NCBI RefSeq assembly: GCF_040932485.1
Contig: NZ_JBFRBH010000001.1
Location: 248,001 to 312,000 of the forward strand
Length of the DNA: 64,000 bases
Direction: 5' to 3'
Source of the DNA: Gymnodinialimonas sp. 202GB13-11
GTDB lineage: Bacteria; Pseudomonadota; Alphaproteobacteria; Rhodobacterales; Rhodobacteraceae
The position numbers and the translations under genes are program-made. The stretch's first letter is position 1, and every line of letters starts with the position of its first letter. This document shows, piece after piece, positions 1-64,000 of this stretch. The notes beneath the pieces were generated by a model. That model searched no databases. It worked only from the letters and a program-made list of their open reading frames with translations, and was not told where the DNA came from.

Positions 1-687
1 CGTGCTGCCCTCCAACGCGCCCCGCGCGCCAAGGCGCACGGTGGTGTCCGGTAGGATGTCAAACGCGAAGGACGGCGAGACGGTGACGATCATGTCCGCC
101 CCCGGCCATTCCTCAGCCTTCAGCGAGACGATGGCGGTGGCGCGATCACTCAGCGAGAAGCCAAGCGTGCCTTCAGCCTGCCAGATCACATCTTCCAGCT
201 CGACGTCGTAGATCAGTGCCGTATCCAGCGCGACCCAGCCGCCTTCATGGCGGATCGGGATGGGCCAGGCCCCGTCGCTTTCGCCAAAACCCCGGCCAAC
301 AGACGCGCCAAACCGGACCAATCCGTGCACCGGACCATCATCAATCCGCCGCGCGCCAAGGCCCGCATCCACTGCCCATTGCCAAGTCGCATCAGGCGGC
401 GTCAGCGTGTAGCGCAGGAAGGCCACGCCCATCTGGCTGACCTCACCGCCGCCAAGATCGGCCCCGATGGTGAAGCTGCGCCCAAAGCCGTATTCGGCAT
501 AGAGGCTGGTGTAGGTCTCTGGCTCCCATAACCCTTCCATCAGGTGCGCGGGTTCCTCCTCTACCGAGATTTGGAGGGAGATGAACAGATCCCCCGCCTC
601 GCGCGCCCACGGCCCGGCCATCGCGGGCGCACCCCAGAGGGTGGCCGCGGCGCAAAGACCCCAAACCGTGACGCTTGAGCAACGCAT
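1..687 (-). CDS. Exported protein of unknown function (3' end beyond window)
   Basis: An open frame of 229 codons runs from an ATG at 687 to the window edge with no stop, so the C-terminus is missing. The first ~24 residues look like a Sec signal peptide (hydrophobic core, then Ala-Met-Ala before a Gly-Pro). The mature part is rich in aromatic and small residues with alternating polar/apolar stretches (for example LYAEYGFGRSF and FSLSDRATAIV), which suggests an outer-membrane beta-barrel or beta-rich envelope protein. I do not recognise a named family. The upstream region (711-725) carries a TTAA-N7-CTAA element. The coding strand and start are well supported; the function is not. Confidence 0.7.
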   Translation of the reverse strand, partial: MRCSSVTVWGLCAAATLWGAPAMAGPWAREAGDLFISLQISVEEEPAHLMEGLWEPETYTSLYAEYGFGRSFTIGADLGGGEVSQMGVAFLRYTLTPPDATWQWAVDAGLGARRIDDGPVHGLVRFGASVGRGFGESDGAWPIPIRHEGGWVALDTALIYDVELEDVIWQAEGTLGFSLSDRATAIVSLKAEEWPGADMIVTVSPSFAFDILPDTTVRLGARGALEGST

Positions 688-710
688 GGGGAGTTTTGGC
701 CCGCACAGAG

Positions 711-725
711 TTAACAAAACCCTAA
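711..725. promoter_or_regulatory. CtrA-like TTAA-N7-CTAA element
   Basis: TTAA at 711-714 and CTAA at 722-725 are separated by 7 bases, 24-38 bases upstream of the leftward start at 687. CtrA of alphaproteobacteria binds TTAA-N7-TTAA, so this is one base off consensus. A second such element, at 8195-8209, sits at the same distance upstream of another leftward start. Inference from pattern only. Confidence 0.25.
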
Positions 726-897
726 CGCGGCTTGCCCGGTCCGCGAGCCAGCCGTCATGTTGTTGTCACGCCACAAGAGATTCTGGGGGGAATCGCCGAA
801 ATGGCTTTGCTGCATTTCTGCATTTCAGATCAATCGCCGCCTTCGGGTGGATCCCCCTTATGCTGTTTTGTTTTTGGACTCTGATTTTGGGTGATGA

Positions 898-1734
898 GTG
901 ACTGAGTTAACCGGGTGGATCCGCGCTGCGATGGCAGATGCGGGCACAATCCAGATGAAACCGAGAGATTACGGGCTGCCCATGCGGCCTCTGACCGGTC
1001 CCTTGTCCGGGCACATCCTCACGGCCTATCGCGGTGGTCGCGATCTGGATGTGCAGGAAGCTTTGGCCCGCCGCCATGACGCCTATGTCGATTGCCTCCG
1101 CCTTGCCGGCATCCGGGTGCCAGACACGAAATTGCGCCTGATTGAAGAGGCTGGCGTTCAACGCCCCGTTATCGTGCAAACTGCCCTTCCCGAAGATGCC
1201 ATGTTGCCCCGCCTCGTTCGCCAGGCCGGAACGCAAGCCGCGATTGGCCTTCTGGATCGTGTCGCTACAGACGTGGCGGAATTCTGGCGGCGCGTGGCCC
1301 AACGCCCTGAACGCATCGGGTTCCACACCCCGTTGGACCGGTTTGCCATGGACGAAGACGGGCCGATCTTTCTGGAAACCTTCCCACCGCTGATCTCCTA
1401 CAACCGCGATGAGGTTGGCCAATTGATCCAACGTTTTGCGGACTCCGGGCTGATCCGGGGCCTTGGGAAAGTGCTGCCGGGTCGCATACGCGATATTCAG
1501 AACCGATGGTATACCCCAGCCGGGTCCATCACCACGCTTATTGATGGAGCCTTCAAGCTCCGCCCACAGGATGCGGACGCCATCTCAGAATGGGCCGAAC
1601 GCTTTGCGAGCACGCGGCTGGAAGCACCTTGGCGTGACGATGTTAATGCTCATCTGATGCGCGCGGCTCAGCGCGAAGGTCAGGTCGCCCGCCGCTGGCC
1701 GGGCCTCGGAGGGCGCGACCGCCCCCATGCCTGA
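898..1734 (+). CDS. Conserved hypothetical protein (DUF6206-like)
   Basis: This 278-residue soluble protein has no signal peptide or membrane segment. The middle holds FAMDEDGPIFLETFPP (about residues 150-165), which resembles the D-x-x-G-x-x-x-L-x-D/E segment of aminoglycoside-phosphotransferase-like kinase folds, so a kinase-like fold is possible. I recall DUF6206 as the nearest named family, but that is a weak recollection. The GTG at 898 overlaps an unproductive ATG (stop after three codons); an in-frame ATG at 931 is the alternative start. It lies 22 bases upstream of trmL on the same strand and is probably co-transcribed. Coding status is good; function is unknown. Confidence 0.6.
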   Translation: MTELTGWIRAAMADAGTIQMKPRDYGLPMRPLTGPLSGHILTAYRGGRDLDVQEALARRHDAYVDCLRLAGIRVPDTKLRLIEEAGVQRPVIVQTALPEDAMLPRLVRQAGTQAAIGLLDRVATDVAEFWRRVAQRPERIGFHTPLDRFAMDEDGPIFLETFPPLISYNRDEVGQLIQRFADSGLIRGLGKVLPGRIRDIQNRWYTPAGSITTLIDGAFKLRPQDADAISEWAERFASTRLEAPWRDDVNAHLMRAAQREGQVARRWPGLGGRDRPHA

Positions 1735-1756
1735 GAGTGCCACAGGTGGGGCCGAC

Positions 1757-2215
1757 ATGAAGGTCGTGCTCGTCCACCCTGAAATCCCCGGAAATACAGG
1801 CACGATCGGGCGCACTTGCGTTGCGTTGGATCTGGAATTGATCCTAATCCACCCGCTCGGTTTCGACCTGTCCGAAAAGTCGGTGCGCCGTGCAGGTCTG
1901 GATTATTGGAAACATGTGCGGCTGACCGAATATGACAGTTGGGCCGATTTCGTGACGGATCGTGCGCCGACGGAAGACCGGCTTTTCCTGTTTGAGGATG
2001 ATGGGGCAGGCGGGTCGGTCTATGCGCCTGACTATCCGCCCGACGCCTATCTCGTCTTCGGGAAGGAGACCAAGGGATTGCCGCCTGAGGTTCTTGAAGG
2101 ACGCGGGGACCGCACCTTCTTCCTGCCCATGACGTCGCCCCATATCCGATCCCTTAACCTCGCCAACGCCGCGACGGCTGTTATCTATCAGGCAATGCGG
2201 CGGTATCTGGAATGA
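1757..2215 (+). CDS. trmL: tRNA (cytidine(34)-2'-O)-methyltransferase TrmL
   Basis: This 152-residue SPOUT-class methyltransferase methylates the 2'-OH of the wobble base (C34/cmnm5U34) of tRNA-Leu isoacceptors. The family signature is clear: HPEIPGNTGTIGRTC at the N-terminus, FGKETKGLP in the middle and IRSLNLANAAT near the C-terminus, which together form the trefoil knot SAM site. The length equals the usual TrmL. The ATG at 1757 is preferred over an in-frame ATG at 1727 because AGGTGG lies just upstream and the conserved domain begins immediately. It follows the unknown gene at 898-1734 by 22 bases. Confidence 0.95.
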   Translation: MKVVLVHPEIPGNTGTIGRTCVALDLELILIHPLGFDLSEKSVRRAGLDYWKHVRLTEYDSWADFVTDRAPTEDRLFLFEDDGAGGSVYAPDYPPDAYLVFGKETKGLPPEVLEGRGDRTFFLPMTSPHIRSLNLANAATAVIYQAMRRYLE

Positions 2216-2259
2216 CCCGCACAGAGTGCTAGGGTGTCGGTGCAACAAAGGGGCAAGAC

Positions 2260-2574
2260 GTGAGCAATACTGAAGACGCACCAAACAGCCAGGACGACGC
2301 ACCGGATCTGGCAGGCGAAGTGCGCGAACTGCGCAAGGAGCTGACCTTTCTACGCGAAAGCCGGATGTTTGTGATCCACCAATCCATCCTGCGCATCCTG
2401 CTGTTCCGCTTTGCCGTAGGCATGGCGGTGGGCCTTGGAACGGTGGTCGGCGCCACGCTCTTGCTGTCTCTCGCGGTATGGGCGCTCAGCCAAATCGAAT
2501 TCATTCCGATCATCGGCGAATGGTCTGCCCAAATCGCACAGCGCATCGAAGAGGCGATCAGCAACGGAAACTGA
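2260..2574 (+). CDS. Small membrane protein, DUF5665 family
   Basis: This protein has 104 residues. An acidic N-terminus (1-20) and a charged helix with LAGEVRELRKEL (about 23-34) precede a single hydrophobic segment (about 50-78) with glycine-rich VGMAVGLGTVVGA, ending in FIPIIGEW. This order, cytosolic coiled helix then one membrane helix then a FIPIIGEW-like motif, is what I associate with DUF5665. The GTG start is set by AAGGGG about 6 bases upstream. No function is known to me. It probably belongs to the same rightward group as trmL, 44 bases upstream. Confidence 0.7.
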   Translation: MSNTEDAPNSQDDAPDLAGEVRELRKELTFLRESRMFVIHQSILRILLFRFAVGMAVGLGTVVGATLLLSLAVWALSQIEFIPIIGEWSAQIAQRIEEAISNGN

Positions 2575-2649
2575 CGCACTGGCATTGCGGGCGTGGGTTT
2601 GGTGCCTACATCTTTTGTAGTCCCCAAAGTCAAAGCGTAGGAGATGCCG

Positions 2650-2892
2650 ATGCAATGCCCCGTCGATGGAACACAACTTGTGATGTCAGATCGGCAGGGG
2701 GTCGAGATCGACTATTGCCCGACCTGCCGGGGCGTCTGGCTTGATCGTGGTGAGCTCGACAAGATCATCGAACGCTCCGTGCCTGCCGCAGCACCTCAGG
2801 CGGCTCCGCGCGAGGACCATGACCGCGACTATGATCGCGGCAGGAAGAAGAAGCGGCGCGGATCCTTCCTTGACGATATCTTCGATTTTTGA
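2650..2892 (+). CDS. Zinc-ribbon protein (zf-TFIIB type)
   Basis: This 80-residue protein has the TFIIB-like zinc ribbon CPVDG near the start and CPTCRGVWLDRGEL at about residues 20-33; the C-x-x-C...W-L-D-x-G-E-L layout is typical of the bacterial family. A charged tail of Arg, Lys and Asp (about 55-80) ends in DDIFDF. Start choice: GTAGGAG ends at 2643, giving 6 bases of spacing to the ATG at 2650, whereas an ATG at 2644 would have none. The 3' 64 bases overlap the end of the convergent glycosyltransferase gene. The cellular role of the family is not established. Confidence 0.85.
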   Translation: MQCPVDGTQLVMSDRQGVEIDYCPTCRGVWLDRGELDKIIERSVPAAAPQAAPREDHDRDYDRGRKKKRRGSFLDDIFDF

Positions 2893-3989
2893 GTGTTTCG
2901 GGGTGCTTGGGCGACCCGTTCGATAAGGTCAAAATACTGTGCCCCGATTTGGGACCACGCGTAGTGGTGTTGCGCCAATGTTTTCAGGCGCGGCCCCATG
3001 GCCGCGGGGGGTGACGTTTGCAGGATTTGCGCGAGGCCTTTGGCATCCGAGAAATACTCTGCTTCGTTGAAAGTGGTGTGGCGATTGAAAACGCAATCGA
3101 AGGCATAGATCGGCTTGCCCACATGCATCATCTCGACCAAGGACGGGTTGGTGCCACCTGCTGAATGCCCGTGCAGGTACAGATACGCCCGACGCCGTAA
3201 GGTTTGTAGCGTAGCGGGGGCGTATATTGGATCGAGCAGGTACAGGTCCGGATGGTGCACATACCTGGCCCGCAGCTCACGTCCGTAGCGGCTGTTGTCC
3301 CAATTTCCGACGCAGATCAGGGGCATTCTGGACCTCACACATGCCTGCAAGATCATCTCGATATTGTTCTCGGGCTCAATCCGGCAAACGGCCAGCGCAT
3401 AGTCCTGCGGCAGACCTTTCGGCAATGGCGCGTCCGCGACGTTGACCGCCTGATCCCCACCATAGGTCAAAATATCGGCCCGCCGCCCGTAGCGCTTCCA
3501 CAGGTCTTCAGCGACAGCCGGGTTGTCGGCTATGATCGCGTCGGCATGGCGCACTGCCAGCCCCTCACATAGCTTTAGAAACCGCCGCACGGGGGGAGAC
3601 CATTTCTGTCGCCGCCATTCCTGACCATCCACATGCACGATGATCCGCATGTTCCCTTGGCCGAGAATTGGCAAGGCCAGCGCACCGGACACGCCAAGCA
3701 TCAGCGCCACATCCGCACCGGCTTGTTTCGCCTGTATCAGGCTTGCGATGTCATACGGCACGCTGGCCGCGCCATTGGCATGAAGGGGCAGGTAGGAAAG
3801 TTCGGCACCCTCAAAGTGCGACGGGTGCGCCTCAAAAGCAGGCGCGCTGCACGCAACTGACAATCGCTCAGACCGCCCGGCAGAGGCATGGTAACGCACC
3901 AACTGTTCGGCCAACGTCTCAAAGCCGCCATAGCAAGCCGGCACACCGACCGTACCAAGGATGGCAATATGCTTCTGCTGGGTGGGCAC
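2829..3989 (-). CDS. Glycosyltransferase with DUF1972 domain
   Basis: The protein has 386 residues. The N-terminal IAILGTVGVPACYGGFETL is the DUF1972 signature found in rhamnosyl/galactosyl transferases of capsule and exopolysaccharide pathways; the C-terminal half has a GT4-like nucleotide-sugar site with GHSAGGTNPSLVEMM. It probably adds a sugar to a lipid-linked repeat unit at the inner face of the membrane. The GTG at 3989 is preferred because GGAGG lies 7 bases upstream and the Rossmann strand starts immediately; an open frame reaches back to 4145 without a good site. It diverges from the priming sugar transferase at 4101. Its last 64 bases overlap the convergent zinc-ribbon gene. Confidence 0.88.
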   Translation of the reverse strand: MPTQQKHIAILGTVGVPACYGGFETLAEQLVRYHASAGRSERLSVACSAPAFEAHPSHFEGAELSYLPLHANGAASVPYDIASLIQAKQAGADVALMLGVSGALALPILGQGNMRIIVHVDGQEWRRQKWSPPVRRFLKLCEGLAVRHADAIIADNPAVAEDLWKRYGRRADILTYGGDQAVNVADAPLPKGLPQDYALAVCRIEPENNIEMILQACVRSRMPLICVGNWDNSRYGRELRARYVHHPDLYLLDPIYAPATLQTLRRRAYLYLHGHSAGGTNPSLVEMMHVGKPIYAFDCVFNRHTTFNEAEYFSDAKGLAQILQTSPPAAMGPRLKTLAQHHYAWSQIGAQYFDLIERVAQAPRNTQKSKISSRKDPRRFFFLPRS

Positions 3990-4100
3990 CCCGGCGCCTC
4001 CGTCTCTCCGACCAACAGCAATTAAGCCGATCTTTATGAATAAGAGGTTGAATGCGTCTGCGCCGGATCGAAGTCCGGGTTCAGTGCCTTGGGGGCAGAC

Positions 4101-4760
4101 ATGACATTGGTTCCGGACTTTGATCGCCACACGGTGGTGCGTCATCCTTCATCGCGGACGCTACGCACCGGCGGCTCACCTCTGTTCTGGCGCTGCAAGG
4201 CAGTCGCGGACATTCTGGGTGCAGTCATGATGCTGCCACTAGTAGCTGTTCTGGCCGGGCTCCTCTTGCTGCTGAACCCTGTGTTCAACCCCGGCCCGCT
4301 CCTCTTCCAACAGGCTCGGATGGGCCGAAATGGCCAAATCTTCCACGCCATCAAATTCCGAACAATGCGCGCGATCGGGCCTCAACGCGGGCCGTTAGAC
4401 CCAGTGGAATATGCGCGGGTCTCACGCCTCGGCCGCCTTCTGCGCCGCACGGGGTTGGACGAACTTCCCCAAGCCATCAACATCCTGCGCGGTGAGATGA
4501 GCTTGATTGGCCCACGCCCAGATTGCGCGGTGCACGCGCAAACTTACTTGCAAGACGTCCCCGAATATCGCGCACGCCTAACCGTTAAGCCTGGTATAAG
4601 CGGTTATGCGCAAATCACCCTTGGATATGCGGTTGGGATTGAGGCCACACGCGCCAAGGTGCGCGCGGATCTCGACTATATCGCGCGTGCCAATTTCGCT
4701 CTGGATCTGTGGATCACGTGGCGCACCATTCTATCCATCCTGCTCGCACGCGGCGATTAG
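4101..4760 (+). CDS. Priming sugar transferase (undecaprenyl-phosphate glycosyl-1-phosphate transferase type)
   Basis: This 219-residue member of the bacterial sugar transferase family (WcaJ/ExoY/PglC-like core) transfers a sugar-1-phosphate to undecaprenyl phosphate, the first step of exopolysaccharide assembly. One hydrophobic membrane segment (about 34-58) is followed by KFRTM, the basic RLGRLLRRTGLDELPQ box and SLIGPRP, all hallmarks of the catalytic domain. The ATG at 4101 follows GGGGGCAG; a TTG at 4089 is an in-frame alternative. It diverges from the DUF1972 glycosyltransferase and overlaps the convergent metallophosphatase by 4 bases. Confidence 0.93.
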   Translation: MTLVPDFDRHTVVRHPSSRTLRTGGSPLFWRCKAVADILGAVMMLPLVAVLAGLLLLLNPVFNPGPLLFQQARMGRNGQIFHAIKFRTMRAIGPQRGPLDPVEYARVSRLGRLLRRTGLDELPQAINILRGEMSLIGPRPDCAVHAQTYLQDVPEYRARLTVKPGISGYAQITLGYAVGIEATRAKVRADLDYIARANFALDLWITWRTILSILLARGD

Positions 4761-5491
4761 GCGGTAATGAATGTGACCTCGCCCTCCGGGTCGATCCGTG
4801 CGGCTGTCAAATTGCCCCCATAAACCGCGCCTGTATCGCAAGCGATGCGCCCGTCCTGCGCGAATGGGGCCTCAAATGGCTGGTGACCAAACGCGACCCA
4901 TTGCCCGTCGGACCGCTCCACCTTCAGGAAATCGCCATTGCCCCACAGCAACGATTTCGATGGCTGCGCATCCATCGGAACCACCGGGTCAGCGCCAGCA
5001 TGAACCACCCACAGCGTGCCCGACGACCAACTCAGCGGGAGCGCACCCATCCAATCGACAAGATCGGATCCCATCGCTTCCATCAGATCCCCTGCAGCAT
5101 CAAGCAAGCCGCCGGTGTTGCGTGTATCCGTGGTCAACCCGTTGCCCACGCCAAAGCTTGCCATTGTCTGCAACCCACCATAACGCAGCCACCGTTTGGC
5201 CGGCCCGGTCGGGTCAGCCAAAAAATCCAGTGCCATGCGTTCATGGTTTCCCATCAGCCCGTAAAGCTGGTCGGGATGGGCAGACGTGATCTGCGAAACG
5301 AATGCCAAAACCTCGGCATTACCCTCCCCACGGTCGATGTAATCGCCCACAAAAACGACCTTCCCAGGCCCCGTCCGGGCCATGTCATCGTCGACCTGCT
5401 CCAACAGAGCTTCCAGTTTGTCGACGCACCCATGCACATCGCCAATCACATAAACCAAACCCTCAGGTGCCGGAGCCTGCCACCGCGCCAT
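4757..5491 (-). CDS. Serine/threonine-type metallophosphoesterase
   Basis: This 244-residue protein of the PPP/calcineurin-like phosphoesterase superfamily contains the three metal-binding motifs GDVHG (about 18-22), GDYIDRG (about 48-54) and GNHE (about 81-84) in order. The family includes bacterial protein phosphatases and Ap4A hydrolases; substrate cannot be told from sequence. AAGGA lies 7 bases upstream of the ATG. It sits between two exopolysaccharide genes on the opposite strand, so a role in controlling polysaccharide output is conceivable but only suggested by position. Confidence 0.88.
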   Translation of the reverse strand: MARWQAPAPEGLVYVIGDVHGCVDKLEALLEQVDDDMARTGPGKVVFVGDYIDRGEGNAEVLAFVSQITSAHPDQLYGLMGNHERMALDFLADPTGPAKRWLRYGGLQTMASFGVGNGLTTDTRNTGGLLDAAGDLMEAMGSDLVDWMGALPLSWSSGTLWVVHAGADPVVPMDAQPSKSLLWGNGDFLKVERSDGQWVAFGHQPFEAPFAQDGRIACDTGAVYGGNLTAARIDPEGEVTFITA

Positions 5492-5666
5492 GATTCGTCC
5501 TTCCCCACTCGTCGACCCCCTGCCTAACCCGTGCGTGACCGCTTTGCATCTGCCCAGAGTTTTTTCGCCGAAACCGCCTGCACCCTCGGCACTCGCTTTC
5601 GGATGCGGCTAAAATGCCGGAAACACCGAGTCGTTGGTGGGCCCGCTGCGGGCTGAAGGGGGTAAT

Positions 5667-7031
5667 ATGAACGTATCGTTGCGAAGTGTCGTTGCGGGGA
5701 TTGCCATGCTGTCGCTGGCGGCATGTGGATCGGCCTATATCTCGTCCGATATTTCCGCGGCTGCCGGTGCGGATGGTGTGCAGGTTGTTGAACTGTCCCC
5801 CGCTACAATCGCGCATGCGAACCGCAGCCCATACACGCCACAAAGCCTGCCGCTCGCCTTTTCGCGTATTGCCGGCGGCGGTGGCGGACCACGTGGGGCA
5901 GAACGTTTGCCTGATCCCGTGTTCGATCCGCAATCGCGCCCCGGCGCGCTTGAAGTCCGTGTTCCACCCAGCGTGAACCCCGGCCCTTATCAAATTGGCG
6001 TTGGCGACGTGTTGCTGTTTGCCACACCGCGCGGCGAGTCCACGGCCGAAGAACTGGCCGGCTTGGTGGCGGCCCAAAACCAGCGCCAAGGCTATACGGT
6101 GCAAGACAATGGCGATATCGCCATTCCGGATGTGGGGCGCATCATGGTGGCTGGCCTGACCCTGGCCCAAGCCGAAGATGCGGTGTTTGAGCGCCTGCTT
6201 GAGGCGCGTATCGACCCCTCGTTCAGCCTTGAAGTGGCCGAGTTCAACTCCCAGCGCGTTTCCGTCGGCGGCGCAGTTCGCAACCCTGGCGTTGTGCCGG
6301 TTGGCATGACGCCGGTCTACCTTGATCAGGTTCTCGCCTCGGTTGGGGGCCTATCCCTCGACGCGGACGATTTTGCCGTCATTCGTATTTATCGCGACGG
6401 CACGCTCTACCAAATCCCGACCTCTGAGCTCTATTCCGATCAAGGTCTGCAGCGTTTGCGCCTTCAGGACGGAGACAGCTTGTTTGTCGACACCGCCTAC
6501 GATTTTGAGCAGGCCCAAGCATACTTCGAGGAAGTCATCGCACGCGCCGAATTCAACCGGGCTGCTCGGGCCGACGCAATCAACCAGCTTGCGACCGAGG
6601 TTTCGATCCGCCGCGGCGCGTTGGAGGAAAGCCGCCAGAACTTCCGCGACCGGCTGGAGCTTGGGGCAGAGGGTCAGGAATACGTCTATATTGCCGGCGA
6701 AGTCGGGGAACCCGGACGCTTTGCCTTGCCTTTCGAAAACCGCGCCGTCTTGGCCGATGCCCTGTTCGACGCTGGCGGGTGGAGTGAAAGCACCGGCAAC
6801 CCGTCGCAGATCTATCTACTGCGGGCCCAAGACAGCTCGGCCTATGTGAGCGCTGTGACGGCTTATCGCCTCGACGGATCGAACGCCGCCAACCTTGTTA
6901 TGGCGACCCGCATGGAACTGCGGCCCGGTGACGTGATTTTTGTGGCGGAGCAGCCGGTAACGCGATGGAACCGCGTTATCGAACAGATCACCCCGTCGAT
7001 CATCGGCCTAGGTGCAAATGCAGTGAACTGA
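5667..7031 (+). CDS. Polysaccharide export outer-membrane lipoprotein (Wza-like)
   Basis: This 454-residue protein has a lipoprotein signal peptide with the lipobox LAAC (Cys20). The Poly_export domain follows (about 105-190, beginning YQIGVGDVLLF), then SLBB-type repeats, one around RVSVGGAVRNPG (about 198) and another around YVYIAGEVGEPG (about 345). A charged helical region lies between them, and the C-terminus has an ITPSIIGL segment like the outer-membrane helix of Wza. It would form the outer-membrane channel for an exopolysaccharide. The ATG at 5667 follows AAGGGGG and starts the signal peptide directly. No Wzc, Wzx or Wzy gene is in the window. Confidence 0.9.
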   Translation: MNVSLRSVVAGIAMLSLAACGSAYISSDISAAAGADGVQVVELSPATIAHANRSPYTPQSLPLAFSRIAGGGGGPRGAERLPDPVFDPQSRPGALEVRVPPSVNPGPYQIGVGDVLLFATPRGESTAEELAGLVAAQNQRQGYTVQDNGDIAIPDVGRIMVAGLTLAQAEDAVFERLLEARIDPSFSLEVAEFNSQRVSVGGAVRNPGVVPVGMTPVYLDQVLASVGGLSLDADDFAVIRIYRDGTLYQIPTSELYSDQGLQRLRLQDGDSLFVDTAYDFEQAQAYFEEVIARAEFNRAARADAINQLATEVSIRRGALEESRQNFRDRLELGAEGQEYVYIAGEVGEPGRFALPFENRAVLADALFDAGGWSESTGNPSQIYLLRAQDSSAYVSAVTAYRLDGSNAANLVMATRMELRPGDVIFVAEQPVTRWNRVIEQITPSIIGLGANAVN

Positions 7032-7148
7032 CATGCGGGCGGGGCTTCTTTTAAGCCCTGCCTGCGCAGCTATGCAGCCAGTAGTGGATAGTGTTTCGGC
7101 GTAGAGACAGCTTTTTCTTCACGCCTCTGTCTTACTCAAGCGCCAATG

Positions 7149-7187
7149 AAAAACCCGCGCGGATCTCTCCGAGCGGGTTTTGTTTTG
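7149..7187. terminator. Bidirectional intrinsic terminator
   Basis: AAAACCCGC at 7150-7158 pairs with GCGGGTTTT at 7173-7181, and the inner CGGA/TCCG extends the stem around a TCTC tetraloop. T-rich sequence follows on the + strand and A-rich sequence precedes it, so it can end both the Wza-like gene and the leftward small gene at 7217-7453. Confidence 0.85.
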
Positions 7188-7216
7188 ATCTCATTACTTC
7201 CCGAAGGAAGCACCGA

Positions 7217-7453
7217 TTAGTTTGTGCCGTCGCTCTCATCGCCGGATGCGATGATGGCGATTGCAACTGCCGCTGCAGCCACACCGACGATCGCTTCACA
7301 CGGGATGCCGCTGTTCACAACATCGCACGAGGATTGGGATCCGACAGTCACCTCAAGATCGGTCTCAGGTGTGACCACAGGCTCGATGCCTTGTGCGAAT
7401 GCCGATGTTGACAGGCCGACGATTGCGGCGATGGAAAGCATAATATTCTTCAT
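7217..7453 (-). CDS. Small exported protein of unknown function
   Basis: This 78-residue protein has a clear Sec signal peptide (about 1-19, ending AFA-Q). The mature part has two cysteines (in SSCDVV and IPCEAI) that may form a disulfide. A second hydrophobic Ala/Val/Ile stretch (about 53-67) precedes an acidic tail ending DESDGTN. GGAGGAACCC lies just before the ATG, which fixes the start. It is isolated, separated from the Wza-like gene by a shared terminator. No family recognised. Confidence 0.75.
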   Translation of the reverse strand: MKNIMLSIAAIVGLSTSAFAQGIEPVVTPETDLEVTVGSQSSCDVVNSGIPCEAIVGVAAAAVAIAIIASGDESDGTN

Positions 7454-7647
7454 GGGTTCCTCCATATGCCGGCGACAGAATGCCCCCACCGGCTGAAAAC
7501 TTCCCAATAACGTTACCCCCGCGTGACGTGGGGATCAACGTTTGAACTTCGTTGGCGGGCGTTTATGGCGTCAAATCGCTACTTTTCCCACCTTAAGTCG
7601 CGTTTTCGGGCAACTGAGAATGCCAGACGAATGGGGCATTGTGGGGG

Positions 7648-8169
7648 TTAGAGGAGGGTGCAAACCAGATGGGCCGACTCGGGTAATGCGGCGTAAGCGA
7701 CACCGGTGACATCTGCGCGCCCGGTTGCGCGGCTCCTCCTTACAATTGCATCTTCGAGCGCCGCGTCGCTCAAAAAAGGGCGCAAGGCCTCCAGATCGAC
7801 CATCGATCGACAGATGGAGGCAGGCTGCAACGCCATATCGCCGATCTCGGCCGGTCCGTGCGGGACGAGCCCGATATGCGTATCGGACGGATGGGCGTGC
7901 AGCATGGCCTCCGACAATTCTGAACGCGCAGCGAGCAGCCTTTGTTCAGCGGATCGCAAAGGCATAGTGCTGGACTCCGCCAAACGACGTTCCTTAGCCA
8001 GCGCCTCCTGCATTTGCGCCAGATGCTCAAGCGCGCCTCGGGCCTCATCCTGTGTCAGGTGAGGGGAAGCTGAAAGGGTCTCTGCGCGGCGGACGTACCT
8101 ATCGGCGCGACCCAAGAGCGCTTCGGGAGTGGTTTTGCGGGTGGGACTGGGGGACATGTCATTCGGCAT
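7648..8169 (-). CDS. Hypothetical protein
   Basis: This 173-residue soluble protein has an Arg/Thr-rich N-terminus (1-20), a long charged Ala/Glu/Arg-rich helical region (about 20-95, likely coiled coil) and a C-terminal part with SMVDLEALRPFLSDAALEDAI. No signal peptide and no recognisable domain. ATG 8169 lacks a strong ribosome site; ATG 8157 is an alternative. A TTAA-N7-TTAC element lies 26-40 bases upstream. Confidence 0.55.
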   Translation of the reverse strand: MPNDMSPSPTRKTTPEALLGRADRYVRRAETLSASPHLTQDEARGALEHLAQMQEALAKERRLAESSTMPLRSAEQRLLAARSELSEAMLHAHPSDTHIGLVPHGPAEIGDMALQPASICRSMVDLEALRPFLSDAALEDAIVRRSRATGRADVTGVAYAALPESAHLVCTLL

Positions 8170-8194
8170 GGATCAAACTCTGGCCCGGGTCAGG

Positions 8195-8209
8195 TTAACA
8201 ATCAGTTAC
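8195..8209. promoter_or_regulatory. CtrA-like TTAA-N7-TTAC element
   Basis: TTAA at 8195-8198 and TTAC at 8206-8209 are spaced by 7 bases, one mismatch from the CtrA consensus TTAA-N7-TTAA, preceded by GG as in TTAACC half-sites read on the other strand. It lies directly upstream of the leftward gene at 7648-8169. Pattern-based inference only. Confidence 0.25.
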
Positions 8210-8218
8210 GGGATTGCC

Positions 8219-8653
8219 TTAAACTGACGGTGTTTCACCGCAGGCTCTGAACGCCTCAACTGCAGGTGCGGCGCCTTCAAGTGACATTGCTGCGACCGCT
8301 AGTCCGGTGAACCCAGTTGCCCCTTCATTGAATTGCAGCCCGTCGAGGACATTGCCGAAACCACGGTCTGATACCGTGATCGAACGCCTATCCTCGGACA
8401 ATTCATGCGCATCGGTCATGATCATGTTGGGTTGCGGGCCGTAGAAGGCCATGCCGAACCGGCTTTCCTCGGGCCAGGGCTCCGGGGTTGTGAGGGTGAT
8501 GGTGTAGAGCGGGCCGGACGGGTCGAACGTAAGTCGCACGTCGATGCCGTCTTCGGCGTGGGTCAGGGTACAGAGGGTGCCCTCAACGCCAGCCTCCCAT
8601 GCCAAGGACGGTGTGGCGGCAAGCAACAGGGCGGCGGTCAGGACGATTTTCAT
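8219..8653 (-). CDS. Exported protein of unknown function
   Basis: This protein has 144 residues with an N-terminal Sec signal peptide (MKIVLTAALLLAATPSLAW; cleavage probably after Ala18). The mature domain is beta-rich, containing LCTLTHAEDGIDVRLTF, and has cysteines near both ends (LCTL and RACGE) that could form a disulfide. The open frame extends upstream to 8740, but the signal peptide places the start at 8653. Family not recognised. It diverges from the YjbR-like gene at 8734. Confidence 0.65.
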   Translation of the reverse strand: MKIVLTAALLLAATPSLAWEAGVEGTLCTLTHAEDGIDVRLTFDPSGPLYTITLTTPEPWPEESRFGMAFYGPQPNMIMTDAHELSEDRRSITVSDRGFGNVLDGLQFNEGATGFTGLAVAAMSLEGAAPAVEAFRACGETPSV

Positions 8654-8733
8654 GGAGCAGAAGATAGCGAGGATTGCGCCGCCGGCCAGTGGGAAGGCTT
8701 GCGGCGTAGGGCTGCCTGCGCGAGGGTTGAGGG

Positions 8734-9087
8734 ATGACACGCGACGAATTCAATGCCTTTTGCGGCAGCATGAAAGCCACGTCCCATGTGGTTCAGTGGG
8801 GCAATGCGGATGTGTGGAAGGTTGGCGGCAAGGTCTTTGCGCTGTGTGGTTGGAACGACGGCGAAGACGCGTTCACGTTCAAGGTGGGCGATGTGGCGTT
8901 CGAGGTGCTGCCGGAACAACCCGGCATTCGGCCCGCGCCGTATCTGGCATCGCGGGGGATGAAGTGGGTTCAGGTCTATGAGGCTGGCGCGATGTCGGAG
9001 GCCTCGCTGAGGGAGCATATCGAGGCGAGCTACGATATGGCGGTGGGCAAGCTGACCAAGAAGCTGCGGGCCGAGTTGGGAGTGTGA
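8734..9087 (+). CDS. MmcQ/YjbR family protein
   Basis: This 117-residue protein has the compact YjbR/MmcQ fold. It contains WKVGGKVFAL (about 28-37), the ARG-like SRGMKWVQV segment (about 73-81) and a C-terminal helix AVGKLTKKLRAEL, matching the family in order and length. YjbR-like proteins have a double-wing fold similar to DNA-binding MotA domains, but their physiological role is not established. GAGGG lies upstream of the ATG. It diverges from the exported protein at 8653. Confidence 0.85.
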   Translation: MTRDEFNAFCGSMKATSHVVQWGNADVWKVGGKVFALCGWNDGEDAFTFKVGDVAFEVLPEQPGIRPAPYLASRGMKWVQVYEAGAMSEASLREHIEASYDMAVGKLTKKLRAELGV

Positions 9088-9236
9088 GGGTGTGCAAGGT
9101 TGCACAAAGGGGTCAAGCATCTGAAAAGTATACACAATGACGTTTTTCTTAAGTCTTTTTTGACGGAATCTGCGCTAACAGAGCGCCGCTGAGGGTCAGC
9201 CATTACCCCGCCACGCTGGCCCACCGGAGCATGCCC

Positions 9237-9731
9237 ATGGAGCCCCTTTCTGACAGTACCGTTCTCACCCTTTCCGGCCTCTGCATGGTTGGGCTACTGC
9301 TTGTCTTGCTACTCCGCCGACGCAGGCCCCGGGGTCGTCCTGTGGTCATCGACGGCTCGAACGTCATGCACTGGAACGGTGAGGTCGCAAGCCTGACCAC
9401 CGTGAAAGAAGTCATCGCGCGGTTGCAGGCTGAGGGCTATGCGCCCGGCATTATCTTTGACGCGAATGCGGGCTATAAGCTGGCCGATCACTATCTCGAC
9501 GACCGGCACTTTGCCAAACTGCTGAACCTCCCCACAGATCGCGTGCTTGTGGTGCCGAAGGGGCAACCAGCGGACCCGACGATCTTGGCTGCCGCGCGGG
9601 ATATGGGAGGACAGGTTGTTACAAATGACCGGTTCCGCGATTGGGCGGAGCAGTTCCCCGAGGTGCGGGAGACGGGGCATTTGATGCGGGGCGGCTACCG
9701 GGATGGTGTGCTTTGGCTTGAGGGGGCGTGA
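9237..9731 (+). CDS. Membrane-anchored NYN/Zc3h12a-like ribonuclease
   Basis: This 164-residue protein has one N-terminal membrane helix (about 8-26) followed by an Arg-rich stop-transfer segment, then a NYN (PIN-like) nuclease domain of the Zc3h12a/Regnase type. The acidic active-site positions are visible: VVIDGSN (Asp ~37), IIFDAN (Asp ~74), DPT (~114) and TNDRFRDW (Asp ~132-137). It is predicted to be a metal-dependent endoribonuclease facing the cytoplasm from the inner membrane. GGAG at 9226-9229 favours ATG 9237 over ATG 9231 (spacing 7 versus 1). It has no operon partner. Confidence 0.82.
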   Translation: MEPLSDSTVLTLSGLCMVGLLLVLLLRRRRPRGRPVVIDGSNVMHWNGEVASLTTVKEVIARLQAEGYAPGIIFDANAGYKLADHYLDDRHFAKLLNLPTDRVLVVPKGQPADPTILAAARDMGGQVVTNDRFRDWAEQFPEVRETGHLMRGGYRDGVLWLEGA

Positions 9732-9776
9732 GCCGGCCGCGGCCCGGCTTAGCCTTCGCATAAAGCTCTACCGCCG

Positions 9777-10904
9777 TTATCGCACGATCCGCACTTGTTC
9801 GAAGGTGTGGCCATAGGCGCTGAGCGGGCCTGTGACTTCGATGATCTCGCCGGGGCGCAAGTCGCGGACCAATGTACCCGAGACATTGCACACACTCACG
9901 GACGCATCAGGTGCATTTGTTGGGACCAGTGTGGCGCATCCGCGTGAGCGCCTTGAAGTGGAAATGCGTTCGACCTCATAGGTCAGCGTAGCCAGCGAAG
10001 TATCGACGACATAGTGAGCCGTGGAGGGAACGCCGTACCAAACGGCACCAAAATACACCGCAATTGCCATCGGAATACCAACGGCAAAGCGCACAACCGG
10101 ATGGGGCGGCCTGCTGTCCGGGCGCATGAAATTGCGGACGGGTGCCCGGAAAATGCTGCCCAGAAGCATCGGAAGGATGACCACCACAAACACAACGGCA
10201 GATCCGGCAATCCAGTTACTTTGGCCAAACGCGTTCCAATCTGGCAGGCTGGCGGTCCGGCTGAACTTCATGCCGTATAGCGTGGCGATCAAGAGCGCCA
10301 TGAACGGCAGCATCAACAGGACATCCAGAAAATCAGTCTTGCGCCATGCGATTGCATTTGGACCCGGATGAGCCGGTTGTTGCATCGCAGCCTCTGACTG
10401 GACTGCATACATGCGGCGGCTTTGTTCTGCCGCTGCTTGGATCGCCCGTTGCTCCATCCTCAACGCGTGCTCACGCCGCGGCTCGCGCCAGGCCAGCCCA
10501 AAGGGCGCAACCAGAAGGAGGTAGCCAAGGCAGAGCAGACCCGCTGCAGCCGCAATGACATAGGTGGTGAGCGGCGGTGCATCGAGCATTCGGGACAGCA
10601 GATATTGGTCACGCAGCCCGAAGACGGCAACGATCACCCACGCCAGTGCAACGATGACGATCAGGAACCTGAGGAGGCCCGGGCGCGTGATCCTGACGAA
10701 CTTGTCGTGGACATTGGGCAACAGGAATAGAAGCGAAAGGATCACGAGGAAAGACGAAATCCCGATTGCGAAATTGGTCTCAACCGGCAGGCCAGAGAAC
10801 TTCACTTGAGTGAAGCAATAGACGATCCACGGCATCGCGGCGACAAGTCCGACAATGCCGATAATGCGCGCGAAGATATCGCTGACGAAAAGGTCCCACT
10901 TCAT
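9777..10904 (-). CDS. Multi-pass membrane protein of unknown function
   Basis: The protein has 375 residues with about seven hydrophobic segments: three or four in the N-terminal half (about 10-35, 42-62, 75-95, 115-135) and a second group at about 195-300. A charged cytosolic helix (REPRREHALRMEQRAIQ, about 145-160) lies between them. The last ~65 residues are soluble and beta-rich with two cysteines, and RPGEIIEVTGPL may be an SH3-like turn. ATG 10904 is chosen because the preceding 18 codons up to 10958 are strongly charged. No family recognised. Confidence 0.65.
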   Translation of the reverse strand: MKWDLFVSDIFARIIGIVGLVAAMPWIVYCFTQVKFSGLPVETNFAIGISSFLVILSLLFLLPNVHDKFVRITRPGLLRFLIVIVALAWVIVAVFGLRDQYLLSRMLDAPPLTTYVIAAAAGLLCLGYLLLVAPFGLAWREPRREHALRMEQRAIQAAAEQSRRMYAVQSEAAMQQPAHPGPNAIAWRKTDFLDVLLMLPFMALLIATLYGMKFSRTASLPDWNAFGQSNWIAGSAVVFVVVILPMLLGSIFRAPVRNFMRPDSRPPHPVVRFAVGIPMAIAVYFGAVWYGVPSTAHYVVDTSLATLTYEVERISTSRRSRGCATLVPTNAPDASVSVCNVSGTLVRDLRPGEIIEVTGPLSAYGHTFEQVRIVR

Positions 10905-10991
10905 GGAATTGGCCCTTAATTTACCCGTTCCCCTCAGGAAACGCGTGAATTCGGGCATGGGGATGGCAGCAAAAGGTAGATTTCTTGAAAC

Positions 10992-13187
<2,196 letters not shown>

Positions 13188-13531
13188 CGCAGGCCCCTTC
13201 GGTTGCACCATAGAATGGAGCCTGAAGCGCGCGCTGCAAGAGGGCACCCTGACACGTCCTGACAACGGTGTGTCAGGAGGGGAGGTGTTGTGTTAACCTT
13301 TCTTAAGGATAGATGCCTGAAAAGGTTAACAAAATAAGGGGCATTGTGGATTCTATTCCTTTGCGAAACGGGCGCGAAAGGCGTATCGAGATTGGGCAAG
13401 CAGCAGAAGCGGTTGCCGGCCCTCGGCCGATACCCACCCACCCCTCGCTCCCTCGGCCCGGGCTGGCAACCAACTCTTCCCGGACAATTCGAATGTCCGC
13501 AGCGAAGTGGTTCTGTGGTAAATACCAGCGC
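13188..13531. promoter_or_regulatory. uvrB upstream region with nested repeats
   Basis: This 344-base divergent intergenic region has no supportable gene. It holds CCTGACA at 13248-13254 and again at 13258-13264 (10-base period), the inverted TGTCAGG at 13271-13277, and a perfect 10-bp inverted repeat GTTAACCTTT (13292-13301) / AAAGGTTAAC (13321-13330) with a 19-base centre. These lie 60-145 bases upstream of uvrB and could be its operator or a leader structure. The part from 13331 to 13531 shows nothing distinct. Confidence 0.45.
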
Positions 13532-14698
13532 ATGATTGATTTGCGCCTTTTCCTCCCGACCGTTCTTCTTGCCCTTCCAGCCTTTGCAGATGCCGACCCG
13601 CCGCGCGCCTATGCGCAGGACGGACCGGTTCAGATTGCGGGCGAGATTGAGACCGTTTTCGATTGGACGACGGATCGATGCGAGGATTACCAGATCCCCG
13701 ATCTGCCGGTGCGGGCCTTCCGCAATGGGGCGGGGCAGGTCAGCCTGATCCTGAGCCATGACAGCGCGCGGCGGATGACCGGGCCGGATTTCGGTAATCT
13801 GACGCTGTCCTGTGACGTCCTCATGACCTCCGCCCACAACAGCGCGCCGGATATGTTTTCCAACATCGAATGGATTGCGGCGACGTGGATCGAAGGGGAG
13901 ACGGTTCACGCGTTGCTGCACAATGAGCATCAGGGCAACCGCTACACGGACTGTCGGAGCGCGGAGTATTTCCAGTGCTGGTATAACTCGATCACCTATG
14001 CGCGGTCAGACGATGCGGGCGCGACGTTTGAGCGGGTGATCCCCGCGCCCGATCATCTGGTGGCCAATATCCCCGAGGTCTACCACCCCGACGAGGGCAT
14101 TTTCGGCGCGTTCAGCCCGTCGAACATCATCGAACGGGAAGGATTCTACTACGCTTTCATCAAGGTGCAGGCGTATCCGTTCGGCGACCAGCACACCTGC
14201 CTGATGCGGACGGAGACGTTGGGCGACCCGGATTCATGGCGGTACTGGAACGGCTCCGCGTTCGAAGGGCGGTTCGGCGACCCGTACCGCGATGATCTGC
14301 AGGAGATGCGTGTGACGACCTGCACGCCCATCGCGTTGCCTGAGATTGCGCAGATGTACGAAGGGATCACTTGGAACACGGAGTTGGACCGGTTCATTTT
14401 GGTGGGTACCACGTCTGATCCGTCCCGCGATCCGAACCCGTTTGGTTTTTACTACGCACTGTCCGAGGATCTGGTGAATTGGGAGCCACGCGTGCCGTTG
14501 CTAGAGGTGCGTCTGCCATGGCGGGCGGGTGGGCCGGAGACGACCTACCTGTACCCCACGCTGATCGACCATGACGCGCCGGGACAGAATTTCGATACCA
14601 GCGGGGCGGAGGCATACTTGTATTTCACGCGGCTGAACTTTGGATCTGGCCATCTGGACCGAGATTTGATGCGCGTGCGGGTCGAGATCACGCCCTAG
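13532..14698 (+). CDS. Secreted beta-propeller-like protein with an Asp-box
   Basis: The protein has 388 residues. A Sec signal peptide (about 1-17, ending AFA) starts at ATG 13532; the open frame reaches back to 13313 but only the signal peptide start makes sense. The mature protein has ARSDDAGATFE, a sialidase-type Asp-box (S-x-D-x-G-x-T-F), plus FGAFSPSNII, ITWNTELDRFILVG and FYYALSEDLVNWEPR, which resemble blades of five-bladed propellers seen in GH43/GH32-like and sialidase-like proteins. It may bind or hydrolyse a glycan in the periplasm; catalytic residues cannot be assigned. Multiple cysteines fit an exported location. Confidence 0.7.
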   Translation: MIDLRLFLPTVLLALPAFADADPPRAYAQDGPVQIAGEIETVFDWTTDRCEDYQIPDLPVRAFRNGAGQVSLILSHDSARRMTGPDFGNLTLSCDVLMTSAHNSAPDMFSNIEWIAATWIEGETVHALLHNEHQGNRYTDCRSAEYFQCWYNSITYARSDDAGATFERVIPAPDHLVANIPEVYHPDEGIFGAFSPSNIIEREGFYYAFIKVQAYPFGDQHTCLMRTETLGDPDSWRYWNGSAFEGRFGDPYRDDLQEMRVTTCTPIALPEIAQMYEGITWNTELDRFILVGTTSDPSRDPNPFGFYYALSEDLVNWEPRVPLLEVRLPWRAGGPETTYLYPTLIDHDAPGQNFDTSGAEAYLYFTRLNFGSGHLDRDLMRVRVEITP

Positions 14699-15930
14699 CG
14701 CAGATGCTCCATCAATGCGTGTACCCTAGGCGCAAAATCCTTTGCTGACAAATCCGCCCGCGTTTTGGCATTCATTGGCAGGTGCTGTGCTGCGAAGGTG
14801 GCAAGGGCAGGATAGCTTTCGACCTCGGCTAGAACGAGGCGGTGATAAGCCGCGACGTTGCCAAGGGCCTCCGAAAGGCTACCGCTGTCCAGCGACTCCA
14901 GAAGAGCTGCTTTAAAGGCCTCAAGAGGGAGATCCTGCGGGGGCTTCATGTCGGGTTCAACGAACTCGGCGCGCACTTGCAACAACGGCGCCAAGTAGTC
15001 CCCCAGCGGCGGTGGCGAAGACCCGAACAGCCAGCGTTTCTTCAAAGGAATCACAGTGCCTTCGTGCAATCGCCCCTCGATCGCCGTGATCCTCGCGGTG
15101 AATTGAGACGTTAGCGTAAAGCGCGGCGGCCTGCCGGGCGCGCCGCCGCTTCCAGAGAAACGGCAAATCTGGCCGATAGCCCCGATCTCTAGCGAGGCAC
15201 CGATGAAGTACGGCATCCGGAAGGCGTCGAAGGCGCGCGCCTCCGGCGTGATGGACATCAAAAGGTTGCTTTCGCCTTCTGAGGTGAAGTGGCCGCGCGG
15301 CGGAACGACATTCTTGGACAGGCCAGCCGGGATCGGGCCCGAGATATCGGGGCGGTTGTCTTTGACCGTGACTGGCGCGGGCAACGCGTCGTGGGCCGTT
15401 TCATCCCGAAGGCAAATCAGGTCTGGCGGGCGTTGGGCGATTTGGGGTGTGGGCGCATCCTCGGCTGGGGCAAAGGCCACGACGTAGTTGGCAAATTTCT
15501 TCGATGCCTCGTCCTGTGGCAGATCGGAGGCCGTCCATTCGATGGCCGTCACGGTGACCTGCCAAAGCCCCTCGGGCAGGTCGATGGTAGCGGCCTCGTC
15601 CGCCGGGCGCGGCGCATTCTGGTCCGCGGGCAAGAGGTAGTCGCCGTCGGCGATGACCCGGCCGGTTGAGCGCAGCAGGAAAGTCCAAGACGGTCCGGCC
15701 AATGACTTTTCCACGTCGGTCAGCCCACCAGTTGTGAGCCGAAGTGCAAAACCGCCATCGCTTCCGGTGCACCACGCCGCCAAATGTCCCTTGGCGCTTT
15801 GGTCCTGCCACACGGCCGGTTCGGTGTACCACGCAATTGGCCATTCGCGGGCCTGTTCCACTAGGGTGGGGTCGAAAATCATCAGATGGGCGCTGTCCGT
15901 GCCAAGCCCTAGTCGGCGGTCGAATTCCAT
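14695..15930 (-). CDS. Hypothetical soluble protein
   Basis: The protein has 411 residues, with no signal peptide or membrane segments. The N-terminal third has AWCTGSDGGFALRLTTGG; a middle region RVIADGDYLLPADQ is followed by Pro-rich linkers and a C-terminal helical part (about 330-411). I do not recognise a domain. AAGGAG lies 7-8 bases before ATG 15930, so this start is preferred to the long upstream open frame. The 3' end overlaps the convergent propeller gene by 4 bases. Confidence 0.6.
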   Translation of the reverse strand: MEFDRRLGLGTDSAHLMIFDPTLVEQAREWPIAWYTEPAVWQDQSAKGHLAAWCTGSDGGFALRLTTGGLTDVEKSLAGPSWTFLLRSTGRVIADGDYLLPADQNAPRPADEAATIDLPEGLWQVTVTAIEWTASDLPQDEASKKFANYVVAFAPAEDAPTPQIAQRPPDLICLRDETAHDALPAPVTVKDNRPDISGPIPAGLSKNVVPPRGHFTSEGESNLLMSITPEARAFDAFRMPYFIGASLEIGAIGQICRFSGSGGAPGRPPRFTLTSQFTARITAIEGRLHEGTVIPLKKRWLFGSSPPPLGDYLAPLLQVRAEFVEPDMKPPQDLPLEAFKAALLESLDSGSLSEALGNVAAYHRLVLAEVESYPALATFAAQHLPMNAKTRADLSAKDFAPRVHALMEHLR

Positions 15931-16044
15931 TGGGCGCGCTCCTTCTGCTGCTCGGCTGAGGTAGGAGCCGCGACAGCTTCGACAATTGCGAAATCCGGCG
16001 ATCCTGTCCATAACGCCATCAACGACCATCCATGAGGTTCGCCC

Positions 16045-16356
16045 ATGCGCGCACGCATCTACAAACCCGCAAAATCCGCCATGTCGTCGGGTCAGGCGAA
16101 GACGAAGCAATGGGTGCTGGAATATGCCCCGGCTGAGGCGCGTTCGATTGATCCGCTGATGGGGTGGACCTCCTCCGGGGATATGGACAGCCAGGTACGC
16201 CTGCGGTTCGACAGCCTTGAGGCGGCGCAGGATTACGCCAAGGACCACGGGATCGAGGCGGTTGTCACAAAGCCCAAAGTCCGCAAGCCGAACGTGCGCC
16301 CCGGCGGGTATGGTGACAATTTCGCCACCAGCCGGCGCGGTGCCTGGACGCACTGA
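16045..16356 (+). CDS. NDUFS4-like complex I accessory subunit
   Basis: This 103-residue protein is homologous to the mitochondrial 18-kDa (NDUFS4/AQDQ) subunit kept in alphaproteobacteria, annotated as ETC complex I subunit. Signature segments are ARIYKPAKSAMSSG at the start, WVLEYAP, PLMGWTSSGDM and a C-terminal YGDNFATSRRGAWTH. It would bind the peripheral arm of NADH:quinone oxidoreductase near the N-module. The nuo operon itself is not in the window, which is usual for this subunit. The GNAT gene begins 5 bases after its stop. Confidence 0.92.
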   Translation: MRARIYKPAKSAMSSGQAKTKQWVLEYAPAEARSIDPLMGWTSSGDMDSQVRLRFDSLEAAQDYAKDHGIEAVVTKPKVRKPNVRPGGYGDNFATSRRGAWTH

Positions 16357-16361
16357 GCGCT

Positions 16362-16820
16362 GTGCGCGTTGGGCCCGCCGATCCGTCCGATCCACAGGTT
16401 GCGGTGCTGATCCAGACCCATCATGAAACCGGGCGTCTTCATTACGACGAGGCCGATTGCCATTCGCTGGACACGGACGCCGTCGCCGAGATCGGTGTCG
16501 CTATGTATGCCGCGTGGTTGGACGGGCAGGTCGTGGCGATCGGTGGGTTGAAGGCATTGGGGCAGGGTGCGGTTGAGCTGAAAGCAATGCACACCTCCGA
16601 GGCGGCGCGAGGCAAGGGGGTCGCATCGGCGCTTCTGGCGCATTTGATGGAGGCGGCGCGGACGGCCGGGCATCACACCATGTTCCTCGAAGCAGGTCGG
16701 TCGGATGATTATGCGGCCCCCGCGCGGGCGCTTTATCGGCGGCACGGTTTCACCGAATGCGCGCCGTTCGGAGATTACGTTGCGCGCGACGCCAGCATCT
16801 TCATGTCGTGCAACCTGTGA
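16362..16820 (+). CDS. GNAT family N-acetyltransferase
   Basis: This 152-residue protein has the GNAT core. LKAMHTSEAARGKGVASALLAHL contains the acetyl-CoA pyrophosphate loop (R-G-K-G-V-A, about 80-85), followed by the beta-bulge TMFLEAGRSD and ARALYRRHGF near the C-terminus. The substrate is unknown. GTG start 5 bases downstream of the NDUFS4-like gene's stop implies co-transcription and possible translational coupling. tRNA-Arg lies 56 bases downstream. Confidence 0.88.
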   Translation: MRVGPADPSDPQVAVLIQTHHETGRLHYDEADCHSLDTDAVAEIGVAMYAAWLDGQVVAIGGLKALGQGAVELKAMHTSEAARGKGVASALLAHLMEAARTAGHHTMFLEAGRSDDYAAPARALYRRHGFTECAPFGDYVARDASIFMSCNL

Positions 16821-16876
16821 TCGGCGCACGCAGATGATGGACGCCCCCTGTACCAGCCGCTAAACGAGGGCGCAGC

Positions 16877-16953
16877 GGGCCCATAGCTCAACTGGATAGA
16901 GCAGCCGACTTCTAATCGGCAGGTTGAGGGTTCGAGTCCTTCTGGGCCCGCCA
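16877..16953 (+). tRNA. tRNA-Arg (anticodon TCT)
   Basis: The cloverleaf is complete: acceptor GGGCCCA (16877-16883) pairs with TGGGCCC (16943-16949), then discriminator G and encoded CCA (16951-16953). The D-arm begins GCTC at 16886. The anticodon stem CCGA/TCGG encloses loop CTTCTAA with TCT, reading AGA codons. The T-arm contains TTCGAGT. Confidence 0.97.
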
Positions 16954-17180
16954 AGTGCACGCATTCAATGCCCGAATCGGATGGAGCGAAACCGGGTTTC
17001 GACGGCATGCGAGGGTGCACTTTACCGCATCAGGGGCGAAATCCCGCTTGGAAACAGGGATTTGGCGGCTTCTGACGGGCGAATTAGACTGCTTTAGAGT
17101 ATTCACCGTCGCGTGATGTGCATATAGTGTCTGACTATCGGGCATGCCCGATGTCTGACGAAGATCAATGGGGATGATCT

Positions 17181-17468
17181 ATGATACGCTCCGAGCTGAT
17201 CCAAAAGCTGTCCGAGGAAAACCCGCATTTGTACCAGCGGGACGTGGAACGGATCGTCAACGCGATCTTCGAAGAAATCATCGACGCATTGGCCGAAGGC
17301 AATCGCGTCGAATTGCGTGGCTTCGGCGCGTTTTCGGTCAAGAAACGGGACGCCCGTGTGGGTCGGAACCCGCGGACGGGCGAAAGCGTTTCGGTGGAAG
17401 AAAAGCATGTGCCTTTCTTCAAGGCCGGGAAGCTGCTACGCGATCGGTTGAACGGTCACGACGGGTGA
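17181..17468 (+). CDS. ihfB: Integration host factor subunit beta
   Basis: This 95-residue HU/IHF family protein bends DNA as a heterodimer with Ihf[18 protein letters not shown] at the N-terminus, [11 protein letters not shown] (about 44-54) and the beta-arm tip segment RNPRTGE (about 62-68) with its intercalating proline mark it as Ihf[15 protein letters not shown] closes the fold. It leads the conserved block ihfB - lapA - trpF - trpB typical of Rhodobacterales. Confidence 0.96.
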
Positions 17469-17507
17469 TCGACCGACCTTGGGTCGGGTTCGGCTTAGGG
17501 GTGTGAG

Positions 17508-17876
17508 ATGGCAATCTTTCGGTATCTGAAAATCCTGTTCTTGGTGATCGTGGCGGTCGCTCTGGTTCTGTTGTTTCTGGCGAACAACGAGCCGGTCACA
17601 GTGCGCTTGATGCCGGATGCGCTTGCCAATGCCATCGGAATTCCCAACGTCTACACAACGCAGCTGATCTTTGTTGTGGTCGGTGCGCTGCTGATCGGAA
17701 TCATCGTCGGCTTCATTTGGGAATGGCTGCGCGAATACCGTTTCCGCGCCGAGGCCAAGACCCAGCGACGTGAGGCGCAGCGGCTGAACCAGGAAGTCGC
17801 GAAGATGAAGGGGCAGTCCTCGGACACGCAGGACGATGTTCTTGCCATCCTCGACCAAGCCGACGCTGCCCGCTGA
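17508..17876 (+). CDS. lapA: LapA-domain membrane protein
   Basis: This 122-residue protein of the LapA (DUF1049) family has two membrane helices (about 6-26 and 48-70) separated by a short loop ending NNEPVTVRLMPD, followed by a cytosolic coiled coil rich in Arg/Glu (about 75-105). In enterobacteria LapA works with LapB to balance lipopolysaccharide synthesis through LpxC degradation; here lapB is not adjacent. It is 39 bases after ihfB and 3 bases before trpF. Confidence 0.9.
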   Translation: MAIFRYLKILFLVIVAVALVLLFLANNEPVTVRLMPDALANAIGIPNVYTTQLIFVVVGALLIGIIVGFIWEWLREYRFRAEAKTQRREAQRLNQEVAKMKGQSSDTQDDVLAILDQADAAR

Positions 17877-17879
17877 TCT

Positions 17880-18524
17880 ATGGCTGACATTGCGATCAAG
17901 TTCTGCGGCCTGAGCCGCCCCTCTGACGTGTCCGCCGCTGTCGACGCGGGAGCGCGTTATGTCGGGTTTGTGTTTTTCGAGAAGTCGCCGCGCAATGTCT
18001 CGTTGGAGACGGCCCTAGCTTTGGCGCTCGACGTGCCGGCGGGGATCGCCAAGGTGGCGTTGACCGTGAATGCGGATGATGCATTTCTGGATGCCCTGAC
18101 GGATCAGGTGCCGCTGGACATGCTGCAACTTCACGGGACCGAGGCGCCGGAACGCGTGGAGGAAGTGCGCGCGCGCTACGGCCTTCCAGTGATGAAGGCG
18201 ATTGGTATTCGTGAGGCTGCGGATTTGGAGGCCATCGACCGCTATGCAGAGGTGGCCGACCAGCTATTGATAGATGCCAAACCGCCCAAGGACGCGGACC
18301 TGCCCGGCGGCAACGGGGCAGCGTTTGATTGGGACCTTCTTAAGGGGCGCAAATACTGGACGGTGCCGTGGATGCTGGCCGGGGGTCTGACGCCTGAGAA
18401 TGTGGCGGAGGCCACCGCGCAGACCGGTGCGCGGCAAGTGGATTTGAGTTCTGGCGTCGAATCCGCGCCAGGCGTGAAAGATCCGGCCCTGATGCAGGCT
18501 TTCGCGGCAGCTTTGCAAAACTGA
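17880..18524 (+). CDS. trpF: Phosphoribosylanthranilate isomerase
   Basis: This 214-residue TIM barrel converts N-(5-phosphoribosyl)anthranilate to CdRP in tryptophan synthesis. [11 protein letters not shown] holds the catalytic Cys at about residue 8; [19 protein letters not shown] and the phosphate-binding [10 protein letters not shown] and DLSSGVES are all present, and the catalytic Asp is in LLIDAKPP. The start is 3 bases after the lapA stop, so translation is probably coupled. trpB follows after a 115-base gap holding a GC-rich hairpin. Confidence 0.96.
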
Positions 18525-18556
18525 GGGATTTCGCCGCGCTTTGCGCGCCGACCGCC

Positions 18557-18607
18557 CGGGGGGCCTTGCCCCCCGGACCCCCCAGAGTATTTAAGACCAA
18601 TGGAAGA
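18557..18607. repeat. GC hairpin plus tail, intergenic repeat copy 1
   Basis: A perfect 9-bp hairpin CCGGGGGGC/GCCCCCCGG (18557-18577) with a CTT loop is followed by a tail CCCCCCAGAGTATTTAAGACCAATGGAAG. A diverged copy of the same layout (hairpins, then CCCCCAAGG-TTATTT-...-ATGAAAGG) is at 40759-40819. It may act as a weak terminator or processing site between trpF and trpB. Similar elements are, from memory, common between genes in Rhodobacterales. Confidence 0.6.
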
Positions 18608-18639
18608 CGAGGCGCGTTTCGAGCGCAGGGAGTGACGAC

Positions 18640-19869
18640 ATGCCGGACGATCTTTTGAACAGCTTCATGACCGGCCCCGACGAAAAGGGCCGTTTTGGTG
18701 ATTTCGGCGGGCGGTTCGTGTCCGAGACGCTGATGCCGCTGATCCTTGAGCTGGAAAAGCAGTATGAGTTCGCCAAGACGGACGACAGTTTCTGGGCCGA
18801 GATGCATGATCTGTGGACGCATTACGTTGGCCGCCCGTCGCCGCTCTACTTTGCCGAACGTCTGACGGAGCGGTTGGGCGGTGCGAAGATCTACCTCAAG
18901 CGAGATGAGCTGAACCATACTGGCGCCCACAAGATCAACAATGTGTTGGGGCAGATCATCCTCGCCCGGCGCATGGGCAAGACCCGCATCATCGCCGAGA
19001 CCGGCGCGGGCCAGCATGGTGTGGCGACGGCGACGGTCTGCGCCAAGTTTGGCCTGAAATGCGTGGTCTACATGGGCGCCACGGATGTAGAGCGCCAGGC
19101 GCCCAACGTGTTCCGCATGAAGCTTCTCGGCGCCGAAGTTGTGCCGGTGACAAGCGGGCGCGGCACGCTGAAGGATGCGATGAACGATGCTTTGCGCGAC
19201 TGGGTGACTAATGTGCGCGACACGTTCTACTGCATCGGCACGGTCGCAGGGCCGCACCCCTATCCGGCGATGGTGCGCGATTTTCAGGCGATCATCGGCA
19301 AGGAAACCCGCGAGCAGATGATGGCGGCGGAGGGCCGTTTGCCTGACACGATCATCGCGGCCATCGGCGGCGGATCGAACGCGATGGGTCTGTTCTTCCC
19401 GTTCCTTGACGACAAGGACGTCAACATCATCGGTGTTGAGGCCGGTGGCCATGGCGTGAACGAAAAGATGGAGCATTGCGCCAGCCTGACCGGCGGGCGC
19501 CCCGGGGTGTTGCATGGCAACCGTACATATCTGTTGCAGGATGAGGATGGCCAGATTCTGGAGGGCCACTCGATCAGCGCGGGTCTCGACTATCCCGGCA
19601 TCGGCCCGGAACATGCCTGGCTGCACGAGATTGGCCGCGCGCAATATGTCTCCATCACTGACAAGGAAGCGCTGGAGGCGTTCCAGTTATCCTGTGAGAC
19701 GGAGGGCATCATCCCCGCGCTGGAGCCGTCCCACGCGCTGGCCCATGTCTGCAAGATCGCGCCGGAGCTTCCCAAGGACCACCTGCTGGTAATGAACATG
19801 TGTGGGCGGGGGGATAAGGATATCTTCACAGTCGCGCGCGCGCTCGGCTGGGATATGAGCGAGGCGTGA
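18640..19869 (+). CDS. trpB: Tryptophan synthase beta subunit
   Basis: This 409-residue PLP enzyme joins indole and serine. [15 protein letters not shown] at the N-terminus, [10 protein letters not shown] with the PLP Lys98, ETGAGQHG and the phosphate-binding GGGSNAMG are all in place, and length matches TrpB1. It is the third tryptophan-related gene of the ihfB block; its partner trpA is about 13 kb away (32462-33253) on the other strand. Its stop overlaps the GTG of the M20 amidohydrolase by 4 bases (GTGA). Confidence 0.98.
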
Positions 19870-21023
19870 GGCCCGAGGACCTCGACCCTGATCTGCGGCG
19901 CTGGCGGCGACATCTGCACCAGCACCCGGAGTTCGGGTTCGAGGAAGTCGAGACAGCCCGTTTTGTCGAAGCACGGCTGCGCGAGGCCGGTCTGACCGAA
20001 ATCGAGACCGGTGTGGGCGGCACTGGCCTTGTCGCCACTTTGCGCGCCGGATCATCGGAGCGCGCCATTGCTTTGCGTGCAGACATGGATTGCCTGCGCA
20101 TTCACGAGACGACGAACCTGTCCCATGCCTCCACCCGGCCCGGGTTGATGCATGCCTGCGGCCATGATGGTCATACCACGATGCTGTTGGGCGCGGCCGC
20201 TGTTCTGGCCCGTGAGGGCGGCTTTGACGGGGTGGTGCATTTCGTCTTTCAGCCGGCCGAGGAATGGGGGCAGGGCATGAAGGCGATGATCCGCGACGGG
20301 TTGGGATCGCGCATTAAGCTCGATGAAATCTACGGGCTGCACAACATGCCGGGCCTGCCGGTGGGGCGGTTTGAGACGCGCTCGGGCGCTTATATGGGGG
20401 CCGAGGATGGCTTTGTGATCGAGGTTCAGGGGACGGGGGGCCATGCTTCGCGCCCACACGAATGCCGCGACGCCATTGTGGCGGCTTGTGCCATTGTGGG
20501 GCAGCTGCAGACGATTGTAGCGCGCAGCCTTGATCCGGCGGATCTGGCGGTCGTCTCGGTCACAGGGATCGAGGGCGACAACATCAAGAATGCGATTGCG
20601 AGCACGGCGCGGATTGAGGGGGATTGTCGGCATTTCAACGCGGCGGTGAGCGCACGGATTGAAGATGCTATGCGCCGTATCGCGGAGGGCGTCACGGCTG
20701 CTCACGGATGCACGGCAGAGCTGCGCTATGAGCGGGTGTTTGTGCCGTTGATCAACGATGCGGAGGCCACGGGCCATGCCGTTGCTGCCGCTCGGGCCGT
20801 GTTCGGCGATGAGAATGTGGACGATAAGGCCGCACAGATGGGCGCGTCGGAGGATTTCGCGCAGGCCCTGGCGCTGGCACCGGGTGCGTTTGTGATGATC
20901 GGCAATGGCGACAGCGCGCCACTGCACAATCCGGGCTATGACTTCAACGACGACGCTCTGGTGCCCGGTGTTGCGTGGTTCGTGGAACTGGTGCGCCAGA
21001 GGCTGGCTGTGCCTTCAACGTGA
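19866..21023 (+). CDS. M20 family amidohydrolase (hippurate hydrolase-like)
   Basis: This 385-residue zinc metallopeptidase-fold protein of the M20D type is related to hippurate hydrolases, IAA-amino acid hydrolases and N-acetyl-diaminopimelate deacetylases. [13 protein letters not shown] starts the domain; metal ligands lie in HACGHDGHT and PAEEWGQG, and the dimerisation-domain motif is [10 protein letters not shown]. It cleaves an N-acyl amino acid or similar amide. The GTG start overlaps the trpB stop (GTGA), so translation is coupled to trpB, which hints at a link to tryptophan or another aromatic amide but does not prove it. Confidence 0.9.
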
Positions 21024-21035
21024 CAAAGCGGTCTG

Positions 21036-21419
21036 TCAGCCCGGCTGCATGGCATGGGCTTCGAGCATCTCCATCGGAATGACATCGAGCGCGCGTTTGT
21101 GGGTGGCGGCGAGGTTCACGGGAGGGGCGGCCCCTTCCTCGGCGGCTTGTAGCCAGCGGCTTGCACAGACGCACCACCCATCGCCTGGGTTGAGGCCCGC
21201 GAAATTGTATTCGGGGCGCGGCGTCGACAGGTCGTTACCGACATATTTCGAGAAGGCGAGGAATTCCGCCGTCATCACGCAGCACACTGTGTGCGATCCG
21301 CGATCTTCGGCGCAGGTGTCACAGCCACCATCGCGGAAAAAGCCCGTCATGGGGTCCGTTGAGCACGTCTCGAGCGCCTCACCAAATACATTGAGGGACT
21401 CGGCTTTCTTGAAGCCCAT
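21036..21419 (-). CDS. DUF2237 family protein
   Basis: This 127-residue protein matches DUF2237: GFFRDGGCDTC, GSHTVCCVMTAEFL, FSKYVGNDLSTPRPEYNFAGLNPGDGWCVCA and ALDVIPMEML in order. Six cysteines in these motifs are conserved and may bind a metal. Function unknown. AGGAGGT precedes ATG 21419. It is the last gene of the leftward group pth - DUF2332 - DUF2237. Confidence 0.9.
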   Translation of the reverse strand: MGFKKAESLNVFGEALETCSTDPMTGFFRDGGCDTCAEDRGSHTVCCVMTAEFLAFSKYVGNDLSTPRPEYNFAGLNPGDGWCVCASRWLQAAEEGAAPPVNLAATHKRALDVIPMEMLEAHAMQPG

Positions 21420-21453
21420 GGTCTGGTACCTCCTGCGGTATACAGGCGGCCGT

Positions 21454-22530
21454 TCAAGTCTTGGGTAGCGGAAAGCGGGGGTAAGGGGAAGCCACATCCC
21501 GCCAGTCGATCCATGCGCCATGGAAATCCACGCGGGCGAGGTCGTGTTGGATGGGCATGCCACCGGCCCAAAGCGTGGCGACAAGGCCTGCGCCGGGCGT
21601 GTCGTCGTCAGCTTCCATCGCCAGATGCAGCAGCGGGGATAGCGCGCTTGCTGTTTGTCCTGCTGCTTGGAGCGATGTGGCGATGGCGGCGCGGGTCGCG
21701 TCCGGAAAATACTGGGCGGCGATGGTGGTATAGACGGTGTGCAGGCCGGTCCAGGGGCGCGCCAGGCGGCGGGCGAGCCAGGGGGCGGCGTCGTCTTCGT
21801 CGACTTTCGTATCGGCCAGGTCTATCGCGGCATGGGTACGGGTCAGACGTTCGGGCTGGTCCGGCCAGAGATAGGCCAGAAGGCGTAGGCGATCTTCAGG
21901 ATCGTGGGGATCGAGCGGCGTCAGATCGACTCCGGCGCGATCTGTGACGGCAAAGGGGACCGGCTTGCAAAAGGGCCGCTCCCATTTCGGCATGAGCCGT
22001 ACCTTGCTGTGCACCTCGCCGTGCAGGCCGCGGCCCATCGACAGGGCAAAGCGGTCGAGCGACAGGTTGAGACCGGCGCTTGCCCCAAGTTCGGACAGGG
22101 TGACGGGCATGGGGCCGGTCTGGCCAAGTGCCCACCAGATGCCCGCGATGATGGTCGTCGCGCGCCGCACCTCGTTGGTTTGCGGGGGCCGGTCGAGCCA
22201 AGCCATGATCCATGCTTCATGGGTTTGGAACGCGGCCTCGACCGCGTGCCACAGCACGTCGTCAGAGACGTCGTTCGGCGGATAGGCGGCGGTCAGGCCG
22301 GCGTCACTTCCGTCGATCACCAACCCATGCAATGCACCGGCAAGGCGCAGGGGCACGGATTGGCCGGCGGCGCTGACATCGCCTTCCCACGCCAGACAGC
22401 GGGCTCCCACGGCGGTGGCACCGGTCAGACGCGCGCCGATCAGCGGCATGAGGCGGGCCATGAAAGGGGAGCCGAGGGCGGCTGTGACCTCTCCCTGGCG
22501 GGCGAAGGCTTCGCGCAGTCGGTTGCTCAC
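21454..22530 (-). CDS. DUF2332 family protein
   Basis: This 358-residue soluble protein of the DUF2332 type carries SPFMARLMPLIGARL near the N-terminus and the family's characteristic LSELGASAGLNLSLDRF (about 147-163), with RLLAYLWPDQPERL and LARVDFHGAWIDW further on. The GASAGLNL segment resembles a SAM-binding glycine loop, so methyltransferase-like activity is possible but unproven. Its start overlaps the pth stop by 4 bases, so translation is likely coupled to pth. Confidence 0.9.
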   Translation of the reverse strand: MSNRLREAFARQGEVTAALGSPFMARLMPLIGARLTGATAVGARCLAWEGDVSAAGQSVPLRLAGALHGLVIDGSDAGLTAAYPPNDVSDDVLWHAVEAAFQTHEAWIMAWLDRPPQTNEVRRATTIIAGIWWALGQTGPMPVTLSELGASAGLNLSLDRFALSMGRGLHGEVHSKVRLMPKWERPFCKPVPFAVTDRAGVDLTPLDPHDPEDRLRLLAYLWPDQPERLTRTHAAIDLADTKVDEDDAAPWLARRLARPWTGLHTVYTTIAAQYFPDATRAAIATSLQAAGQTASALSPLLHLAMEADDDTPGAGLVATLWAGGMPIQHDLARVDFHGAWIDWRDVASPYPRFPLPKT

Positions 22531-23222
22531 CGGAACTTGTCCACCAGCTTTTGCAAGGGACTGCGGGCGTCGGGTTTGTCTTTCGGCCCCTCCTCGACCG
22601 CTTTGTCGGTCTCCACCGGGGCGCTTTTCTTTGGTTCGGATTTCGACGAGCGTGGCGGGGCGGTGCGTAAAGCCACCGCGTTGAGGAACTTGCCACCATC
22701 GCCCTCGGCCAGACGAGGGGCGCCGTCGCTGACACCGCGCAACACGTCATCGAGCCACTCTTGATCAGCCTTGGCAAAATCACTCAGCACATAGCCCGGC
22801 ACGCGATCCTTGTGGCCGGGATGGCCCACGCCAAGGCGAACGCGATCGTAGTGGGGGCCGATATGTTGGTGGATGGAGCGCAGGCCATTGTGGCCCGCAT
22901 GACCGCCGCCCGCTTTTCCGCGGACCTTGGCAGGGGCAAGGTCGATCTCATCATGGAAGACGGTCACATCGGTGCTGTCGAGTTTGTAGAAGCGCATGGC
23001 TTCGCCCACCGACTGGCCGGAGAGATTCATGAAGGTTTCGGGCTTGAGCAGCATGACCTTCTCAGACCCAAACTTCCCCTCGCTTAACGAGCCCTGAAAC
23101 TTCGAGCGGAAGGGCGCAAAGCTGTGATCTTCGGCAATGCGGTCCAGCGCCATCCAACCGATGTTGTGGCGGTTCTTTGCGTATTTTGCGCCGGGGTTGC
23201 CCAGACCGACCCAGAGTTGCAT
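22527..23222 (-). CDS. pth: Peptidyl-tRNA hydrolase
   Basis: This 231-residue enzyme recycles peptidyl-tRNAs released from stalled ribosomes. VGLGNPGAKYAKNRHNIGW at the N-terminus contains the catalytic His19 and the substrate-binding Asn9; FMNLSGQSV and HDEIDL (catalytic Asp) follow, then GHNGLRSI. The Pth domain ends at about residue 188; an extra ~40-residue Lys/Glu/Ser-rich tail is a common Rhodobacterales extension. ATG 23222 sits right at the conserved start. Downstream coupling to DUF2332 by a 4-base overlap. Confidence 0.96.
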   Translation of the reverse strand: MQLWVGLGNPGAKYAKNRHNIGWMALDRIAEDHSFAPFRSKFQGSLSEGKFGSEKVMLLKPETFMNLSGQSVGEAMRFYKLDSTDVTVFHDEIDLAPAKVRGKAGGGHAGHNGLRSIHQHIGPHYDRVRLGVGHPGHKDRVPGYVLSDFAKADQEWLDDVLRGVSDGAPRLAEGDGGKFLNAVALRTAPPRSSKSEPKKSAPVETDKAVEEGPKDKPDARSPLQKLVDKFR

Positions 23223-23329
23223 GGCTGCGATCCTTTTGTTTCGGCCATGGTGATATTGGGCGTGGGGCGGTTTGCCAAGGCGCGGGCGGCGTGGCACGGT
23301 CTTGTGGAACACCGAACCGGAGCAGACTC

Positions 23330-24346
23330 TTGAGCGATATACCCAAACAGATGCGCGCGCTGGTTCTGCATGGAGCGGGTGAGGGCCTGAAGCTGGAAGA
23401 GGTGCCGGTGCCCGAGCCGAAACGCGGCGAGGTGCTGCTGCGGGTGGCGGCTTCGCCCATCAACCCGTCCGATCTGGCGATGTTGGAAGGCGAATATGGC
23501 CTCGGCTGGCCCTATCCGCTGATCCCCGGCCTGGAAGGTGCGGGGGAGGTTGTGGCCTCGGGCGGCAGGTATTTGGCGAACCGCATCCATGGGGAGCGGG
23601 TGGCTGCGGCGGCGAACGCTCAAGGATTGTGGGCGGAATATGCCGTAGTGCCAGCGACGCAATGCGTCGCGATGCCGGACAGTTTGAGCTTCGCAGCGGG
23701 AGCGAGCAGTTTCGTCAACCCGCTGACGGCGATTGCCTTGGTCGATGAGGTGCGTCGCGCCCGGCTAAATTGCGCGATTTCGACGGCGGCGGGGGGCGCG
23801 CTTGGCGGCATGATCCGGCGGCGGGCGAAAGAGAAGGGCGTGAAGATCATCAACATCGTGCGGAAGGAGGCGCAGGTTGAAGCGTTGAAGGCCGAGGGCG
23901 CTCAGTATGTGTTGAATGAGACAACGGAGGGGTTCGACGCCGAGCTTGCGGCCCTGTGCAAGGACTTGCGCTGCAAAATGGCGTTTGATGCCGTTGGCGG
24001 CGGGCTGACGTTCCGGCTGGCCGAGGCGCTGCGCGGGCAGGGGCAGATCCTGATTTATGGGGGGCTCAGCGGGAAGGCGGCGAGCCTGCATCCCGGAACG
24101 ATGATTTTCAAAGGGCTGACCGTTCGGGGTTTTTGGCTGTCGAAATGGCTGGCGCAGAAGAACCTGCTGCAAATGCTGTCGCTGACCCGCGATGTGACGA
24201 AGAACCTTGATGGGGGCTTTGCCGAGACCAAGATCGCCCGTGTGGCCTCGCTGGAAGATGGCGTAGATGCGCCGGGGCTGTATGAGGCGGATATGAGCGC
24301 GGGCAAAACGCTGATCTCGACGGAGGCGTTTGATCTTGGTCTGTGA
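23330..24346 (+). CDS. Zinc-type alcohol dehydrogenase-like / quinone oxidoreductase
   Basis: This 338-residue medium-chain dehydrogenase/reductase of the quinone-oxidoreductase type has an N-terminal GroES-like domain with VAASPINPSDLAMLEG and PLIPGLEGAGEVVASG. The Rossmann domain has AAGGALGGMI as the NADPH glycine loop and MAFDAVGGG. Zinc ligands are absent, as expected for zinc-free quinone reductases or 2-enoyl thioester reductases. The TTG at 23330 has GGAG 7 bases upstream; the ATG at 23351 is the conservative alternative. Divergent from pth. Confidence 0.88.
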   Translation: MSDIPKQMRALVLHGAGEGLKLEEVPVPEPKRGEVLLRVAASPINPSDLAMLEGEYGLGWPYPLIPGLEGAGEVVASGGRYLANRIHGERVAAAANAQGLWAEYAVVPATQCVAMPDSLSFAAGASSFVNPLTAIALVDEVRRARLNCAISTAAGGALGGMIRRRAKEKGVKIINIVRKEAQVEALKAEGAQYVLNETTEGFDAELAALCKDLRCKMAFDAVGGGLTFRLAEALRGQGQILIYGGLSGKAASLHPGTMIFKGLTVRGFWLSKWLAQKNLLQMLSLTRDVTKNLDGGFAETKIARVASLEDGVDAPGLYEADMSAGKTLISTEAFDLGL

Positions 24347-24388
24347 TGCGCCCAGAATTCGCCAAACTTGCCCCTTATCGCGGCGGGT

Positions 24389-25099
24389 ATGAAAGACGTG
24401 ACGGACCAAGCATCCATGGATGAGACGATCTACGAGATCAACGGTTTGCGCCTTGGGCTACCCGGCGCACTGGCGACCGATGCGATTGCCGAGAAGTTGC
24501 GTGAGGGCAGCTATGAGGGCGACGAGGCGCGCGCGGTGGATCGCTGCGTGCGGCCCGGGTTCCGGGTGCTGGAGCTTGGCGCAGGGCTTGGCTATGTCGG
24601 CACGCTGGCGGCCAAGAAGACCGAGCCTGAGAATGTGCTGTCGGTGGAGGCGAACCCCGATTTGCTGCCGGTGATCGAGGCCAACCATGCCCGCAATGGT
24701 GTGGGGGAGGTTAGCCTGATGCATGGCGCCGTGGTGGGCCATGCGGCGGAAGGGGCGACGGCGAAGTTTCATCTGGCCGCGGGCTTCACGGGCTCGCGGC
24801 TGGGGGCCAAGGGCGGGCGTCAGGTGGAGGTGCCGCTGATTGGCTTTCACGAGCTGTTGCGGGCGCACCGGCCCCATGTCGTTTTGATGGACGTGGAAGG
24901 GGCCGAGGCGCAATTTTTTGACCGCCCTTGGAAATGCCCGCTGCGGTTCTGCGTGATGGAGATCCATCCCAAGCAATACGATGCGGCGGTTATCAAGAAG
25001 ATCGTGGACCGGATGAGTTCGATGGACATGACCTACGACCCGGTCACCTCGCGCGGCAAGATCCTTGGGTTTCGGAAGGTCTGGTCCGAGGGCAGCTAG
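24389..25099 (+). CDS. FkbM family SAM-dependent methyltransferase
   Basis: This 236-residue Rossmann methyltransferase has the SAM glycine loop ELGAGLGYVG (about 60-69), the acidic VEANPDLL motif II and VVLMDVEGAEAQFF, the motif most typical of FkbM. FkbM enzymes O-methylate hydroxyls on polyketides and sugars; the target here is unknown. ATG 24389 is one of two candidates (also 24416). It converges on the DUF1203 gene with a 4-base overlap. Confidence 0.88.
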   Translation: MKDVTDQASMDETIYEINGLRLGLPGALATDAIAEKLREGSYEGDEARAVDRCVRPGFRVLELGAGLGYVGTLAAKKTEPENVLSVEANPDLLPVIEANHARNGVGEVSLMHGAVVGHAAEGATAKFHLAAGFTGSRLGAKGGRQVEVPLIGFHELLRAHRPHVVLMDVEGAEAQFFDRPWKCPLRFCVMEIHPKQYDAAVIKKIVDRMSSMDMTYDPVTSRGKILGFRKVWSEGS

Positions 25100-25563
25100 G
25101 CGCGCTCGATCAGGCCGGAGTAGCAGCCGTGGCCCGCGTTGTGGGCATGGATGTAGCGGATGGCCGGGTTTTCAAACATCTCGTTGATGGTTTCGGCGGC
25201 ATCGCGGCCCTCGACCACACGCCCGTCCGCGATTTTGTGCGTTTCGTCGAACCCACGCAGTGAGAGCAGGCGATGGGCCATCACGGGTGGGATTTCGTCC
25301 ACGGCCTCATAGGTTTCAGTCGCGCCTTCCTTCACAAAGATCGCATGGGTGCCAAAATAGGGTGACTTCGCCGTCTGGTAGGTGTGGTTGAGCAGGATCA
25401 TCGCCTCCCCCGATTCTGCGTCGCGCATCGTTATGCGGTCAGGCAGGGCGTTCGGGCGGTCGGCGATGTAGCGTTCTGCGCCGTGCTCTGCGAGGGCCTC
25501 ATCCGACAGGCCGTAGAGATGAGCGAAAGGGGCGGGGTCGAGGCCGCGGATGCGAAAGGACAT
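25096..25563 (-). CDS. DUF1203 family protein
   Basis: This 155-residue protein begins MSFRIRGLDPAPF and contains DRITMRDAESGEAMILLNHTYQ, SPYFGTHAIFVKEGA and RYIHAHNAGHGCYSGLI, the usual DUF1203 order, with conserved His residues and a Cys near the end. Function unknown. AGGAGAACGCCC precedes the ATG. It lies 73 bases downstream of the agmatine-deiminase-like gene on the same strand. Confidence 0.9.
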   Translation of the reverse strand: MSFRIRGLDPAPFAHLYGLSDEALAEHGAERYIADRPNALPDRITMRDAESGEAMILLNHTYQTAKSPYFGTHAIFVKEGATETYEAVDEIPPVMAHRLLSLRGFDETHKIADGRVVEGRDAAETINEMFENPAIRYIHAHNAGHGCYSGLIERA

Positions 25564-25636
25564 GGGCGTTCTCCTGTTTTGAGATGCCTTGTGATGGCAT
25601 CCATAAAGGGAAGGGCGCGACCCGGATGCTGCTGGT

Positions 25637-26704
25637 TCAGACAGCGGGCATTTGTTGCGTGGCGCAGTGAATGCCGCCACCAATCTCGCCTAGGGCATCG
25701 ACATTAAGCGCGATGATCTCGCGGTCTGGGTAGAGCGCCTGAAGCGTGTCTTCGGCGGCGCGGTCGGCGGTGCGGTCGCCGAATTGGGCGGCGATCACCG
25801 CGCTATTGCAGACATAGTAGTTCACGTAAGATGCAACGAAATCGGCGCTGGTGATGCGCGTGGCCCATGGATCGGCGATTTCGGTTAGGCGCAGGCCCGC
25901 ATTGCGCAGGATGTCGCGCGCCTGGAACGAGGCGGCGCTGAACGGGTCGTCAGGATCGACCTCCTCGGGCAGCTGGATCAGCGCATGGCCGGGGGCGACG
26001 AAGCGGGCCAGCGCGTCGATGTGGTAATCGGTGATGTCGTGGTCGGCGAGGCCGGGGGCCCAGATCATCCGCTCCGCACCGAGGCTTTCGACGATGCGCG
26101 CGCCGATCTGGTCGCGGCTGAGGCCCGGGTTGCGATTGTCGATCACCCAGGAACTCTCATGCGCCATTACAAGGCCAGCGCCGTCTTGTTCCAACCCACC
26201 AGCTTCGCCCACGACACCGCTGTCGATGAGGGGCAGGCCCATGCGTTCGGCCACACGCGCCGCGATCTGACCGTCTTGCACGTGGACCTGCTTGTTGCCC
26301 CAACCGTTGAAATTGAAGCTGAGCACGGCGCGTTCGCCTGCGTCGTTGGTCAGAAAGACTGGGCCAGAATCACGCGCCCAGAGGTCTTCGGTGGGGATGT
26401 CCCAGATCTCGATATCGCCCGACAGACGCCGCCCGGCCCCGGCAATGGCTTCAGTCGGCATCAGCAGAATGACCGGCTCAAACGCGGCTATCGTGTTGGC
26501 GATGTCTGCGATCGTGTCCTGCAGAATGCCAAGGAAATAACGGTCTGGGTGCACCTCTCGGCTGACCGGCCATTGCATGAACGTGGCCTCGTGCGGAGCC
26601 TCTTCCGCGGGCATGACCCAGCCGCCTGCCTGCGCCTGCGCGCGACCGCAAAACGCCAGACCTGCTGCCATTGCACCCATGCTGGCCCGTCGTGTCATGC
26701 GCAT
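25637..26704 (-). CDS. Exported agmatine deiminase / peptidylarginine deiminase family protein
   Basis: This 355-residue guanidine-modifying enzyme fold has the catalytic Cys347 in GGGIHCATQQ. Other active-site pieces are WARDSGPVF, NGWGNKQ and the DHDITDYHID region with the Asp-His pair. The family hydrolyses agmatine to N-carbamoylputrescine or citrullinates arginine. The N-terminus (MTRRASMGAMAAGLAFCGRAQAQ) has a twin Arg and a hydrophobic core, so it is probably exported through Tat, unlike typical cytosolic AguA. Any role in using external agmatine is an inference. Confidence 0.88.
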   Translation of the reverse strand: MRMTRRASMGAMAAGLAFCGRAQAQAGGWVMPAEEAPHEATFMQWPVSREVHPDRYFLGILQDTIADIANTIAAFEPVILLMPTEAIAGAGRRLSGDIEIWDIPTEDLWARDSGPVFLTNDAGERAVLSFNFNGWGNKQVHVQDGQIAARVAERMGLPLIDSGVVGEAGGLEQDGAGLVMAHESSWVIDNRNPGLSRDQIGARIVESLGAERMIWAPGLADHDITDYHIDALARFVAPGHALIQLPEEVDPDDPFSAASFQARDILRNAGLRLTEIADPWATRITSADFVASYVNYYVCNSAVIAAQFGDRTADRAAEDTLQALYPDREIIALNVDALGEIGGGIHCATQQMPAV

Positions 26705-26756
26705 GCCTCACCCCCCATTCGCACGGCCAACTATCAACGGCACGGGGGCGTGTGCA

Positions 26757-26795
26757 AAGAAAAACGCCGCCCGGCGGATGCGCGGACGGCGTTCT
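26757..26795 (-). terminator. Intrinsic terminator after rplY
   Basis: On the minus strand AACGCCG pairs with CGGCGTT around a GC-rich centre, followed by TTTCTTT (26764-26758 in window coordinates). It lies 31-70 bases past the rplY stop and before the agmatine-deiminase-like gene. Confidence 0.75.
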
Positions 26796-26825
26796 TGGAT
26801 TGATTGTCCGAAGGGAAGAGGTTGA

Positions 26826-27482
26826 TTACTCTTCGCTGACCTCGGTGGCCGGAACTTCGTCGGCTGCGACCTCTTCTTCGCCCTCGTCCTCATCATCGGA
26901 GCCCCCGCCAAGGCCCTTGGGCGGCGAGATGTTGGCGATGACGAAGTCGCGGTCGATGGTGGCTTTTGCACCTTCCGGCAGCGTGACGGAGGAGATGGTG
27001 ATCGTATCGCCGATCTCCAGCCCTTCGATGTCGATGGTGATCTGCTCAGGAATATCGCCTGCGGTCACGCGCAGTTCGACTTCTGGGCGCACCATGGTGA
27101 GCGAGCCACCCTTTTTGATGCCGGGGCACTTCTCTTCGCCGATGACTTCGACGGGGATAAAGAGGCTCACCTTCGAGGTGCGGCGCAGGCGCATCAGGTC
27201 GACATGCGTCGGCAGATCCTTGACGACGTCGCGCTGCACGTTGCGGCAGATCACGCGGACATCTTCCTGGCCTTCGACCTTGAGGTTGAAGAGCGTCGAC
27301 AGGAAGCGGCCTGCCTTAAGGTTCTTCAAAAGGACGTTAAAGGGGATCTGGATCGGCAGCGGATCAGCGCCACCACCATAAACGATACCGGGCACTTTGC
27401 CTTCACGGCGTGCTTGACGAGCGGCCCCCTTGCCTGTCCCCGTCCGTGCCTCAGCGATAAGATCAGGAATCTCACCAGCCAT
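26826..27482 (-). CDS. rplY: 50S ribosomal protein L25 (long Ctc/TL5 form)
   Basis: This 218-residue 5S rRNA-binding ribosomal protein has an N-terminal L25 domain beginning [30 protein letters not shown]-terminal TL5 beta domain (about 100-185) contains [14 protein letters not shown] and [14 protein letters not shown]. The last ~30 residues are acidic Glu/Asp repeats, common in alphaproteobacterial forms. AGGAGA precedes ATG 27482. rplY often neighbours pth; here they are about 3.6 kb apart on the same strand. Confidence 0.97.
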
Positions 27483-27618
27483 TGCTATTCTCCTAAGAAT
27501 GTGGACCGCCTCCAAGGGTGTCGGTCCGTGAATTGAAGTCGCGCGTATAGGGCAGGTGGCGGGCTTTGAAAAGACCCCTCTTGCGAGTCATGCAAGGCCC
27601 GTGCAACGGCTGGCGGCC

Positions 27619-28773
27619 ATGAGCATTCTGTCCGCCCTCTTCGTCTCTCGCCGTCCGGTTGTCGCCTTCATGATCGTGGGCGTCTTTTGGGGATCGTTTG
27701 CGGCGCAGGTGCCGGTGTTGAAGGCGGGCATAGGGGCGGATGACACGTTGTTCGGGCTGGTGCTTTTGGGCACGTCGATTGGCCTCGTTTCAACCATGTG
27801 GCTCGCGCCGATATTTGACCGCGCGCTGGGGCGAAATGCGATGCCTGTCGCGGGGCTGATCTTTGCGCTGCTGGTGTTGGGGCCATCACTTGCGTCTGGG
27901 CCGCTATTGTTTTTTGTGGCGATGGTGGCTGCGGGCTACGCGTCGGGCATGTTGGACGTGGTAATGAATGCGCGCGTGTCGGAGCTTGAAGCGCGCCACG
28001 GGCGCTCGTTGATGAATGCAAATCACGCCATGTTTTCCGTGGCTTACGCGATTTCAGCCGTTTGCACTGGGTTTGCGCGCGAAGCCGGATTGGGGCCGGT
28101 GCAGATTTTCGGGACTATTGCCGTGCTGATCCTGTTCATGGCGCTCTGGTTGCGGATGGAAGTGGAGCCAATCGATGAAGAGGCCCGCCGGACAAACCGC
28201 TTTCCCTGGCCAACAGTGCTGATCTGCGGGGCCATCGTATTGGTTGCCTTCTTCGTGGAGGCGACGGTCGAGGCCTGGTCGGCGCTGCATATCGAACGCA
28301 CGTTGGGCGGACGCGCTGCCGAAGGGGCGTTGGGGCCTGCCGTTTTGGGGCTGACGATGGCGGTCGGTCGCTTCTCAGGCCAGGCGCTGACGGAGCGGTT
28401 CAGCGAACATGCGATCATCGTGATCGGGACAGCTATGGCGAGCTGCGGCGCGTTGATTGCAGCGGCGGCGGCCACGCCACTGATTGCCTATTTGGGTTTT
28501 GGGGCCATGGGATTGGGAATCGCGGCGGTCGGGCCGGTTGGTCTGGCCATCGTGGGCCGTATGGTGCGGCCCGAGCACCGCACCGCGGCTGTCGCGCGGG
28601 CGGCGGTGATCGGTTTCATGGGCTTTGTTTTGGCACCATCGCTAATGGGATTCATCTCAGGCGCGTTCGGGTTGCGGATGGCGTTCGTTGTCGTTGCCTT
28701 TCTGGCCCTCCTCGCTCCGCTCCTCGCATTTTACCTGCGGTCCAACGCAGCGCGCTATTCCCACATGTCGTGA
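27619..28773 (+). CDS. MFS transporter
   Basis: This 384-residue major facilitator has about 11-12 hydrophobic segments. The first helix has WGSFAAQVPVLKAGIGADDTLFG, and SGMLDVVMNARVSELEARHGRSLMNANHAMFSVAY is typical of the FucP/YbjJ-like MFS group (the N-x-R-V-x-x-x-E...H-G motif). The substrate is unknown. ATG 27619 is preferred to a GTG at 27556 because it begins just before the first membrane helix. It is divergent from rplY and convergent with lldD. Confidence 0.88.
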   Translation: MSILSALFVSRRPVVAFMIVGVFWGSFAAQVPVLKAGIGADDTLFGLVLLGTSIGLVSTMWLAPIFDRALGRNAMPVAGLIFALLVLGPSLASGPLLFFVAMVAAGYASGMLDVVMNARVSELEARHGRSLMNANHAMFSVAYAISAVCTGFAREAGLGPVQIFGTIAVLILFMALWLRMEVEPIDEEARRTNRFPWPTVLICGAIVLVAFFVEATVEAWSALHIERTLGGRAAEGALGPAVLGLTMAVGRFSGQALTERFSEHAIIVIGTAMASCGALIAAAAATPLIAYLGFGAMGLGIAAVGPVGLAIVGRMVRPEHRTAAVARAAVIGFMGFVLAPSLMGFISGAFGLRMAFVVVAFLALLAPLLAFYLRSNAARYSHMS

Positions 28774-29918
28774 AAGCCCTTCGGGATCAGCAGATTGTGG
28801 CGGCCTAGGTCGGCGACATTGCGTTCGCCACATAGGCCCATCGACGTGTCGAGTTCCTTGTGGATCACCTCAAGCGCCTTCGTCACCCCGGCCTGGCCCA
28901 TGGCACCGAGACCATAGACATAGGACCGCCCGATCATCGTGCCTTTCGCGCCGAGCGCGATAGCCTTCAGTACGTCCTGACCTGAGCGGATGCCGCTATC
29001 AAGATGCACCTCCATCTTGTCGCCGACCGCATCCATGATGCGGGGCAACATGCGGATGGAACTGAGCGCGCCGTCAAGCTGTCGGCCCCCGTGGTTTGAG
29101 ACGACGATGGCGTCTGCGCCGACGTTCAGGGCCTGCTTCGCATCCTCTTCATCGAGAATACCCTTCAGGATCACGGGACCGTCCCACCAGCTGCGGAATT
29201 CTTTGATCCGTTCCCAGTCAAGGCTTTGGTCAAAGGCCTGCGCGGTCCACGAACTGAGCGAAGCGGGGTCGTCGATGCCGTCGATATGGCCCACGATATT
29301 GCCGAAGAAGCGCCGTTTGGTCCCCAGCATTTCCAGGCCCCACGGCACTTTCGTCATCATGTTGGCGATGGATTTCGGCGTCAGTTTGGGCGGAGCGGAG
29401 AGGCCGTTCTTGATGTCCTTATGGCGCTGGCCGAGCATTTGCAGATCGACCGTAATCACGAGGGCCGAGCACTTCGCGTCTTTGGCACGGGCAAAGAGGC
29501 GCTTCATGAAGTCGTCGTCTTTGAGCGTGTAGACTTGGAACCAGAATGGCTTCTGGGTGTGTTCGGCCACGTCTTCGATGGAGCAGATCGACATGGTCGA
29601 AAGCGTATAAGGCACACCGAACCGCTCAGCCGCGCGGGCGGCTTTTATCTCACCATCGGCGCATTGCATCCCGGTGAGGCCGACCGGAGCCAGCGCAACG
29701 GGCATGGAGACGTCTTGCCCCAGCATCTGTGTGGCGGTGGAGCGGCCTGCCATATCCTTGGCGATCCGTTGGCGCAGGCGTATCAGACTGAAATCACTGA
29801 CATTCTCGCGGAAGGTTTGCTCCGTCCAGCTGCCCGATTCTGCGTAATCGTAGAACATCTTCGGCACGCGTCGCTTGTAGATGCGCTTGAGGTCTTCGAT
29901 CTCGGTGATGACGGGCAT
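28755..29918 (-). CDS. lldD: FMN-dependent L-lactate dehydrogenase (alpha-hydroxy-acid dehydrogenase)
   Basis: This 387-residue protein of the FMN-dependent alpha-hydroxy-acid oxidising family starts DLKRIYKRRVPKMFYDYAESGSW. It contains PVALAPVGLTGMQ, the catalytic SNHGGRQLDG (His and Arg) and VHLDSGIRSGQDVLKAIALGAKGTMIGR. It oxidises L-lactate to pyruvate at the inner membrane and feeds electrons to the quinone pool; other alpha-hydroxy acids cannot be excluded. A strong palindrome (30047-30078) lies 130-160 bases upstream. A second paralogue is cut by the right edge (63095-64000). Confidence 0.9.
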   Translation of the reverse strand: MPVITEIEDLKRIYKRRVPKMFYDYAESGSWTEQTFRENVSDFSLIRLRQRIAKDMAGRSTATQMLGQDVSMPVALAPVGLTGMQCADGEIKAARAAERFGVPYTLSTMSICSIEDVAEHTQKPFWFQVYTLKDDDFMKRLFARAKDAKCSALVITVDLQMLGQRHKDIKNGLSAPPKLTPKSIANMMTKVPWGLEMLGTKRRFFGNIVGHIDGIDDPASLSSWTAQAFDQSLDWERIKEFRSWWDGPVILKGILDEEDAKQALNVGADAIVVSNHGGRQLDGALSSIRMLPRIMDAVGDKMEVHLDSGIRSGQDVLKAIALGAKGTMIGRSYVYGLGAMGQAGVTKALEVIHKELDTSMGLCGERNVADLGRHNLLIPKGFHDMWE

Positions 29919-30046
29919 GGCGGCTACTTTCAGAATTTGGTCAACTTTTCTTACCACTGCGATGGGGTGGAGTCCATTGGGATAGGGGCCGCGCGGTGCG
30001 TATGGGGATGGGCTTTGCGGCTTCGTTAAAACGGACTTGATAATAG

Positions 30047-30084
30047 TACGATATCGCACTAAGTAGTGCGATATCGTTATAAAT
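30047..30084. promoter_or_regulatory. Perfect palindromic operator between lldD and nitroreductase genes
   Basis: ACGATATCGCACT (30048-30060) and AGTGCGATATCGT (30065-30077) form a perfect 13-bp inverted repeat around AAGT, with the outer A-T of the centre also pairing. TATAAA at 30078-30083 is a possible -10 for the rightward nitroreductase/MarR pair. The MarR-family regulator encoded at 31275-31736 is the likely ligand, since the family binds palindromes next to its own operon. The site could also control the divergent lldD. Confidence 0.65.
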
Positions 30085-30145
30085 ACATTGCCCCGAGACA
30101 CGTCTCTTTTGGTTGATGGGGTGCGCTGAACTGAAGGAGTTTGAG

Positions 30146-31285
30146 ATGACGATGACACGCCGCAAAACCCTTGCCTTGATCGGGGGTGGGACAATCCTCG
30201 CTGCGACTGCCGCCGCTGGATATGACATCACCCGCTTGCCCAATGCCGCGGTCGCGCCTTGGGGTCAGGCGGGGCAATACGCCGATCCGCGCTTGCGGGC
30301 GCTGAGTTGGGCGATCCTTGCGCCGAACCCGCACAATCGGCAGCCGTGGATGGTGGACGTGTCGCTGCCCGATACGGTGATCCTCTACGTCGATCCGGAA
30401 CGGATGTTGCCACACACCGACCCGTTCAATCGGCAGATCACGGTCGGCCTGGGCTGTTTTCTGGAAATCATGCGTATGGCCGCGTTGGAGGACGGACTGG
30501 CCGTTGAATTCGACCTGTTCCCGGATGGCAGTGACGCGGCCGTGCTGGACAATCGACCGGTGGCGATCTGCCATTTCAGCCCCACGGACGCGGCCCCCGA
30601 CCCGTTGTTCGCGCACGTCCCGCATCGGCGTTCGAACAAGGAGCCATATGACATGACGCGCGACGTGCCGACCGAGGCTTTGGAGCGGATTGCGCAAGCG
30701 CCGATGCACTTTCCGATGGAGTTCACCAACGACGCCGTACGGGTCGAGCGGATGCGGGACCAATCCTTGCGCGCGCTGCGGGTCGAATTCGCGACCGAGC
30801 GCACGTTGCGCGAGTCGGTGGAGCTGTTCCGCATCGGTCACCGGGAGGTCAACGCCAACCCCGATGGCATCGATTTCAGCGGGCCGATGTTCGAGAGCCT
30901 GCGCATGACCGGCCTGTTTTCGCGCGAGGCCTCGATGGACATGGAGGGCTTTGTTGGGCAGCAAGCCGATGCAGCCTTTGCCGAAAACATGCTGAGTGCC
31001 ATGGCGCATCTGTGGCAGGTCACGCCCGACAATAGCCGTCAAACGCAGATCCGGGCAGGGCAGGATTGGGTGCGGATCAATCTGGCCGCGACCGCTGAGG
31101 GCCTTGGCCTGCAACCACTGAGCCAAGCCTTGCAGGAATTCCCCGAGATGTCCGAGCTTTACGAAGAAGTGCACGGCGATCTGGCGCCAGCGGGCGGGAC
31201 CGTGCAAATGTGGGCGCGCGTGGGGTATGGGCCGGAGGTGGGCGAAAGCCCGCGCTGGCCGTTGGAGGAGAAGATTGTCGGATAG
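30146..31285 (+). CDS. Acg-type FMN-binding nitroreductase family protein, Tat-like leader
   Basis: The protein has 379 residues. The N-terminus TMTRRKTLALIGGGTILAATAAA is a twin-arginine leader or signal anchor. The body resembles Acg-family nitroreductases: WAILAPNPHNRQPW (FMN phosphate/ribityl contacts, about 54-67), FNRQITVGLGCFLEIM, HRRSNKEPYD and an AEGLGLQPLSQALQEFPEM end. Acg-type proteins bind FMN but may sequester it rather than reduce nitro compounds. AAGGAG 7 bases upstream sets the ATG. The MarR gene starts 11 bases before its stop, forming a two-gene operon. Confidence 0.85.
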   Translation: MTMTRRKTLALIGGGTILAATAAAGYDITRLPNAAVAPWGQAGQYADPRLRALSWAILAPNPHNRQPWMVDVSLPDTVILYVDPERMLPHTDPFNRQITVGLGCFLEIMRMAALEDGLAVEFDLFPDGSDAAVLDNRPVAICHFSPTDAAPDPLFAHVPHRRSNKEPYDMTRDVPTEALERIAQAPMHFPMEFTNDAVRVERMRDQSLRALRVEFATERTLRESVELFRIGHREVNANPDGIDFSGPMFESLRMTGLFSREASMDMEGFVGQQADAAFAENMLSAMAHLWQVTPDNSRQTQIRAGQDWVRINLAATAEGLGLQPLSQALQEFPEMSELYEEVHGDLAPAGGTVQMWARVGYGPEVGESPRWPLEEKIVG

Positions 31286-31736
31286 CGACGGGGCAGGCGA
31301 AGGGCCGGGGCTTTACTTCCGGCTTTTCAACGAAATCGGGATCATCGAACAACTCAGCCGGGCCGCATTTCAGGCGCGGCTTCCCGATGGCGTTCTGGTG
31401 TCACATTTCGCGGTTCTAAACCACCTGGTGCGGGTCGCGGATGGGCGCACGCCGCTGGAGTTGTCTAACGCGTTCCAGCTGCCCAAGACGACGATGAGCC
31501 ATACACTGATGCTGCTGGAAAAGCGCGACTGGATCGAGATGCGCCCGAACCCCGATGACAAGCGGTCAAAGCGGGTCTGGCTGACGGATGCGGGCCGCGC
31601 GTTTCGGGAGGAGGCGATCAAGTCGCTAGGAGGTGAGATAGGCTGGTTGGCTGAGGTATTCCCGCCGGAGGAGGCGCAGGCCCTGCTGCCGGGGCTGGAA
31701 CGGCTGCGGGTTCTGCTGGACGCGCGGCGGGATTAG
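31275..31736 (+). CDS. MarR family transcriptional regulator
   Basis: This 153-residue winged-helix protein has the recognition helix region ELSNAFQLPKTTMSHTLMLLEKRDWIE (about 58-84) followed by the wing RPNPDDKRSKRVWLTDAG, the standard MarR layout with the wing D-x-R-S/D-K-R motif. The TTG at 31275 with GGAGGAG 4 bases upstream is the best start and overlaps the nitroreductase gene by 11 bases. It probably represses the nitroreductase operon through the palindrome at 30047-30078. Its 3' end overlaps the convergent membrane protein gene by 4 bases. Confidence 0.9.
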   Translation: MSDSDGAGEGPGLYFRLFNEIGIIEQLSRAAFQARLPDGVLVSHFAVLNHLVRVADGRTPLELSNAFQLPKTTMSHTLMLLEKRDWIEMRPNPDDKRSKRVWLTDAGRAFREEAIKSLGGEIGWLAEVFPPEEAQALLPGLERLRVLLDARRD

Positions 31737-32458
31737 GGGGCTGGCTGCGCCGACACCGCTTCTGACCGTTGATAGGCCATGGACAGTGCGGTCGCGGTCA
31801 GCAGCGGCGTGACAAAGCCAAGCGTCCTGATAACCGAATAAATCAGGAGTTCTATTGCGACGGGTAGTTGTTCCCAAACACCTTCCAAGGTGGGTTCCAG
31901 TACTGCGATCAACAGGCCGATGACGGCAATTTGGTAGAGTATCGGTCCAAGGAAAAGCCGCAGGACCGTGCGCCAATATCCGTTTTTTGCGCGCCGGAAT
32001 GCTGCCTTGAAACGCGCATCTCCTCCGATTGCAGCGGCAGGAAGCATTGTGCCTGCAGCTGCGAGCCAGAAGGGCGAGAGCAATGTCGTGACTATGAGTG
32101 CGAGGAGGAGCGCGCCGATTGCTTGCTCTGCCCCTACCGCAGGCAGGAACAGTGCAACCAATCCGCCGAAAACGAGAATGAGCGGCAGGAAGAGAAGCGC
32201 GAAGCGCCAAGAAAATGGGAGGAATGGCCATTTCTTTTGGTCTGCGTCTGTTGATGTGGGTGTCATCCAGATGCTGAGCTGTTCGTCCAGAAGGATGGCC
32301 CGGTGAAAGATCAACGCGAGCATCACAGTCACGACCAGAATGGCGCCGGTTCCGCTGCTTCCCCCGTCAAACGCGTAGGTTAGTCCCTCAAACAGGGCAG
32401 CCAGAAGGAAAAGAGACGGTAGAAACCGAAGGAAAAGACGACCTGCAATTAGGTACAT
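31733..32458 (-). CDS. Multi-pass membrane protein of unknown function
   Basis: This 241-residue protein has about six hydrophobic segments (about 5-25, 36-52, 84-108, 115-138, 160-190, 205-230) and a conserved-looking cytosolic turn AAAIGGDARFKAAFRRAKNGYWRT between helices 4 and 5. It may be a member of the broad YciC/DUF6159-like small membrane families, but I cannot assign one. It begins 3 bases after the trpA stop on the same strand, so it is probably co-transcribed with trpA. Confidence 0.65.
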   Translation of the reverse strand: MYLIAGRLFLRFLPSLFLLAALFEGLTYAFDGGSSGTGAILVVTVMLALIFHRAILLDEQLSIWMTPTSTDADQKKWPFLPFSWRFALLFLPLILVFGGLVALFLPAVGAEQAIGALLLALIVTTLLSPFWLAAAGTMLPAAAIGGDARFKAAFRRAKNGYWRTVLRLFLGPILYQIAVIGLLIAVLEPTLEGVWEQLPVAIELLIYSVIRTLGFVTPLLTATALSMAYQRSEAVSAQPAP

Positions 32459-32461
32459 CGC

Positions 32462-33253
32462 TTACGCCCGATGCGCGCCGTCGGCCAGTGACTTCACGAA
32501 AGCCACCACCTCGTCCACCGGTTTGCCAGCCGCGATTTCGGACACAATCGCGGAGCCGACCACGCAGCCATCCGCGACCGAGGCGATGGCCTGGCTTGCT
32601 TCCGGGGTGCGGATGCCGAAGCCCACGATGACGGGCAGGTCGGTTTTCGCCTTGATGCGGGCGACTTCGGGGGCGACGTCTGTGGCCTCGGCCGCCGCAG
32701 CCCCCGTGATGCCGGTGATCGAGACGTAGTAGACGAAGCCGGACGTGTTGGTCAGGACGGCGGGCAGGCGTGCGTCGTCGGTCGTTGGGGTGGCGAGGCG
32801 GATGAAGTTGAGGCCGGCGGCTTGGGCGGGGATGCAGAGTTCGTCATCCTCCTCGGGCGGCAGGTCCACGACGATGAGGCCGTCGATGCCTGCTTCTTTC
32901 GCATCCGTCAGGAACTGCTCCACCCCGCGCGAGTAGATGGGGTTGTAATAGCCCATCAGCACGATTGGGGTGGTGTCGTCGCCTGCGCGGAAATCGCGGG
33001 CCATTTGCAGGGTTTTCTCCAGCGTCATACCACCTTCGAGGGCGCGTTGACCGGCCAGCTGGATGGTGGCGCCGTCGGCCATGGGGTCGGTGAAGGGCAG
33101 GCCAAGCTCGATGATGTCGACGCCGGCATTTGGCAGGCCCTTCATGACGGCAAGGGCGGTGTCGTAGTCGGGATCACCGGCCATGATGTAGGAGACAAAG
33201 GCCTTCTTTCCCGAGGCTTGCAGGCGGGCAAAGGTATCGTCGATGCGGGTCAT
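32462..33253 (-). CDS. trpA: Tryptophan synthase alpha subunit
   Basis: This 263-residue TIM barrel splits indole-3-glycerol phosphate into indole and G3P. Catalytic Glu49 is in [12 protein letters not shown] and Asp60 in [16 protein letters not shown], the flexible loop [13 protein letters not shown] and the phosphate-binding VGFGIRTPE and VVGSAIV are all present. It is separated from trpF-trpB by about 13 kb and inverted, so the three genes are not in one operon here. The membrane protein at 31733-32458 follows after 3 bases. Confidence 0.97.
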
Positions 33254-33375
33254 GGGCGGCTCCGTTTCGTGGTGCGCTCCGTTTGGGGCAAGGGGAGGCG
33301 GAAATCAAGCGGAGGGGGAAAAGAGCGCGGGTTTTCTCAGACGGTCTGGAACCAAAGGGGGGGTGAACCCATTTA

Positions 33376-33573
33376 ATGGTCATGAATTATATCCTCGCCA
33401 TATTGCTGCCGCCGCTTTCGATCTTTCTGGCCGGACGCGTGATCCTGGGTATCCTGATCGCGCCGATCTGGTTGCTTGCGATCATCTTTTCGGGCGGGCT
33501 GACCCACCCGATGTTCGTGCTACTGGCATGGTTCGTGATCTTTGAGCGCCGCAATGCGGGGCTTCGGGGTTAG
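33376..33573 (+). CDS. Small YqaE/Pmp3-like membrane protein
   Basis: This 65-residue protein has two hydrophobic helices. ILAILLPPLSIFLAGR (about 6-21) matches the Pmp3/YqaE start (I-L-A-I-x-L-P-P-L-x-V-F), and a second helix follows at about 40-55. The second half is less typical of YqaE, so a distant relative is possible. Family members affect membrane potential and salt tolerance in yeast and plants; the bacterial role is unclear. Its 3' end overlaps the convergent MATE gene by 4 bases. Confidence 0.72.
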   Translation: MVMNYILAILLPPLSIFLAGRVILGILIAPIWLLAIIFSGGLTHPMFVLLAWFVIFERRNAGLRG

Positions 33574-34898
33574 GGCGCGGTAAGTCGCCAGAACCGCCAC
33601 GGCAGAGCGATGGCCGCGACGGCCAGCCCCAGCATGTAGCCGATCCACACCCCCACTGCGCCGTAGTCCAGCACGAAGCCGAGCAGGTAGCTGGTGGGCA
33701 GGGCGACGGGCCAGTAGGCGATGAGCGTCACAACGGACGGCCATGTGTTGTCGGACATGCCGCGCAGGGCGCCAAGTGCCACGTCTTGGATGCCGCCTGA
33801 GATCTGCAGGAGCGCGAGGATCAGGAACAAGAGTGTGGCGAGTTCCACCACCGCCGGATCGCTGGACATGGTGGTGGCCATGAGACGACCACCGAAGATG
33901 AAGACCAAAGCGGCGAGGATTTGCCACAGCGTCACGAGCGCGAAAGAGGCTTTCAGGATCGGGCGCAGGCGTTGCGTCCGGGCACTGCCCACGGCCTGGC
34001 CCACGCGGATTGAGGCTGCACCCGCCATGCCGAGCGGGATCATGTAGGCCACGCCTGCAAGCGCATTGACGATCTGGTGGGCGGCCAAAGCCTCAGCCCC
34101 GAGCCAGCCCATCATAATGCCGACAATCGCGTAAGCTCCGCCTTCGCCCGCATAGCCGAGGCAGAGGGGCAGGGCCTGCTTGAGTTGGTCGATGACATCA
34201 CTCCATGCGACGGCGACGCGCTGCCGGTAGGGCGCCATGGAGGGGGCTTTCCAAAGGACCAGCGCACCCACGAGCAGGGAGCAGCTTTGCGATAGGATGG
34301 AGGCGAGACCTGCGCCCAAAAGGCCCCATTCGAAGACGTGAATGAAGGTGTAGTTCGCAGGCACGTTCACCACGACGCCGATATAGCTGAGGCCAACGGC
34401 GACCCAGGGGCGGTCTATGGCGTCCCACAGGCTTTTCAAGCCGAAGAAAACCGTAAACGGCAAGATCCAGAGCGCCATGGACGCCCAGTAGGGCAGCAGG
34501 ATAGCGAGAACCTCGGGTGGTTGGCCGAGCGGCCCAAGCAAAGGGAAGACCGCGAGCATGATGAGGGTGGAGCCCCCACCACCGAGCGCGCAGAGCAACA
34601 GCCCCGAACGCAGCGCCTTGGCCACGCGGGCGGGATCCTCGGCGCCGTCGCCTTGGCTGATCTGGACGGAGATCACGGTGATCAGGCCCCAGAGTGCGGA
34701 GATCAGGATGATCAGCACGGCGGTGGTGATGCCGGCTGCGGCCAGCGGAACGGTGCCAAGGGGTGAGATCATGGCGGTGTCGACAACGCCGATCAGCAGG
34801 GCTGCGGCAAGGCCTGCCATTAGGGGTACAGACAGGCGGATCAGCGGCCCGAATTCGGCGCGCGTGGCACCTTGGGTAGGTAGGGTTTGGTCAGTCAT
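33570..34898 (-). CDS. MATE family multidrug efflux transporter
   Basis: This 442-residue inner-membrane antiporter has 12 predicted helices. LIRLSVPLMAGLAAALLIGVVDTAMIS at the N-terminus and the pseudo-repeat starting QLKQALPLCLGYAGEGGAY at about residue 233 show the two-bundle MATE architecture. NALAGVAYMIPLGMAGAASIRVGQAVGS (about 285-312) is the classic MATE signature. It would export cationic drugs or metabolites using Na+ or H+. AGGTG is 5 bases before ATG 34898. No local regulator. Confidence 0.93.
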   Translation of the reverse strand: MTDQTLPTQGATRAEFGPLIRLSVPLMAGLAAALLIGVVDTAMISPLGTVPLAAAGITTAVLIILISALWGLITVISVQISQGDGAEDPARVAKALRSGLLLCALGGGGSTLIMLAVFPLLGPLGQPPEVLAILLPYWASMALWILPFTVFFGLKSLWDAIDRPWVAVGLSYIGVVVNVPANYTFIHVFEWGLLGAGLASILSQSCSLLVGALVLWKAPSMAPYRQRVAVAWSDVIDQLKQALPLCLGYAGEGGAYAIVGIMMGWLGAEALAAHQIVNALAGVAYMIPLGMAGAASIRVGQAVGSARTQRLRPILKASFALVTLWQILAALVFIFGGRLMATTMSSDPAVVELATLLFLILALLQISGGIQDVALGALRGMSDNTWPSVVTLIAYWPVALPTSYLLGFVLDYGAVGVWIGYMLGLAVAAIALPWRFWRLTAP

Positions 34899-35115
34899 GG
34901 GTCACCTGCCGGGTGAAACCGGCAAAAAAGAAGGTCGCAATGCGCGGATGCGCTGGGTTCAAGGGGCGTTCAGGCCCGCGACGGGTGATCCATGGATTTG
35001 GTCCTTAATGGGACGTGATGTGTAAAGCCGTTTATGCCGATTGCGCGGCTGTGTCGAGAGAGCCGCTGCGATGACAGGCACAAAGGTGCCATGCCCTGAC
35101 AGGACGGCCACATTG

Positions 35116-35955
35116 TTAATGGCCTATGCACCAAGGGGGACCTTCCGGGTTCCGGCGGTAATCTGAATAGTCCTCGACACATTCCGTGTTCAGTCGATGC
35201 CAGATGTCGCGCCAATCGCCGCCTGCGAAAAAGAACGAAAGTCCGATTTCTTCGGCTGTGCCTGCGGTCAGAGCGGCTGGCCCGATGCGACTGATCGGAA
35301 GGTTGGGAACGACGCCATACTGGTCTCGCTGCTCGAACCATCCTTGCAAAGTGGCCTCAATGCGGGAGGGACCTGGGTCTTCGTCTGTGATGGCGCGGGT
35401 AAGAGAGGTGATCCGATAGCCCGGCCCCAAGTGCATGGAGAGCGTGTCGGGCGCCACCGGGACAGCGTGCGTTGGAAAGTCGATGTTGGGCACAAGGATC
35501 ATTTCGGGATAGCCCGTGGCCGGCGTGTAATCGTATGGGCCGGACAGGGCCTGAATGGCCGCGAAATAGGCGCGGCTGTGCCTGCGTTCGGTCAGCGCGC
35601 CGGCCTCACGCGCGAGCCGTGGCACCGCAGGGTACGCGCGGCCCGGCGAAATGAAGAGGTATGTGTCGGGTGTGAGCTGGAGGGCCAGCGCTTCTCCGGT
35701 CGCGTACCATGCGATAGCAGGCGATAGGGTGTTCGGTTCGGGAGCATATCCTGCGGAGTAGGTCAGGATGGTCGTATCCTCGACGATGCCGGTCGGAGTT
35801 TGAACCGTTGCCGTGAAAATCTCGTTCCAGTCGTAGTAGATGCGGTACGGCACGAAGGCGCGATAGATCCACCAGCCGAGTACGAGCGCGGCGATCATGA
35901 CAAGGCCGCCGAAGATGACGATGCCTTTGAGAAAGAAATCGGTTTTGGTCGCCAT
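35116..35955 (-). CDS. Membrane-anchored hypothetical protein
   Basis: This 279-residue protein has one N-terminal membrane helix (about 9-32, after MATKTDFFLKG) and a large domain, probably periplasmic, rich in Pro, Tyr and Thr. Segments such as FTATVQTPTGIVEDTTIL and YLFISPGRAYPAVPRLA suggest a beta-rich fold. The C-terminal RRNPEGPPWCIGH carries a Cys. No domain recognised. ATG 35955 starts the anchor directly; the open frame extends to 35991. Confidence 0.65.
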   Translation of the reverse strand: MATKTDFFLKGIVIFGGLVMIAALVLGWWIYRAFVPYRIYYDWNEIFTATVQTPTGIVEDTTILTYSAGYAPEPNTLSPAIAWYATGEALALQLTPDTYLFISPGRAYPAVPRLAREAGALTERRHSRAYFAAIQALSGPYDYTPATGYPEMILVPNIDFPTHAVPVAPDTLSMHLGPGYRITSLTRAITDEDPGPSRIEATLQGWFEQRDQYGVVPNLPISRIGPAALTAGTAEEIGLSFFFAGGDWRDIWHRLNTECVEDYSDYRRNPEGPPWCIGH

Positions 35956-36125
35956 AGTCGCCTGGTTTCTCGTTCCGTTGGGAAAAAACAAATGGACGGG
36001 GCTAAATCATGACAGCTTCGCGGTCATCCGAAGACGCATGACACGACCTTGGGACCCTTTGCTTAACACTCTGTAAACGCGCTAAGACTATGTTACCGTG
36101 CACCAACGGGCTTGGGGTCTTCAGC

Positions 36126-37121
36126 ATGACGCCGGACTATCTTGAAATCGAGGACGATCAGCTACGGCGCGCGGCGGCGGCCTTGGAGGCTGCGCGCATT
36201 GGCGTTTGGGAGTTTGAGCCCAGAACCACGCGCGCCTTCTGGGATGACAGGGTTCGGGAATTGTGGGGCGCGGCCCCGGATCAGGTGATTGACTACGATT
36301 TCGTGGTCTCCCGGGTGCATCCGGATGATCGCGAGATGCATGACCGCGAGACAGCGAACGCGCTTGATCCGGCAGGCGCGGGCGAGATGGATATGGAATA
36401 CCGGCTGATCCCGCGCGGCGATCTGCCGGAGACGTGGATCAAGGCAAAGGCGCGGACGCTGTTTGAGAATGGTGAGCCAGTACGTCTTGTGGGCACGGTC
36501 GAGGATATCACCACCCGCAAGCGGGCCGAAATCCGCAATGACATCCTGTTGCGTGAACTTCAGCACCGCCTGAAGAACACGCTCGCCTTGGTTGGATCAG
36601 TGATCCATCTGTCGAAGAAGCAACATGACACAGTCGAGGATTTCGCGGACATGTTGATGGGGCGCGTGCACGCGCTGGCCCATGCGCAGGAATTGCTGCG
36701 GTCCAATGATTGGCAGGATGTCTGGCTGTCGCAGGTGTGTGAGGTCGTACTGGACAGTGTTGTGGGTGATGCGGGGCGCATCGAGGCGCAATGGGACAAT
36801 GATATTCTGATCCCTGAGCAATATGTGCTGACCTCGTCCATGGCGGTGTATGAGCTTGCCACGAACTCGGTCAAATATGGCGCGTTGAGTGACGCGGCGG
36901 GCACGGTGGTGCTGTCGGGCCAGGAAGACGGGACGACGAAGCGGTTTATATGGCGCGAACGTGGTGGCCCTGTGGTTGCGGACGGGGCGTTCGCGCAGAC
37001 CGGATTTGGCAGCCTGCTGTTGGGCACGATCTGGCCGCAGGAGTTGCACGGATCCGCGAGTTATCGCGGTGAGGCAGGGAGCGCAGTTTACGCATTGGTC
37101 TTGGATGGAGCCATGCCATGA
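36126..37121 (+). CDS. PAS-domain HWE-type sensor histidine kinase
   Basis: This 331-residue cytosolic kinase has an N-terminal PAS domain with PAC end (about 20-132: RIGVWEFEPRT, HPDDRE, VGTVEDITTRKRAE). A HWE-type transmitter follows, with phospho-acceptor His147 in ELQHRLKN, N-box ELATNSVKYGAL (243-254) and the W-x-E motif IWRERGGP (W276-E278). The N-box His that gives the family its H is Tyr242 here. Such kinases act in light or stress signalling. The ATGA overlap with the response regulator gene marks a two-gene operon. ATG 36090 is an alternative start. Confidence 0.92.
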   Translation: MTPDYLEIEDDQLRRAAAALEAARIGVWEFEPRTTRAFWDDRVRELWGAAPDQVIDYDFVVSRVHPDDREMHDRETANALDPAGAGEMDMEYRLIPRGDLPETWIKAKARTLFENGEPVRLVGTVEDITTRKRAEIRNDILLRELQHRLKNTLALVGSVIHLSKKQHDTVEDFADMLMGRVHALAHAQELLRSNDWQDVWLSQVCEVVLDSVVGDAGRIEAQWDNDILIPEQYVLTSSMAVYELATNSVKYGALSDAAGTVVLSGQEDGTTKRFIWRERGGPVVADGAFAQTGFGSLLLGTIWPQELHGSASYRGEAGSAVYALVLDGAMP

Positions 37122-37489
37122 GTATGGATCGGCAAGGCATTTTGATCGTGGAAGACCAGATGCTTCTGGCGATGGATCTGTCCATGTCGCTGGAGCGCGA
37201 GGGGTTCCAGGCTTTAGGCCCCTGCGCGAGTGTCGATGCCGCGCTTGAGGTCTTGGCAGAGGCCACGCCCAAGGCTGCCATCCTTGACGTCAATCTGGGC
37301 TCTGGCACGACGAGTGAGCCAATTGCAGCGGAATTGGCGCGGCGCAAGGTGCCGTTTGCGTTTCTGACGGCCTATAGCCGCGACATTCCGATCATGGACA
37401 CGTTCCCCGACGCCTTGTTCGAGGACAAGCCGGTCAACGACATGAAGCTGCGCAAATTGCTGGACGGTCTGGTGCCGTCCGAGGGTTAG
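37118..37489 (+). CDS. Single-domain response regulator
   Basis: This 123-residue REC-only protein has acidic pocket Glu12-Asp13 in LIVEDQM, phospho-acceptor Asp57 in AILDVNLG, switch Thr84 in FLTAYS and Lys104 in EDKPV. There is no output domain, so it works as a phosphate relay or sink, as in alphaproteobacterial HWE/HisKA_2 pathways. The FLTAY segment resembles the FAT GUY receivers of the general stress response, but the match is partial. Its start overlaps the kinase stop by 4 bases, so they form a cognate pair. Confidence 0.92.
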   Translation: MSMDRQGILIVEDQMLLAMDLSMSLEREGFQALGPCASVDAALEVLAEATPKAAILDVNLGSGTTSEPIAAELARRKVPFAFLTAYSRDIPIMDTFPDALFEDKPVNDMKLRKLLDGLVPSEG

Positions 37490-37491
37490 CG

Positions 37492-38685
37492 CTACTCCGC
37501 CGCGATCTGTTCAACCTTTGGGTCATATCCGTCGCGGGTTTGCGGGGTTTTGATGCCCAATGCGGCCCCGGCGACCTGCGTGCGCAGGATCTGCGCAGTG
37601 CCGCCGCCGATGGTGAACATGCGGACATCGCGGTACATGCGTTCCAGCGGTTCGGCATCGGAATAGCCGCGCGCGCCGAACATTTGCAGGGAATTATTGA
37701 CCACCTGAATGGCGATCTCGGACGCGAAGAGCTTGGCGCGGGCGGCGCTGGCGATGTCGGGGAACGGGTCGCTCGATTTGGCGGCTTCGCGCAGCATGAG
37801 GCGGGCGGCGTGGACTTGGATGTCTGCGTCCGCGATCATCCATTGCAGGCCCTGGAATTCGGCGAGCGGACGGCCGAATTGCTGACGCTCAAGGAGGTAT
37901 GTTTTCGCACGATCCAGCGCACCTGCGGCAACCCCCATGGCGATGGTGCCCGCGCCGACGCGCTGGGAATTGTAGGCGTTCATGAGGTCGGCAAAGCCAC
38001 GACGCAGGCCGGACGGCGGCTGGAGGAGCCACTTCTCGTGCACTTCGAGGTCTTTGAAATGCAGCGTGGCCTCGGGCATGCCGCAAAGGCCCATCGTGTG
38101 TTCGCGGCCCGCGATCTCGAACCCCTTGGGCGGGTTGGCCGGGTCGATATGGACGACGAAGCCGCCGATACCTTGCTCATGGCCTTGCTCATCAAGGACG
38201 CGGGCGAAGATGAGGTGGAGTTTCGACACACCGCCGCCGGTGATCCAGTGCTTGGTGCCGTTGAGGATGTAGGTGTCGCCCTGCTTGCGGGCGGTTGTCT
38301 GCATTTCGGTTGCGGCCGATCCGGCCTCGGGCTCGGTGATGCAGATGGCGGGTTTGTCGCCAGCCAGAACGATGGGCGCGCAATGGGATTTCTGCTCGTC
38401 GGTGCCGTAGGCCATGACGGCGGAGATGCCGCCCATGTTGGCCTCCACCACGATGCGGGCGGAGAGGGTGCAGGCCTTGGCGATTTCCTCGACCACTTCG
38501 ACCACGGTGAGGTAATCCGCGCCTTGGCCGCCGTATTCGGTCGGGATCGTCATGCCCATCAGGCCCGCATCCGTCATGTCCTGCACGTTTGGCCATGGGT
38601 AGCTGCGCGTCTTGTCCCAATGGGCGGCGCGGTCTGCGAATTTCGGGGCGAGCGCCTTGGCTTCGGCGACGAGCGGATGGGTCAT
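37492..38685 (-). CDS. Acyl-CoA dehydrogenase
   Basis: This 397-residue FAD flavoprotein oxidises acyl-CoA to trans-2-enoyl-CoA. The N-terminal helical domain has MTIPTEYGGQGADY, the middle domain CITEPEAGSAATEMQTTA (FAD/substrate signature 1) and GTKHWITGGGV, and the C-terminal domain QFGRPLAEFQGLQWMIAD with QMFGARGYSDAEPLERMYRDVRMFTIGGGTAQILR (signature 2). Chain specificity cannot be read. The LysR regulator at 38775 diverges from it and may control it. The downstream response regulator gene converges 2 bases away. Confidence 0.94.
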   Translation of the reverse strand: MTHPLVAEAKALAPKFADRAAHWDKTRSYPWPNVQDMTDAGLMGMTIPTEYGGQGADYLTVVEVVEEIAKACTLSARIVVEANMGGISAVMAYGTDEQKSHCAPIVLAGDKPAICITEPEAGSAATEMQTTARKQGDTYILNGTKHWITGGGVSKLHLIFARVLDEQGHEQGIGGFVVHIDPANPPKGFEIAGREHTMGLCGMPEATLHFKDLEVHEKWLLQPPSGLRRGFADLMNAYNSQRVGAGTIAMGVAAGALDRAKTYLLERQQFGRPLAEFQGLQWMIADADIQVHAARLMLREAAKSSDPFPDIASAARAKLFASEIAIQVVNNSLQMFGARGYSDAEPLERMYRDVRMFTIGGGTAQILRTQVAGAALGIKTPQTRDGYDPKVEQIAAE

Positions 38686-38774
38686 GTTTGGCCTCACGTT
38701 TCTGTGATGACTTGACCATACGGAAGCTGTGCTTCAAATCCATGGAATAAGATTGGATGTGAAATTCAGGGAAG

Positions 38775-39629
38775 TTGGATTTGCAGACGCGCGCATTGAA
38801 GACGTTGGTGAAGGTCGCGCAGGTGGGCAGCTTCCTCGGCGCGGCGGAGCAATTGAGCATGACGCTGAGCGCACTGTCGATGCAGATGAAAGCGCTGGAG
38901 GCGGAGCTGGGCGTGGCGTTGTTCGACCGCTCGGTCAGGCCGCCACGGCTGACGCCGGTGGGACGGTCGGTGGTGGACGAGGCTGAGGGCGTCTTGGCGC
39001 GGGAGGAGCGGTTGTGGGAAATCGTGCGGCCCGGCGCGGATCTGGTGGGGGCCTACAAGCTGGGCTTCGTGACGACGGCGGCGGTGCGGTTGCTGCCGGG
39101 GTTTCTGAAGGCGGCGCGGGGTGGACGGGCGACGTTTTCGGTTGAGACGGGGTTGAGCGCGGTCATCACCGAGAAGGTGCTGACCGGGCAGTTGGATGCG
39201 GGCGTGGTGACGAATGCGGACGGGTTGCCGGAGGGGCTTTCGGCACGGCTATTGAGGCGAGAGCCGTTTGTGTTTGCGGTGCACCGGGACATCGCCCCCG
39301 ACATGGAGCGCCAGACCTTCTTTCACTTCATGCCGGGCACGGGGATCGGGAAGTTGATTGCGGGCGCAATGGGGGAGCCTGCGGATGTGGTGGTTCTGGA
39401 TAACCTTGAGGCGATCATGGAATGCGTTTGCGCAGGGCTGGGGTACACGCTGATGCCGGTGCCGGATGTGGAGCGCTATCTGACCGAGGATGTCGTCGTG
39501 CTGCCGGGGCCGGAGGGGCTTCAACGGCGGCTTGAGCTGGTGGTGCGCAAAGGCAGTGCCTTGGCGCGACGCGAGGACGCTTTGGCTGGGTTGTTCGGAG
39601 TGGTTGCGGCGGATGGCGGCGCGCCGTAG
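38775..39629 (+). CDS. LysR family transcriptional regulator
   Basis: This 284-residue regulator has a winged helix at the N-terminus (LKTLVKVAQVGSFLGAAEQLSMTLSALSMQMKALE, about 8-42, then LGVALFDRS) and a periplasmic-binding-protein-like effector domain from about residue 90 (YKLGFVTTAAVRLLPGFL). The start is a TTG: AGGGA favours TTG 38781 (spacing 8) while TTG 38775 is the longest. It is divergent from the acyl-CoA dehydrogenase gene by 89 bases, the usual layout for LysR and its target. Confidence 0.9.
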   Translation: MDLQTRALKTLVKVAQVGSFLGAAEQLSMTLSALSMQMKALEAELGVALFDRSVRPPRLTPVGRSVVDEAEGVLAREERLWEIVRPGADLVGAYKLGFVTTAAVRLLPGFLKAARGGRATFSVETGLSAVITEKVLTGQLDAGVVTNADGLPEGLSARLLRREPFVFAVHRDIAPDMERQTFFHFMPGTGIGKLIAGAMGEPADVVVLDNLEAIMECVCAGLGYTLMPVPDVERYLTEDVVVLPGPEGLQRRLELVVRKGSALARREDALAGLFGVVAADGGAP

Positions 39630-39661
39630 AAGGCGGCGATATCTCGGAAAAGGACGCGGCG

Positions 39662-40759
39662 ATGGGCTTCAAGATGGGCATTGTGGGCTTGCCGAATGTG
39701 GGCAAATCCACCCTCTTCAACGCGCTGACCAAGACGGCAGCAGCGCAGGCGGCGAACTTTCCGTTCTGCACGATTGAACCCAATGTGGGCGATGTGGCCG
39801 TGCCCGATGCGCGGCTGGATACACTGGCCGAGATTGCGGCGTCAAAATCCATCGTGCCGACGCGGATGACCTTTGTGGACATTGCGGGCCTGGTGAAGGG
39901 CGCGAGCAAAGGCGAGGGCTTGGGCAACCAGTTCCTCGCCAATATCCGCGAGACCGACGCGATTGCCCATGTGTTGCGCTGTTTTGAGGATGGCGACGTG
40001 ACCCATGTGGACGGCCGCGTGGACCCGGTGGCCGACGCGGAGACCATCGAGACGGAGCTGATGCTGGCCGATCTGGAGAGCATCGAGAAGCGCCTGCAGA
40101 ACATCATCCGCAAGGTGCGCGGCGGCGACAAGGAAGCGGTGCAGGCGCAGCGCCTGATGGAGGTCGCCAAGGAGGCGCTGGAAAACGGCAAGCCTGCGCG
40201 GACGGTGGACGTGGATGCCGAGGATGCGAAGGCGTGGAAGATGTTGCAGCTGCTGACTGCGAAGCCGGTGCTCTATGTCTGCAATGTCGAGGAAGAGAAT
40301 GCCGGGACGGGGAATTCTCAGTCTGCGCGGGTGGCCGAGATGGCGGCTGCGCAGGGGAATTCTCACGTGGTGATCTCCGCCAAGATCGAGGAGGAGATTG
40401 CCCAGCTCGACGAGGACGAGGCGCAGATGTTCCTTGAGGAGTTGGGGCTGGAAGAGGCCGGCTTGGACCGGTTGATCCGCGCGGGCTACGAGTTGCTGAA
40501 CCTGCAGACCTACTTCACTGTGGGCCCGAAGGAGGCGCGCGCCTGGACGATCAAGGAGGGCACTCTGGCCCCGCAGGCCGCCGGTGTGATCCACGGTGAT
40601 TTCGAAAAGGGTTTCATCCGGGCAGAGACGATTGCCTATGATGATTTCGTGTCCTTGGGTGGCGAAAACGCGGCCAAGGACGCGGGCAAGATGCGCGCCG
40701 AGGGCAAGGGATATGTGGTGAAGGACGGGGACGTTCTGCATATTCTGCACAGCGGGTAG
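39662..40759 (+). CDS. ychF: Redox-regulated ATPase YchF
   Basis: This 365-residue universally conserved Obg-related P-loop protein prefers ATP over GTP and associates with ribosomes. Walker A GLPNVGKST (9-17), G2/G3 regions with FPFCTIEPNVG and FVDIAGLVKGASKGEGLGNQFL, and a C-terminal TGS domain (LQTYFTVGPKEARAWTIKEGTLAPQAAGVIH) are all intact. Its stop codon lies inside a perfect 14-bp palindrome of the intergenic repeat. Confidence 0.97.
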   Translation: MGFKMGIVGLPNVGKSTLFNALTKTAAAQAANFPFCTIEPNVGDVAVPDARLDTLAEIAASKSIVPTRMTFVDIAGLVKGASKGEGLGNQFLANIRETDAIAHVLRCFEDGDVTHVDGRVDPVADAETIETELMLADLESIEKRLQNIIRKVRGGDKEAVQAQRLMEVAKEALENGKPARTVDVDAEDAKAWKMLQLLTAKPVLYVCNVEEENAGTGNSQSARVAEMAAAQGNSHVVISAKIEEEIAQLDEDEAQMFLEELGLEEAGLDRLIRAGYELLNLQTYFTVGPKEARAWTIKEGTLAPQAAGVIHGDFEKGFIRAETIAYDDFVSLGGENAAKDAGKMRAEGKGYVVKDGDVLHILHSG

Positions 40760-40819
40760 GGGGCTAGCCCCCGTCGCCTTTGGCGACTCCCCCAAGGTTA
40801 TTTGGGCAAGATGAAAGGA
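40759..40819. repeat. Tandem hairpins plus tail, intergenic repeat copy 2
   Basis: GGGGGCTAGCCCCC (40759-40772) is a perfect palindrome that includes the last base of the ychF stop. GTCGCC-TTT-GGCGAC (40773-40787) is a second hairpin. The tail TCCCCCAAGGTTATTTGGGCAAGATGAAAGG resembles the tail of copy 1 at 18557-18607. It may end or trim the ychF transcript. Confidence 0.6.
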
Positions 40820-40829
40820 CAACGCTGGG

Positions 40830-41303
40830 ATGGAGCATTTGGAGGCATTCCGGCACCGGCCTGTGCATGTCTTGCCGTTGGTCGAACGCGATGGTTGGCG
40901 GCTGAAGCGTTACGGGATCGTTGCGGACGGTCGTGCGCTGGACATGGGCGTGGCCGATGCGGCCAGCGCGGCGGCGGTGCGGGGATTGCCGGAACCCGGC
41001 GCAGTTGAGGAAGGTTCCGGGAACCATGGCGCCTGGTTCCAGATCGTTCACTTCGCGCAAACAGCGGTGGTTTCGCCGATCTTCTATTGGCAGTGGGGCA
41101 GCGTGCTGTCGCACGGGCCGCAAATGCGTGCGCCCTGGGAGGCGCCGACGGCGTTCGCGGAAGGCTTTTCGGAGATTGTCGGCTGCATCTGGGAGATGGA
41201 GCTTGTCGCCTTCGAGGTCGATCTTTGGAAGCGCGTGATGCTGGGGGATGGGGGCGATCCCGAGGCCCGATTGGCCCGGTATCTGGAAGGCGCGCCGGGG
41301 TGA
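40830..41303 (+). CDS. Conserved hypothetical protein
   Basis: This 157-residue soluble protein has no signal peptide. Aromatic-rich central segments (GNHGAWFQIVHFAQTAVVSPIFYWQWGSVL, in two parts around residues 63-92) and PWEAPTAFAEGFSEIVGCIWEMELVAFE are the likely conserved core. I do not recognise a domain. It follows ychF by 70 bases across the repeat element and ends in a GGCGCGCC-stem structure. Confidence 0.65.
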   Translation: MEHLEAFRHRPVHVLPLVERDGWRLKRYGIVADGRALDMGVADAASAAAVRGLPEPGAVEEGSGNHGAWFQIVHFAQTAVVSPIFYWQWGSVLSHGPQMRAPWEAPTAFAEGFSEIVGCIWEMELVAFEVDLWKRVMLGDGGDPEARLARYLEGAPG

Positions 41304-41323
41304 GCGGCGCGCCTTTGGTTCGT
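41289..41323 (+). terminator. Possible terminator after the 40830 gene
   Basis: GGCGCGCC (41289-41296) and GGCGCGCC (41306-41313), which is its own complement, can pair around a 9-base loop; TTTGGTTCGTTTT follows. The T-tract is broken, so strength is uncertain. It overlaps the end of the 40830-41303 gene. Confidence 0.45.
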
Positions 41324-41331
41324 TTTCAGCC

Positions 41332-41733
41332 TTAGCGACCGAAGGCTGTGACCACTGCCTGCGAACCGGGGTTCACGATGGTCTGATACTGGAACCGGAT
41401 CTGGTCGATGTTGCGGACCGGGCCGCGCAGGTTGAACCAGCCGGTGCAATTGCCGGGGCGCACGATGCGGCGCACGCCGAGGTCCTGGCTGCCGCCGAGG
41501 GCGAAGCTGACATCGACATCACCGAAATGCACGGCACGGTTGGCGACGCAGAAGCGGACCTCGCGGAACAGCGCCGGGCCGGGGACGGAGATCACGTCGA
41601 CATCGGAGGTGTCAGCGGCCACGCGGGCGCCGAGGAAGGTGTTGGCCGAGGCCGGTGCCGTTGAGGCGGCGAGGCCGGCCAGCACGATGAGGGAGAGGAC
41701 CTTGGGGTTCAGGGCTTTGAGGGTCAGTTTCAT
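41332..41733 (-). CDS. Small exported protein, DUF2541-like
   Basis: The protein has 133 residues with a Sec signal peptide (about 1-30, ending APASA-N). The mature domain has FREVRFCVANRAVHFGDVDVSFALGGSQDLGVRRIV and CTGWFNLRGPVRNIDQIRFQYQT, in two blocks that resemble the DUF2541 pattern (I-x-L-C-V...D-V-x-F-x-N-G-G-x-Q-D). Two Cys (in FCVAN and NCTGW) could form a disulfide. Function unknown. AAGGA lies 9 bases upstream of the ATG. Confidence 0.75.
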   Translation of the reverse strand: MKLTLKALNPKVLSLIVLAGLAASTAPASANTFLGARVAADTSDVDVISVPGPALFREVRFCVANRAVHFGDVDVSFALGGSQDLGVRRIVRPGNCTGWFNLRGPVRNIDQIRFQYQTIVNPGSQAVVTAFGR

Positions 41734-41900
41734 AGTTCAATTCCTTTGGGTTCAAGTTTGGGTTCAAAAAGTGTTGGTGTCTGAAATGCTGTAGACATGA
41801 GGTATCACGGGGGCTGGCGGGATTTCCGTCGCCCTCTGCGCGATTTTTTTGCCAGAAATCGGCTAAGCGATTGATTTTGCGCGGGAAGAAAGTGCGTTTT

Positions 41901-42332
41901 TTACGGGTCTGGCTGGTCGCTGACCTGTTGGTGGACCTCGATCACATTGCCTTCGGGGTCGTGGAAGAAGACCTGATGCCATTCGGCGGAGAAGGCGGTG
42001 CCGTAGTCTGAATAGGGGATGCCGCGCGCGTCGAGCAGGGCGAGGAAGGCGGGCAGATCATCAGTGCGAAAGGCGATATGGCCACGCTCGATCGGGTTGA
42101 TGACCTGCCCGTTGTGGAAAGCGACGGAGAGGTTCCTTTCGGCCAGGTGCATTTGCATGCCCCCGTCCGTGGCGAAGCGGATTTTTCCAGCGAAGCCTTT
42201 GCCGTCCTTCGCCTCGGTTCGGGGGAATTGGCTGGCGGGCATATCATCGAGGCCGAGGACCTGCGTGTAGAAGTCGTGCATCCGGTCGACATCTTCGGAG
42301 ACGAAGTTGATGTGGTGGAATTCGAGTTTCAT
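41901..42332 (-). CDS. VOC (glyoxalase-fold) family protein
   Basis: This 143-residue vicinal-oxygen-chelate protein has paired beta-alpha-beta modules: FHHINFVSEDVDRMHDFYTQVLGL at the start, RGHIAFRTDDLPAFLALLDARGI in the middle and VFFHDPEGNVIEVHQ at the end, with likely metal ligands His, His and Glu. Substrate unknown; family members include glyoxalase, fosfomycin resistance and dioxygenases. It lies 53 bases downstream of the SRPBCC gene and is probably in the same ArsR-controlled operon. Confidence 0.9.
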   Translation of the reverse strand: MKLEFHHINFVSEDVDRMHDFYTQVLGLDDMPASQFPRTEAKDGKGFAGKIRFATDGGMQMHLAERNLSVAFHNGQVINPIERGHIAFRTDDLPAFLALLDARGIPYSDYGTAFSAEWHQVFFHDPEGNVIEVHQQVSDQPDP

Positions 42333-42385
42333 AGGCGCGGTCTCCGGCAGGGGCTTGAGGCATCCTGCCGGTTCTGCACGGAATG

Positions 42386-42871
42386 TCACGCGGCGAGCGT
42401 TTCCGCCAGTTTGTCGAAGGCCTGGTTCCAGCCGCCTTCGCCGGGCGAGCCTGCGGGGACGCCGATATGGCGCATGACCATGCGGGTGCCGGTGCCGTCT
42501 TCGCTGAGCTCGATATGAACCTCGGTCATCTCTGGCGTGCCTTCGGGCATGCCCATCGCGGCGGGGGAGAGGACGTTGCCGTCGGCGTCGCACATCGCCT
42601 CGGAATAGACGAGGCGGGTTTTGGGGGTGACCTCGGTATAGGTGCCGGTGAAATACATCGTCATCGTGCGGTCGGGACGATTCATCTGCATGGTGACGCG
42701 GCGAGTGCCGCCGACTTGTACGTCCATGCTGGCCTCGGGCACAGACATGCCCATGGGGCCGTACCATTGCATGAACAGCTCCGCCTCGGTCCAGAAACGC
42801 CAGACCATGTCGAGGGGAGCATCGAAGTGGCGTTCAATGCGTACGAAGCCTGCGAGTTCAGTCATTGTCAT
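42386..42871 (-). CDS. SRPBCC / AHSA1 family protein
   Basis: This 161-residue START-like protein of the Aha1-C (AHSA1) type has IERHFDAPLDMVWRFWTEAELFMQWYGP at the N-terminus, followed by GGTRRVTM, GTYTEVTPKTRLVYSE and EGGWNQAFDKLAETLA at the end, the standard order. Such proteins bind small hydrophobic ligands in a helix-grip cavity. Its start overlaps the ArsR gene by 14 bases, the recurrent ArsR-SRPBCC pairing. Confidence 0.93.
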   Translation of the reverse strand: MTMTELAGFVRIERHFDAPLDMVWRFWTEAELFMQWYGPMGMSVPEASMDVQVGGTRRVTMQMNRPDRTMTMYFTGTYTEVTPKTRLVYSEAMCDADGNVLSPAAMGMPEGTPEMTEVHIELSEDGTGTRMVMRHIGVPAGSPGEGGWNQAFDKLAETLAA

Positions 42872-43196
42872 GGTCCTTCATGTTGGAAAGGGCGGTGTCG
42901 AGCGCGTCGAAACGAGCGCTCCAGATATGGCGGTATTGCTCGGTCCAGTCGGCGATCTGCTGGAGCGGCTGGGCGTTGAGCGTGCAGGGGCGGAATTGAG
43001 CGGTCTGCGTGCGTTCGATGAGGCCCGCCTTTTGCAGAACGCGGATGTGCTGGGAGATGGCGGGCAAGCTCATCTCGAACGGTTTGGCCAGATCGTTGAC
43101 GGTGGCGGGGCCAGTGGCCAGCCGCGCCAGGATGGCGCGGCGGGTGGGGTTGGCGAGCGCGGCAAAGGTGGCGTCGAGTTGAGCATCATGTGTCAT
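42858..43196 (-). CDS. ArsR family transcriptional regulator
   Basis: This 112-residue winged-helix repressor reads FAALANPTRRAILARLATGPATVNDLAKPFEMSLPAISQHIRVLQKAGLI, in segments from residue 11 to 60, which is the ArsR HTH. No Cys metal-site motif (CVC) is seen, so it is of the non-metal SRPBCC-linked type. It heads the leftward operon ArsR - SRPBCC - VOC and diverges from rarD. Its promoter is overlapped by inverted repeats at 43208-43241, probably its own operator. Confidence 0.94.
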   Translation of the reverse strand: MTHDAQLDATFAALANPTRRAILARLATGPATVNDLAKPFEMSLPAISQHIRVLQKAGLIERTQTAQFRPCTLNAQPLQQIADWTEQYRHIWSARFDALDTALSNMKDHDND

Positions 43197-43202
43197 AGGG
43201 AT

Positions 43203-43241
43203 GTATTATTAAGTGAGTCGCTTAATTAAGCAAGTGCTTTA
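43203..43241 (-). promoter_or_regulatory. ArsR operon promoter with overlapping operators
   Basis: ATTAAG (43208-43213) and CTTAAT (43221-43226) form a 6-bp inverted repeat with 7-base spacing; AAGCA (43228-43232) and TGCTT (43235-43239) form a second one. On the minus strand TTGCTT (-35) and TAATAA (-10) are 16 bases apart and only 9 bases separate the -10 from the ATG, implying a nearly leaderless mRNA. Confidence 0.55.
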
Positions 43242-43346
43242 TTATTTGCGCGTGATGAAGCGGATCATCTTTGCTGAATTGCCAAGCCACTGGAATTGCA
43301 GTCACATGCGCCTCTGCCCGGACGTGCCGGGTCGGGGAGGGCATCC

Positions 43347-44231
43347 GTGAGCGCGCAATCTGAGGACAGTAAGGCCGGGTTCGGTTATGCGATCAGCGCC
43401 TACGTTCTGTGGGGCGGTTTGCCGCTTTATCTGAAGGCGTTGGAGCACTTGCCAGCGGCAGAGGTGGTGGCGCATCGCGTGGTCTGGTCGCTGCCTCTGA
43501 TCGGTTTGCTGATCTGGGTAACGGGGCGCACGGCAGATCTGAAGGCGGCGTTGCGCTCGCCCCGGATGTTGGCGATGGCGGCGCTGACGAGTGCATTCAT
43601 CTCGGTCAACTGGGGCGTCTACGTCTGGGCGATTGCCAATGAACGGGCTTTGGATGGTGCGCTGGGCTACTACATCAACCCGCTATTCAGCGTGTTTCTG
43701 GGCGCGGTGCTGCTGGGCGAGAAGTTGGACGCGTTGAAATGGGCGGCCGTGGCCTTGGCAGCGGCAGCGGTTGTGGTTTTGACGGTTGCGCAAGGCAGCT
43801 TGCCATGGCCCGCGCTGGCGCTGATGCTGAGCTGGGGCGGCTATGCGTTTTGCAAGCGGCGGTTGCCCATAGGGCCGAACCAGGGGTTCTTTCTGGAGGT
43901 CGCGATATTGAGCGTGCCAGCATTGGCATATCTGGTCTGGCTCGGCGGCGATGGCGCGTTTTTGGGGGAGACGCGCGATACATGGCTGCTGATGTGTGCA
44001 GGCGTTGTGACGGCGGTGCCGCTGATCCTTTACGTCAATGGTGCGAAGCTATTGCGGCTCAGCACGATTGGCATCCTGCAATACATCGCGCCAACGCTAA
44101 TCATGTTGGTAGCCTTGTTCGTCTTTGGTGAGCCATTCGGGACGGCGCGTGCGATGGCATTCCCGATGATTTGGGGCGCATTGGCGCTTTATTCGGTGGC
44201 TTTGGTCCGTGAGGCAAGAGCTGCCGATTGA
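43347..44231 (+). CDS. rarD: EamA family transporter RarD
   Basis: This 294-residue protein has ten hydrophobic helices. The first holds GYAISAYVLWGGLPLYLKALEHLPAAEVVAHRVVWSLP, the RarD hallmark (L-W-G-x-x-P-x-Y...E-x-x-x-H-R-x-x-W), and the later helices include NGAKLLRLSTIGILQYIAPTLIMLVALFVFGEP. RarD is a drug/metabolite transporter superfamily member originally linked to chloramphenicol sensitivity; its substrate is not known. GGAGG 7 bases upstream sets the GTG start at 43347. Confidence 0.93.
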   Translation: MSAQSEDSKAGFGYAISAYVLWGGLPLYLKALEHLPAAEVVAHRVVWSLPLIGLLIWVTGRTADLKAALRSPRMLAMAALTSAFISVNWGVYVWAIANERALDGALGYYINPLFSVFLGAVLLGEKLDALKWAAVALAAAAVVVLTVAQGSLPWPALALMLSWGGYAFCKRRLPIGPNQGFFLEVAILSVPALAYLVWLGGDGAFLGETRDTWLLMCAGVVTAVPLILYVNGAKLLRLSTIGILQYIAPTLIMLVALFVFGEPFGTARAMAFPMIWGALALYSVALVREARAAD

Positions 44232-44270
44232 GCCTTGTTTTCCCTGTGCGGCGCTTATAGACCCAGCGGC

Positions 44271-44360
44271 GGAGACGTGGCCGAGTGGTCGAAGGCGCTC
44301 CCCTGCTAAGGGAGTAGGCGGGAAACCGTCTCGAGGGTTCGAATCCCTTCGTCTCCGCCA
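44271..44360 (+). tRNA. tRNA-Ser (anticodon GCT)
   Basis: This 90-base class II tRNA has acceptor GGAGACG (44271-44277) pairing with CGTCTCC, then G and encoded CCA (44358-44360). The anticodon loop CTGCTAA has GCT, reading AGC/AGU. A long variable arm (AGGCGGGAAACCGTCT region) is typical of tRNA-Ser. T-loop TTCGAAT is present. The region to its right looks accessory. Confidence 0.97.
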
Positions 44361-44515
44361 CCCTAATCTTTTTCGTTGAATCGACACGGTCGGATTTTCG
44401 ATCGGTGTCGCAAGGTTGAGCCTTAGACCAGCGAACGCGCTTGCGATTGGCTGTCTGGACGAAGACCAGAGCTGAGCATCAATTGGTGCAGCAAACCCTC
44501 AGTGGGGTGCGCAAT

Positions 44516-44544
44516 GCTTCAAGGCAGCCAACGCGCCTTGAAGC
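44516..44544 (-). terminator. Strong stem-loop after the 2OG oxygenase gene
   Basis: GCTTCAAGGC (44516-44525) and GCCTTGAAGC (44535-44544) are a perfect 10-bp inverted repeat with a 9-base loop, 14 bases past the stop of the leftward gene at 44558. There is no T-tract, so it may be an mRNA 3'-end stabiliser rather than an intrinsic terminator. Confidence 0.5.
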
Positions 44545-44557
44545 TGCAACGCATGCC

Positions 44558-45469
44558 TTAGAAAGGCGCAAATCCGTCGCTTCGTGCCTCAGGCATTGAC
44601 CATCGTTCTTGAGGGCTCGTGGCTTGCTCCGGTGCGCCTTCCATCGGAATTTGTCCGTGATCGCCGTAGAGCCAAAGCACGAAATTGAAGCGTTCGCCTT
44701 TGGTGATCGGTTCTGACGCATGGGGGATGCGGCCGTGGTGGATGAGCGCCGTGCCGGGCTCGAACGACAGCTTTTCAACGCGGCGTGTCGCGGGATCAAT
44801 GAAGCTGACCGCTGATCCGTCATACGCCCCGCCCGGCAGGTTGAAGTTGATGTTGAGTGTCACTGCCGAGGCGTCGGTGTGCGGCCGCAGAGACGTGTCC
44901 TTGTTCGCTTGCCATTGGATTGAGAAGCCGAACGTTTGCGTGTCGTATCCCATCACATCCGGGAACAGCATCCGGGAGATTGGACGCATGTAGCGGTGCA
45001 TGAGATCGTGGTAGACCGCCTGGAATGCGGGTGCGGCGAGGTAGCCTTCGGATCTGGGGTCCAACATGGCGCCGCCTCGGTTCAACGAGATGCCGTAAGG
45101 TGGGCGAAGCGGGATATCGGCCTCTGCCACAGCGCCCATGTAGGCGCGCAGGGTGGCAAGTTGTTCGACATCAAAGAATTGCGTGCGGTAGACGCCTGGA
45201 AACACCTCTTCCCAGAGGTCCTGAACCGCGCCTTCGGTGCTTGGGTCAACCCAAGCTGCGTCCACCGCGTTTTGCAGCTTTGAGTCGAAAATCGAACTGT
45301 CCAGCTTGGGGAGTTTTCCGTCGAGGCTGTCTTCCCACTCCGCCCAAGCCTTTTCGAACTGCTCTTTGTTGCCGTCCCAGAATTGCTGGACCGAAGGGTG
45401 CCTTCGCAACATGGCGTCCCGCGTGGGACGTTCTACGGTGCGGGCGTGTTGAAGCGATGTTTGAGTCAT
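44558..45469 (-). CDS. 2-oxoglutarate/Fe(II)-dependent oxygenase family protein
   Basis: This 303-residue protein's C-terminal half is a double-stranded beta-helix with the iron facial triad HTD (His197, Asp199) and His250, and the 2-oxoglutarate-binding Arg260 in GERFNFVLWLYG. FSIQWQANKDTSLRPHTDASAVTLNINFNLPG spans the site, resembling prolyl 4-hydroxylase-like enzymes. The substrate is unknown. AGGAGA precedes ATG 45469. Its 5' leader contains a 9-bp hairpin (45489-45536). It stands between tRNA-Ser and an SDR gene on the same strand, suggesting an oxidative pathway. Confidence 0.88.
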   Translation of the reverse strand: MTQTSLQHARTVERPTRDAMLRRHPSVQQFWDGNKEQFEKAWAEWEDSLDGKLPKLDSSIFDSKLQNAVDAAWVDPSTEGAVQDLWEEVFPGVYRTQFFDVEQLATLRAYMGAVAEADIPLRPPYGISLNRGGAMLDPRSEGYLAAPAFQAVYHDLMHRYMRPISRMLFPDVMGYDTQTFGFSIQWQANKDTSLRPHTDASAVTLNINFNLPGGAYDGSAVSFIDPATRRVEKLSFEPGTALIHHGRIPHASEPITKGERFNFVLWLYGDHGQIPMEGAPEQATSPQERWSMPEARSDGFAPF

Positions 45470-45488
45470 TCTTTTATTTCTCCTGATC

Positions 45489-45536
45489 GGCCGTTTCTTT
45501 GTGCCTTGAGATCCATGTATTTTCGTCGAAACGGCC
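45489..45536 (-). promoter_or_regulatory. Leader hairpin upstream of the 2OG oxygenase gene
   Basis: GGCCGTTTC (45489-45497) and GAAACGGCC (45528-45536) form a perfect 9-bp inverted repeat with a 30-base loop, located a few bases upstream of the AGGAG that serves the leftward start at 45469. It would fold in the 5' leader and could influence ribosome access or mRNA stability. Confidence 0.4.
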
Positions 45537-45679
45537 AAGAAATAGGCCGAAATCGGAAATAGTATTCGGGTTTCGCTTATAATCGGAGCCGACGTGCTAT
45601 GAGTCAGGCGGCCATGCCAGAACGCGACCGCGAGGGTGGCCTCCGCAACCTGAAAACTAGACTGATCGACAAAAGTGCA

Positions 45680-46462
45680 TCAGGCGCTCGCGATGCTGTT
45701 CAACGCAGACATCACAGCCGCCACGTGATTGGCTTGGCTCGCCGCCCCGTGCGGCGGAGCGAAGCGCCCGCTGTCATTGTCAAAATACTTGCCGGAGGCA
45801 TTGGCGAAATCGCTGCCGGTCGAAGCGGCAACCAAAATATCAGCCCCTATGCTCAGATCATTGCCCGCCACGCCGAAGCCTTCCTTCACCATCTTGGACG
45901 CAAGCAGAGAGCCCGGGTTGACCGAAACAACTACCGGCCCTTGCGGGAGGTCTTTGGCCATTTCAGCGCTCCAAATCGTGATGGCCAGCTTGCTTTGTGC
46001 GTAAGCCTCCATGTCGCCCATAGGTTGGAACACGGTCATGCCATCGACATCGACTGGGGCCTGGGCAGCCGATGACAGATTCACTACGCGGCCTGCCTTT
46101 GGAATGATCGGAAGGAGTGCCCGCGTCAAAATGTACGGCGCAATGGTGTTCACGTCGAAACGGATATCTCTGCCCGCCGCTGTCTTGGCGTGGGGCGTTT
46201 TCAGGACACCGGCATTGTTGATCAGCACGTCCAGCCTTTCATGGTCGGACAGGACCGCCTCAGCCATAGCCCGCACGTCGCCCATCTTTGAAAGATCGGC
46301 TTGATAGGTTGACGGTTTGCCGTGAACTTGCGCGGCGGCCTTCGCGAGCTTGTCCGCGCTGCGTCCGTGAAGAAGCACCTTATGGCCGAGTGCTCCAAGT
46401 TTTTGGGCGGTCAAAAGGCCGATGCCGTCCGTGGCACCTGTGATCAGAATGGTCTTTGTCAT
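45680..46462 (-). CDS. Short-chain dehydrogenase/reductase
   Basis: This 260-residue Rossmann oxidoreductase has the NAD(P) glycine loop TGATDGIG (8-15), NNAG (82-85) and the catalytic Ser131 region with Tyr154-x3-Lys158 (YAQSK). The basic residue in HGRS (about 32-35) favours NADPH. It resembles retinol dehydrogenase/WWOX-like SDRs. Substrate unknown. It is 40 bases downstream of the CmcJ/NvfI-type gene on the same strand and probably shares its transcript. Confidence 0.92.
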   Translation of the reverse strand: MTKTILITGATDGIGLLTAQKLGALGHKVLLHGRSADKLAKAAAQVHGKPSTYQADLSKMGDVRAMAEAVLSDHERLDVLINNAGVLKTPHAKTAAGRDIRFDVNTIAPYILTRALLPIIPKAGRVVNLSSAAQAPVDVDGMTVFQPMGDMEAYAQSKLAITIWSAEMAKDLPQGPVVVSVNPGSLLASKMVKEGFGVAGNDLSIGADILVAASTGSDFANASGKYFDNDSGRFAPPHGAASQANHVAAVMSALNSIASA

Positions 46463-46502
46463 GTTGTTTCCTTGTCTCGATGCAGGCCGGGGGGCGACTT
46501 GG

Positions 46503-47285
46503 CTAGCCGTCATAGCGAATGAGGGTACGGCTCTCGATGCTGGTTCGGATGGTGTGGATTGTTGGGTCCTCGACCATGTCCACGGCGCTGTGGCCTACCG
46601 ATGGCAAGCCCTGATTGTCGTAGATGTTGAAGTAGGCGATTTCGTCAGGGGTCATCTTTGACTGATAGACCCATTGGTGAGCCTCGTTTGCAGCTAATCC
46701 GAAGATTTGGCCACGCCGATCCGGGTAGATGAGGTCGATCAAGATCCAGTCATCTGGCGCAACAGAAGCGGGTTTCAGGAAAGCCAGGGGTGCAGAGTTG
46801 ATCGGATTGCGTACGGGACGCCAGATGTTGATGAAAGCATAGTGGCCGGTCGCCCATTGCCTGGCGCGCTTTTCGCCAAGAATATCGACAAGACGTTTCT
46901 TTGCACCGTCGGCACTATAGTCACTGTGGACGTTCCGCGCTGGCTTGCGGTCTGAGTTGGGATCATCTTCGCGGACGGTGTGATCGAAAATCACGACTTC
47001 TTTTGCGCCCAGATTGCTTTCCAGGAAATCTGAGAGCTCCTCGTCATAGATTGATTGCCAGCCTTTCCAGTCGAAATCGGTCACTGAGGATGGAAGGCCA
47101 GCGAACGCAATACCGTCCCGTTCAAATGAAACGGACGCTTCACCAAGCCTAGTGTCGTGCAGTGGCACCTTGGTTGTGGCAAGTTCCGGCGAGACGAGCT
47201 TGCCCACGATACCACCGGCGTCGATTTCGAATGCCTGCCGCTCAGCCTTGTGGACGTGATAGTTTACGGTTCCAACGCGCGGCAT
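46503..47285 (-). CDS. CmcJ/NvfI family oxidoreductase
   Basis: This 260-residue protein resembles the CmcJ/NvfI/GA4-desaturase-like family. Signature pieces are VVIFDHTVRE (about 95-104), NVHSDYSADGA (about 118-128), GHYAFINIWRPVRNPINSAPLAF and YFNIYDNQGLPSVGHSAVDM. Known members act in fungal meroterpenoid and bacterial cephamycin pathways, some as oxygenases or isomerases. The bacterial marine function is unknown. It diverges from a LysR gene and leads the SDR and perhaps the 2OG oxygenase. Its Shine-Dalgarno GGAGGA can pair with an upstream TCCTCCG. Confidence 0.85.
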   Translation of the reverse strand: MPRVGTVNYHVHKAERQAFEIDAGGIVGKLVSPELATTKVPLHDTRLGEASVSFERDGIAFAGLPSSVTDFDWKGWQSIYDEELSDFLESNLGAKEVVIFDHTVREDDPNSDRKPARNVHSDYSADGAKKRLVDILGEKRARQWATGHYAFINIWRPVRNPINSAPLAFLKPASVAPDDWILIDLIYPDRRGQIFGLAANEAHQWVYQSKMTPDEIAYFNIYDNQGLPSVGHSAVDMVEDPTIHTIRTSIESRTLIRYDG

Positions 47286-47291
47286 CTTTTG

Positions 47292-47324
47292 TCCTCCGAC
47301 TGCCTTTAAGCTTCTCCCGGAGGA
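47292..47324 (-). promoter_or_regulatory. Possible Shine-Dalgarno-sequestering hairpin
   Basis: Read on the minus strand, TCCTCCG (47324-47318) precedes CGGAGGA (47298-47292), which is the ribosome-binding site of the CmcJ/NvfI-type gene (ATG at 47285). The 7-bp arms with a 19-base loop would mask the site if transcription begins upstream of 47324. Confidence 0.4.
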
Positions 47325-47395
47325 TATCGAGCATTGAGTATGTCGAATAAACGGGCAAAAACGGAGTTGTTAATTCGGATTTGGGATATAATTGC

Positions 47396-48301
47396 ATGGA
47401 TACCGACGCGCTGCGCCTTTTCGTGCTGGCAGCCGAAAAGTTGAACATCAGTGCTGCAGGTCGTGATCTTGGCCTTGCGCCGGCGGTATCGAGCGCGCGG
47501 CTTGCGAAACTGGAGCAGACCGTCGGAGCGGACCTTTTGCACCGGTCAACACGCAAGGTTTCACTGTCGCTGGAAGGCGCAGAGTTTCTACCATTTGCTC
47601 GCGAAATCCTTGCACAGGAAGAGGCCGCGTTTGCCGCTTTGGGCAAAGGCAATGCTAAGCCGTCAGGCACGTTGCGCTTCACCGCGCCCAGTACGTTTGC
47701 CCAGGTGTATATCGCGCCGCTTCTTCCGCAATTCATGGAACTCCATCCAGAAATCGCACTTGATCTGCGCCTGTCGGACACAGAGTTCGATCTGATCGAG
47801 GGAAGTTATGATTTGGCGCTTCGAAACATGGTGCTGGACGATTCCAGCTTGAAGGGACGCAAGTTGGCCGACGACATCCGCATCCTGTGCGCAGCCCCGT
47901 CGTATCTGGATACGCATGGATGGCCTGACGAGGTATCGGATCTAAGCGCTCATAGTCTGATCGGGTTCAAAGACCTATTGCCGCGCAATTTGATTGGTCC
48001 GGGTGGGCAGAAAGGTCTGTTCGATCCACGCAAGGCGCGTATGCGGGTTGTGATGGACGACGGCACAAGCCAGCGTATTGCAACCATCAATGGCGCTGGG
48101 ATCTCTCTCAATTCGTACTGGAGTGTTCACGATGATCTGCAGGCTGGAACGCTCCAGCGCGTCCTGCCGGAATGGAGGGCAGAGGCCGCAAATGCACTAT
48201 GGCTCGTTTACCCAAAGTCGAACGTCTTGTCGCCAAAAGTGCGCGTATTTCTCGACTTTCTGATTGCCCGTTGTAGCGCACATGCATGGACGATCAGCTA
48301 G
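47396..48301 (+). CDS. LysR family transcriptional regulator
   Basis: This 301-residue regulator has an N-terminal winged helix (DALRLFVLAAEKLNISAAGRDLGLAPAVSSARLAKLEQTVGADLLHRSTRKVSLS, residues 4-57 in parts) and an effector domain beginning GTLRFTAPSTFAQVYIAPLLPQFM. It is of the AaeR/DsdC-like subgroup that often controls adjacent dehydrogenases. TATAAT ends only 3 bases before the ATG (47387-47392), so the mRNA may be leaderless. It is divergent from the CmcJ/NvfI-type gene and likely controls it. Confidence 0.93.
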   Translation: MDTDALRLFVLAAEKLNISAAGRDLGLAPAVSSARLAKLEQTVGADLLHRSTRKVSLSLEGAEFLPFAREILAQEEAAFAALGKGNAKPSGTLRFTAPSTFAQVYIAPLLPQFMELHPEIALDLRLSDTEFDLIEGSYDLALRNMVLDDSSLKGRKLADDIRILCAAPSYLDTHGWPDEVSDLSAHSLIGFKDLLPRNLIGPGGQKGLFDPRKARMRVVMDDGTSQRIATINGAGISLNSYWSVHDDLQAGTLQRVLPEWRAEAANALWLVYPKSNVLSPKVRVFLDFLIARCSAHAWTIS

Positions 48302-48355
48302 TGGAAGCCGTGCGTTGACAACCCCATTGCGTAACGCGTCGCAATCTTGACGCAG

Positions 48356-49387
48356 TCACTGTTGGAGCCTCGGCGTCATATTTCGAGTGGAGGCGCGTGG
48401 CAGAATGGACGCGTCCAGCGAGACTGGCTTTGCCGATAGCCCGGACGTGATCCAATCAACGATTGCATCACCAGCGGCATCACCCATGGCTTCGGCTGGC
48501 AGGTGGATGCTTGTAATTGACGGTTGGCTGACCTCGGACCATTCGAGATCATCGAAACCCATCAAGGATATCTCCTCGGGCACTGATATTCCCTGGCGTT
48601 GCAATTCAAACAATGCGCCCAAAGCCTGAACATCTGACAGGCATAGCAGAGCTGTCGGGCTGGTCGCGGCGCCGGTCATCTGGCGCACCGCGTCTGCGCC
48701 GCCCGCCACATCCATTGATACGGCTGAAAAGCCGACTTCGATGCCGCGTGCGTTTTGAGCAATCGCCTCAATACGCGCGGCGATCCGGTCATTTGTGTCC
48801 GTCGGGCCATGAACGACAAGAATGCGGTGGTGTCCGAGCGATTTGAGAAAGTCGATGGCTTTTACGGCGATTGCACCGTTGTCGTACCCAACGGTTGGAT
48901 AGCGCGCCGAAGGGTCATAGTAGGATGTGATCAGGGTCGGGATGTGAAACCGCTCGACCAAGGCATCGAACCCTTCAGTGTGGTTCTTACCCGAAACGAT
49001 CAGCCCATCGACCCCCATGTCGATCAACCCCATCGCCTTGCGTTCCTCAACCTCGGGCTGTCCGCCCGTGACGGCTACCACGAGGGCATAGCCCCGCTCG
49101 GAAAGGCGGTTTTCGAGCGTGTCGAGATAGCGTGCGAAGATGGAATGATCCAGCGTCGGGACAAGGGCGCCGACGGTGCGGGACCGACCGGAGTTAAGGG
49201 TGCGCGCCGCTGCACTTGGCAAAAATCCAAGGGTGTCGATGGCTTGCGTCACACGGTTGCGCGTATCGCTCGTCACCAACTCCGACCCGTTCAAGACCCG
49301 TGACACGGTGGCCACCGAAACGCCGGCACTTCTTGCGACATCGCGCAGCGTTGCGCGCTTTGGAGGGAAGGACGAATTCACGGTCAA
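48356..49387 (-). CDS. LacI family transcriptional regulator
   Basis: The protein has 343 residues. The HTH at about 12-35 reads LRDVARSAGVSVATVSRVLNG, with hinge SAAARTLNSGRSRTVGALVPT, followed by the PBP-like effector domain including GLIVSGKN, PTLITSYYD and LMGFDDLEWSEVSQPSITSIHLP. It belongs to the GntR/PurR-like part of LacI. The start is a TTG at 49387 (or GTG 49381). It diverges from the DUF1989-GcvT gene, with a perfect TTGTAACCGGTTACAA between them, which is almost certainly its operator. Confidence 0.95.
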   Translation of the reverse strand: MTVNSSFPPKRATLRDVARSAGVSVATVSRVLNGSELVTSDTRNRVTQAIDTLGFLPSAAARTLNSGRSRTVGALVPTLDHSIFARYLDTLENRLSERGYALVVAVTGGQPEVEERKAMGLIDMGVDGLIVSGKNHTEGFDALVERFHIPTLITSYYDPSARYPTVGYDNGAIAVKAIDFLKSLGHHRILVVHGPTDTNDRIAARIEAIAQNARGIEVGFSAVSMDVAGGADAVRQMTGAATSPTALLCLSDVQALGALFELQRQGISVPEEISLMGFDDLEWSEVSQPSITSIHLPAEAMGDAAGDAIVDWITSGLSAKPVSLDASILPRASTRNMTPRLQQ

Positions 49388-49420
49388 TCTGTCTCAGATC
49401 AGATGCGATAAAGCAAACTA

Positions 49421-49466
49421 TTGACTCAGAGGGGTGCCAACTTTACCCAATTGTAACCGGTTACAA
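49421..49466 (+). promoter_or_regulatory. Promoter and LacI-type operator of the DUF1989-GcvT / ProXVW operon
   Basis: TTGTAACCGGTTACAA (49451-49466) is a perfect 16-bp palindrome with the central CG typical of LacI-family operators. TTGACT (49421-49426) is a candidate -35 with a weak -10 (TACCCA at 49444), placing the operator over the transcription start. It lies 17 bases upstream of ATG 49483. Confidence 0.75.
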
Positions 49467-49482
49467 TGCTGGAGTGGACGCA

Positions 49483-51807
49483 ATGGATGCGCTGCCCATC
49501 CATTTGATAGACAACCGCGGAGTGACGCCTGATGGGCGGTCTTTCCCCGGCCTTGCTGCGCCGATGGCGGGGCAGGGGAGCTTGGTCCACCCGCGCCAAG
49601 CGGTTCGGTTCACCCTTCGCACTGGCGACGTTCTTTGCATTGAAGGCCTGACCGACGCGCATGCCGCTTTTGTTTGTGTGCTAGATGATCACGGCGAGGG
49701 AGCCGCCGAAGCGCTTTCCCTAAACCCCGCCACGGGATTCCTGCCATCTGGCTTTGATCGCGCCGAGATCGACGGCTGGCTCCTGACACATGGACTTGAT
49801 CCGAATGGATCGTTGCCGCTGGTAGCGCTTCAAGGCGGCAGTGGCGCCTTGTTCCTGAAAACGAAGTCGCCTGTAACACTTTGGGTGCTGAACTGCCTGG
49901 ATCGCACCCTTCTGACGGATGGCCTTCTTCCTGACGCCCTGCGCATTTCCGTCCGGTCGAGGCCAGCAAACAGCCCCCTTTTGCCGCCGCCGCTTGGCGA
50001 GGTGCGCGAGGAATTCACGATTCATCGCGGCACAGCACAGGCATATGAGTTGCAGGCTGGCGAATACCTGCAGGTCATCGACGTTGAAGGGCAGCAATGC
50101 TCGGACTTCATGGCCTTTTCCGCGAAAGCGCTTCAGGCGGGCCAGGAGCGATTGATCGACAGCACTGCGACGCGGTCAATGTTGCGGCGGGCCTATCCGG
50201 GCCCCGGCCTGTTCGACAAGTTCTACGACGCCGAAATGGCACCCCTTCTGAATGTCGTGCAGGATACGTGCGGTCGGCATGACACGTTCGGCATGGCGTG
50301 CACGGCGCGTGGTTATGAAGAGGCGGGTTATCCGGGGCATTTGAATTGCTCTGACAATATCTCGGACGCGCTTGACCCTTTCGGCGTCGCGCGGCGCAAA
50401 GCCTGGCCCGCGATCAACTTTTTCTGGAACACGTGGATCGATGCGGGAACGCATCAGATCCAGACAGAGGAAAGCTGGTCCCGTCCTGGCGATTACGTGA
50501 CGCTGCGCGCGATCCAACCTTTGGTGTGTGTCAGCACGGCCTGCCCTGATGACATTGATCCGATCAACGGGTGGAACCCGACCGACATCCATGTCCGCAT
50601 TTATCGGCCCGATGCGCCGATCCGGCGAGCCGTCGCATATCGAGAGAAAGAGAACGCGCCCGTGACCCTGAGCCAGGAATCGGCCTTTCATCCGGCGACC
50701 AGAAAGCTCACTCGTGATTTTCATTCTGCTCGAAACCTATGGGTTCCAAACTCGTTTTCGACGGTTGGACCAATTGCGGAGTACTGGGCCTGCCGAAACG
50801 CCGCCACGCTGCAGGACATGAGCGGCCTGCGGAAATACGAGGTTGTGGGCCCGGATGCGGAACGTTTGCTGCAAAAAGCCATGACACGGGATGTGGCCAA
50901 ATTGGCCGTTTGGCGCGGCACCTATGCGTTAATGTGCGACGCACAGGGCGAAGTCATCGACGACGGCACCTTGTTCCGCCTTGCCGACCAGCGCTTCCGT
51001 TGGTGCTGCGGGTCCGAGGAAAGTGCCCGCCATTTGTCGGCGCTGGCAACGGAACACCGGCTTCAGGTGCGCATCAACGCCTCAGGCGACGTGCTGCCGA
51101 ACCTTGCGTTGCAGGGGCCGAAATCGCGCGACATCCTCCGCGAGTTTGTGTTCACGCAACCCCATGTCCCAGCGTTGGATGAGTTGAAGTGGTTTGGGGT
51201 GACGATGGCGCGCGTGGGTGACCGGGACGGCATCCCGTTCATGTTGGCGCGTTCTGGTTATACCGGAGAGTTGGGATACGAACTGTTTTGTTCGGCCAGC
51301 GATGCCCCGAAGCTGTGGGACATTGTGATGGCGGCTGGTGAGGGGCACGGCCTCAAACCGATGGGCGGAGCCGCGCTTGAGACCATACGCATTGAAGCTG
51401 GACTTGCTGCGGCTGGTGCTGAATTTGCGCCTGGTGTTGATGCGCTGGAGGCTGGGCTTGGCTTTGCAGTGGATTTCAACAAAAGCGAATTCGTGGGCAA
51501 GGACGCGCTGGAGCGGAACGCGAGCGCCCCGCGACGTGTCTTGAGGGGCTTGCTGATCGACGGCGATGATCTTGTCCATCACGGCGCACAGGTCTTTGCC
51601 GGAGAACGCCCCGTTGGCGTTGTCACTTCGGCAACCCATTCTCCAACCCTAGAGCGCGGAATTGCCATGGCGCGCCTGGCGATTGAGCACGCGGACCCCG
51701 GTGTTGAGCTGGAAATCGGGATGCTCGACGGCCGCATGAAACGTGTCGGAGCCACCGTTACCACCGTTCCCTTTATCGACCCGAGCCGATCCAGAGCTCG
51801 GGCTTAA
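49483..51807 (+). CDS. DUF1989-GcvT fusion protein (predicted THF-dependent demethylase with hydrolase-like domain)
   Basis: The protein has 774 residues in three parts. Residues ~20-165 look like a degenerate DUF1989 copy (RQAVRFTLRTGDVLCIEG). Residues ~175-375 are a full DUF1989 (urea carboxylase-associated) domain with likely metal/active-site residues in QQCSDF (Cys206), TCGRHD (Cys263, His266), LNCSDN (Cys289) and STACPDD (Cys354). Residues ~420-774 are a GcvT/aminomethyltransferase domain with DMSGLRKYEVVGPDA and SGYTGELGYE. GcvT homologues pass one-carbon units to tetrahydrofolate; DUF1989 pairs are known as carboxyguanidine deiminases. GGAG 8 bases upstream supports ATG 49483, although the frame is open from 49216. 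It is first in an operon with a ProXVW importer. Confidence 0.88.
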   Translation: MDALPIHLIDNRGVTPDGRSFPGLAAPMAGQGSLVHPRQAVRFTLRTGDVLCIEGLTDAHAAFVCVLDDHGEGAAEALSLNPATGFLPSGFDRAEIDGWLLTHGLDPNGSLPLVALQGGSGALFLKTKSPVTLWVLNCLDRTLLTDGLLPDALRISVRSRPANSPLLPPPLGEVREEFTIHRGTAQAYELQAGEYLQVIDVEGQQCSDFMAFSAKALQAGQERLIDSTATRSMLRRAYPGPGLFDKFYDAEMAPLLNVVQDTCGRHDTFGMACTARGYEEAGYPGHLNCSDNISDALDPFGVARRKAWPAINFFWNTWIDAGTHQIQTEESWSRPGDYVTLRAIQPLVCVSTACPDDIDPINGWNPTDIHVRIYRPDAPIRRAVAYREKENAPVTLSQESAFHPATRKLTRDFHSARNLWVPNSFSTVGPIAEYWACRNAATLQDMSGLRKYEVVGPDAERLLQKAMTRDVAKLAVWRGTYALMCDAQGEVIDDGTLFRLADQRFRWCCGSEESARHLSALATEHRLQVRINASGDVLPNLALQGPKSRDILREFVFTQPHVPALDELKWFGVTMARVGDRDGIPFMLARSGYTGELGYELFCSASDAPKLWDIVMAAGEGHGLKPMGGAALETIRIEAGLAAAGAEFAPGVDALEAGLGFAVDFNKSEFVGKDALERNASAPRRVLRGLLIDGDDLVHHGAQVFAGERPVGVVTSATHSPTLERGIAMARLAIEHADPGVELEIGMLDGRMKRVGATVTTVPFIDPSRSRARA

Positions 51808-51832
51808 TCTGATCCAACAGGAGGAAAAACTG

Positions 51833-52789
51833 ATGAAAAAACTGACACTTAGCGCCGCCGCGCTTGGTATGGCCGTCACGGCCGGTGCCGCCAGCGCGCA
51901 AGAAACCGTGATGATTGGCGAGCCGTCCTGGCCCGGCGCACGTATCATGGCAAACCTGATCGGCCAAGTGATTGAAACGCGCCTTGGCGGCGAGGTGGGC
52001 TATGCGCCCGGCGCCAATGCCGTGATCTTCGCCGCCATGGACGGCGGCCGTGGCGACATCGACGTCCACCCCGACGTGTGGTTGCCCAACCAGCAAAGCT
52101 TTGTGGACGAGTACACCGAGACGGTGACCCTATCCGAAGGCTCCTACGAGGGCAGCTCTGGCATCTGCGTGCCCACCTATATGGCGGAAGAGCACAACAT
52201 CCGCACCATCTATGATCTGGCCACACCGGTCGCGCAGGAGCTATTCGACAGCGACGGCGACGGTATGGGTGAGGTCTGGGTTGGCGCATCTGGCTGGGCC
52301 TCCACCAACACTTTCTCGGTCCGTGTCCGCGACTACGGCATTAGCACCTTCCTGACGCCGACCACCGAAGACGAGACCGTGTTCTACAGCCGCCTGCGTG
52401 ACCTGATCGAAGCGCGCGAAGGGGCCGCGTTCTATTGCTACGCTCCGCATTACGTGCATGCGCTTTATGATGTGACGATGTTGGAAGAGCCGCCCTACGA
52501 CGAGTCGATGTACACTATGGTGGCAGCAGACCAGTCGGCCAACTGGTTCGAGGAAAGCTCGATCATGACGGGTGAGCCGGTGAAGACCATCCGCGTGGCA
52601 TTCTCCAACTCGCTCTTTGACCGCAACCCTGCGGCCGCTGCCTTCCTGCAGGCCATCGACATGGAAGCGTCGGAACTGTCGGAGCTGACCTACCAAGTCG
52701 TTGAGAACGGTGTCGAAACCGAAGTCGCCGTTGCCGCATGGATGGAAGAAAACAGCGACATGATCGACGGCTGGCTCGGGCTTAACTGA
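51833..52789 (+). CDS. proX: Glycine betaine/proline-type ABC transporter, substrate-binding protein
   Basis: This 318-residue OpuAC-family binding protein has a signal peptide (about 1-22, ending ASA-Q). VMIGEPSWPGARIMANLIGQVIETRLGGEV at the N-terminus and DIDVHPDVWLPNQ are characteristic; tryptophans such as Trp34, Trp81 and those in GASGWAS could form the aromatic box for a quaternary ammonium. Ligand specificity is not certain. AGGAGG precedes the ATG, 25 bases after the fusion gene. A strong stem-loop (52810-52837) follows, probably limiting transcription or protecting this part of the mRNA. Confidence 0.92.
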   Translation: MKKLTLSAAALGMAVTAGAASAQETVMIGEPSWPGARIMANLIGQVIETRLGGEVGYAPGANAVIFAAMDGGRGDIDVHPDVWLPNQQSFVDEYTETVTLSEGSYEGSSGICVPTYMAEEHNIRTIYDLATPVAQELFDSDGDGMGEVWVGASGWASTNTFSVRVRDYGISTFLTPTTEDETVFYSRLRDLIEAREGAAFYCYAPHYVHALYDVTMLEEPPYDESMYTMVAADQSANWFEESSIMTGEPVKTIRVAFSNSLFDRNPAAAAFLQAIDMEASELSELTYQVVENGVETEVAVAAWMEENSDMIDGWLGLN

Positions 52790-52809
52790 TCTCTCCCTGA
52801 CTGAGCCAG

Positions 52810-52837
52810 ACCCCGGCGGGCGTGCCCTCGCCGGGGT
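52810..52837 (+). terminator. Stem-loop between binding-protein and ATPase genes
   Basis: ACCCCGGCG (52810-52818) pairs perfectly with CGCCGGGGT (52829-52837), 10-base loop. TCAAAAG follows rather than a T-tract, so it is better seen as a partial terminator or RNA stabiliser that raises binding-protein levels relative to the downstream ATPase and permease. Confidence 0.6.
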
Positions 52838-52873
52838 TCAAAAGAAAGAAACAACGACACGGGGGGCGATGCC

Positions 52874-53923
52874 TTGTCCAAGGAAATCGCAATTGACGCG
52901 CGGGGCGTTTGGAAGGTCTTCGGCGACCGTTCCAAAGAAGCCCTGGCCGCCATTCATGCTGAAGGCCTCGGCAAGGCCGAAGTGCTCAGCAAGTTCGGAT
53001 GCGTGGTTGGCGTGGCTGATGCCAGTTTTGAGATCGAAGAAGGTGAGCTGTTTTGCATCATGGGCCTGTCGGGTTCAGGCAAATCGACCCTCGTGCGCCA
53101 TGTGAACCGTCTCCTTGAACCCACGGCGGGTGAAATCCGCATCGATGGGCGTGACGTCATGGGGCTGAACGACGCGGAACTGCGTGAGTTGCGCAACCAC
53201 AAGGTCGCGATGGTCTTCCAGAATTTCGGACTGATGCCGCACCGCACTGTGCGTGACAACGTAGCCATGCCGCTGGAAATCCGCGGCGCCGGAAAGGCGC
53301 GGCGTTGGGCGGAAGCGGATCGCGTGCTGGACTTGGTCGAGTTGACCGGGTGGGAAGACAAGTACGCCCATGAGCTGTCGGGCGGCATGCAACAGCGGGT
53401 TGGTCTGGCCCGCGCCATCGCCTCCGACCCCGATATTCTGCTGATGGACGAGCCATTTTCGGCCCTCGATCCGCTGATCCGTAAACAGTTGCAGGATCAG
53501 TTCATGGCGCTCTCCAAAGAGCTGAAGAAAACCACGATGTTCATCACCCACGACCTCGACGAGGCGATCCGCATCGGCAATCGCATCGCGATCATGAAGG
53601 ACGGGCGCATCGTGCAGATCGGCACACCGGAGGAGATTATCCTCAACCCCGCCGACGATTATGTCAGCGATTTCGTTGCCGGCATTTCCAAGCTGAACAT
53701 GATTTTCGCGCACTCGGTCATGACGCCCGTGGATCGGTTCCAGTCGGAGCACGGCGATGTGCCGAAAGACGCGAAAGAGGCCGCGCCTGATATGGATCTC
53801 AGCGCACTGATGGATCTGTGCATGGACGGCTCGGGCATCGTGAAGGTCGTGGCCGACGATAAGACGGTCGGCGTTATCAACCGCTCGGGCCTGATCCGGG
53901 CGATCAAGGAAAACCAGGGGTAA
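52874..53923 (+). CDS. proV: Glycine betaine/proline-type ABC transporter, ATP-binding protein
   Basis: This 349-residue ATPase has Walker A GLSGSGKST (64-72), Q-loop VFQNFGLMPHRTV, signature LSGGMQQRVGLARAI and Walker B ILLMDEPFSALDPLIR. The N-terminal KVFGDRSKEALAAIHAEGLGKAEVLSKFG is specific to the ProV/OpuAA type. The C-terminus keeps only part of a CBS region (IVKVVADDKTVGVINRSGLIRAI), shorter than the tandem CBS module of classical ProV that senses ionic strength. Start TTG 52874 has GGGG about 8 bases upstream. Confidence 0.94.
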   Translation: MSKEIAIDARGVWKVFGDRSKEALAAIHAEGLGKAEVLSKFGCVVGVADASFEIEEGELFCIMGLSGSGKSTLVRHVNRLLEPTAGEIRIDGRDVMGLNDAELRELRNHKVAMVFQNFGLMPHRTVRDNVAMPLEIRGAGKARRWAEADRVLDLVELTGWEDKYAHELSGGMQQRVGLARAIASDPDILLMDEPFSALDPLIRKQLQDQFMALSKELKKTTMFITHDLDEAIRIGNRIAIMKDGRIVQIGTPEEIILNPADDYVSDFVAGISKLNMIFAHSVMTPVDRFQSEHGDVPKDAKEAAPDMDLSALMDLCMDGSGIVKVVADDKTVGVINRSGLIRAIKENQG

Positions 53924-53927
53924 GGCC

Positions 53928-55430
53928 ATGAGCACAGAAAACGACATCACCCGCCTTGAGCCGCTGATCAACGAATTCGTTGGGCAGTCGCAACCCTATT
54001 ACCGCCGGGTCTTCGGCAGCATCCTGCAAGCGCCCGGCTACAAATTCACTTTAAACTGGGTGGCGGCCATTCTCGGCCCGATCTGGTTTGGCGCCCGGGG
54101 GCTCTGGAACTGGTTCCTGGGCTTCCTGATCCTTGAAACAGCAGCTTACATCCAGATCGGCATGGGTCTGTTCGGCGATCTGGGCTCGGGCCAGCGCGAG
54201 CGGGCGGAAAGCATTCAGGCCACGCTCGAACTGCGTTATCAGCAGATCGAAGCGGCGGAGAGTTCCGGTAATACCTCAACCGTTGAAAGCCTCAGGAACG
54301 CGGCGGAAGCCCTGGAGGGTGCGCTTGCCGATGCACAGGCCGCGGCAACGGCCGCGGACGCAACGGGGCTGTGGTTCATTGGTGGCGGTCTGGTCGCCCT
54401 TGGCATCGTCAAGTTCATCGAGGCCGCGCTGGCCAACGCGACGCTCGAAAACCAATTTGCGCGCTGGCGTTCCGACCGCTCGCTGGCCTCTGGCTGGTCC
54501 ATGCCGCGTATGGCTTTGGCCGCCGTCATGTTTGTGGCCGCCGTGATCCTGTCGACGATGCAATTTGCGCAACCCACCGCCTTTGTGATGTTGGCCGAGT
54601 TCCCGACCGACGGGAACTGGCGGCTGGCAGTCGGCGACTGGATCCAGGATGGCTTTGATTGGCTCCGCAGGGCAGGGCGCGGCGTCTTCGACACGATCAC
54701 TGCGGGGATGCGCAACCTGCTCGATGCAATCGAGGTGGTGCTTGTGGACACGCCATGGCCGGTTGTGGCCTTCGTGATCCTGATGCTCGCTTACCTGAGT
54801 GCGGGTCCGCGTCTTGCCATCTTCACTGCCGTTGCGTTGGCATATCTGGGCCTGCTGGACTTCTGGGAAAAGGCGATGACCACCGTGGCCCTTCTGGGCG
54901 CGGCTGCGCTGATCTCGATCACGCTTGGTATTCCGTTTGGGATTTATTGCACAAGGCGGCCCCGGGCCTACTCAATCGTTCGGCCGATCCTCGATTTCAT
55001 GCAGTCGATGCCGTCCTTCGTGTATCTGATCCCGGTCGTGGCCTTCATCGGCTCGGGCAAGCCCGCGGGCGTTGTGGCGACGATGATCTTCGGCTCTCCG
55101 CCGGTGATCCGCTTCACGGTTCTGGGCCTGCAACAGGTGCCCGAGACGGTGCGCGAGGCCGCCTTGGCCTTTGGCGCGACGCCCCGCTACCTGCTGTGGC
55201 GAGTCGAGCTGCCGCTGGCGGCCAAGACGATCATGGCTGGGGTAAACCAGACCATTCTGATGTCGCTGGCCATGGTTGTGGTCGCTTCGCTTATCGGCGC
55301 GCAGGGTCTGGGCGAAGACGTGCTAGAGGCGCTGCAATTCGCTGCGGCGGGTCAAGGTTTGCTCGCGGGGCTTGCGATCCTGTTCTGTGCCATGATCCTC
55401 GACCGGATCGTTGCGGGGCGGGGAAAGTAG
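53928..55430 (+). CDS. proW: Glycine betaine/proline-type ABC transporter, permease with long N-terminal extension
   Basis: The protein has 500 residues. The C-terminal ~220 residues are the ProW permease core with LDFMQSMPSFVYLIPVVAFIGSGKPAGVVAT and the ATPase-contact EAA loop (VREAALAFGATPRYLLWRVELP). The N-terminal ~270 residues are unusual: PGYKFTLNWVAAILGPIWFGARGLWNWFLG resembles a DUF2628-type membrane hairpin, followed by a charged coiled-coil stretch (about 80-140) and two more membrane helices. ProW usually has about 280-350 residues. The gene starts 4 bases after the proV stop. Confidence 0.93.
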   Translation: MSTENDITRLEPLINEFVGQSQPYYRRVFGSILQAPGYKFTLNWVAAILGPIWFGARGLWNWFLGFLILETAAYIQIGMGLFGDLGSGQRERAESIQATLELRYQQIEAAESSGNTSTVESLRNAAEALEGALADAQAAATAADATGLWFIGGGLVALGIVKFIEAALANATLENQFARWRSDRSLASGWSMPRMALAAVMFVAAVILSTMQFAQPTAFVMLAEFPTDGNWRLAVGDWIQDGFDWLRRAGRGVFDTITAGMRNLLDAIEVVLVDTPWPVVAFVILMLAYLSAGPRLAIFTAVALAYLGLLDFWEKAMTTVALLGAAALISITLGIPFGIYCTRRPRAYSIVRPILDFMQSMPSFVYLIPVVAFIGSGKPAGVVATMIFGSPPVIRFTVLGLQQVPETVREAALAFGATPRYLLWRVELPLAAKTIMAGVNQTILMSLAMVVVASLIGAQGLGEDVLEALQFAAAGQGLLAGLAILFCAMILDRIVAGRGK

Positions 55431-55728
55431 ACCTTGGGTTAGCTCAACCGGGCTTGAAGGCAACGGAGTGGCCTGAAGCGGAAAAGCGATCCGGTCGCGG
55501 TGCCTTGGGTTGCTTTCTGGCCAAGTAATGAGGTGCATCGGCGCTGATCTCAGTACTGAGGTCGGGCTATTGCGCCGTCGGTGGCGCCCCTCATTCCTTT
55601 AAGAACAGTGGGTCGAGATCATCTTATTGGGCTGCCGTTCGCATCCGAAATCAATTCACTTGACAAGAATTGTAAACGTATACATCGTTTATGTAAACGT
55701 ATTCATTATGACAGAACGGGAGGATGTC
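55431..55728. promoter_or_regulatory. Sugar operon promoter region with two LacI-like operators
   Basis: TGTAAACGTATACA (55671-55684) and TGTAAACGTATTCA (55692-55705) are two LacI-type half-palindromic sites 21 bases apart, about two helical turns. TTGACA at 55660-55665 is a perfect -35. The LacI regulator at 60879 is the likely ligand. CTCAGTACTGAG (55549-55560) is a perfect palindrome of unknown meaning. No gene is supportable here. Confidence 0.6.
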
Positions 55729-57039
55729 ATGCGAGTAAGAACCTTCATTTGTACGTTGTCGGTTGCGACTGCCTTAGGCATGGCCACAGCTTCGGCACAG
55801 ACAGAGATCGTCGTCTGGGTCGGCGGTGAGCCGGGGCAAACCACGGTCTATGACGACCTCGCCAGTGCATTCAACGAAAGCCAGGGCGATGTGAGCGTAA
55901 CGGTCGTCACCAACACCTCTGACGTATTCAATCCCGCCCTGATCCCAGCGCTTTCCGCCGGTGAAGGGCCGGACCTTTTCACATTCGGCACCGGTCCCGG
56001 CCAGCCCGCTGCTTTGATCGCTGGCGGTCTCGTCGCCGATCTGACCGGCGCATATTATGAGCATGATTGGGCCTCGACGATCCCCGAGGGGATTGTGGTG
56101 CAGACTTCAAGCGAAGGCAGCCTGTGGGCGTTCGGCAACGAAGTCGAGACGACCGGCATGTTCTACAATTCTGCGATCTTCGAGGAGAACGGCATCTCCG
56201 TCCCCACCACATGGGCTGAGATGGAAGCTGCCGTCGCGACGCTGATGGAGGCCGGTTACGACACACCCATTGGCCTTGCCGGTGCAGATCGCTGGCCTGC
56301 GTCGCATTGGATGTCGATGATGATGGGCCGCTATGCCGGACCCGAAGGCATCGAAAACGTCCTTTTCGCCGATGGGGAATGGACCGACGCGCCCTTCGTC
56401 GCGGCCATGGCGCGGTTTGAGGAAATGGCCGAGAACGGCTGGTTCGGCCCCACGCCCATCGCCATCGGCTATGGCGAATTGATGGACAGCTTCTGGGCCG
56501 GCGACGTTCCCATGACCTTCACCGGGCCGTGGGTTATCAGCGGCGGGATTGAGGCTGCTGGCGATCGGATCTCCGACTACAGTGTATTTGCGGTGCCGCC
56601 GTTCGAGGATGGCCAGCAGATCCACCCGACGAACTCCATTGGCAGTGGCTGGTACATTCGCGGCAACTCCGAGAATGTCGATGCCGCGGTCGCGTTCCTC
56701 AACTATATGTTCCTGACCCAGGAAGGCCGTGTGGCGCTTCTGAACGCAGGCACGATCCCCGTGGGCCCGCTGGACGCGGCTTTGGCCGAAGCGGATATGC
56801 CAGCACTTGCCGTCGACATCTGGAACACGTCCGATGAATACGCCTCCAACGGCTCCGTCCCGGCGTTCCTCGATACCATTACACCCGCCAGCCTGACCGA
56901 CGTCACCTATGACGGCCTTCAGGCAATCCTTCTGGATGTGATGAGCCCGGAGGAGTTCACCGCTGAGATGCAGGCCGCATGGCAAGTGGCGAAAGACGCG
57001 GGGGAGATCATGCTCCCAGGTGGTTTGAACCCGCAATAA
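55729..57039 (+). CDS. Sugar ABC transporter, extracellular substrate-binding protein
   Basis: This 436-residue family 1 (MalE/UgpB/ThuE-like) binding protein has a signal peptide (about 1-23, ending ASAQ). VVWVGGEPGQTTVYDDLASAFNES at the mature start, AFGNEVETTGMFYNSAIFEENGI, PMTFTGPWVISGG and SIGSGWYIRGNSENVDAAVAFLNYMF are the typical segments. It probably binds a disaccharide or other oligosaccharide. GGGAGGA precedes the ATG. The open frame starts at 55627, but signal peptide and ribosome site fix the start at 55729. A stem-loop follows before the first permease gene. Confidence 0.93.
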   Translation: MRVRTFICTLSVATALGMATASAQTEIVVWVGGEPGQTTVYDDLASAFNESQGDVSVTVVTNTSDVFNPALIPALSAGEGPDLFTFGTGPGQPAALIAGGLVADLTGAYYEHDWASTIPEGIVVQTSSEGSLWAFGNEVETTGMFYNSAIFEENGISVPTTWAEMEAAVATLMEAGYDTPIGLAGADRWPASHWMSMMMGRYAGPEGIENVLFADGEWTDAPFVAAMARFEEMAENGWFGPTPIAIGYGELMDSFWAGDVPMTFTGPWVISGGIEAAGDRISDYSVFAVPPFEDGQQIHPTNSIGSGWYIRGNSENVDAAVAFLNYMFLTQEGRVALLNAGTIPVGPLDAALAEADMPALAVDIWNTSDEYASNGSVPAFLDTITPASLTDVTYDGLQAILLDVMSPEEFTAEMQAAWQVAKDAGEIMLPGGLNPQ

Positions 57040-57066
57040 GGGCCCGCCTCTCCCGGTCCCGCTGGT

Positions 57067-57094
57067 TCCGCCCGTGTCGATTGGCCCGGGCGGA
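57067..57094 (+). terminator. Stem-loop between binding-protein and permease genes
   Basis: TCCGCCCG (57067-57074) pairs perfectly with CGGGCGGA (57087-57094), 12-base loop, no T-tract. Its place after the binding-protein gene matches the stem-loop at 52810-52837 in the neighbouring operon. Confidence 0.55.
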
Positions 57095-57126
57095 GCTGCT
57101 CTCCTCTTTCCCAGAAGGCGTGCCAG

Positions 57127-58011
57127 ATGTTTGATCCTGACAACCCATGGATGAAGCGGCTGAACCCGGTCCTCTTCCTGTTTCCGGCAATGGCGATCTA
57201 CCTGGTTTTCGCCATCTACCCGACAATCTCGGTGGTCGAATATTCTTTCACCGATTGGGACGGCATCCAGCCTGAGCGAAACTTCGTTGGGTTCGAGAAC
57301 TACCAACGCCTGTGGGGGGATCGCATCTTCTGGCAGGCCTTCCGCAACACGATGGTCTGGTCCGGCGTCATCATCGTTCTGAACGTGGGCCTCGGCCTCG
57401 TTCTGGCCGCGATGCTCGCGCGGGTCTGGAAAGCGCGGCTTTTGATCCAGACGCTGATCGTGCTGCCTGTCGTGATCTCACCCATGGCCGTGGCCACGAT
57501 CTGGCGGTGGATGTATCAGCCCACGGGCGTCATCAACCAGATGTTGGAACAGGTGGGCCTCGGTGGCCTTGCGACCCCGTGGTTGGGTGATCCGAACGTC
57601 GTCCTATACGCGCTGGCCGTCGCGCATTCCTGGTCGACAATCGGTCTGTCGGTCATCATCTTTCTTGCCGGTCTGCAGGCGGTGGACGAAGACCTCTACG
57701 AGGCCGCCAAGATCGACGGCGCGAACCCGTTGCAATCCTTCCGCTATGTCACGCTTCCGGCCTTGCGTCCGGTGACGGCGGTGGTCTTCATCCTGACCCT
57801 CACCCAATCCTTCAAGGTCTTCGACATCGTCTGGGCCACAACCCAAGGCGGGCCGATCCGGTTTTCCGAGATCCTGTCGACTTACATGTACAAGCGCGGC
57901 GCGTTGGAAAATGACTATGGCTACGGCGCCGCCATCGGCGTGTCCCTGCTGGTGATCGTCAGCCTCGCCACCGCGATCTACATGAAAATCCAGACGCGGG
58001 AGGACAGCTGA
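57127..58011 (+). CDS. Sugar ABC transporter permease (MalF/UgpA type)
   Basis: This 294-residue inner-membrane permease has six helices. NPVLFLFPAMAIYLVFAIYPTISVVEYSFTDWDG at the N-terminus is typical of MalF/UgpA-like subunits, and the EAA loop YEAAKIDGANPLQSFRYVTLPALRPVT contacts the ATPase. It is the second gene of the sugar import operon, and its stop overlaps the next start by one base (TGATG). Confidence 0.95.
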   Translation: MFDPDNPWMKRLNPVLFLFPAMAIYLVFAIYPTISVVEYSFTDWDGIQPERNFVGFENYQRLWGDRIFWQAFRNTMVWSGVIIVLNVGLGLVLAAMLARVWKARLLIQTLIVLPVVISPMAVATIWRWMYQPTGVINQMLEQVGLGGLATPWLGDPNVVLYALAVAHSWSTIGLSVIIFLAGLQAVDEDLYEAAKIDGANPLQSFRYVTLPALRPVTAVVFILTLTQSFKVFDIVWATTQGGPIRFSEILSTYMYKRGALENDYGYGAAIGVSLLVIVSLATAIYMKIQTREDS

Positions 58012-58823
58012 TGTTGGGCCGCTACCTTCTGATCTTTGTCCTCGGCATCATTGGCATCCTGATGGCAGCGCCTCTGGTGCTAACGCTATTCACCTCGCTC
58101 AAGCCCACGACCGAGCTGGTGAATCCCGCATGGTATCCGCCGCTGGACATCACCTTTGAGCATTACATCCGCGTGTGGACCGAAGGCGGGTTCAGCCGCT
58201 ATTTCCTCAACACCCTGCTGATCTCGGTCGTCGATGCAGTCATCATGATCATCGTGGCCTCGCTTTCGGCCTATGCGCTGGTGTTCATGAAATTCCCGGG
58301 CAAGGCGCTGGTGCAATTGGTCTTCCTCATCGGCCTCATGATCCCGGTCACGGCGATCATCCTGCCGCTGTTTCAAGTGGTGCGAAGTGTCGGCCTAGTG
58401 AACACGCATCTGGGCGTGATCTTCGCCGACCTTGCACTGGCCGTGTCGATCTTCGTCTTCATGTTCCAGTCCTACTTCGTCGGCATCCCCAAGGCCCTGC
58501 ATGAGGCCGCACGGATAGACGGCGCGACGGAGTTTCAAATCTACCGCCGCGTGGTCATGCCCATCGCGACGCCTGCCGTGCTGACAACCGCGCTGCTGGA
58601 ATTTCTGTGGAGCTGGAACGACTTGCTGCTGCGCCTTTTGCTGCTGACGGAGGAACCAATGCGCACCCTTTCCGTCGGCCTACTCAACTTCCAAGGCGTC
58701 ATGACGCGTGACGTCACCGGACTGTCCAGCGGCACGATCATCATGGCGGTCCCGGTAATTATCCTCTTCCTCTCCTTCCAGCGCCATTTCGTGCGCGGCA
58801 TGACGCAAGGGGCGGTGAAATGA
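58011..58823 (+). CDS. Sugar ABC transporter permease (MalG/UgpE type)
   Basis: This 270-residue permease is of the carbohydrate CUT1 class. Six helices, LFTSLKPTTELVNPAWYPP after helix 1, and the EAA loop LHEAARIDGATEFQIYRRVVMPIATPAV are diagnostic. It pairs with the product of 57127-58011. The start shares a base with the upstream stop, and its own stop overlaps the dehydrogenase start by 4 bases (ATGA). Confidence 0.95.
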   Translation: MLGRYLLIFVLGIIGILMAAPLVLTLFTSLKPTTELVNPAWYPPLDITFEHYIRVWTEGGFSRYFLNTLLISVVDAVIMIIVASLSAYALVFMKFPGKALVQLVFLIGLMIPVTAIILPLFQVVRSVGLVNTHLGVIFADLALAVSIFVFMFQSYFVGIPKALHEAARIDGATEFQIYRRVVMPIATPAVLTTALLEFLWSWNDLLLRLLLLTEEPMRTLSVGLLNFQGVMTRDVTGLSSGTIIMAVPVIILFLSFQRHFVRGMTQGAVK

Positions 58824-59854
58824 GCAACGCCAAGCCCATTCTGGTTATGGATCAGCACTTCCGTCAGGTGGAGGAGTTGTTCCGCCCGTCCACCTTTGAT
58901 GCTTTGCAGGAGACATGTGATGTCGTCGGCGCGAAGAACTGGCCCATGCCGCGTGACGCTTTCTTGGAGGCGTTGCCGGAGGCCGACTATGTGGTCGCCG
59001 CGCAGCCGCAAATGGATCGCGCCGAATTGGACCAAGCCCCGAACCTGAAGGCTGTCATCGAGGTCTCTGGCACGTTCCAGATGGGCCTTGACTATGAGGC
59101 CTGCTTTGAACGCGGGATTGAGGTTCTGTCCTGCTCCCCTGGCTTCCAATTCTCTGTCGCGGAGATGGCGCTTGGCCTGATGTTGGCGGGCGCACGTGGC
59201 ATCGTGGAGGAGCATGAGAGGTTCCGAAACGGGTCCGAGCGGTGGCTGGATGATCGCATCGGCTCGGATTTCACCCTGTTCCAGCAGACTATCGGTTTTG
59301 TCGGTTACGGGGCGATTGCCCGCGAAATCACCCGTCTTCTCGCGCCCTTCTCGCCCAACATCGTCGCCTATGATCCGTGGCTTGCGGCCAGCGGCCAGAC
59401 CATCCCCGGCGTGAGGTTCGCCGAATTGGATGAGGTCGTCCAGACTTGCCGCACTGTCGTCGTGGCCGCCATGCCAACGGAAGAGAATTACCACCTGATC
59501 TCCGCCAAACACATCGCCTCGATGCAGGAAGGCGCACTTTTGCTGATCGTCAGCCGCGCGCATCTGGTGGACTTCGACGCTGCCGTCGCCGCTGCCGAGG
59601 CCGGAAAAATCCGCGTCGCCAGTGACGTCTTCCCGACTGAGCCGGTCCCCAAACGCGCCGCCTTCCGCACCTCCGACAACGTGATCTGGTCGCCACACCG
59701 CGCTGCAGCCGTCGAAGGTGGCCGCCACCCCATCGGTGACATGATCGTCGACGACATTGCCGCCATCCAAGACGGTCGGCCTGAGCGGCGGCTTTTGCCC
59801 GCCTCCCCCGACACCGTCCGCAAAATCATCCGCGCGCCTTTGGCCGCAAGTTAG
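58820..59854 (+). CDS. D-isomer-specific 2-hydroxyacid dehydrogenase
   Basis: This 344-residue NAD-dependent dehydrogenase of the D-2-hydroxyacid (phosphoglycerate/glyoxylate-type) family has its Rossmann loop GFVGYGAIARE (159-169). The catalytic triad is present: Arg246 in VSRAHLVD, Glu274 in FPTEPVP and His293 in SPHRAA. It would interconvert a D-2-hydroxy acid and a 2-keto acid. The gene is embedded inside a sugar ABC operon between the permease and ATPase genes with an ATGA overlap, where ThuB-like Gfo/Idh/MocA dehydrogenases might be expected, so the imported compound may be or give a hydroxy acid. Confidence 0.92.
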   Translation: MSNAKPILVMDQHFRQVEELFRPSTFDALQETCDVVGAKNWPMPRDAFLEALPEADYVVAAQPQMDRAELDQAPNLKAVIEVSGTFQMGLDYEACFERGIEVLSCSPGFQFSVAEMALGLMLAGARGIVEEHERFRNGSERWLDDRIGSDFTLFQQTIGFVGYGAIAREITRLLAPFSPNIVAYDPWLAASGQTIPGVRFAELDEVVQTCRTVVVAAMPTEENYHLISAKHIASMQEGALLLIVSRAHLVDFDAAVAAAEAGKIRVASDVFPTEPVPKRAAFRTSDNVIWSPHRAAAVEGGRHPIGDMIVDDIAAIQDGRPERRLLPASPDTVRKIIRAPLAAS

Positions 59855-59869
59855 AAAGAGGTCGCCCAC

Positions 59870-60874
59870 ATGGCCAATCTTGAACTGATTAACCTGCGCA
59901 AAGCTTACGGCGATGTGGAGGTTCTGCATGACATCAACCTGTCCATCGCGGATGGCGAATTCATCGTCTTTGTCGGCCCCTCAGGCTGCGGTAAGTCCAC
60001 GCTCTTACGGATGATCGCAGGGCTGGAAGAGATCACCGGCGGTGACCTGATGATCGGCGACACGCGCGCCAATGATCTGTCACCTAAGAAGCGTAACATC
60101 GCGATGGTGTTCCAATCCTACGCGCTTTACCCGCAGATGACAGTGGCCGAGAACATGGCGTTCTCGCTGACGCTGGAAAAACGACCCAAGGCCGAAATCG
60201 CGGAAAAGGTGAACGCCGCCGCCGAAGCGCTGAAGCTAGAGGCATTGCTGGACCGCAAGCCCGGGCAGCTTTCAGGCGGTCAACGCCAGCGCGTCGCCAT
60301 CGGCCGCTCCATCGTCCGCAACCCGCAGGTCTTCCTGCTGGATGAGCCGCTTTCAAACCTCGACGCCGCCCTGCGATCCGAGACGCGGGTGGAGATCAGC
60401 GAATTGCACCAGCGCATGGCCACCACGATGATCTACGTCACCCACGATCAGGTGGAGGCGATGACCATGGCCGACCGCATCGTCGTGCTGAATGGCGGCT
60501 ATATCGAACAAGTTGGCAGCCCAATGGACCTCTACAACAACCCAGCCTCGGAATTCGTCGCGGGCTTCATCGGCTCGCCCAAAATGAACTTTATCAAGGG
60601 CCCGATTGCGCAGGCTGCGGGCGCCACAACCCTTGGCGTGCGGCCTGAACACTTCGAATTGGGCGAAGGCGAAGGCGCGTTGCAGGGCACCGTGACGCTT
60701 GTAGAGCGCTTGGGCCACGACACGATCCTATATGTCCGCGTCCCCGATATCGGCGTTTTGACCATCAGCCTCAGCGGCCAGCACACGCAGCAAGTGGGCG
60801 AGCGTGTTTCCCTTCGCCCGAACCCGCAATTTATGCATAAGTTTGACGCTGAAGGACGCCCGATTTCAGGATAA
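59870..60874 (+). CDS. Sugar ABC transporter ATP-binding protein (MsmX/UgpC type)
   Basis: This 334-residue ATPase has Walker [10 protein letters not shown] (36-44), Q-loop [13 protein letters not shown], signature [13 protein letters not shown] and Walker [17 protein letters not shown]. The C-terminal TOBE/MalK regulatory region includes [10 protein letters not shown] and TLGVRPEHF. It energises the two permeases upstream. 15 bases separate it from the dehydrogenase gene, and the LacI gene follows after 4 bases. Confidence 0.96.
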
Positions 60875-60878
60875 CGCC

Positions 60879-61916
60879 ATGAGCGACCAACCCACCCAGA
60901 AAAAGCGCCCAACGGTCAAGGACGTCGCCCGGGAAGCGGGACTTTCCATTGCCACTGTCTCGCGTGCGCTGTCACGTCCCGAGACGGTCAAGAAGGACAC
61001 GCGCGCGCATGTCTATGAGGTCGTCAAACGGATCGGTTACCGCGCCAACAAGGCCGCCTCCGATCTGCGGCGCGGGCACTCCAAGACGCTTTTGGTGCTG
61101 GTCTCCGATATCACGAACGCCTTCTTCGCCGAGTTCTTCAAGGGCATCGAAGAGGAGGCCCGGTCCCGCGGATACGTGCTGCTCATCGGGGACACCTCCG
61201 AAGATGCTGAGAGTGAACGCGTCTTCTCGGACATGCTGTTGATGAATCAGGCGGGCGGTCTGATCCTGAACACCTACGGCTTTCCAAGTGACCTTTATCC
61301 TCCGGACGGTGGGAACGTCTATTCCGGTCCGCCCATCGTGTCCTGTTCGGGCCGACGTGAGTTTGATTTGCCCACAGTGCAAATCGACGATGTCTCCGGC
61401 GGGCGCCAAGTGGGCGAGCACCTGATCAACCTCGGCCATCGCAACATGATCCAGCTTTGTGGCCCGTTGCAGATCTACGGCTTTGAACGGCGGTTTTTTG
61501 GGTTCTGCCAAGCACTGAAGGCGGCGGGCATCCCGTTGCAAAACGACCGCAACTTTGTGGGGGAGATGTCTACGGATTTCGGCATCAGAGTTGCGGCCCA
61601 AATCGCTGAAATGGAAGACCGTCCGACGGCGATTTTCGTTCACAACGACGAAACGGCAATTGGGCTTCTACACGGCCTGTCAAAGGCAGGCATCCGCGTG
61701 CCGGAGGATATCTCGGTCGTGGGCTATGACGACATGCCCTATTCCGCTGTCTTCAATCCGGGCCTGACCACCGTGCACTTGCCGCGTCGCAAATGGGGCC
61801 AGATGGCCTGTGCCAAGCTCATCGAATTGCTCGAAGGCGAAGACCCGGACGCCGACAAACGCCGAGTCATCACGCCTGAACTGATCGCCCGCGCCAGCAG
61901 CCGAGCCTTGATCTGA
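60879..61916 (+). CDS. LacI family transcriptional regulator
   Basis: This 345-residue repressor has an HTH at about 13-32 (VKDVAREAGLSIATVSRALS) with hinge ANKAASDLRRGHSKTLLVLVSD, and an effector domain with GLILNTYGF, PTVQIDD and DISVVGYDDMPYSAVFNPGLTTV. It resembles ThuR-type sugar repressors. It is encoded inside the operon it likely controls, through the paired sites at 55671-55705. ATG 60879 is 4 bases past the ATPase stop. Confidence 0.95.
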   Translation: MSDQPTQKKRPTVKDVAREAGLSIATVSRALSRPETVKKDTRAHVYEVVKRIGYRANKAASDLRRGHSKTLLVLVSDITNAFFAEFFKGIEEEARSRGYVLLIGDTSEDAESERVFSDMLLMNQAGGLILNTYGFPSDLYPPDGGNVYSGPPIVSCSGRREFDLPTVQIDDVSGGRQVGEHLINLGHRNMIQLCGPLQIYGFERRFFGFCQALKAAGIPLQNDRNFVGEMSTDFGIRVAAQIAEMEDRPTAIFVHNDETAIGLLHGLSKAGIRVPEDISVVGYDDMPYSAVFNPGLTTVHLPRRKWGQMACAKLIELLEGEDPDADKRRVITPELIARASSRALI

Positions 61917-61928
61917 GGAACCTGGGAA

Positions 61929-62711
61929 ATGATCCGAGCCGTCGTCTGGGGCGAGAACGTCCATGAACGTGAAAACCCCATCGTAGCCGGGGTCTACCCC
62001 AAGGGTCTGCATGGTTGCATCGCCGACGCATTAAACGCGGCGGACGGGATAAGCGCGACAACCGCCACCCTTCAAGAGCCTGAACATGGGCTACCACAAT
62101 CGCGACTGGACGAGACAGATGTGTTGCTTTGGTGGGGCCACGCCGCCCACGGGGATGTCAGTGATGAAGTGGTGGAGCGCGTGGTTGAAGCCGTCTGGGG
62201 CGGTATGGGTCTGATCCTTTTGCATTCTTCTCATTTCGCAAAGGTTTTCAAACGGCTGATGGGCACGCCCTGCAACCTCACTTGGCGCGAAGCGGGGGAA
62301 CGTGAACGCCTATGGGTTTCTGCCCGTCAGCACCCCATTGCGCGTGGCCTGCCAGATCATTTTGAGCTGGAACATGAAGAGATGTACGGAGAGCCCTTCG
62401 CCGTGCCGGAGCCGCTGGAAACTGTCTTCATCAGCTGGTTTCAGGGCGGCGAAGTCTTCCGATCCGGTTTGACCTACCGTCGTGGCGCGGGCAAAGTCTT
62501 CTATTTCCGCCCCGGACACGAGACATATCCTACCTATTTCGACCCCAACATTCGCCGCGTTTTGGTCAACGCCACCCGATGGGCGCACAATCCCGAAGCC
62601 CGTCAGTCGTCTGATTGGGACGCACCCAACATTGACGTTAGTGATGCGTTGGAACCCCTCGAACATCGCGGTGCGAAGCTTCACAAAGAGGGTGACGCTG
62701 GATTCCAATAG
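61929..62711 (+). CDS. ThuA-domain protein (trehalose utilisation-like)
   Basis: This 260-residue protein has the ThuA glutamine-amidotransferase-like fold. [33 protein letters not shown] at the N-terminus, [43 protein letters not shown] and [18 protein letters not shown] follow the family order. In rhizobia ThuA acts with ThuB on trehalose and related disaccharides via 3-keto intermediates. Here it is the last gene of the operon and no ThuB (Gfo/Idh/MocA) gene is next to it. Confidence 0.92.
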
Positions 62712-63094
62712 CCACTTCGACCGATATCATTTGGAACTTTTGTTGGCTTGGAACTTTGCGACCTGCCAAAAGGTGAAATTTCATGCCACGGCAGCGTCGG
62801 CCACTTGGAGAAACACAGCTTACAAAGCGGGCCTTTGGCCAACGCCCCTGCTTCGCGCGGTTTCTTTGCTATTCTACGACACCTGTCGTGGTTCATTTGG
62901 GGCCATTTGCTTACACGGCATGGTCCGGTCGGTCTTCTCTTGAAGAGTGATCTGTTTGTGAAGAATTCTGTAAATGCAGATGACCCTAGCGGCGTTTCAG
63001 ACGCCCCCGTGACTCAGCGGTGGAGGCAGGTGTCGTGGGATAGAAGCTGCAGCCCTCGCACGGGCGCTTGAATGGATGGAAGTGATGGGCTGAG
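62712..63094. other. 383-base region with no supportable gene
   Basis: The region lies between two convergent genes, appears lower in GC than its flanks, and every long frame is low quality. CGACA-CC-TGTCG near 62876-62887 is a short hairpin. A 26-codon open stretch (63013-63093) ending AALARALEWMEVMG could be a remnant of a lost gene, but this is too short to call. No terminator with a clear T-tract is visible. Confidence 0.4.
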
Positions 63095-64000
63095 CTAGCC
63101 CGCGCGCGGCATCTCGGTCGCCCCGATCTGGGCCAGTGTGATGCTGGTCTCTGATGTTAGAACGGACCAAAGCTGCTCCAAACCCTCTTCCCCACCAGCA
63201 GCGATTGCGAACTGCAAGACGCGCCCGAAAAAGGCGAAGTCTGCGCCCTGCATGTAGGCTTTGACCACATCCTCGCCGCTGCGCAAACCGGTATCGAAGA
63301 ACAACGGGTAGTCGGGGCCAACGGCCTCGCGGATCGCTGGCAGGACAGAGATCGGGGCAGGGGCACTTTCCAATTGTCGAGCGCCGTGGCTGGATACCTG
63401 AATGGCATCGACGCCCTCTGACTTGAGGCGTCCGGCATCTTCCGGATCGAGCACGCCTTTCACCACCAGATTGCCCTTCCAGGCCTCCCGCAATTGCTTA
63501 AGCGTGTCCCAATCCGCCTTTGCTCGGCTCGCCTTCCGGTCAAAGGAAAAGCCATCCATCCGAAAATTTGCCATGTCAGGTTTGCCTGCAAGAAGCGAAG
63601 TTATGGACCAGCGCGGGTGCAAGGCGAAGTCGAGGAACTGCCACGGACCTATGCGGAAGGGCATGGTGAAGCCGTGGCGGAGTTCGCGGGGGCGGCGGCC
63701 AACCTCAGGGACATCGACGGTCAGAACAAGAGTCTCATAACCCGCGGCTTTGGCCCGCTCCACGAGCTTGAAGGTCTCCGTCCCATCGCCTGAGAAATAG
63801 AGCTGGAACCATGCATGGCCCTGAGCTTCTTCTATAATATCTTCTAGTGGCGTGGATGATACGGTGGACACGCCCAAAGGCACCTCCTCCCGTGCGGCCA
63901 GGCGCGCCAGCATCAGGTCGGCGCCGGGGCCGGAAAGGTTGCACATGCCCATCGGCGAGATGCCGAAAGGGGCTTTTGTTTTCCGTCCAAAAACCGTGGA
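63095..64000 (-). CDS. FMN-dependent alpha-hydroxy-acid dehydrogenase (5' end beyond window)
   Basis: The frame runs from the window edge to a stop at 63095, so the N-terminus is missing. An internal Met at 63952 is not the start: the upstream codons up to 64000 continue the family sequence (TVFGRKTKAPFGISP, then MGMCNLSGPGAD). QVSSHGARQLESAP carries the catalytic His and Arg, and FFDTGLRSGEDVVKAYMQGADFAFFG the FMN phosphate site. It is related to LldD and mandelate dehydrogenase; the ARQLESAP loop differs from the GGRQLDG of the lactate enzyme at 28755, suggesting another substrate. It lies next to the sugar/hydroxyacid operon but on the opposite strand. Confidence 0.92.
   Translation of the reverse strand, partial: STVFGRKTKAPFGISPMGMCNLSGPGADLMLARLAAREEVPLGVSTVSSTPLEDIIEEAQGHAWFQLYFSGDGTETFKLVERAKAAGYETLVLTVDVPEVGRRPRELRHGFTMPFRIGPWQFLDFALHPRWSITSLLAGKPDMANFRMDGFSFDRKASRAKADWDTLKQLREAWKGNLVVKGVLDPEDAGRLKSEGVDAIQVSSHGARQLESAPAPISVLPAIREAVGPDYPLFFDTGLRSGEDVVKAYMQGADFAFFGRVLQFAIAAGGEEGLEQLWSVLTSETSITLAQIGATEMPRAG

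Follow-up and report, generated by a model that had tools for sequence, protein, structure and literature searches.

The question raised by this locus is which reaction is catalysed by a single chain that joins a DUF1989 domain to a complete GcvT aminomethyltransferase domain, and on which compound. The locus lies in a stretch of DNA of 64,000 nucleotides, referred to below as the window. Clade B denotes the group of relatives to which the window protein belongs, and Tdm the trimethylamine N-oxide (TMAO) demethylase.

Gene and domain layout

The gene and its domains, with the evidence for each in parentheses, are as follows.
49483..51807, plus strand: putative clade-B Tdm-like demethylase, 774 aa (frame, Pfam, NCBIfam, PDB match, and trees)
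50017..50523, plus strand: DUF1989 domain PF09347, residues 179-347 (Pfam E 3e-44)
50704..51468, plus strand: GCV_T folate-binding domain PF01571, residues 408-662 (Pfam E 2.9e-60)
51535..51780, plus strand: GCV_T_C barrel domain PF08669, residues 685-766 (Pfam E 1.4e-19)

Translation gives a frame of 774 residues followed by a stop codon, with internal stops absent. All three domain matches exceed the curated Pfam cut-offs, and together they make up the Tdm-type set, i.e., DUF1989, GCV_T, and GCV_T_C on one chain of ~760-800 residues. One scan of genome contigs yielded 89 relatives, the best 80 of which were retained for comparison. Nearly all of these 80 align over approximately the full length, with a best-segment identity of 58-86%; contig ends interrupt a few of them. 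Since relatives match over almost the whole length, a local fusion artefact is ruled out, and the fusion described in the earlier note is confirmed as real and intact.

As for structure prediction, the AlphaFold model of the protein (mean pLDDT 79.0, pTM 0.60) has low confidence in three segments next to or overlapping the metal site (residues 229-239, 275-285, and 357-363), and the pocket was therefore left unread from the model. In Foldseek, the two halves, GcvT and DUF1989, were matched by separate structures, with 9q59 absent from the 50 listed of the 65 matches with E up to 0.001.

Placement relative to TMAO demethylase

According to the sequence search, the best solved relatives are the TMAO demethylase chains 9q59 and 9q5l (E 7e-188) and 9q5a (E 1.3e-185). 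The earlier note knew of no reaction assigned to this architecture and named published enzymology of an orthologue with the same layout as what would speak against it. Such enzymology exists at the level of architecture: Tdm has the same layout, is represented in the PDB, and is characterised in PMC12560246.

The best NCBIfam model, NF053776 (TMAO demethylase), gives 1044.6 bits for the window protein, below the cut-off of 1100, and the glycine-cleavage GcvT model TIGR00528 is also under its cut-off (184.7 vs 235.85 bits). The NF053776 cut-off was dropped as the sole divider between clades, since two Roseibium-type clade-B proteins pass it (G009 with 1125.2 and G004 with 1121.8 bits), and it fails outside clade B as well, where L148 (1081.7 bits) and L147 (1097.2 bits) are both under it. 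Across the 292 order genomes, Tdm copies separate by score into two groups: 62 genomes have one at 1136-1236 bits and 25 have one at 1016-1080 bits. The score served to assign these genomes to a clade, and 30 of the first group (L084-L113) were taken into the tree.

The tree was built with FastTree from 148 sequences, among them relatives outside the family and some of beta- and gammaproteobacterial origin, with clade B represented by 81 sequences (the window protein and L003-L082); G646 (1029.9 bits) and G657 (1029.3 bits) were left out. These 81 sequences and L151, 82 tips in all, are separated from the 66 other tips with support 1.0 and a branch of 0.95 (FastTree, unrooted check), and IQ-TREE, run on 95 of the 148 tips, assigns the same split 100/100 (SH-aLRT/ultrafast bootstrap). 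The window protein does not group with pathway-linked Tdm in the trees. Aligned over full length, it shares 59-86% identity with 25 clade-B members vs 38-42% with 15 members outside the clade, and 41 positions are fixed (≥90%) to differing residues in clade B and in canonical Tdm. Both forms are present in 7 of the 292 order genomes, all 7 being among the 25 just mentioned, so they are not simply alternative alleles. Judged by these sequence comparisons, clade B is a monophyletic sister clade of canonical Tdm. Given the tree, the score under the cut-off, and the gene content described below, the protein was no longer taken for an ordinary Tdm.

No characterisation of clade B was found in the literature searched, most subscription papers and bioRxiv preprints lying outside the search, and the clade is apparently unstudied. 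In public annotation, the clade-B gene of L151 (a Paracoccus seriniphilus plasmid, 8649-10896) appears as two overlapping pieces.

Genes of the TMA/TMAO pathway

In the 292 order genomes, the 18 with clade B only contain tmm in none, dmm in none, and gmaS in 2 cases, in contrast to all 62 canonical-Tdm genomes (55, 55, and 61, respectively). The 7 genomes with both forms have tmm in 5, dmm in 7, and gmaS in 7 cases; the corresponding values for the 212 genomes with neither form are 1, 3, and 30. The presence of dmm was called by PF11927 at 218 bits or more, a divider set in this analysis that excludes one genome at 206.2 bits (G250, in the neither-form group). Clade-B-only genomes thus look like genomes without any Tdm.

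As for the genome of the window itself, neither canonical Tdm nor canonical dmm was detected, no tmm match was found at E 1e-100 or better, and no gmaS match exceeds the cut-off (best 242.4 vs 469.6 bits). Its PF11927 match (170.6 bits, 267-aa frame) was considered as a dimethylamine monooxygenase and rejected, as it resembles a widespread shorter paralogue. This paralogue, located at C1:1884239-1884907 of the same genome, occurs in many order genomes at ~170 bits, mostly as frames of 250-300 residues among the matches listed, and is apparently distinct from the dimethylamine monooxygenase subunit.

The canonical copies in L115 and L117, the two stretches examined, occur together with a trimethylamine monooxygenase over cut-off; L115 additionally contains a FolD-like gene and, over cut-off, a GmaS-type ligase. 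On plasmids of Rhizobium, Phyllobacterium, Acinetobacter, Aquabacterium, and Paracoccus aminovorans the relative lies near dmm-type genes, and on 3 of these 5 also near a type III glutamate-ammonia ligase.

Proposed regulator and operator

Upstream of the gene lie two putative regulatory features.
48356..49387, minus strand: LacI-family regulator, divergent from the demethylase gene (Pfam LacI and Peripla_BP_3)
49452..49465, no strand: candidate palindromic operator TGTAACCGGTTACA, consensus TGTAACYRGTTACA (motif search and comparison of clade-B loci)

A divergent LacI homologue is present in 68 of the 81 clade-B loci, and all 68 have TGTAACYRGTTACA (at most 1 mismatch) just upstream of the gene; in 3 further loci the site is present and LacI is absent by the criterion used. 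In 1,678,941 bases of clade-B loci, 117 sites are found near the clade-B gene and 0 elsewhere, a count that is not independent, since the motif was derived from the same loci. With up to 2 mismatches allowed, the operator is the single match in the window, where 0.02 would be expected by chance; with up to 1 mismatch, it occurs once in the 4.0-Mb genome. Ten of the 81 loci have no operator, 7 of them with at least 4.6 kb of upstream sequence; the operator-less L067, L069, and L070 have little or none.

At the level of whole genomes, 21 of 25 contain the operator, always including one at the clade-B gene, with G295 and G193 having matches elsewhere in the genome as well; it was not found in G119, G089, G085, and G064 of the 25 scanned. 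The reversed control pattern yields 1-18 matches per strand per genome and in most genomes outnumbers the motif, so the evidence for the operator is its position, not its number. The regulator type also differs from that of the canonical gene: according to PMC13390433, in R. pomeroyi canonical Tdm is under the AraC-type TmaR, and the GntR-type TmoR acts on tmm.

Transporter

Downstream of the demethylase gene, a three-gene transporter follows.
51833..52789, plus strand: OpuAC-type substrate-binding protein (PF04069 and pocket alignment)
52874..53923, plus strand: ABC ATPase of the betaine/proline/choline family (TIGR01186, 360.3 bits vs cut-off 326.6)
53928..55430, plus strand: ABC permease, 500 aa (PF00528 over cut-off)

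The best NCBIfam model for the permease is the choline ABC permease, with 270.6 bits below the cut-off of 363. An OpuAC-type transporter is found downstream in 67 of the 77 clade-B loci able to show one. The known point of reference is TmoX of R. pomeroyi, which, according to PMC8918994, binds TMAO via W55, W102, F106, E131, W177, F220, and W222, with E131 hydrogen-bonding the TMAO oxygen; the Glu is needed in the TmoX tested, and TMAO-binding details vary between TmoX lineages.

The pocket comparison included 61 clade-B binding proteins of three types, from 66 loci with a match (window included), after L024 (short) and L016, L046, L049, and L061 (frames of more than 450 residues) were dropped. 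Glu131 is replaced (A, T, S, or Q) in 61 of 61, W55 and W102 are kept in 61 of 61 and W177 in 60 of 61, and the F106 position is occupied by Q, H, or W. In the window protein, Glu131 is changed to Ser, Phe106 to Gln, and both Phe220 and Trp222 to Tyr, the aromatic box being largely retained. Judging by these residues, the clade-B pocket looks made for a methylated cation, though not for TMAO in the TmoX manner. An identity of the transporter as TmoXWV was rejected because of the pocket changes and the weak match to 4xz6 (E 0.0021 over 78 residues).

These observations bear directly on the alternative that survives best, namely that the window protein is a second TMAO demethylase isozyme, which with its own transporter and regulator harvests exogenous TMAO independently of the TMA pathway. 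Architecture and metal ligands are the same as in Tdm, the transporter comes from the same family as TmoXWV (PMC8918994), and the 7 genomes with both forms fit differently regulated isozymes. Nor is the loss of the TmoX Glu proof against TMAO, because of the variation between TmoX lineages noted above, and a genome without dmm could use one TMAO methyl group and excrete dimethylamine. However, neither tmm nor canonical dmm occurs in any of the 18 clade-B-only genomes, Glu131 is replaced in every binding protein compared, and the 41 fixed differences and the long separating branch also argue against an isozyme, which we regard as a possible but rather unlikely reading. The window protein itself lies outside the characterised Tdm group, and its substrate may differ.

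Metal site and folate site

According to PMC12560246, Tdm of M. silvestris contains a DUF1989-like N-terminal domain in addition to DUF1989 and GcvT, and converts TMAO to dimethylamine and formaldehyde. Its reported Zn ligands are C263, C279, and C343, and an Fe site is proposed with H276 and D346, as well as D198. Based on that account, the 9q59 alignment, and residue spacing, the Zn cysteines correspond to Cys273, Cys289, and Cys354 of the window protein, the Fe-site residues to His286 and Asp357, and D198 to Asp208. Asp208, Cys273, His286, and Cys289 lie inside the DUF1989 domain, and Cys354 and Asp357 just past its end. Apart from Asp357, every one of these residues is the same in all 30 canonical and all 81 clade-B sequences compared; Asp357 is replaced by Glu in 3 of the 81.

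The Cys/His set proposed earlier (Cys206, Cys263, His266, Cys289, and Cys354) is therefore correct in part: Cys289 and Cys354 are Zn cysteines, Cys206 and His266 are invariant yet outside the Tdm ligands reported in PMC12560246, and Cys263 is variable, with Val in its place in 11 of the 30 canonical and 5 of the 81 clade-B sequences. Since the metal ligands are conserved between both clades, the same kind of N-demethylation would be expected at DUF1989.

As for the folate site, Leu632 and Phe498 of the window protein stand at the positions of the THF-binding residues R223 and Y101 of E. coli GcvT, as placed by motif. Tdm is reported to have the same kind of change at these Arg/Tyr positions, and its formaldehyde release is slightly lowered by THF (PMC12560246). 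Folate use by the window protein is plausible from its sequence.

A DmdA-like enzyme, with direct methyl transfer to tetrahydrofolate and DUF1989 merely binding the substrate, would agree with the intact GYTGELGYE stretch of the GcvT domain and with a match to the DmdA model NF009133. That match, with 148.6 bits, is far under the cut-off of 410, the fully conserved metal site argues for a catalytic DUF1989, and the halves of M. silvestris Tdm are inactive when separated (PMC12560246), which makes direct transfer very unlikely. The weakest candidate is a demethylase with a second activity, deamination or hydrolysis of a guanidino or carboxyguanidine compound via DUF1989, a domain shared with urea-amidolyase-associated proteins (TIGR03424 and TIGR03425 matches); it can hardly be right, as both models are far under cut-off (86.3 vs 284.7 and 58.2 vs 205.95 bits), the metal ligands agree with the Tdm site, and no urea or guanidine enzyme is present among the six window neighbours scanned. 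Deaminase or hydrolase activity, the second half of what the earlier note suggested, is thus unsupported on the sequence evidence, and the first half, N-demethylation to tetrahydrofolate, gains support from the homology to Tdm (9q59 and NF053776).

Neighbouring genes of clade-B loci

Genes for a dimethylglycine-dehydrogenase (DMGDH)-like flavoprotein, ETF, FolD, and PurU lie beside the cassette in L010, L039, L072, and L075, those for a DMGDH-like protein and PurU in L014, and PurU in L067; the folate-gene families were identified on L010 and L072. L010 has a second DMGDH-like gene, as do L008, L013, L022, and L052, where it sits at the edge of the locus. In L010 the two DMGDH-like genes form one stretch with ETF, FolD, and PurU that adjoins the LacI gene. 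In total, linkage to folate genes is observed in 10 of the 81 clade-B loci from few genera, a frequency not compared with the background rate. Such neighbours suggest stepwise demethylation of a multi-methylated amine, with the methyl groups entering the folate pool.

A link to sulfonates is a weaker hint. Taurine-type ABC genes occur in 6 of the 81 loci, from two genera (L008, L013, L022, L052, L039, and L075), and two of the binding proteins encoded there reach 155.2 and 144.4 bits, short of the 304.25 required by the taurine model. In L051, L064, and L070, a gene for a CuyA-type D-cysteate sulfo-lyase, scored over cut-off in L051, lies between the clade-B enzyme and a second type of OpuAC transporter.
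L051, 13269-14378: CuyA-type gene
L064, 13345-14388: CuyA-type gene
L070, 3205-4260: CuyA-type gene

Two further assignments were not borne out. A taurine-related reading of the class-III aminotransferase and MocR genes of L039 and L022 found no confirmation; taurine-specific models do not match, and the best models are a general aminotransferase and PdxR (over cut-off). The 241-aa gene common to 6 loci, considered as a sulfite exporter, is an alpha/beta hydrolase. Neighbours in L034, L040, L058, L059, L062, L071, and L073 carry no consistent message.

Other genes were recorded as separate observations. In L058, from a Planktomarina MAG, a protein of 1067 residues (4007-7210, plus strand) lies just upstream of the clade-B frame at 7259; it has a reductive-dehalogenase region (TIGR02486, 199.6 vs 160.35 bits) and ferredoxin domains, both over cut-off, and a weak DmmA-like match. 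The window itself contains a CmcJ/NvfI-family oxidoreductase (46503-47285, minus strand; NCBIfam 253.9 vs cut-off 80 bits), a sub-cut-off OGFOD2-like match (44558-45538), and an SDR-like frame judged by eye (45680-46513).

Proposed function

The reading favoured here, with a probability of about 0.6, is that the window protein is a Tdm-type N-demethylase of a sister clade whose substrate is a methylated cation different from TMAO. The substrate is perhaps a betaine, a candidate prompted by the DMGDH, FolD, and PurU genes that adjoin the enzyme in some loci. In the mechanism proposed, the transporter would import a quaternary or tertiary methylated ammonium compound, and the LacI protein, sensing the substrate, would act on the operator to control the cassette. 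One N-methyl group would then be removed as a formaldehyde-level unit at the Zn/Fe site in DUF1989, and the GcvT domain would hand the one-carbon unit to tetrahydrofolate. The leftover amine may be finished by general or linked enzymes, e.g., DMGDH-like flavoproteins with FolD and PurU.

Unlike a plain betaine, TMAO brings an oxygen of its own; demethylation of a betaine would call for a different oxidant or for the methyl group to be transferred directly. A more specific version, put forward tentatively and with considerable doubt, is that clade B uses its Tdm-type Zn/Fe site, together with folate capture, for the initial demethylation of a quaternary betaine, e.g., an N-methylated sulfonate like taurine betaine, and that two DMGDH-like steps follow. 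Hints of taurine betaine are the stretch with the DMGDH pair in L010, the taurine-type ABC genes, and CuyA in L051, L064, and L070; bacterial catabolism of taurine betaine was not found in the literature, among the matches listed. Betaine is otherwise broken down by Rieske, corrinoid, and betaine-homocysteine routes (in part PMC12478193), and the version just given, if true, would be a betaine catabolic route distinct from all three.

If the substrate does differ from TMAO, clade B would indicate that some methylated nitrogen compound is used by a route so far unrecognised, chiefly among Rhodobacterales. The regulator, the operator, and the binding protein would provide ready handles for naming that compound. 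Genome surveys may be affected as well: Tdm genes serve to infer TMAO use from genomes (e.g., PMC12661815), and clade B, close in sequence and unaccompanied by the remaining pathway genes, could be counted as tdm on similarity.

Comparison with known systems

Among known systems, the closest is Tdm of M. silvestris and marine roseobacters (9q59, 9q5l, 9q5a, and NF053776), which shares the domain order, the length, the DUF1989 metal ligands, and the GcvT domain. Unlike Tdm, clade B forms a separate clade with LacI, a conserved operator, and a different transporter; the window protein scores under the family cut-off, and clade-B-only genomes are without tmm and dmm. As for the transporter, TmoXWV belongs to the same OpuAC/betaine-type ABC family and shares Trp at the W55, W102, and W177 positions. 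The DMSP demethylase DmdA is a member of the GcvT family and uses THF; its model (369 positions) covers the GcvT part of the window protein only. Dimethylglycine oxidase/dehydrogenase likewise fuses a catalytic domain to a GcvT folate domain, and this folate part matches by sequence and structure. Its catalytic domain, however, is an FAD domain in place of the metal-dependent DUF1989. Compared with these systems, clade B combines a known architecture with the position of a sister clade and, probably, a new substrate.
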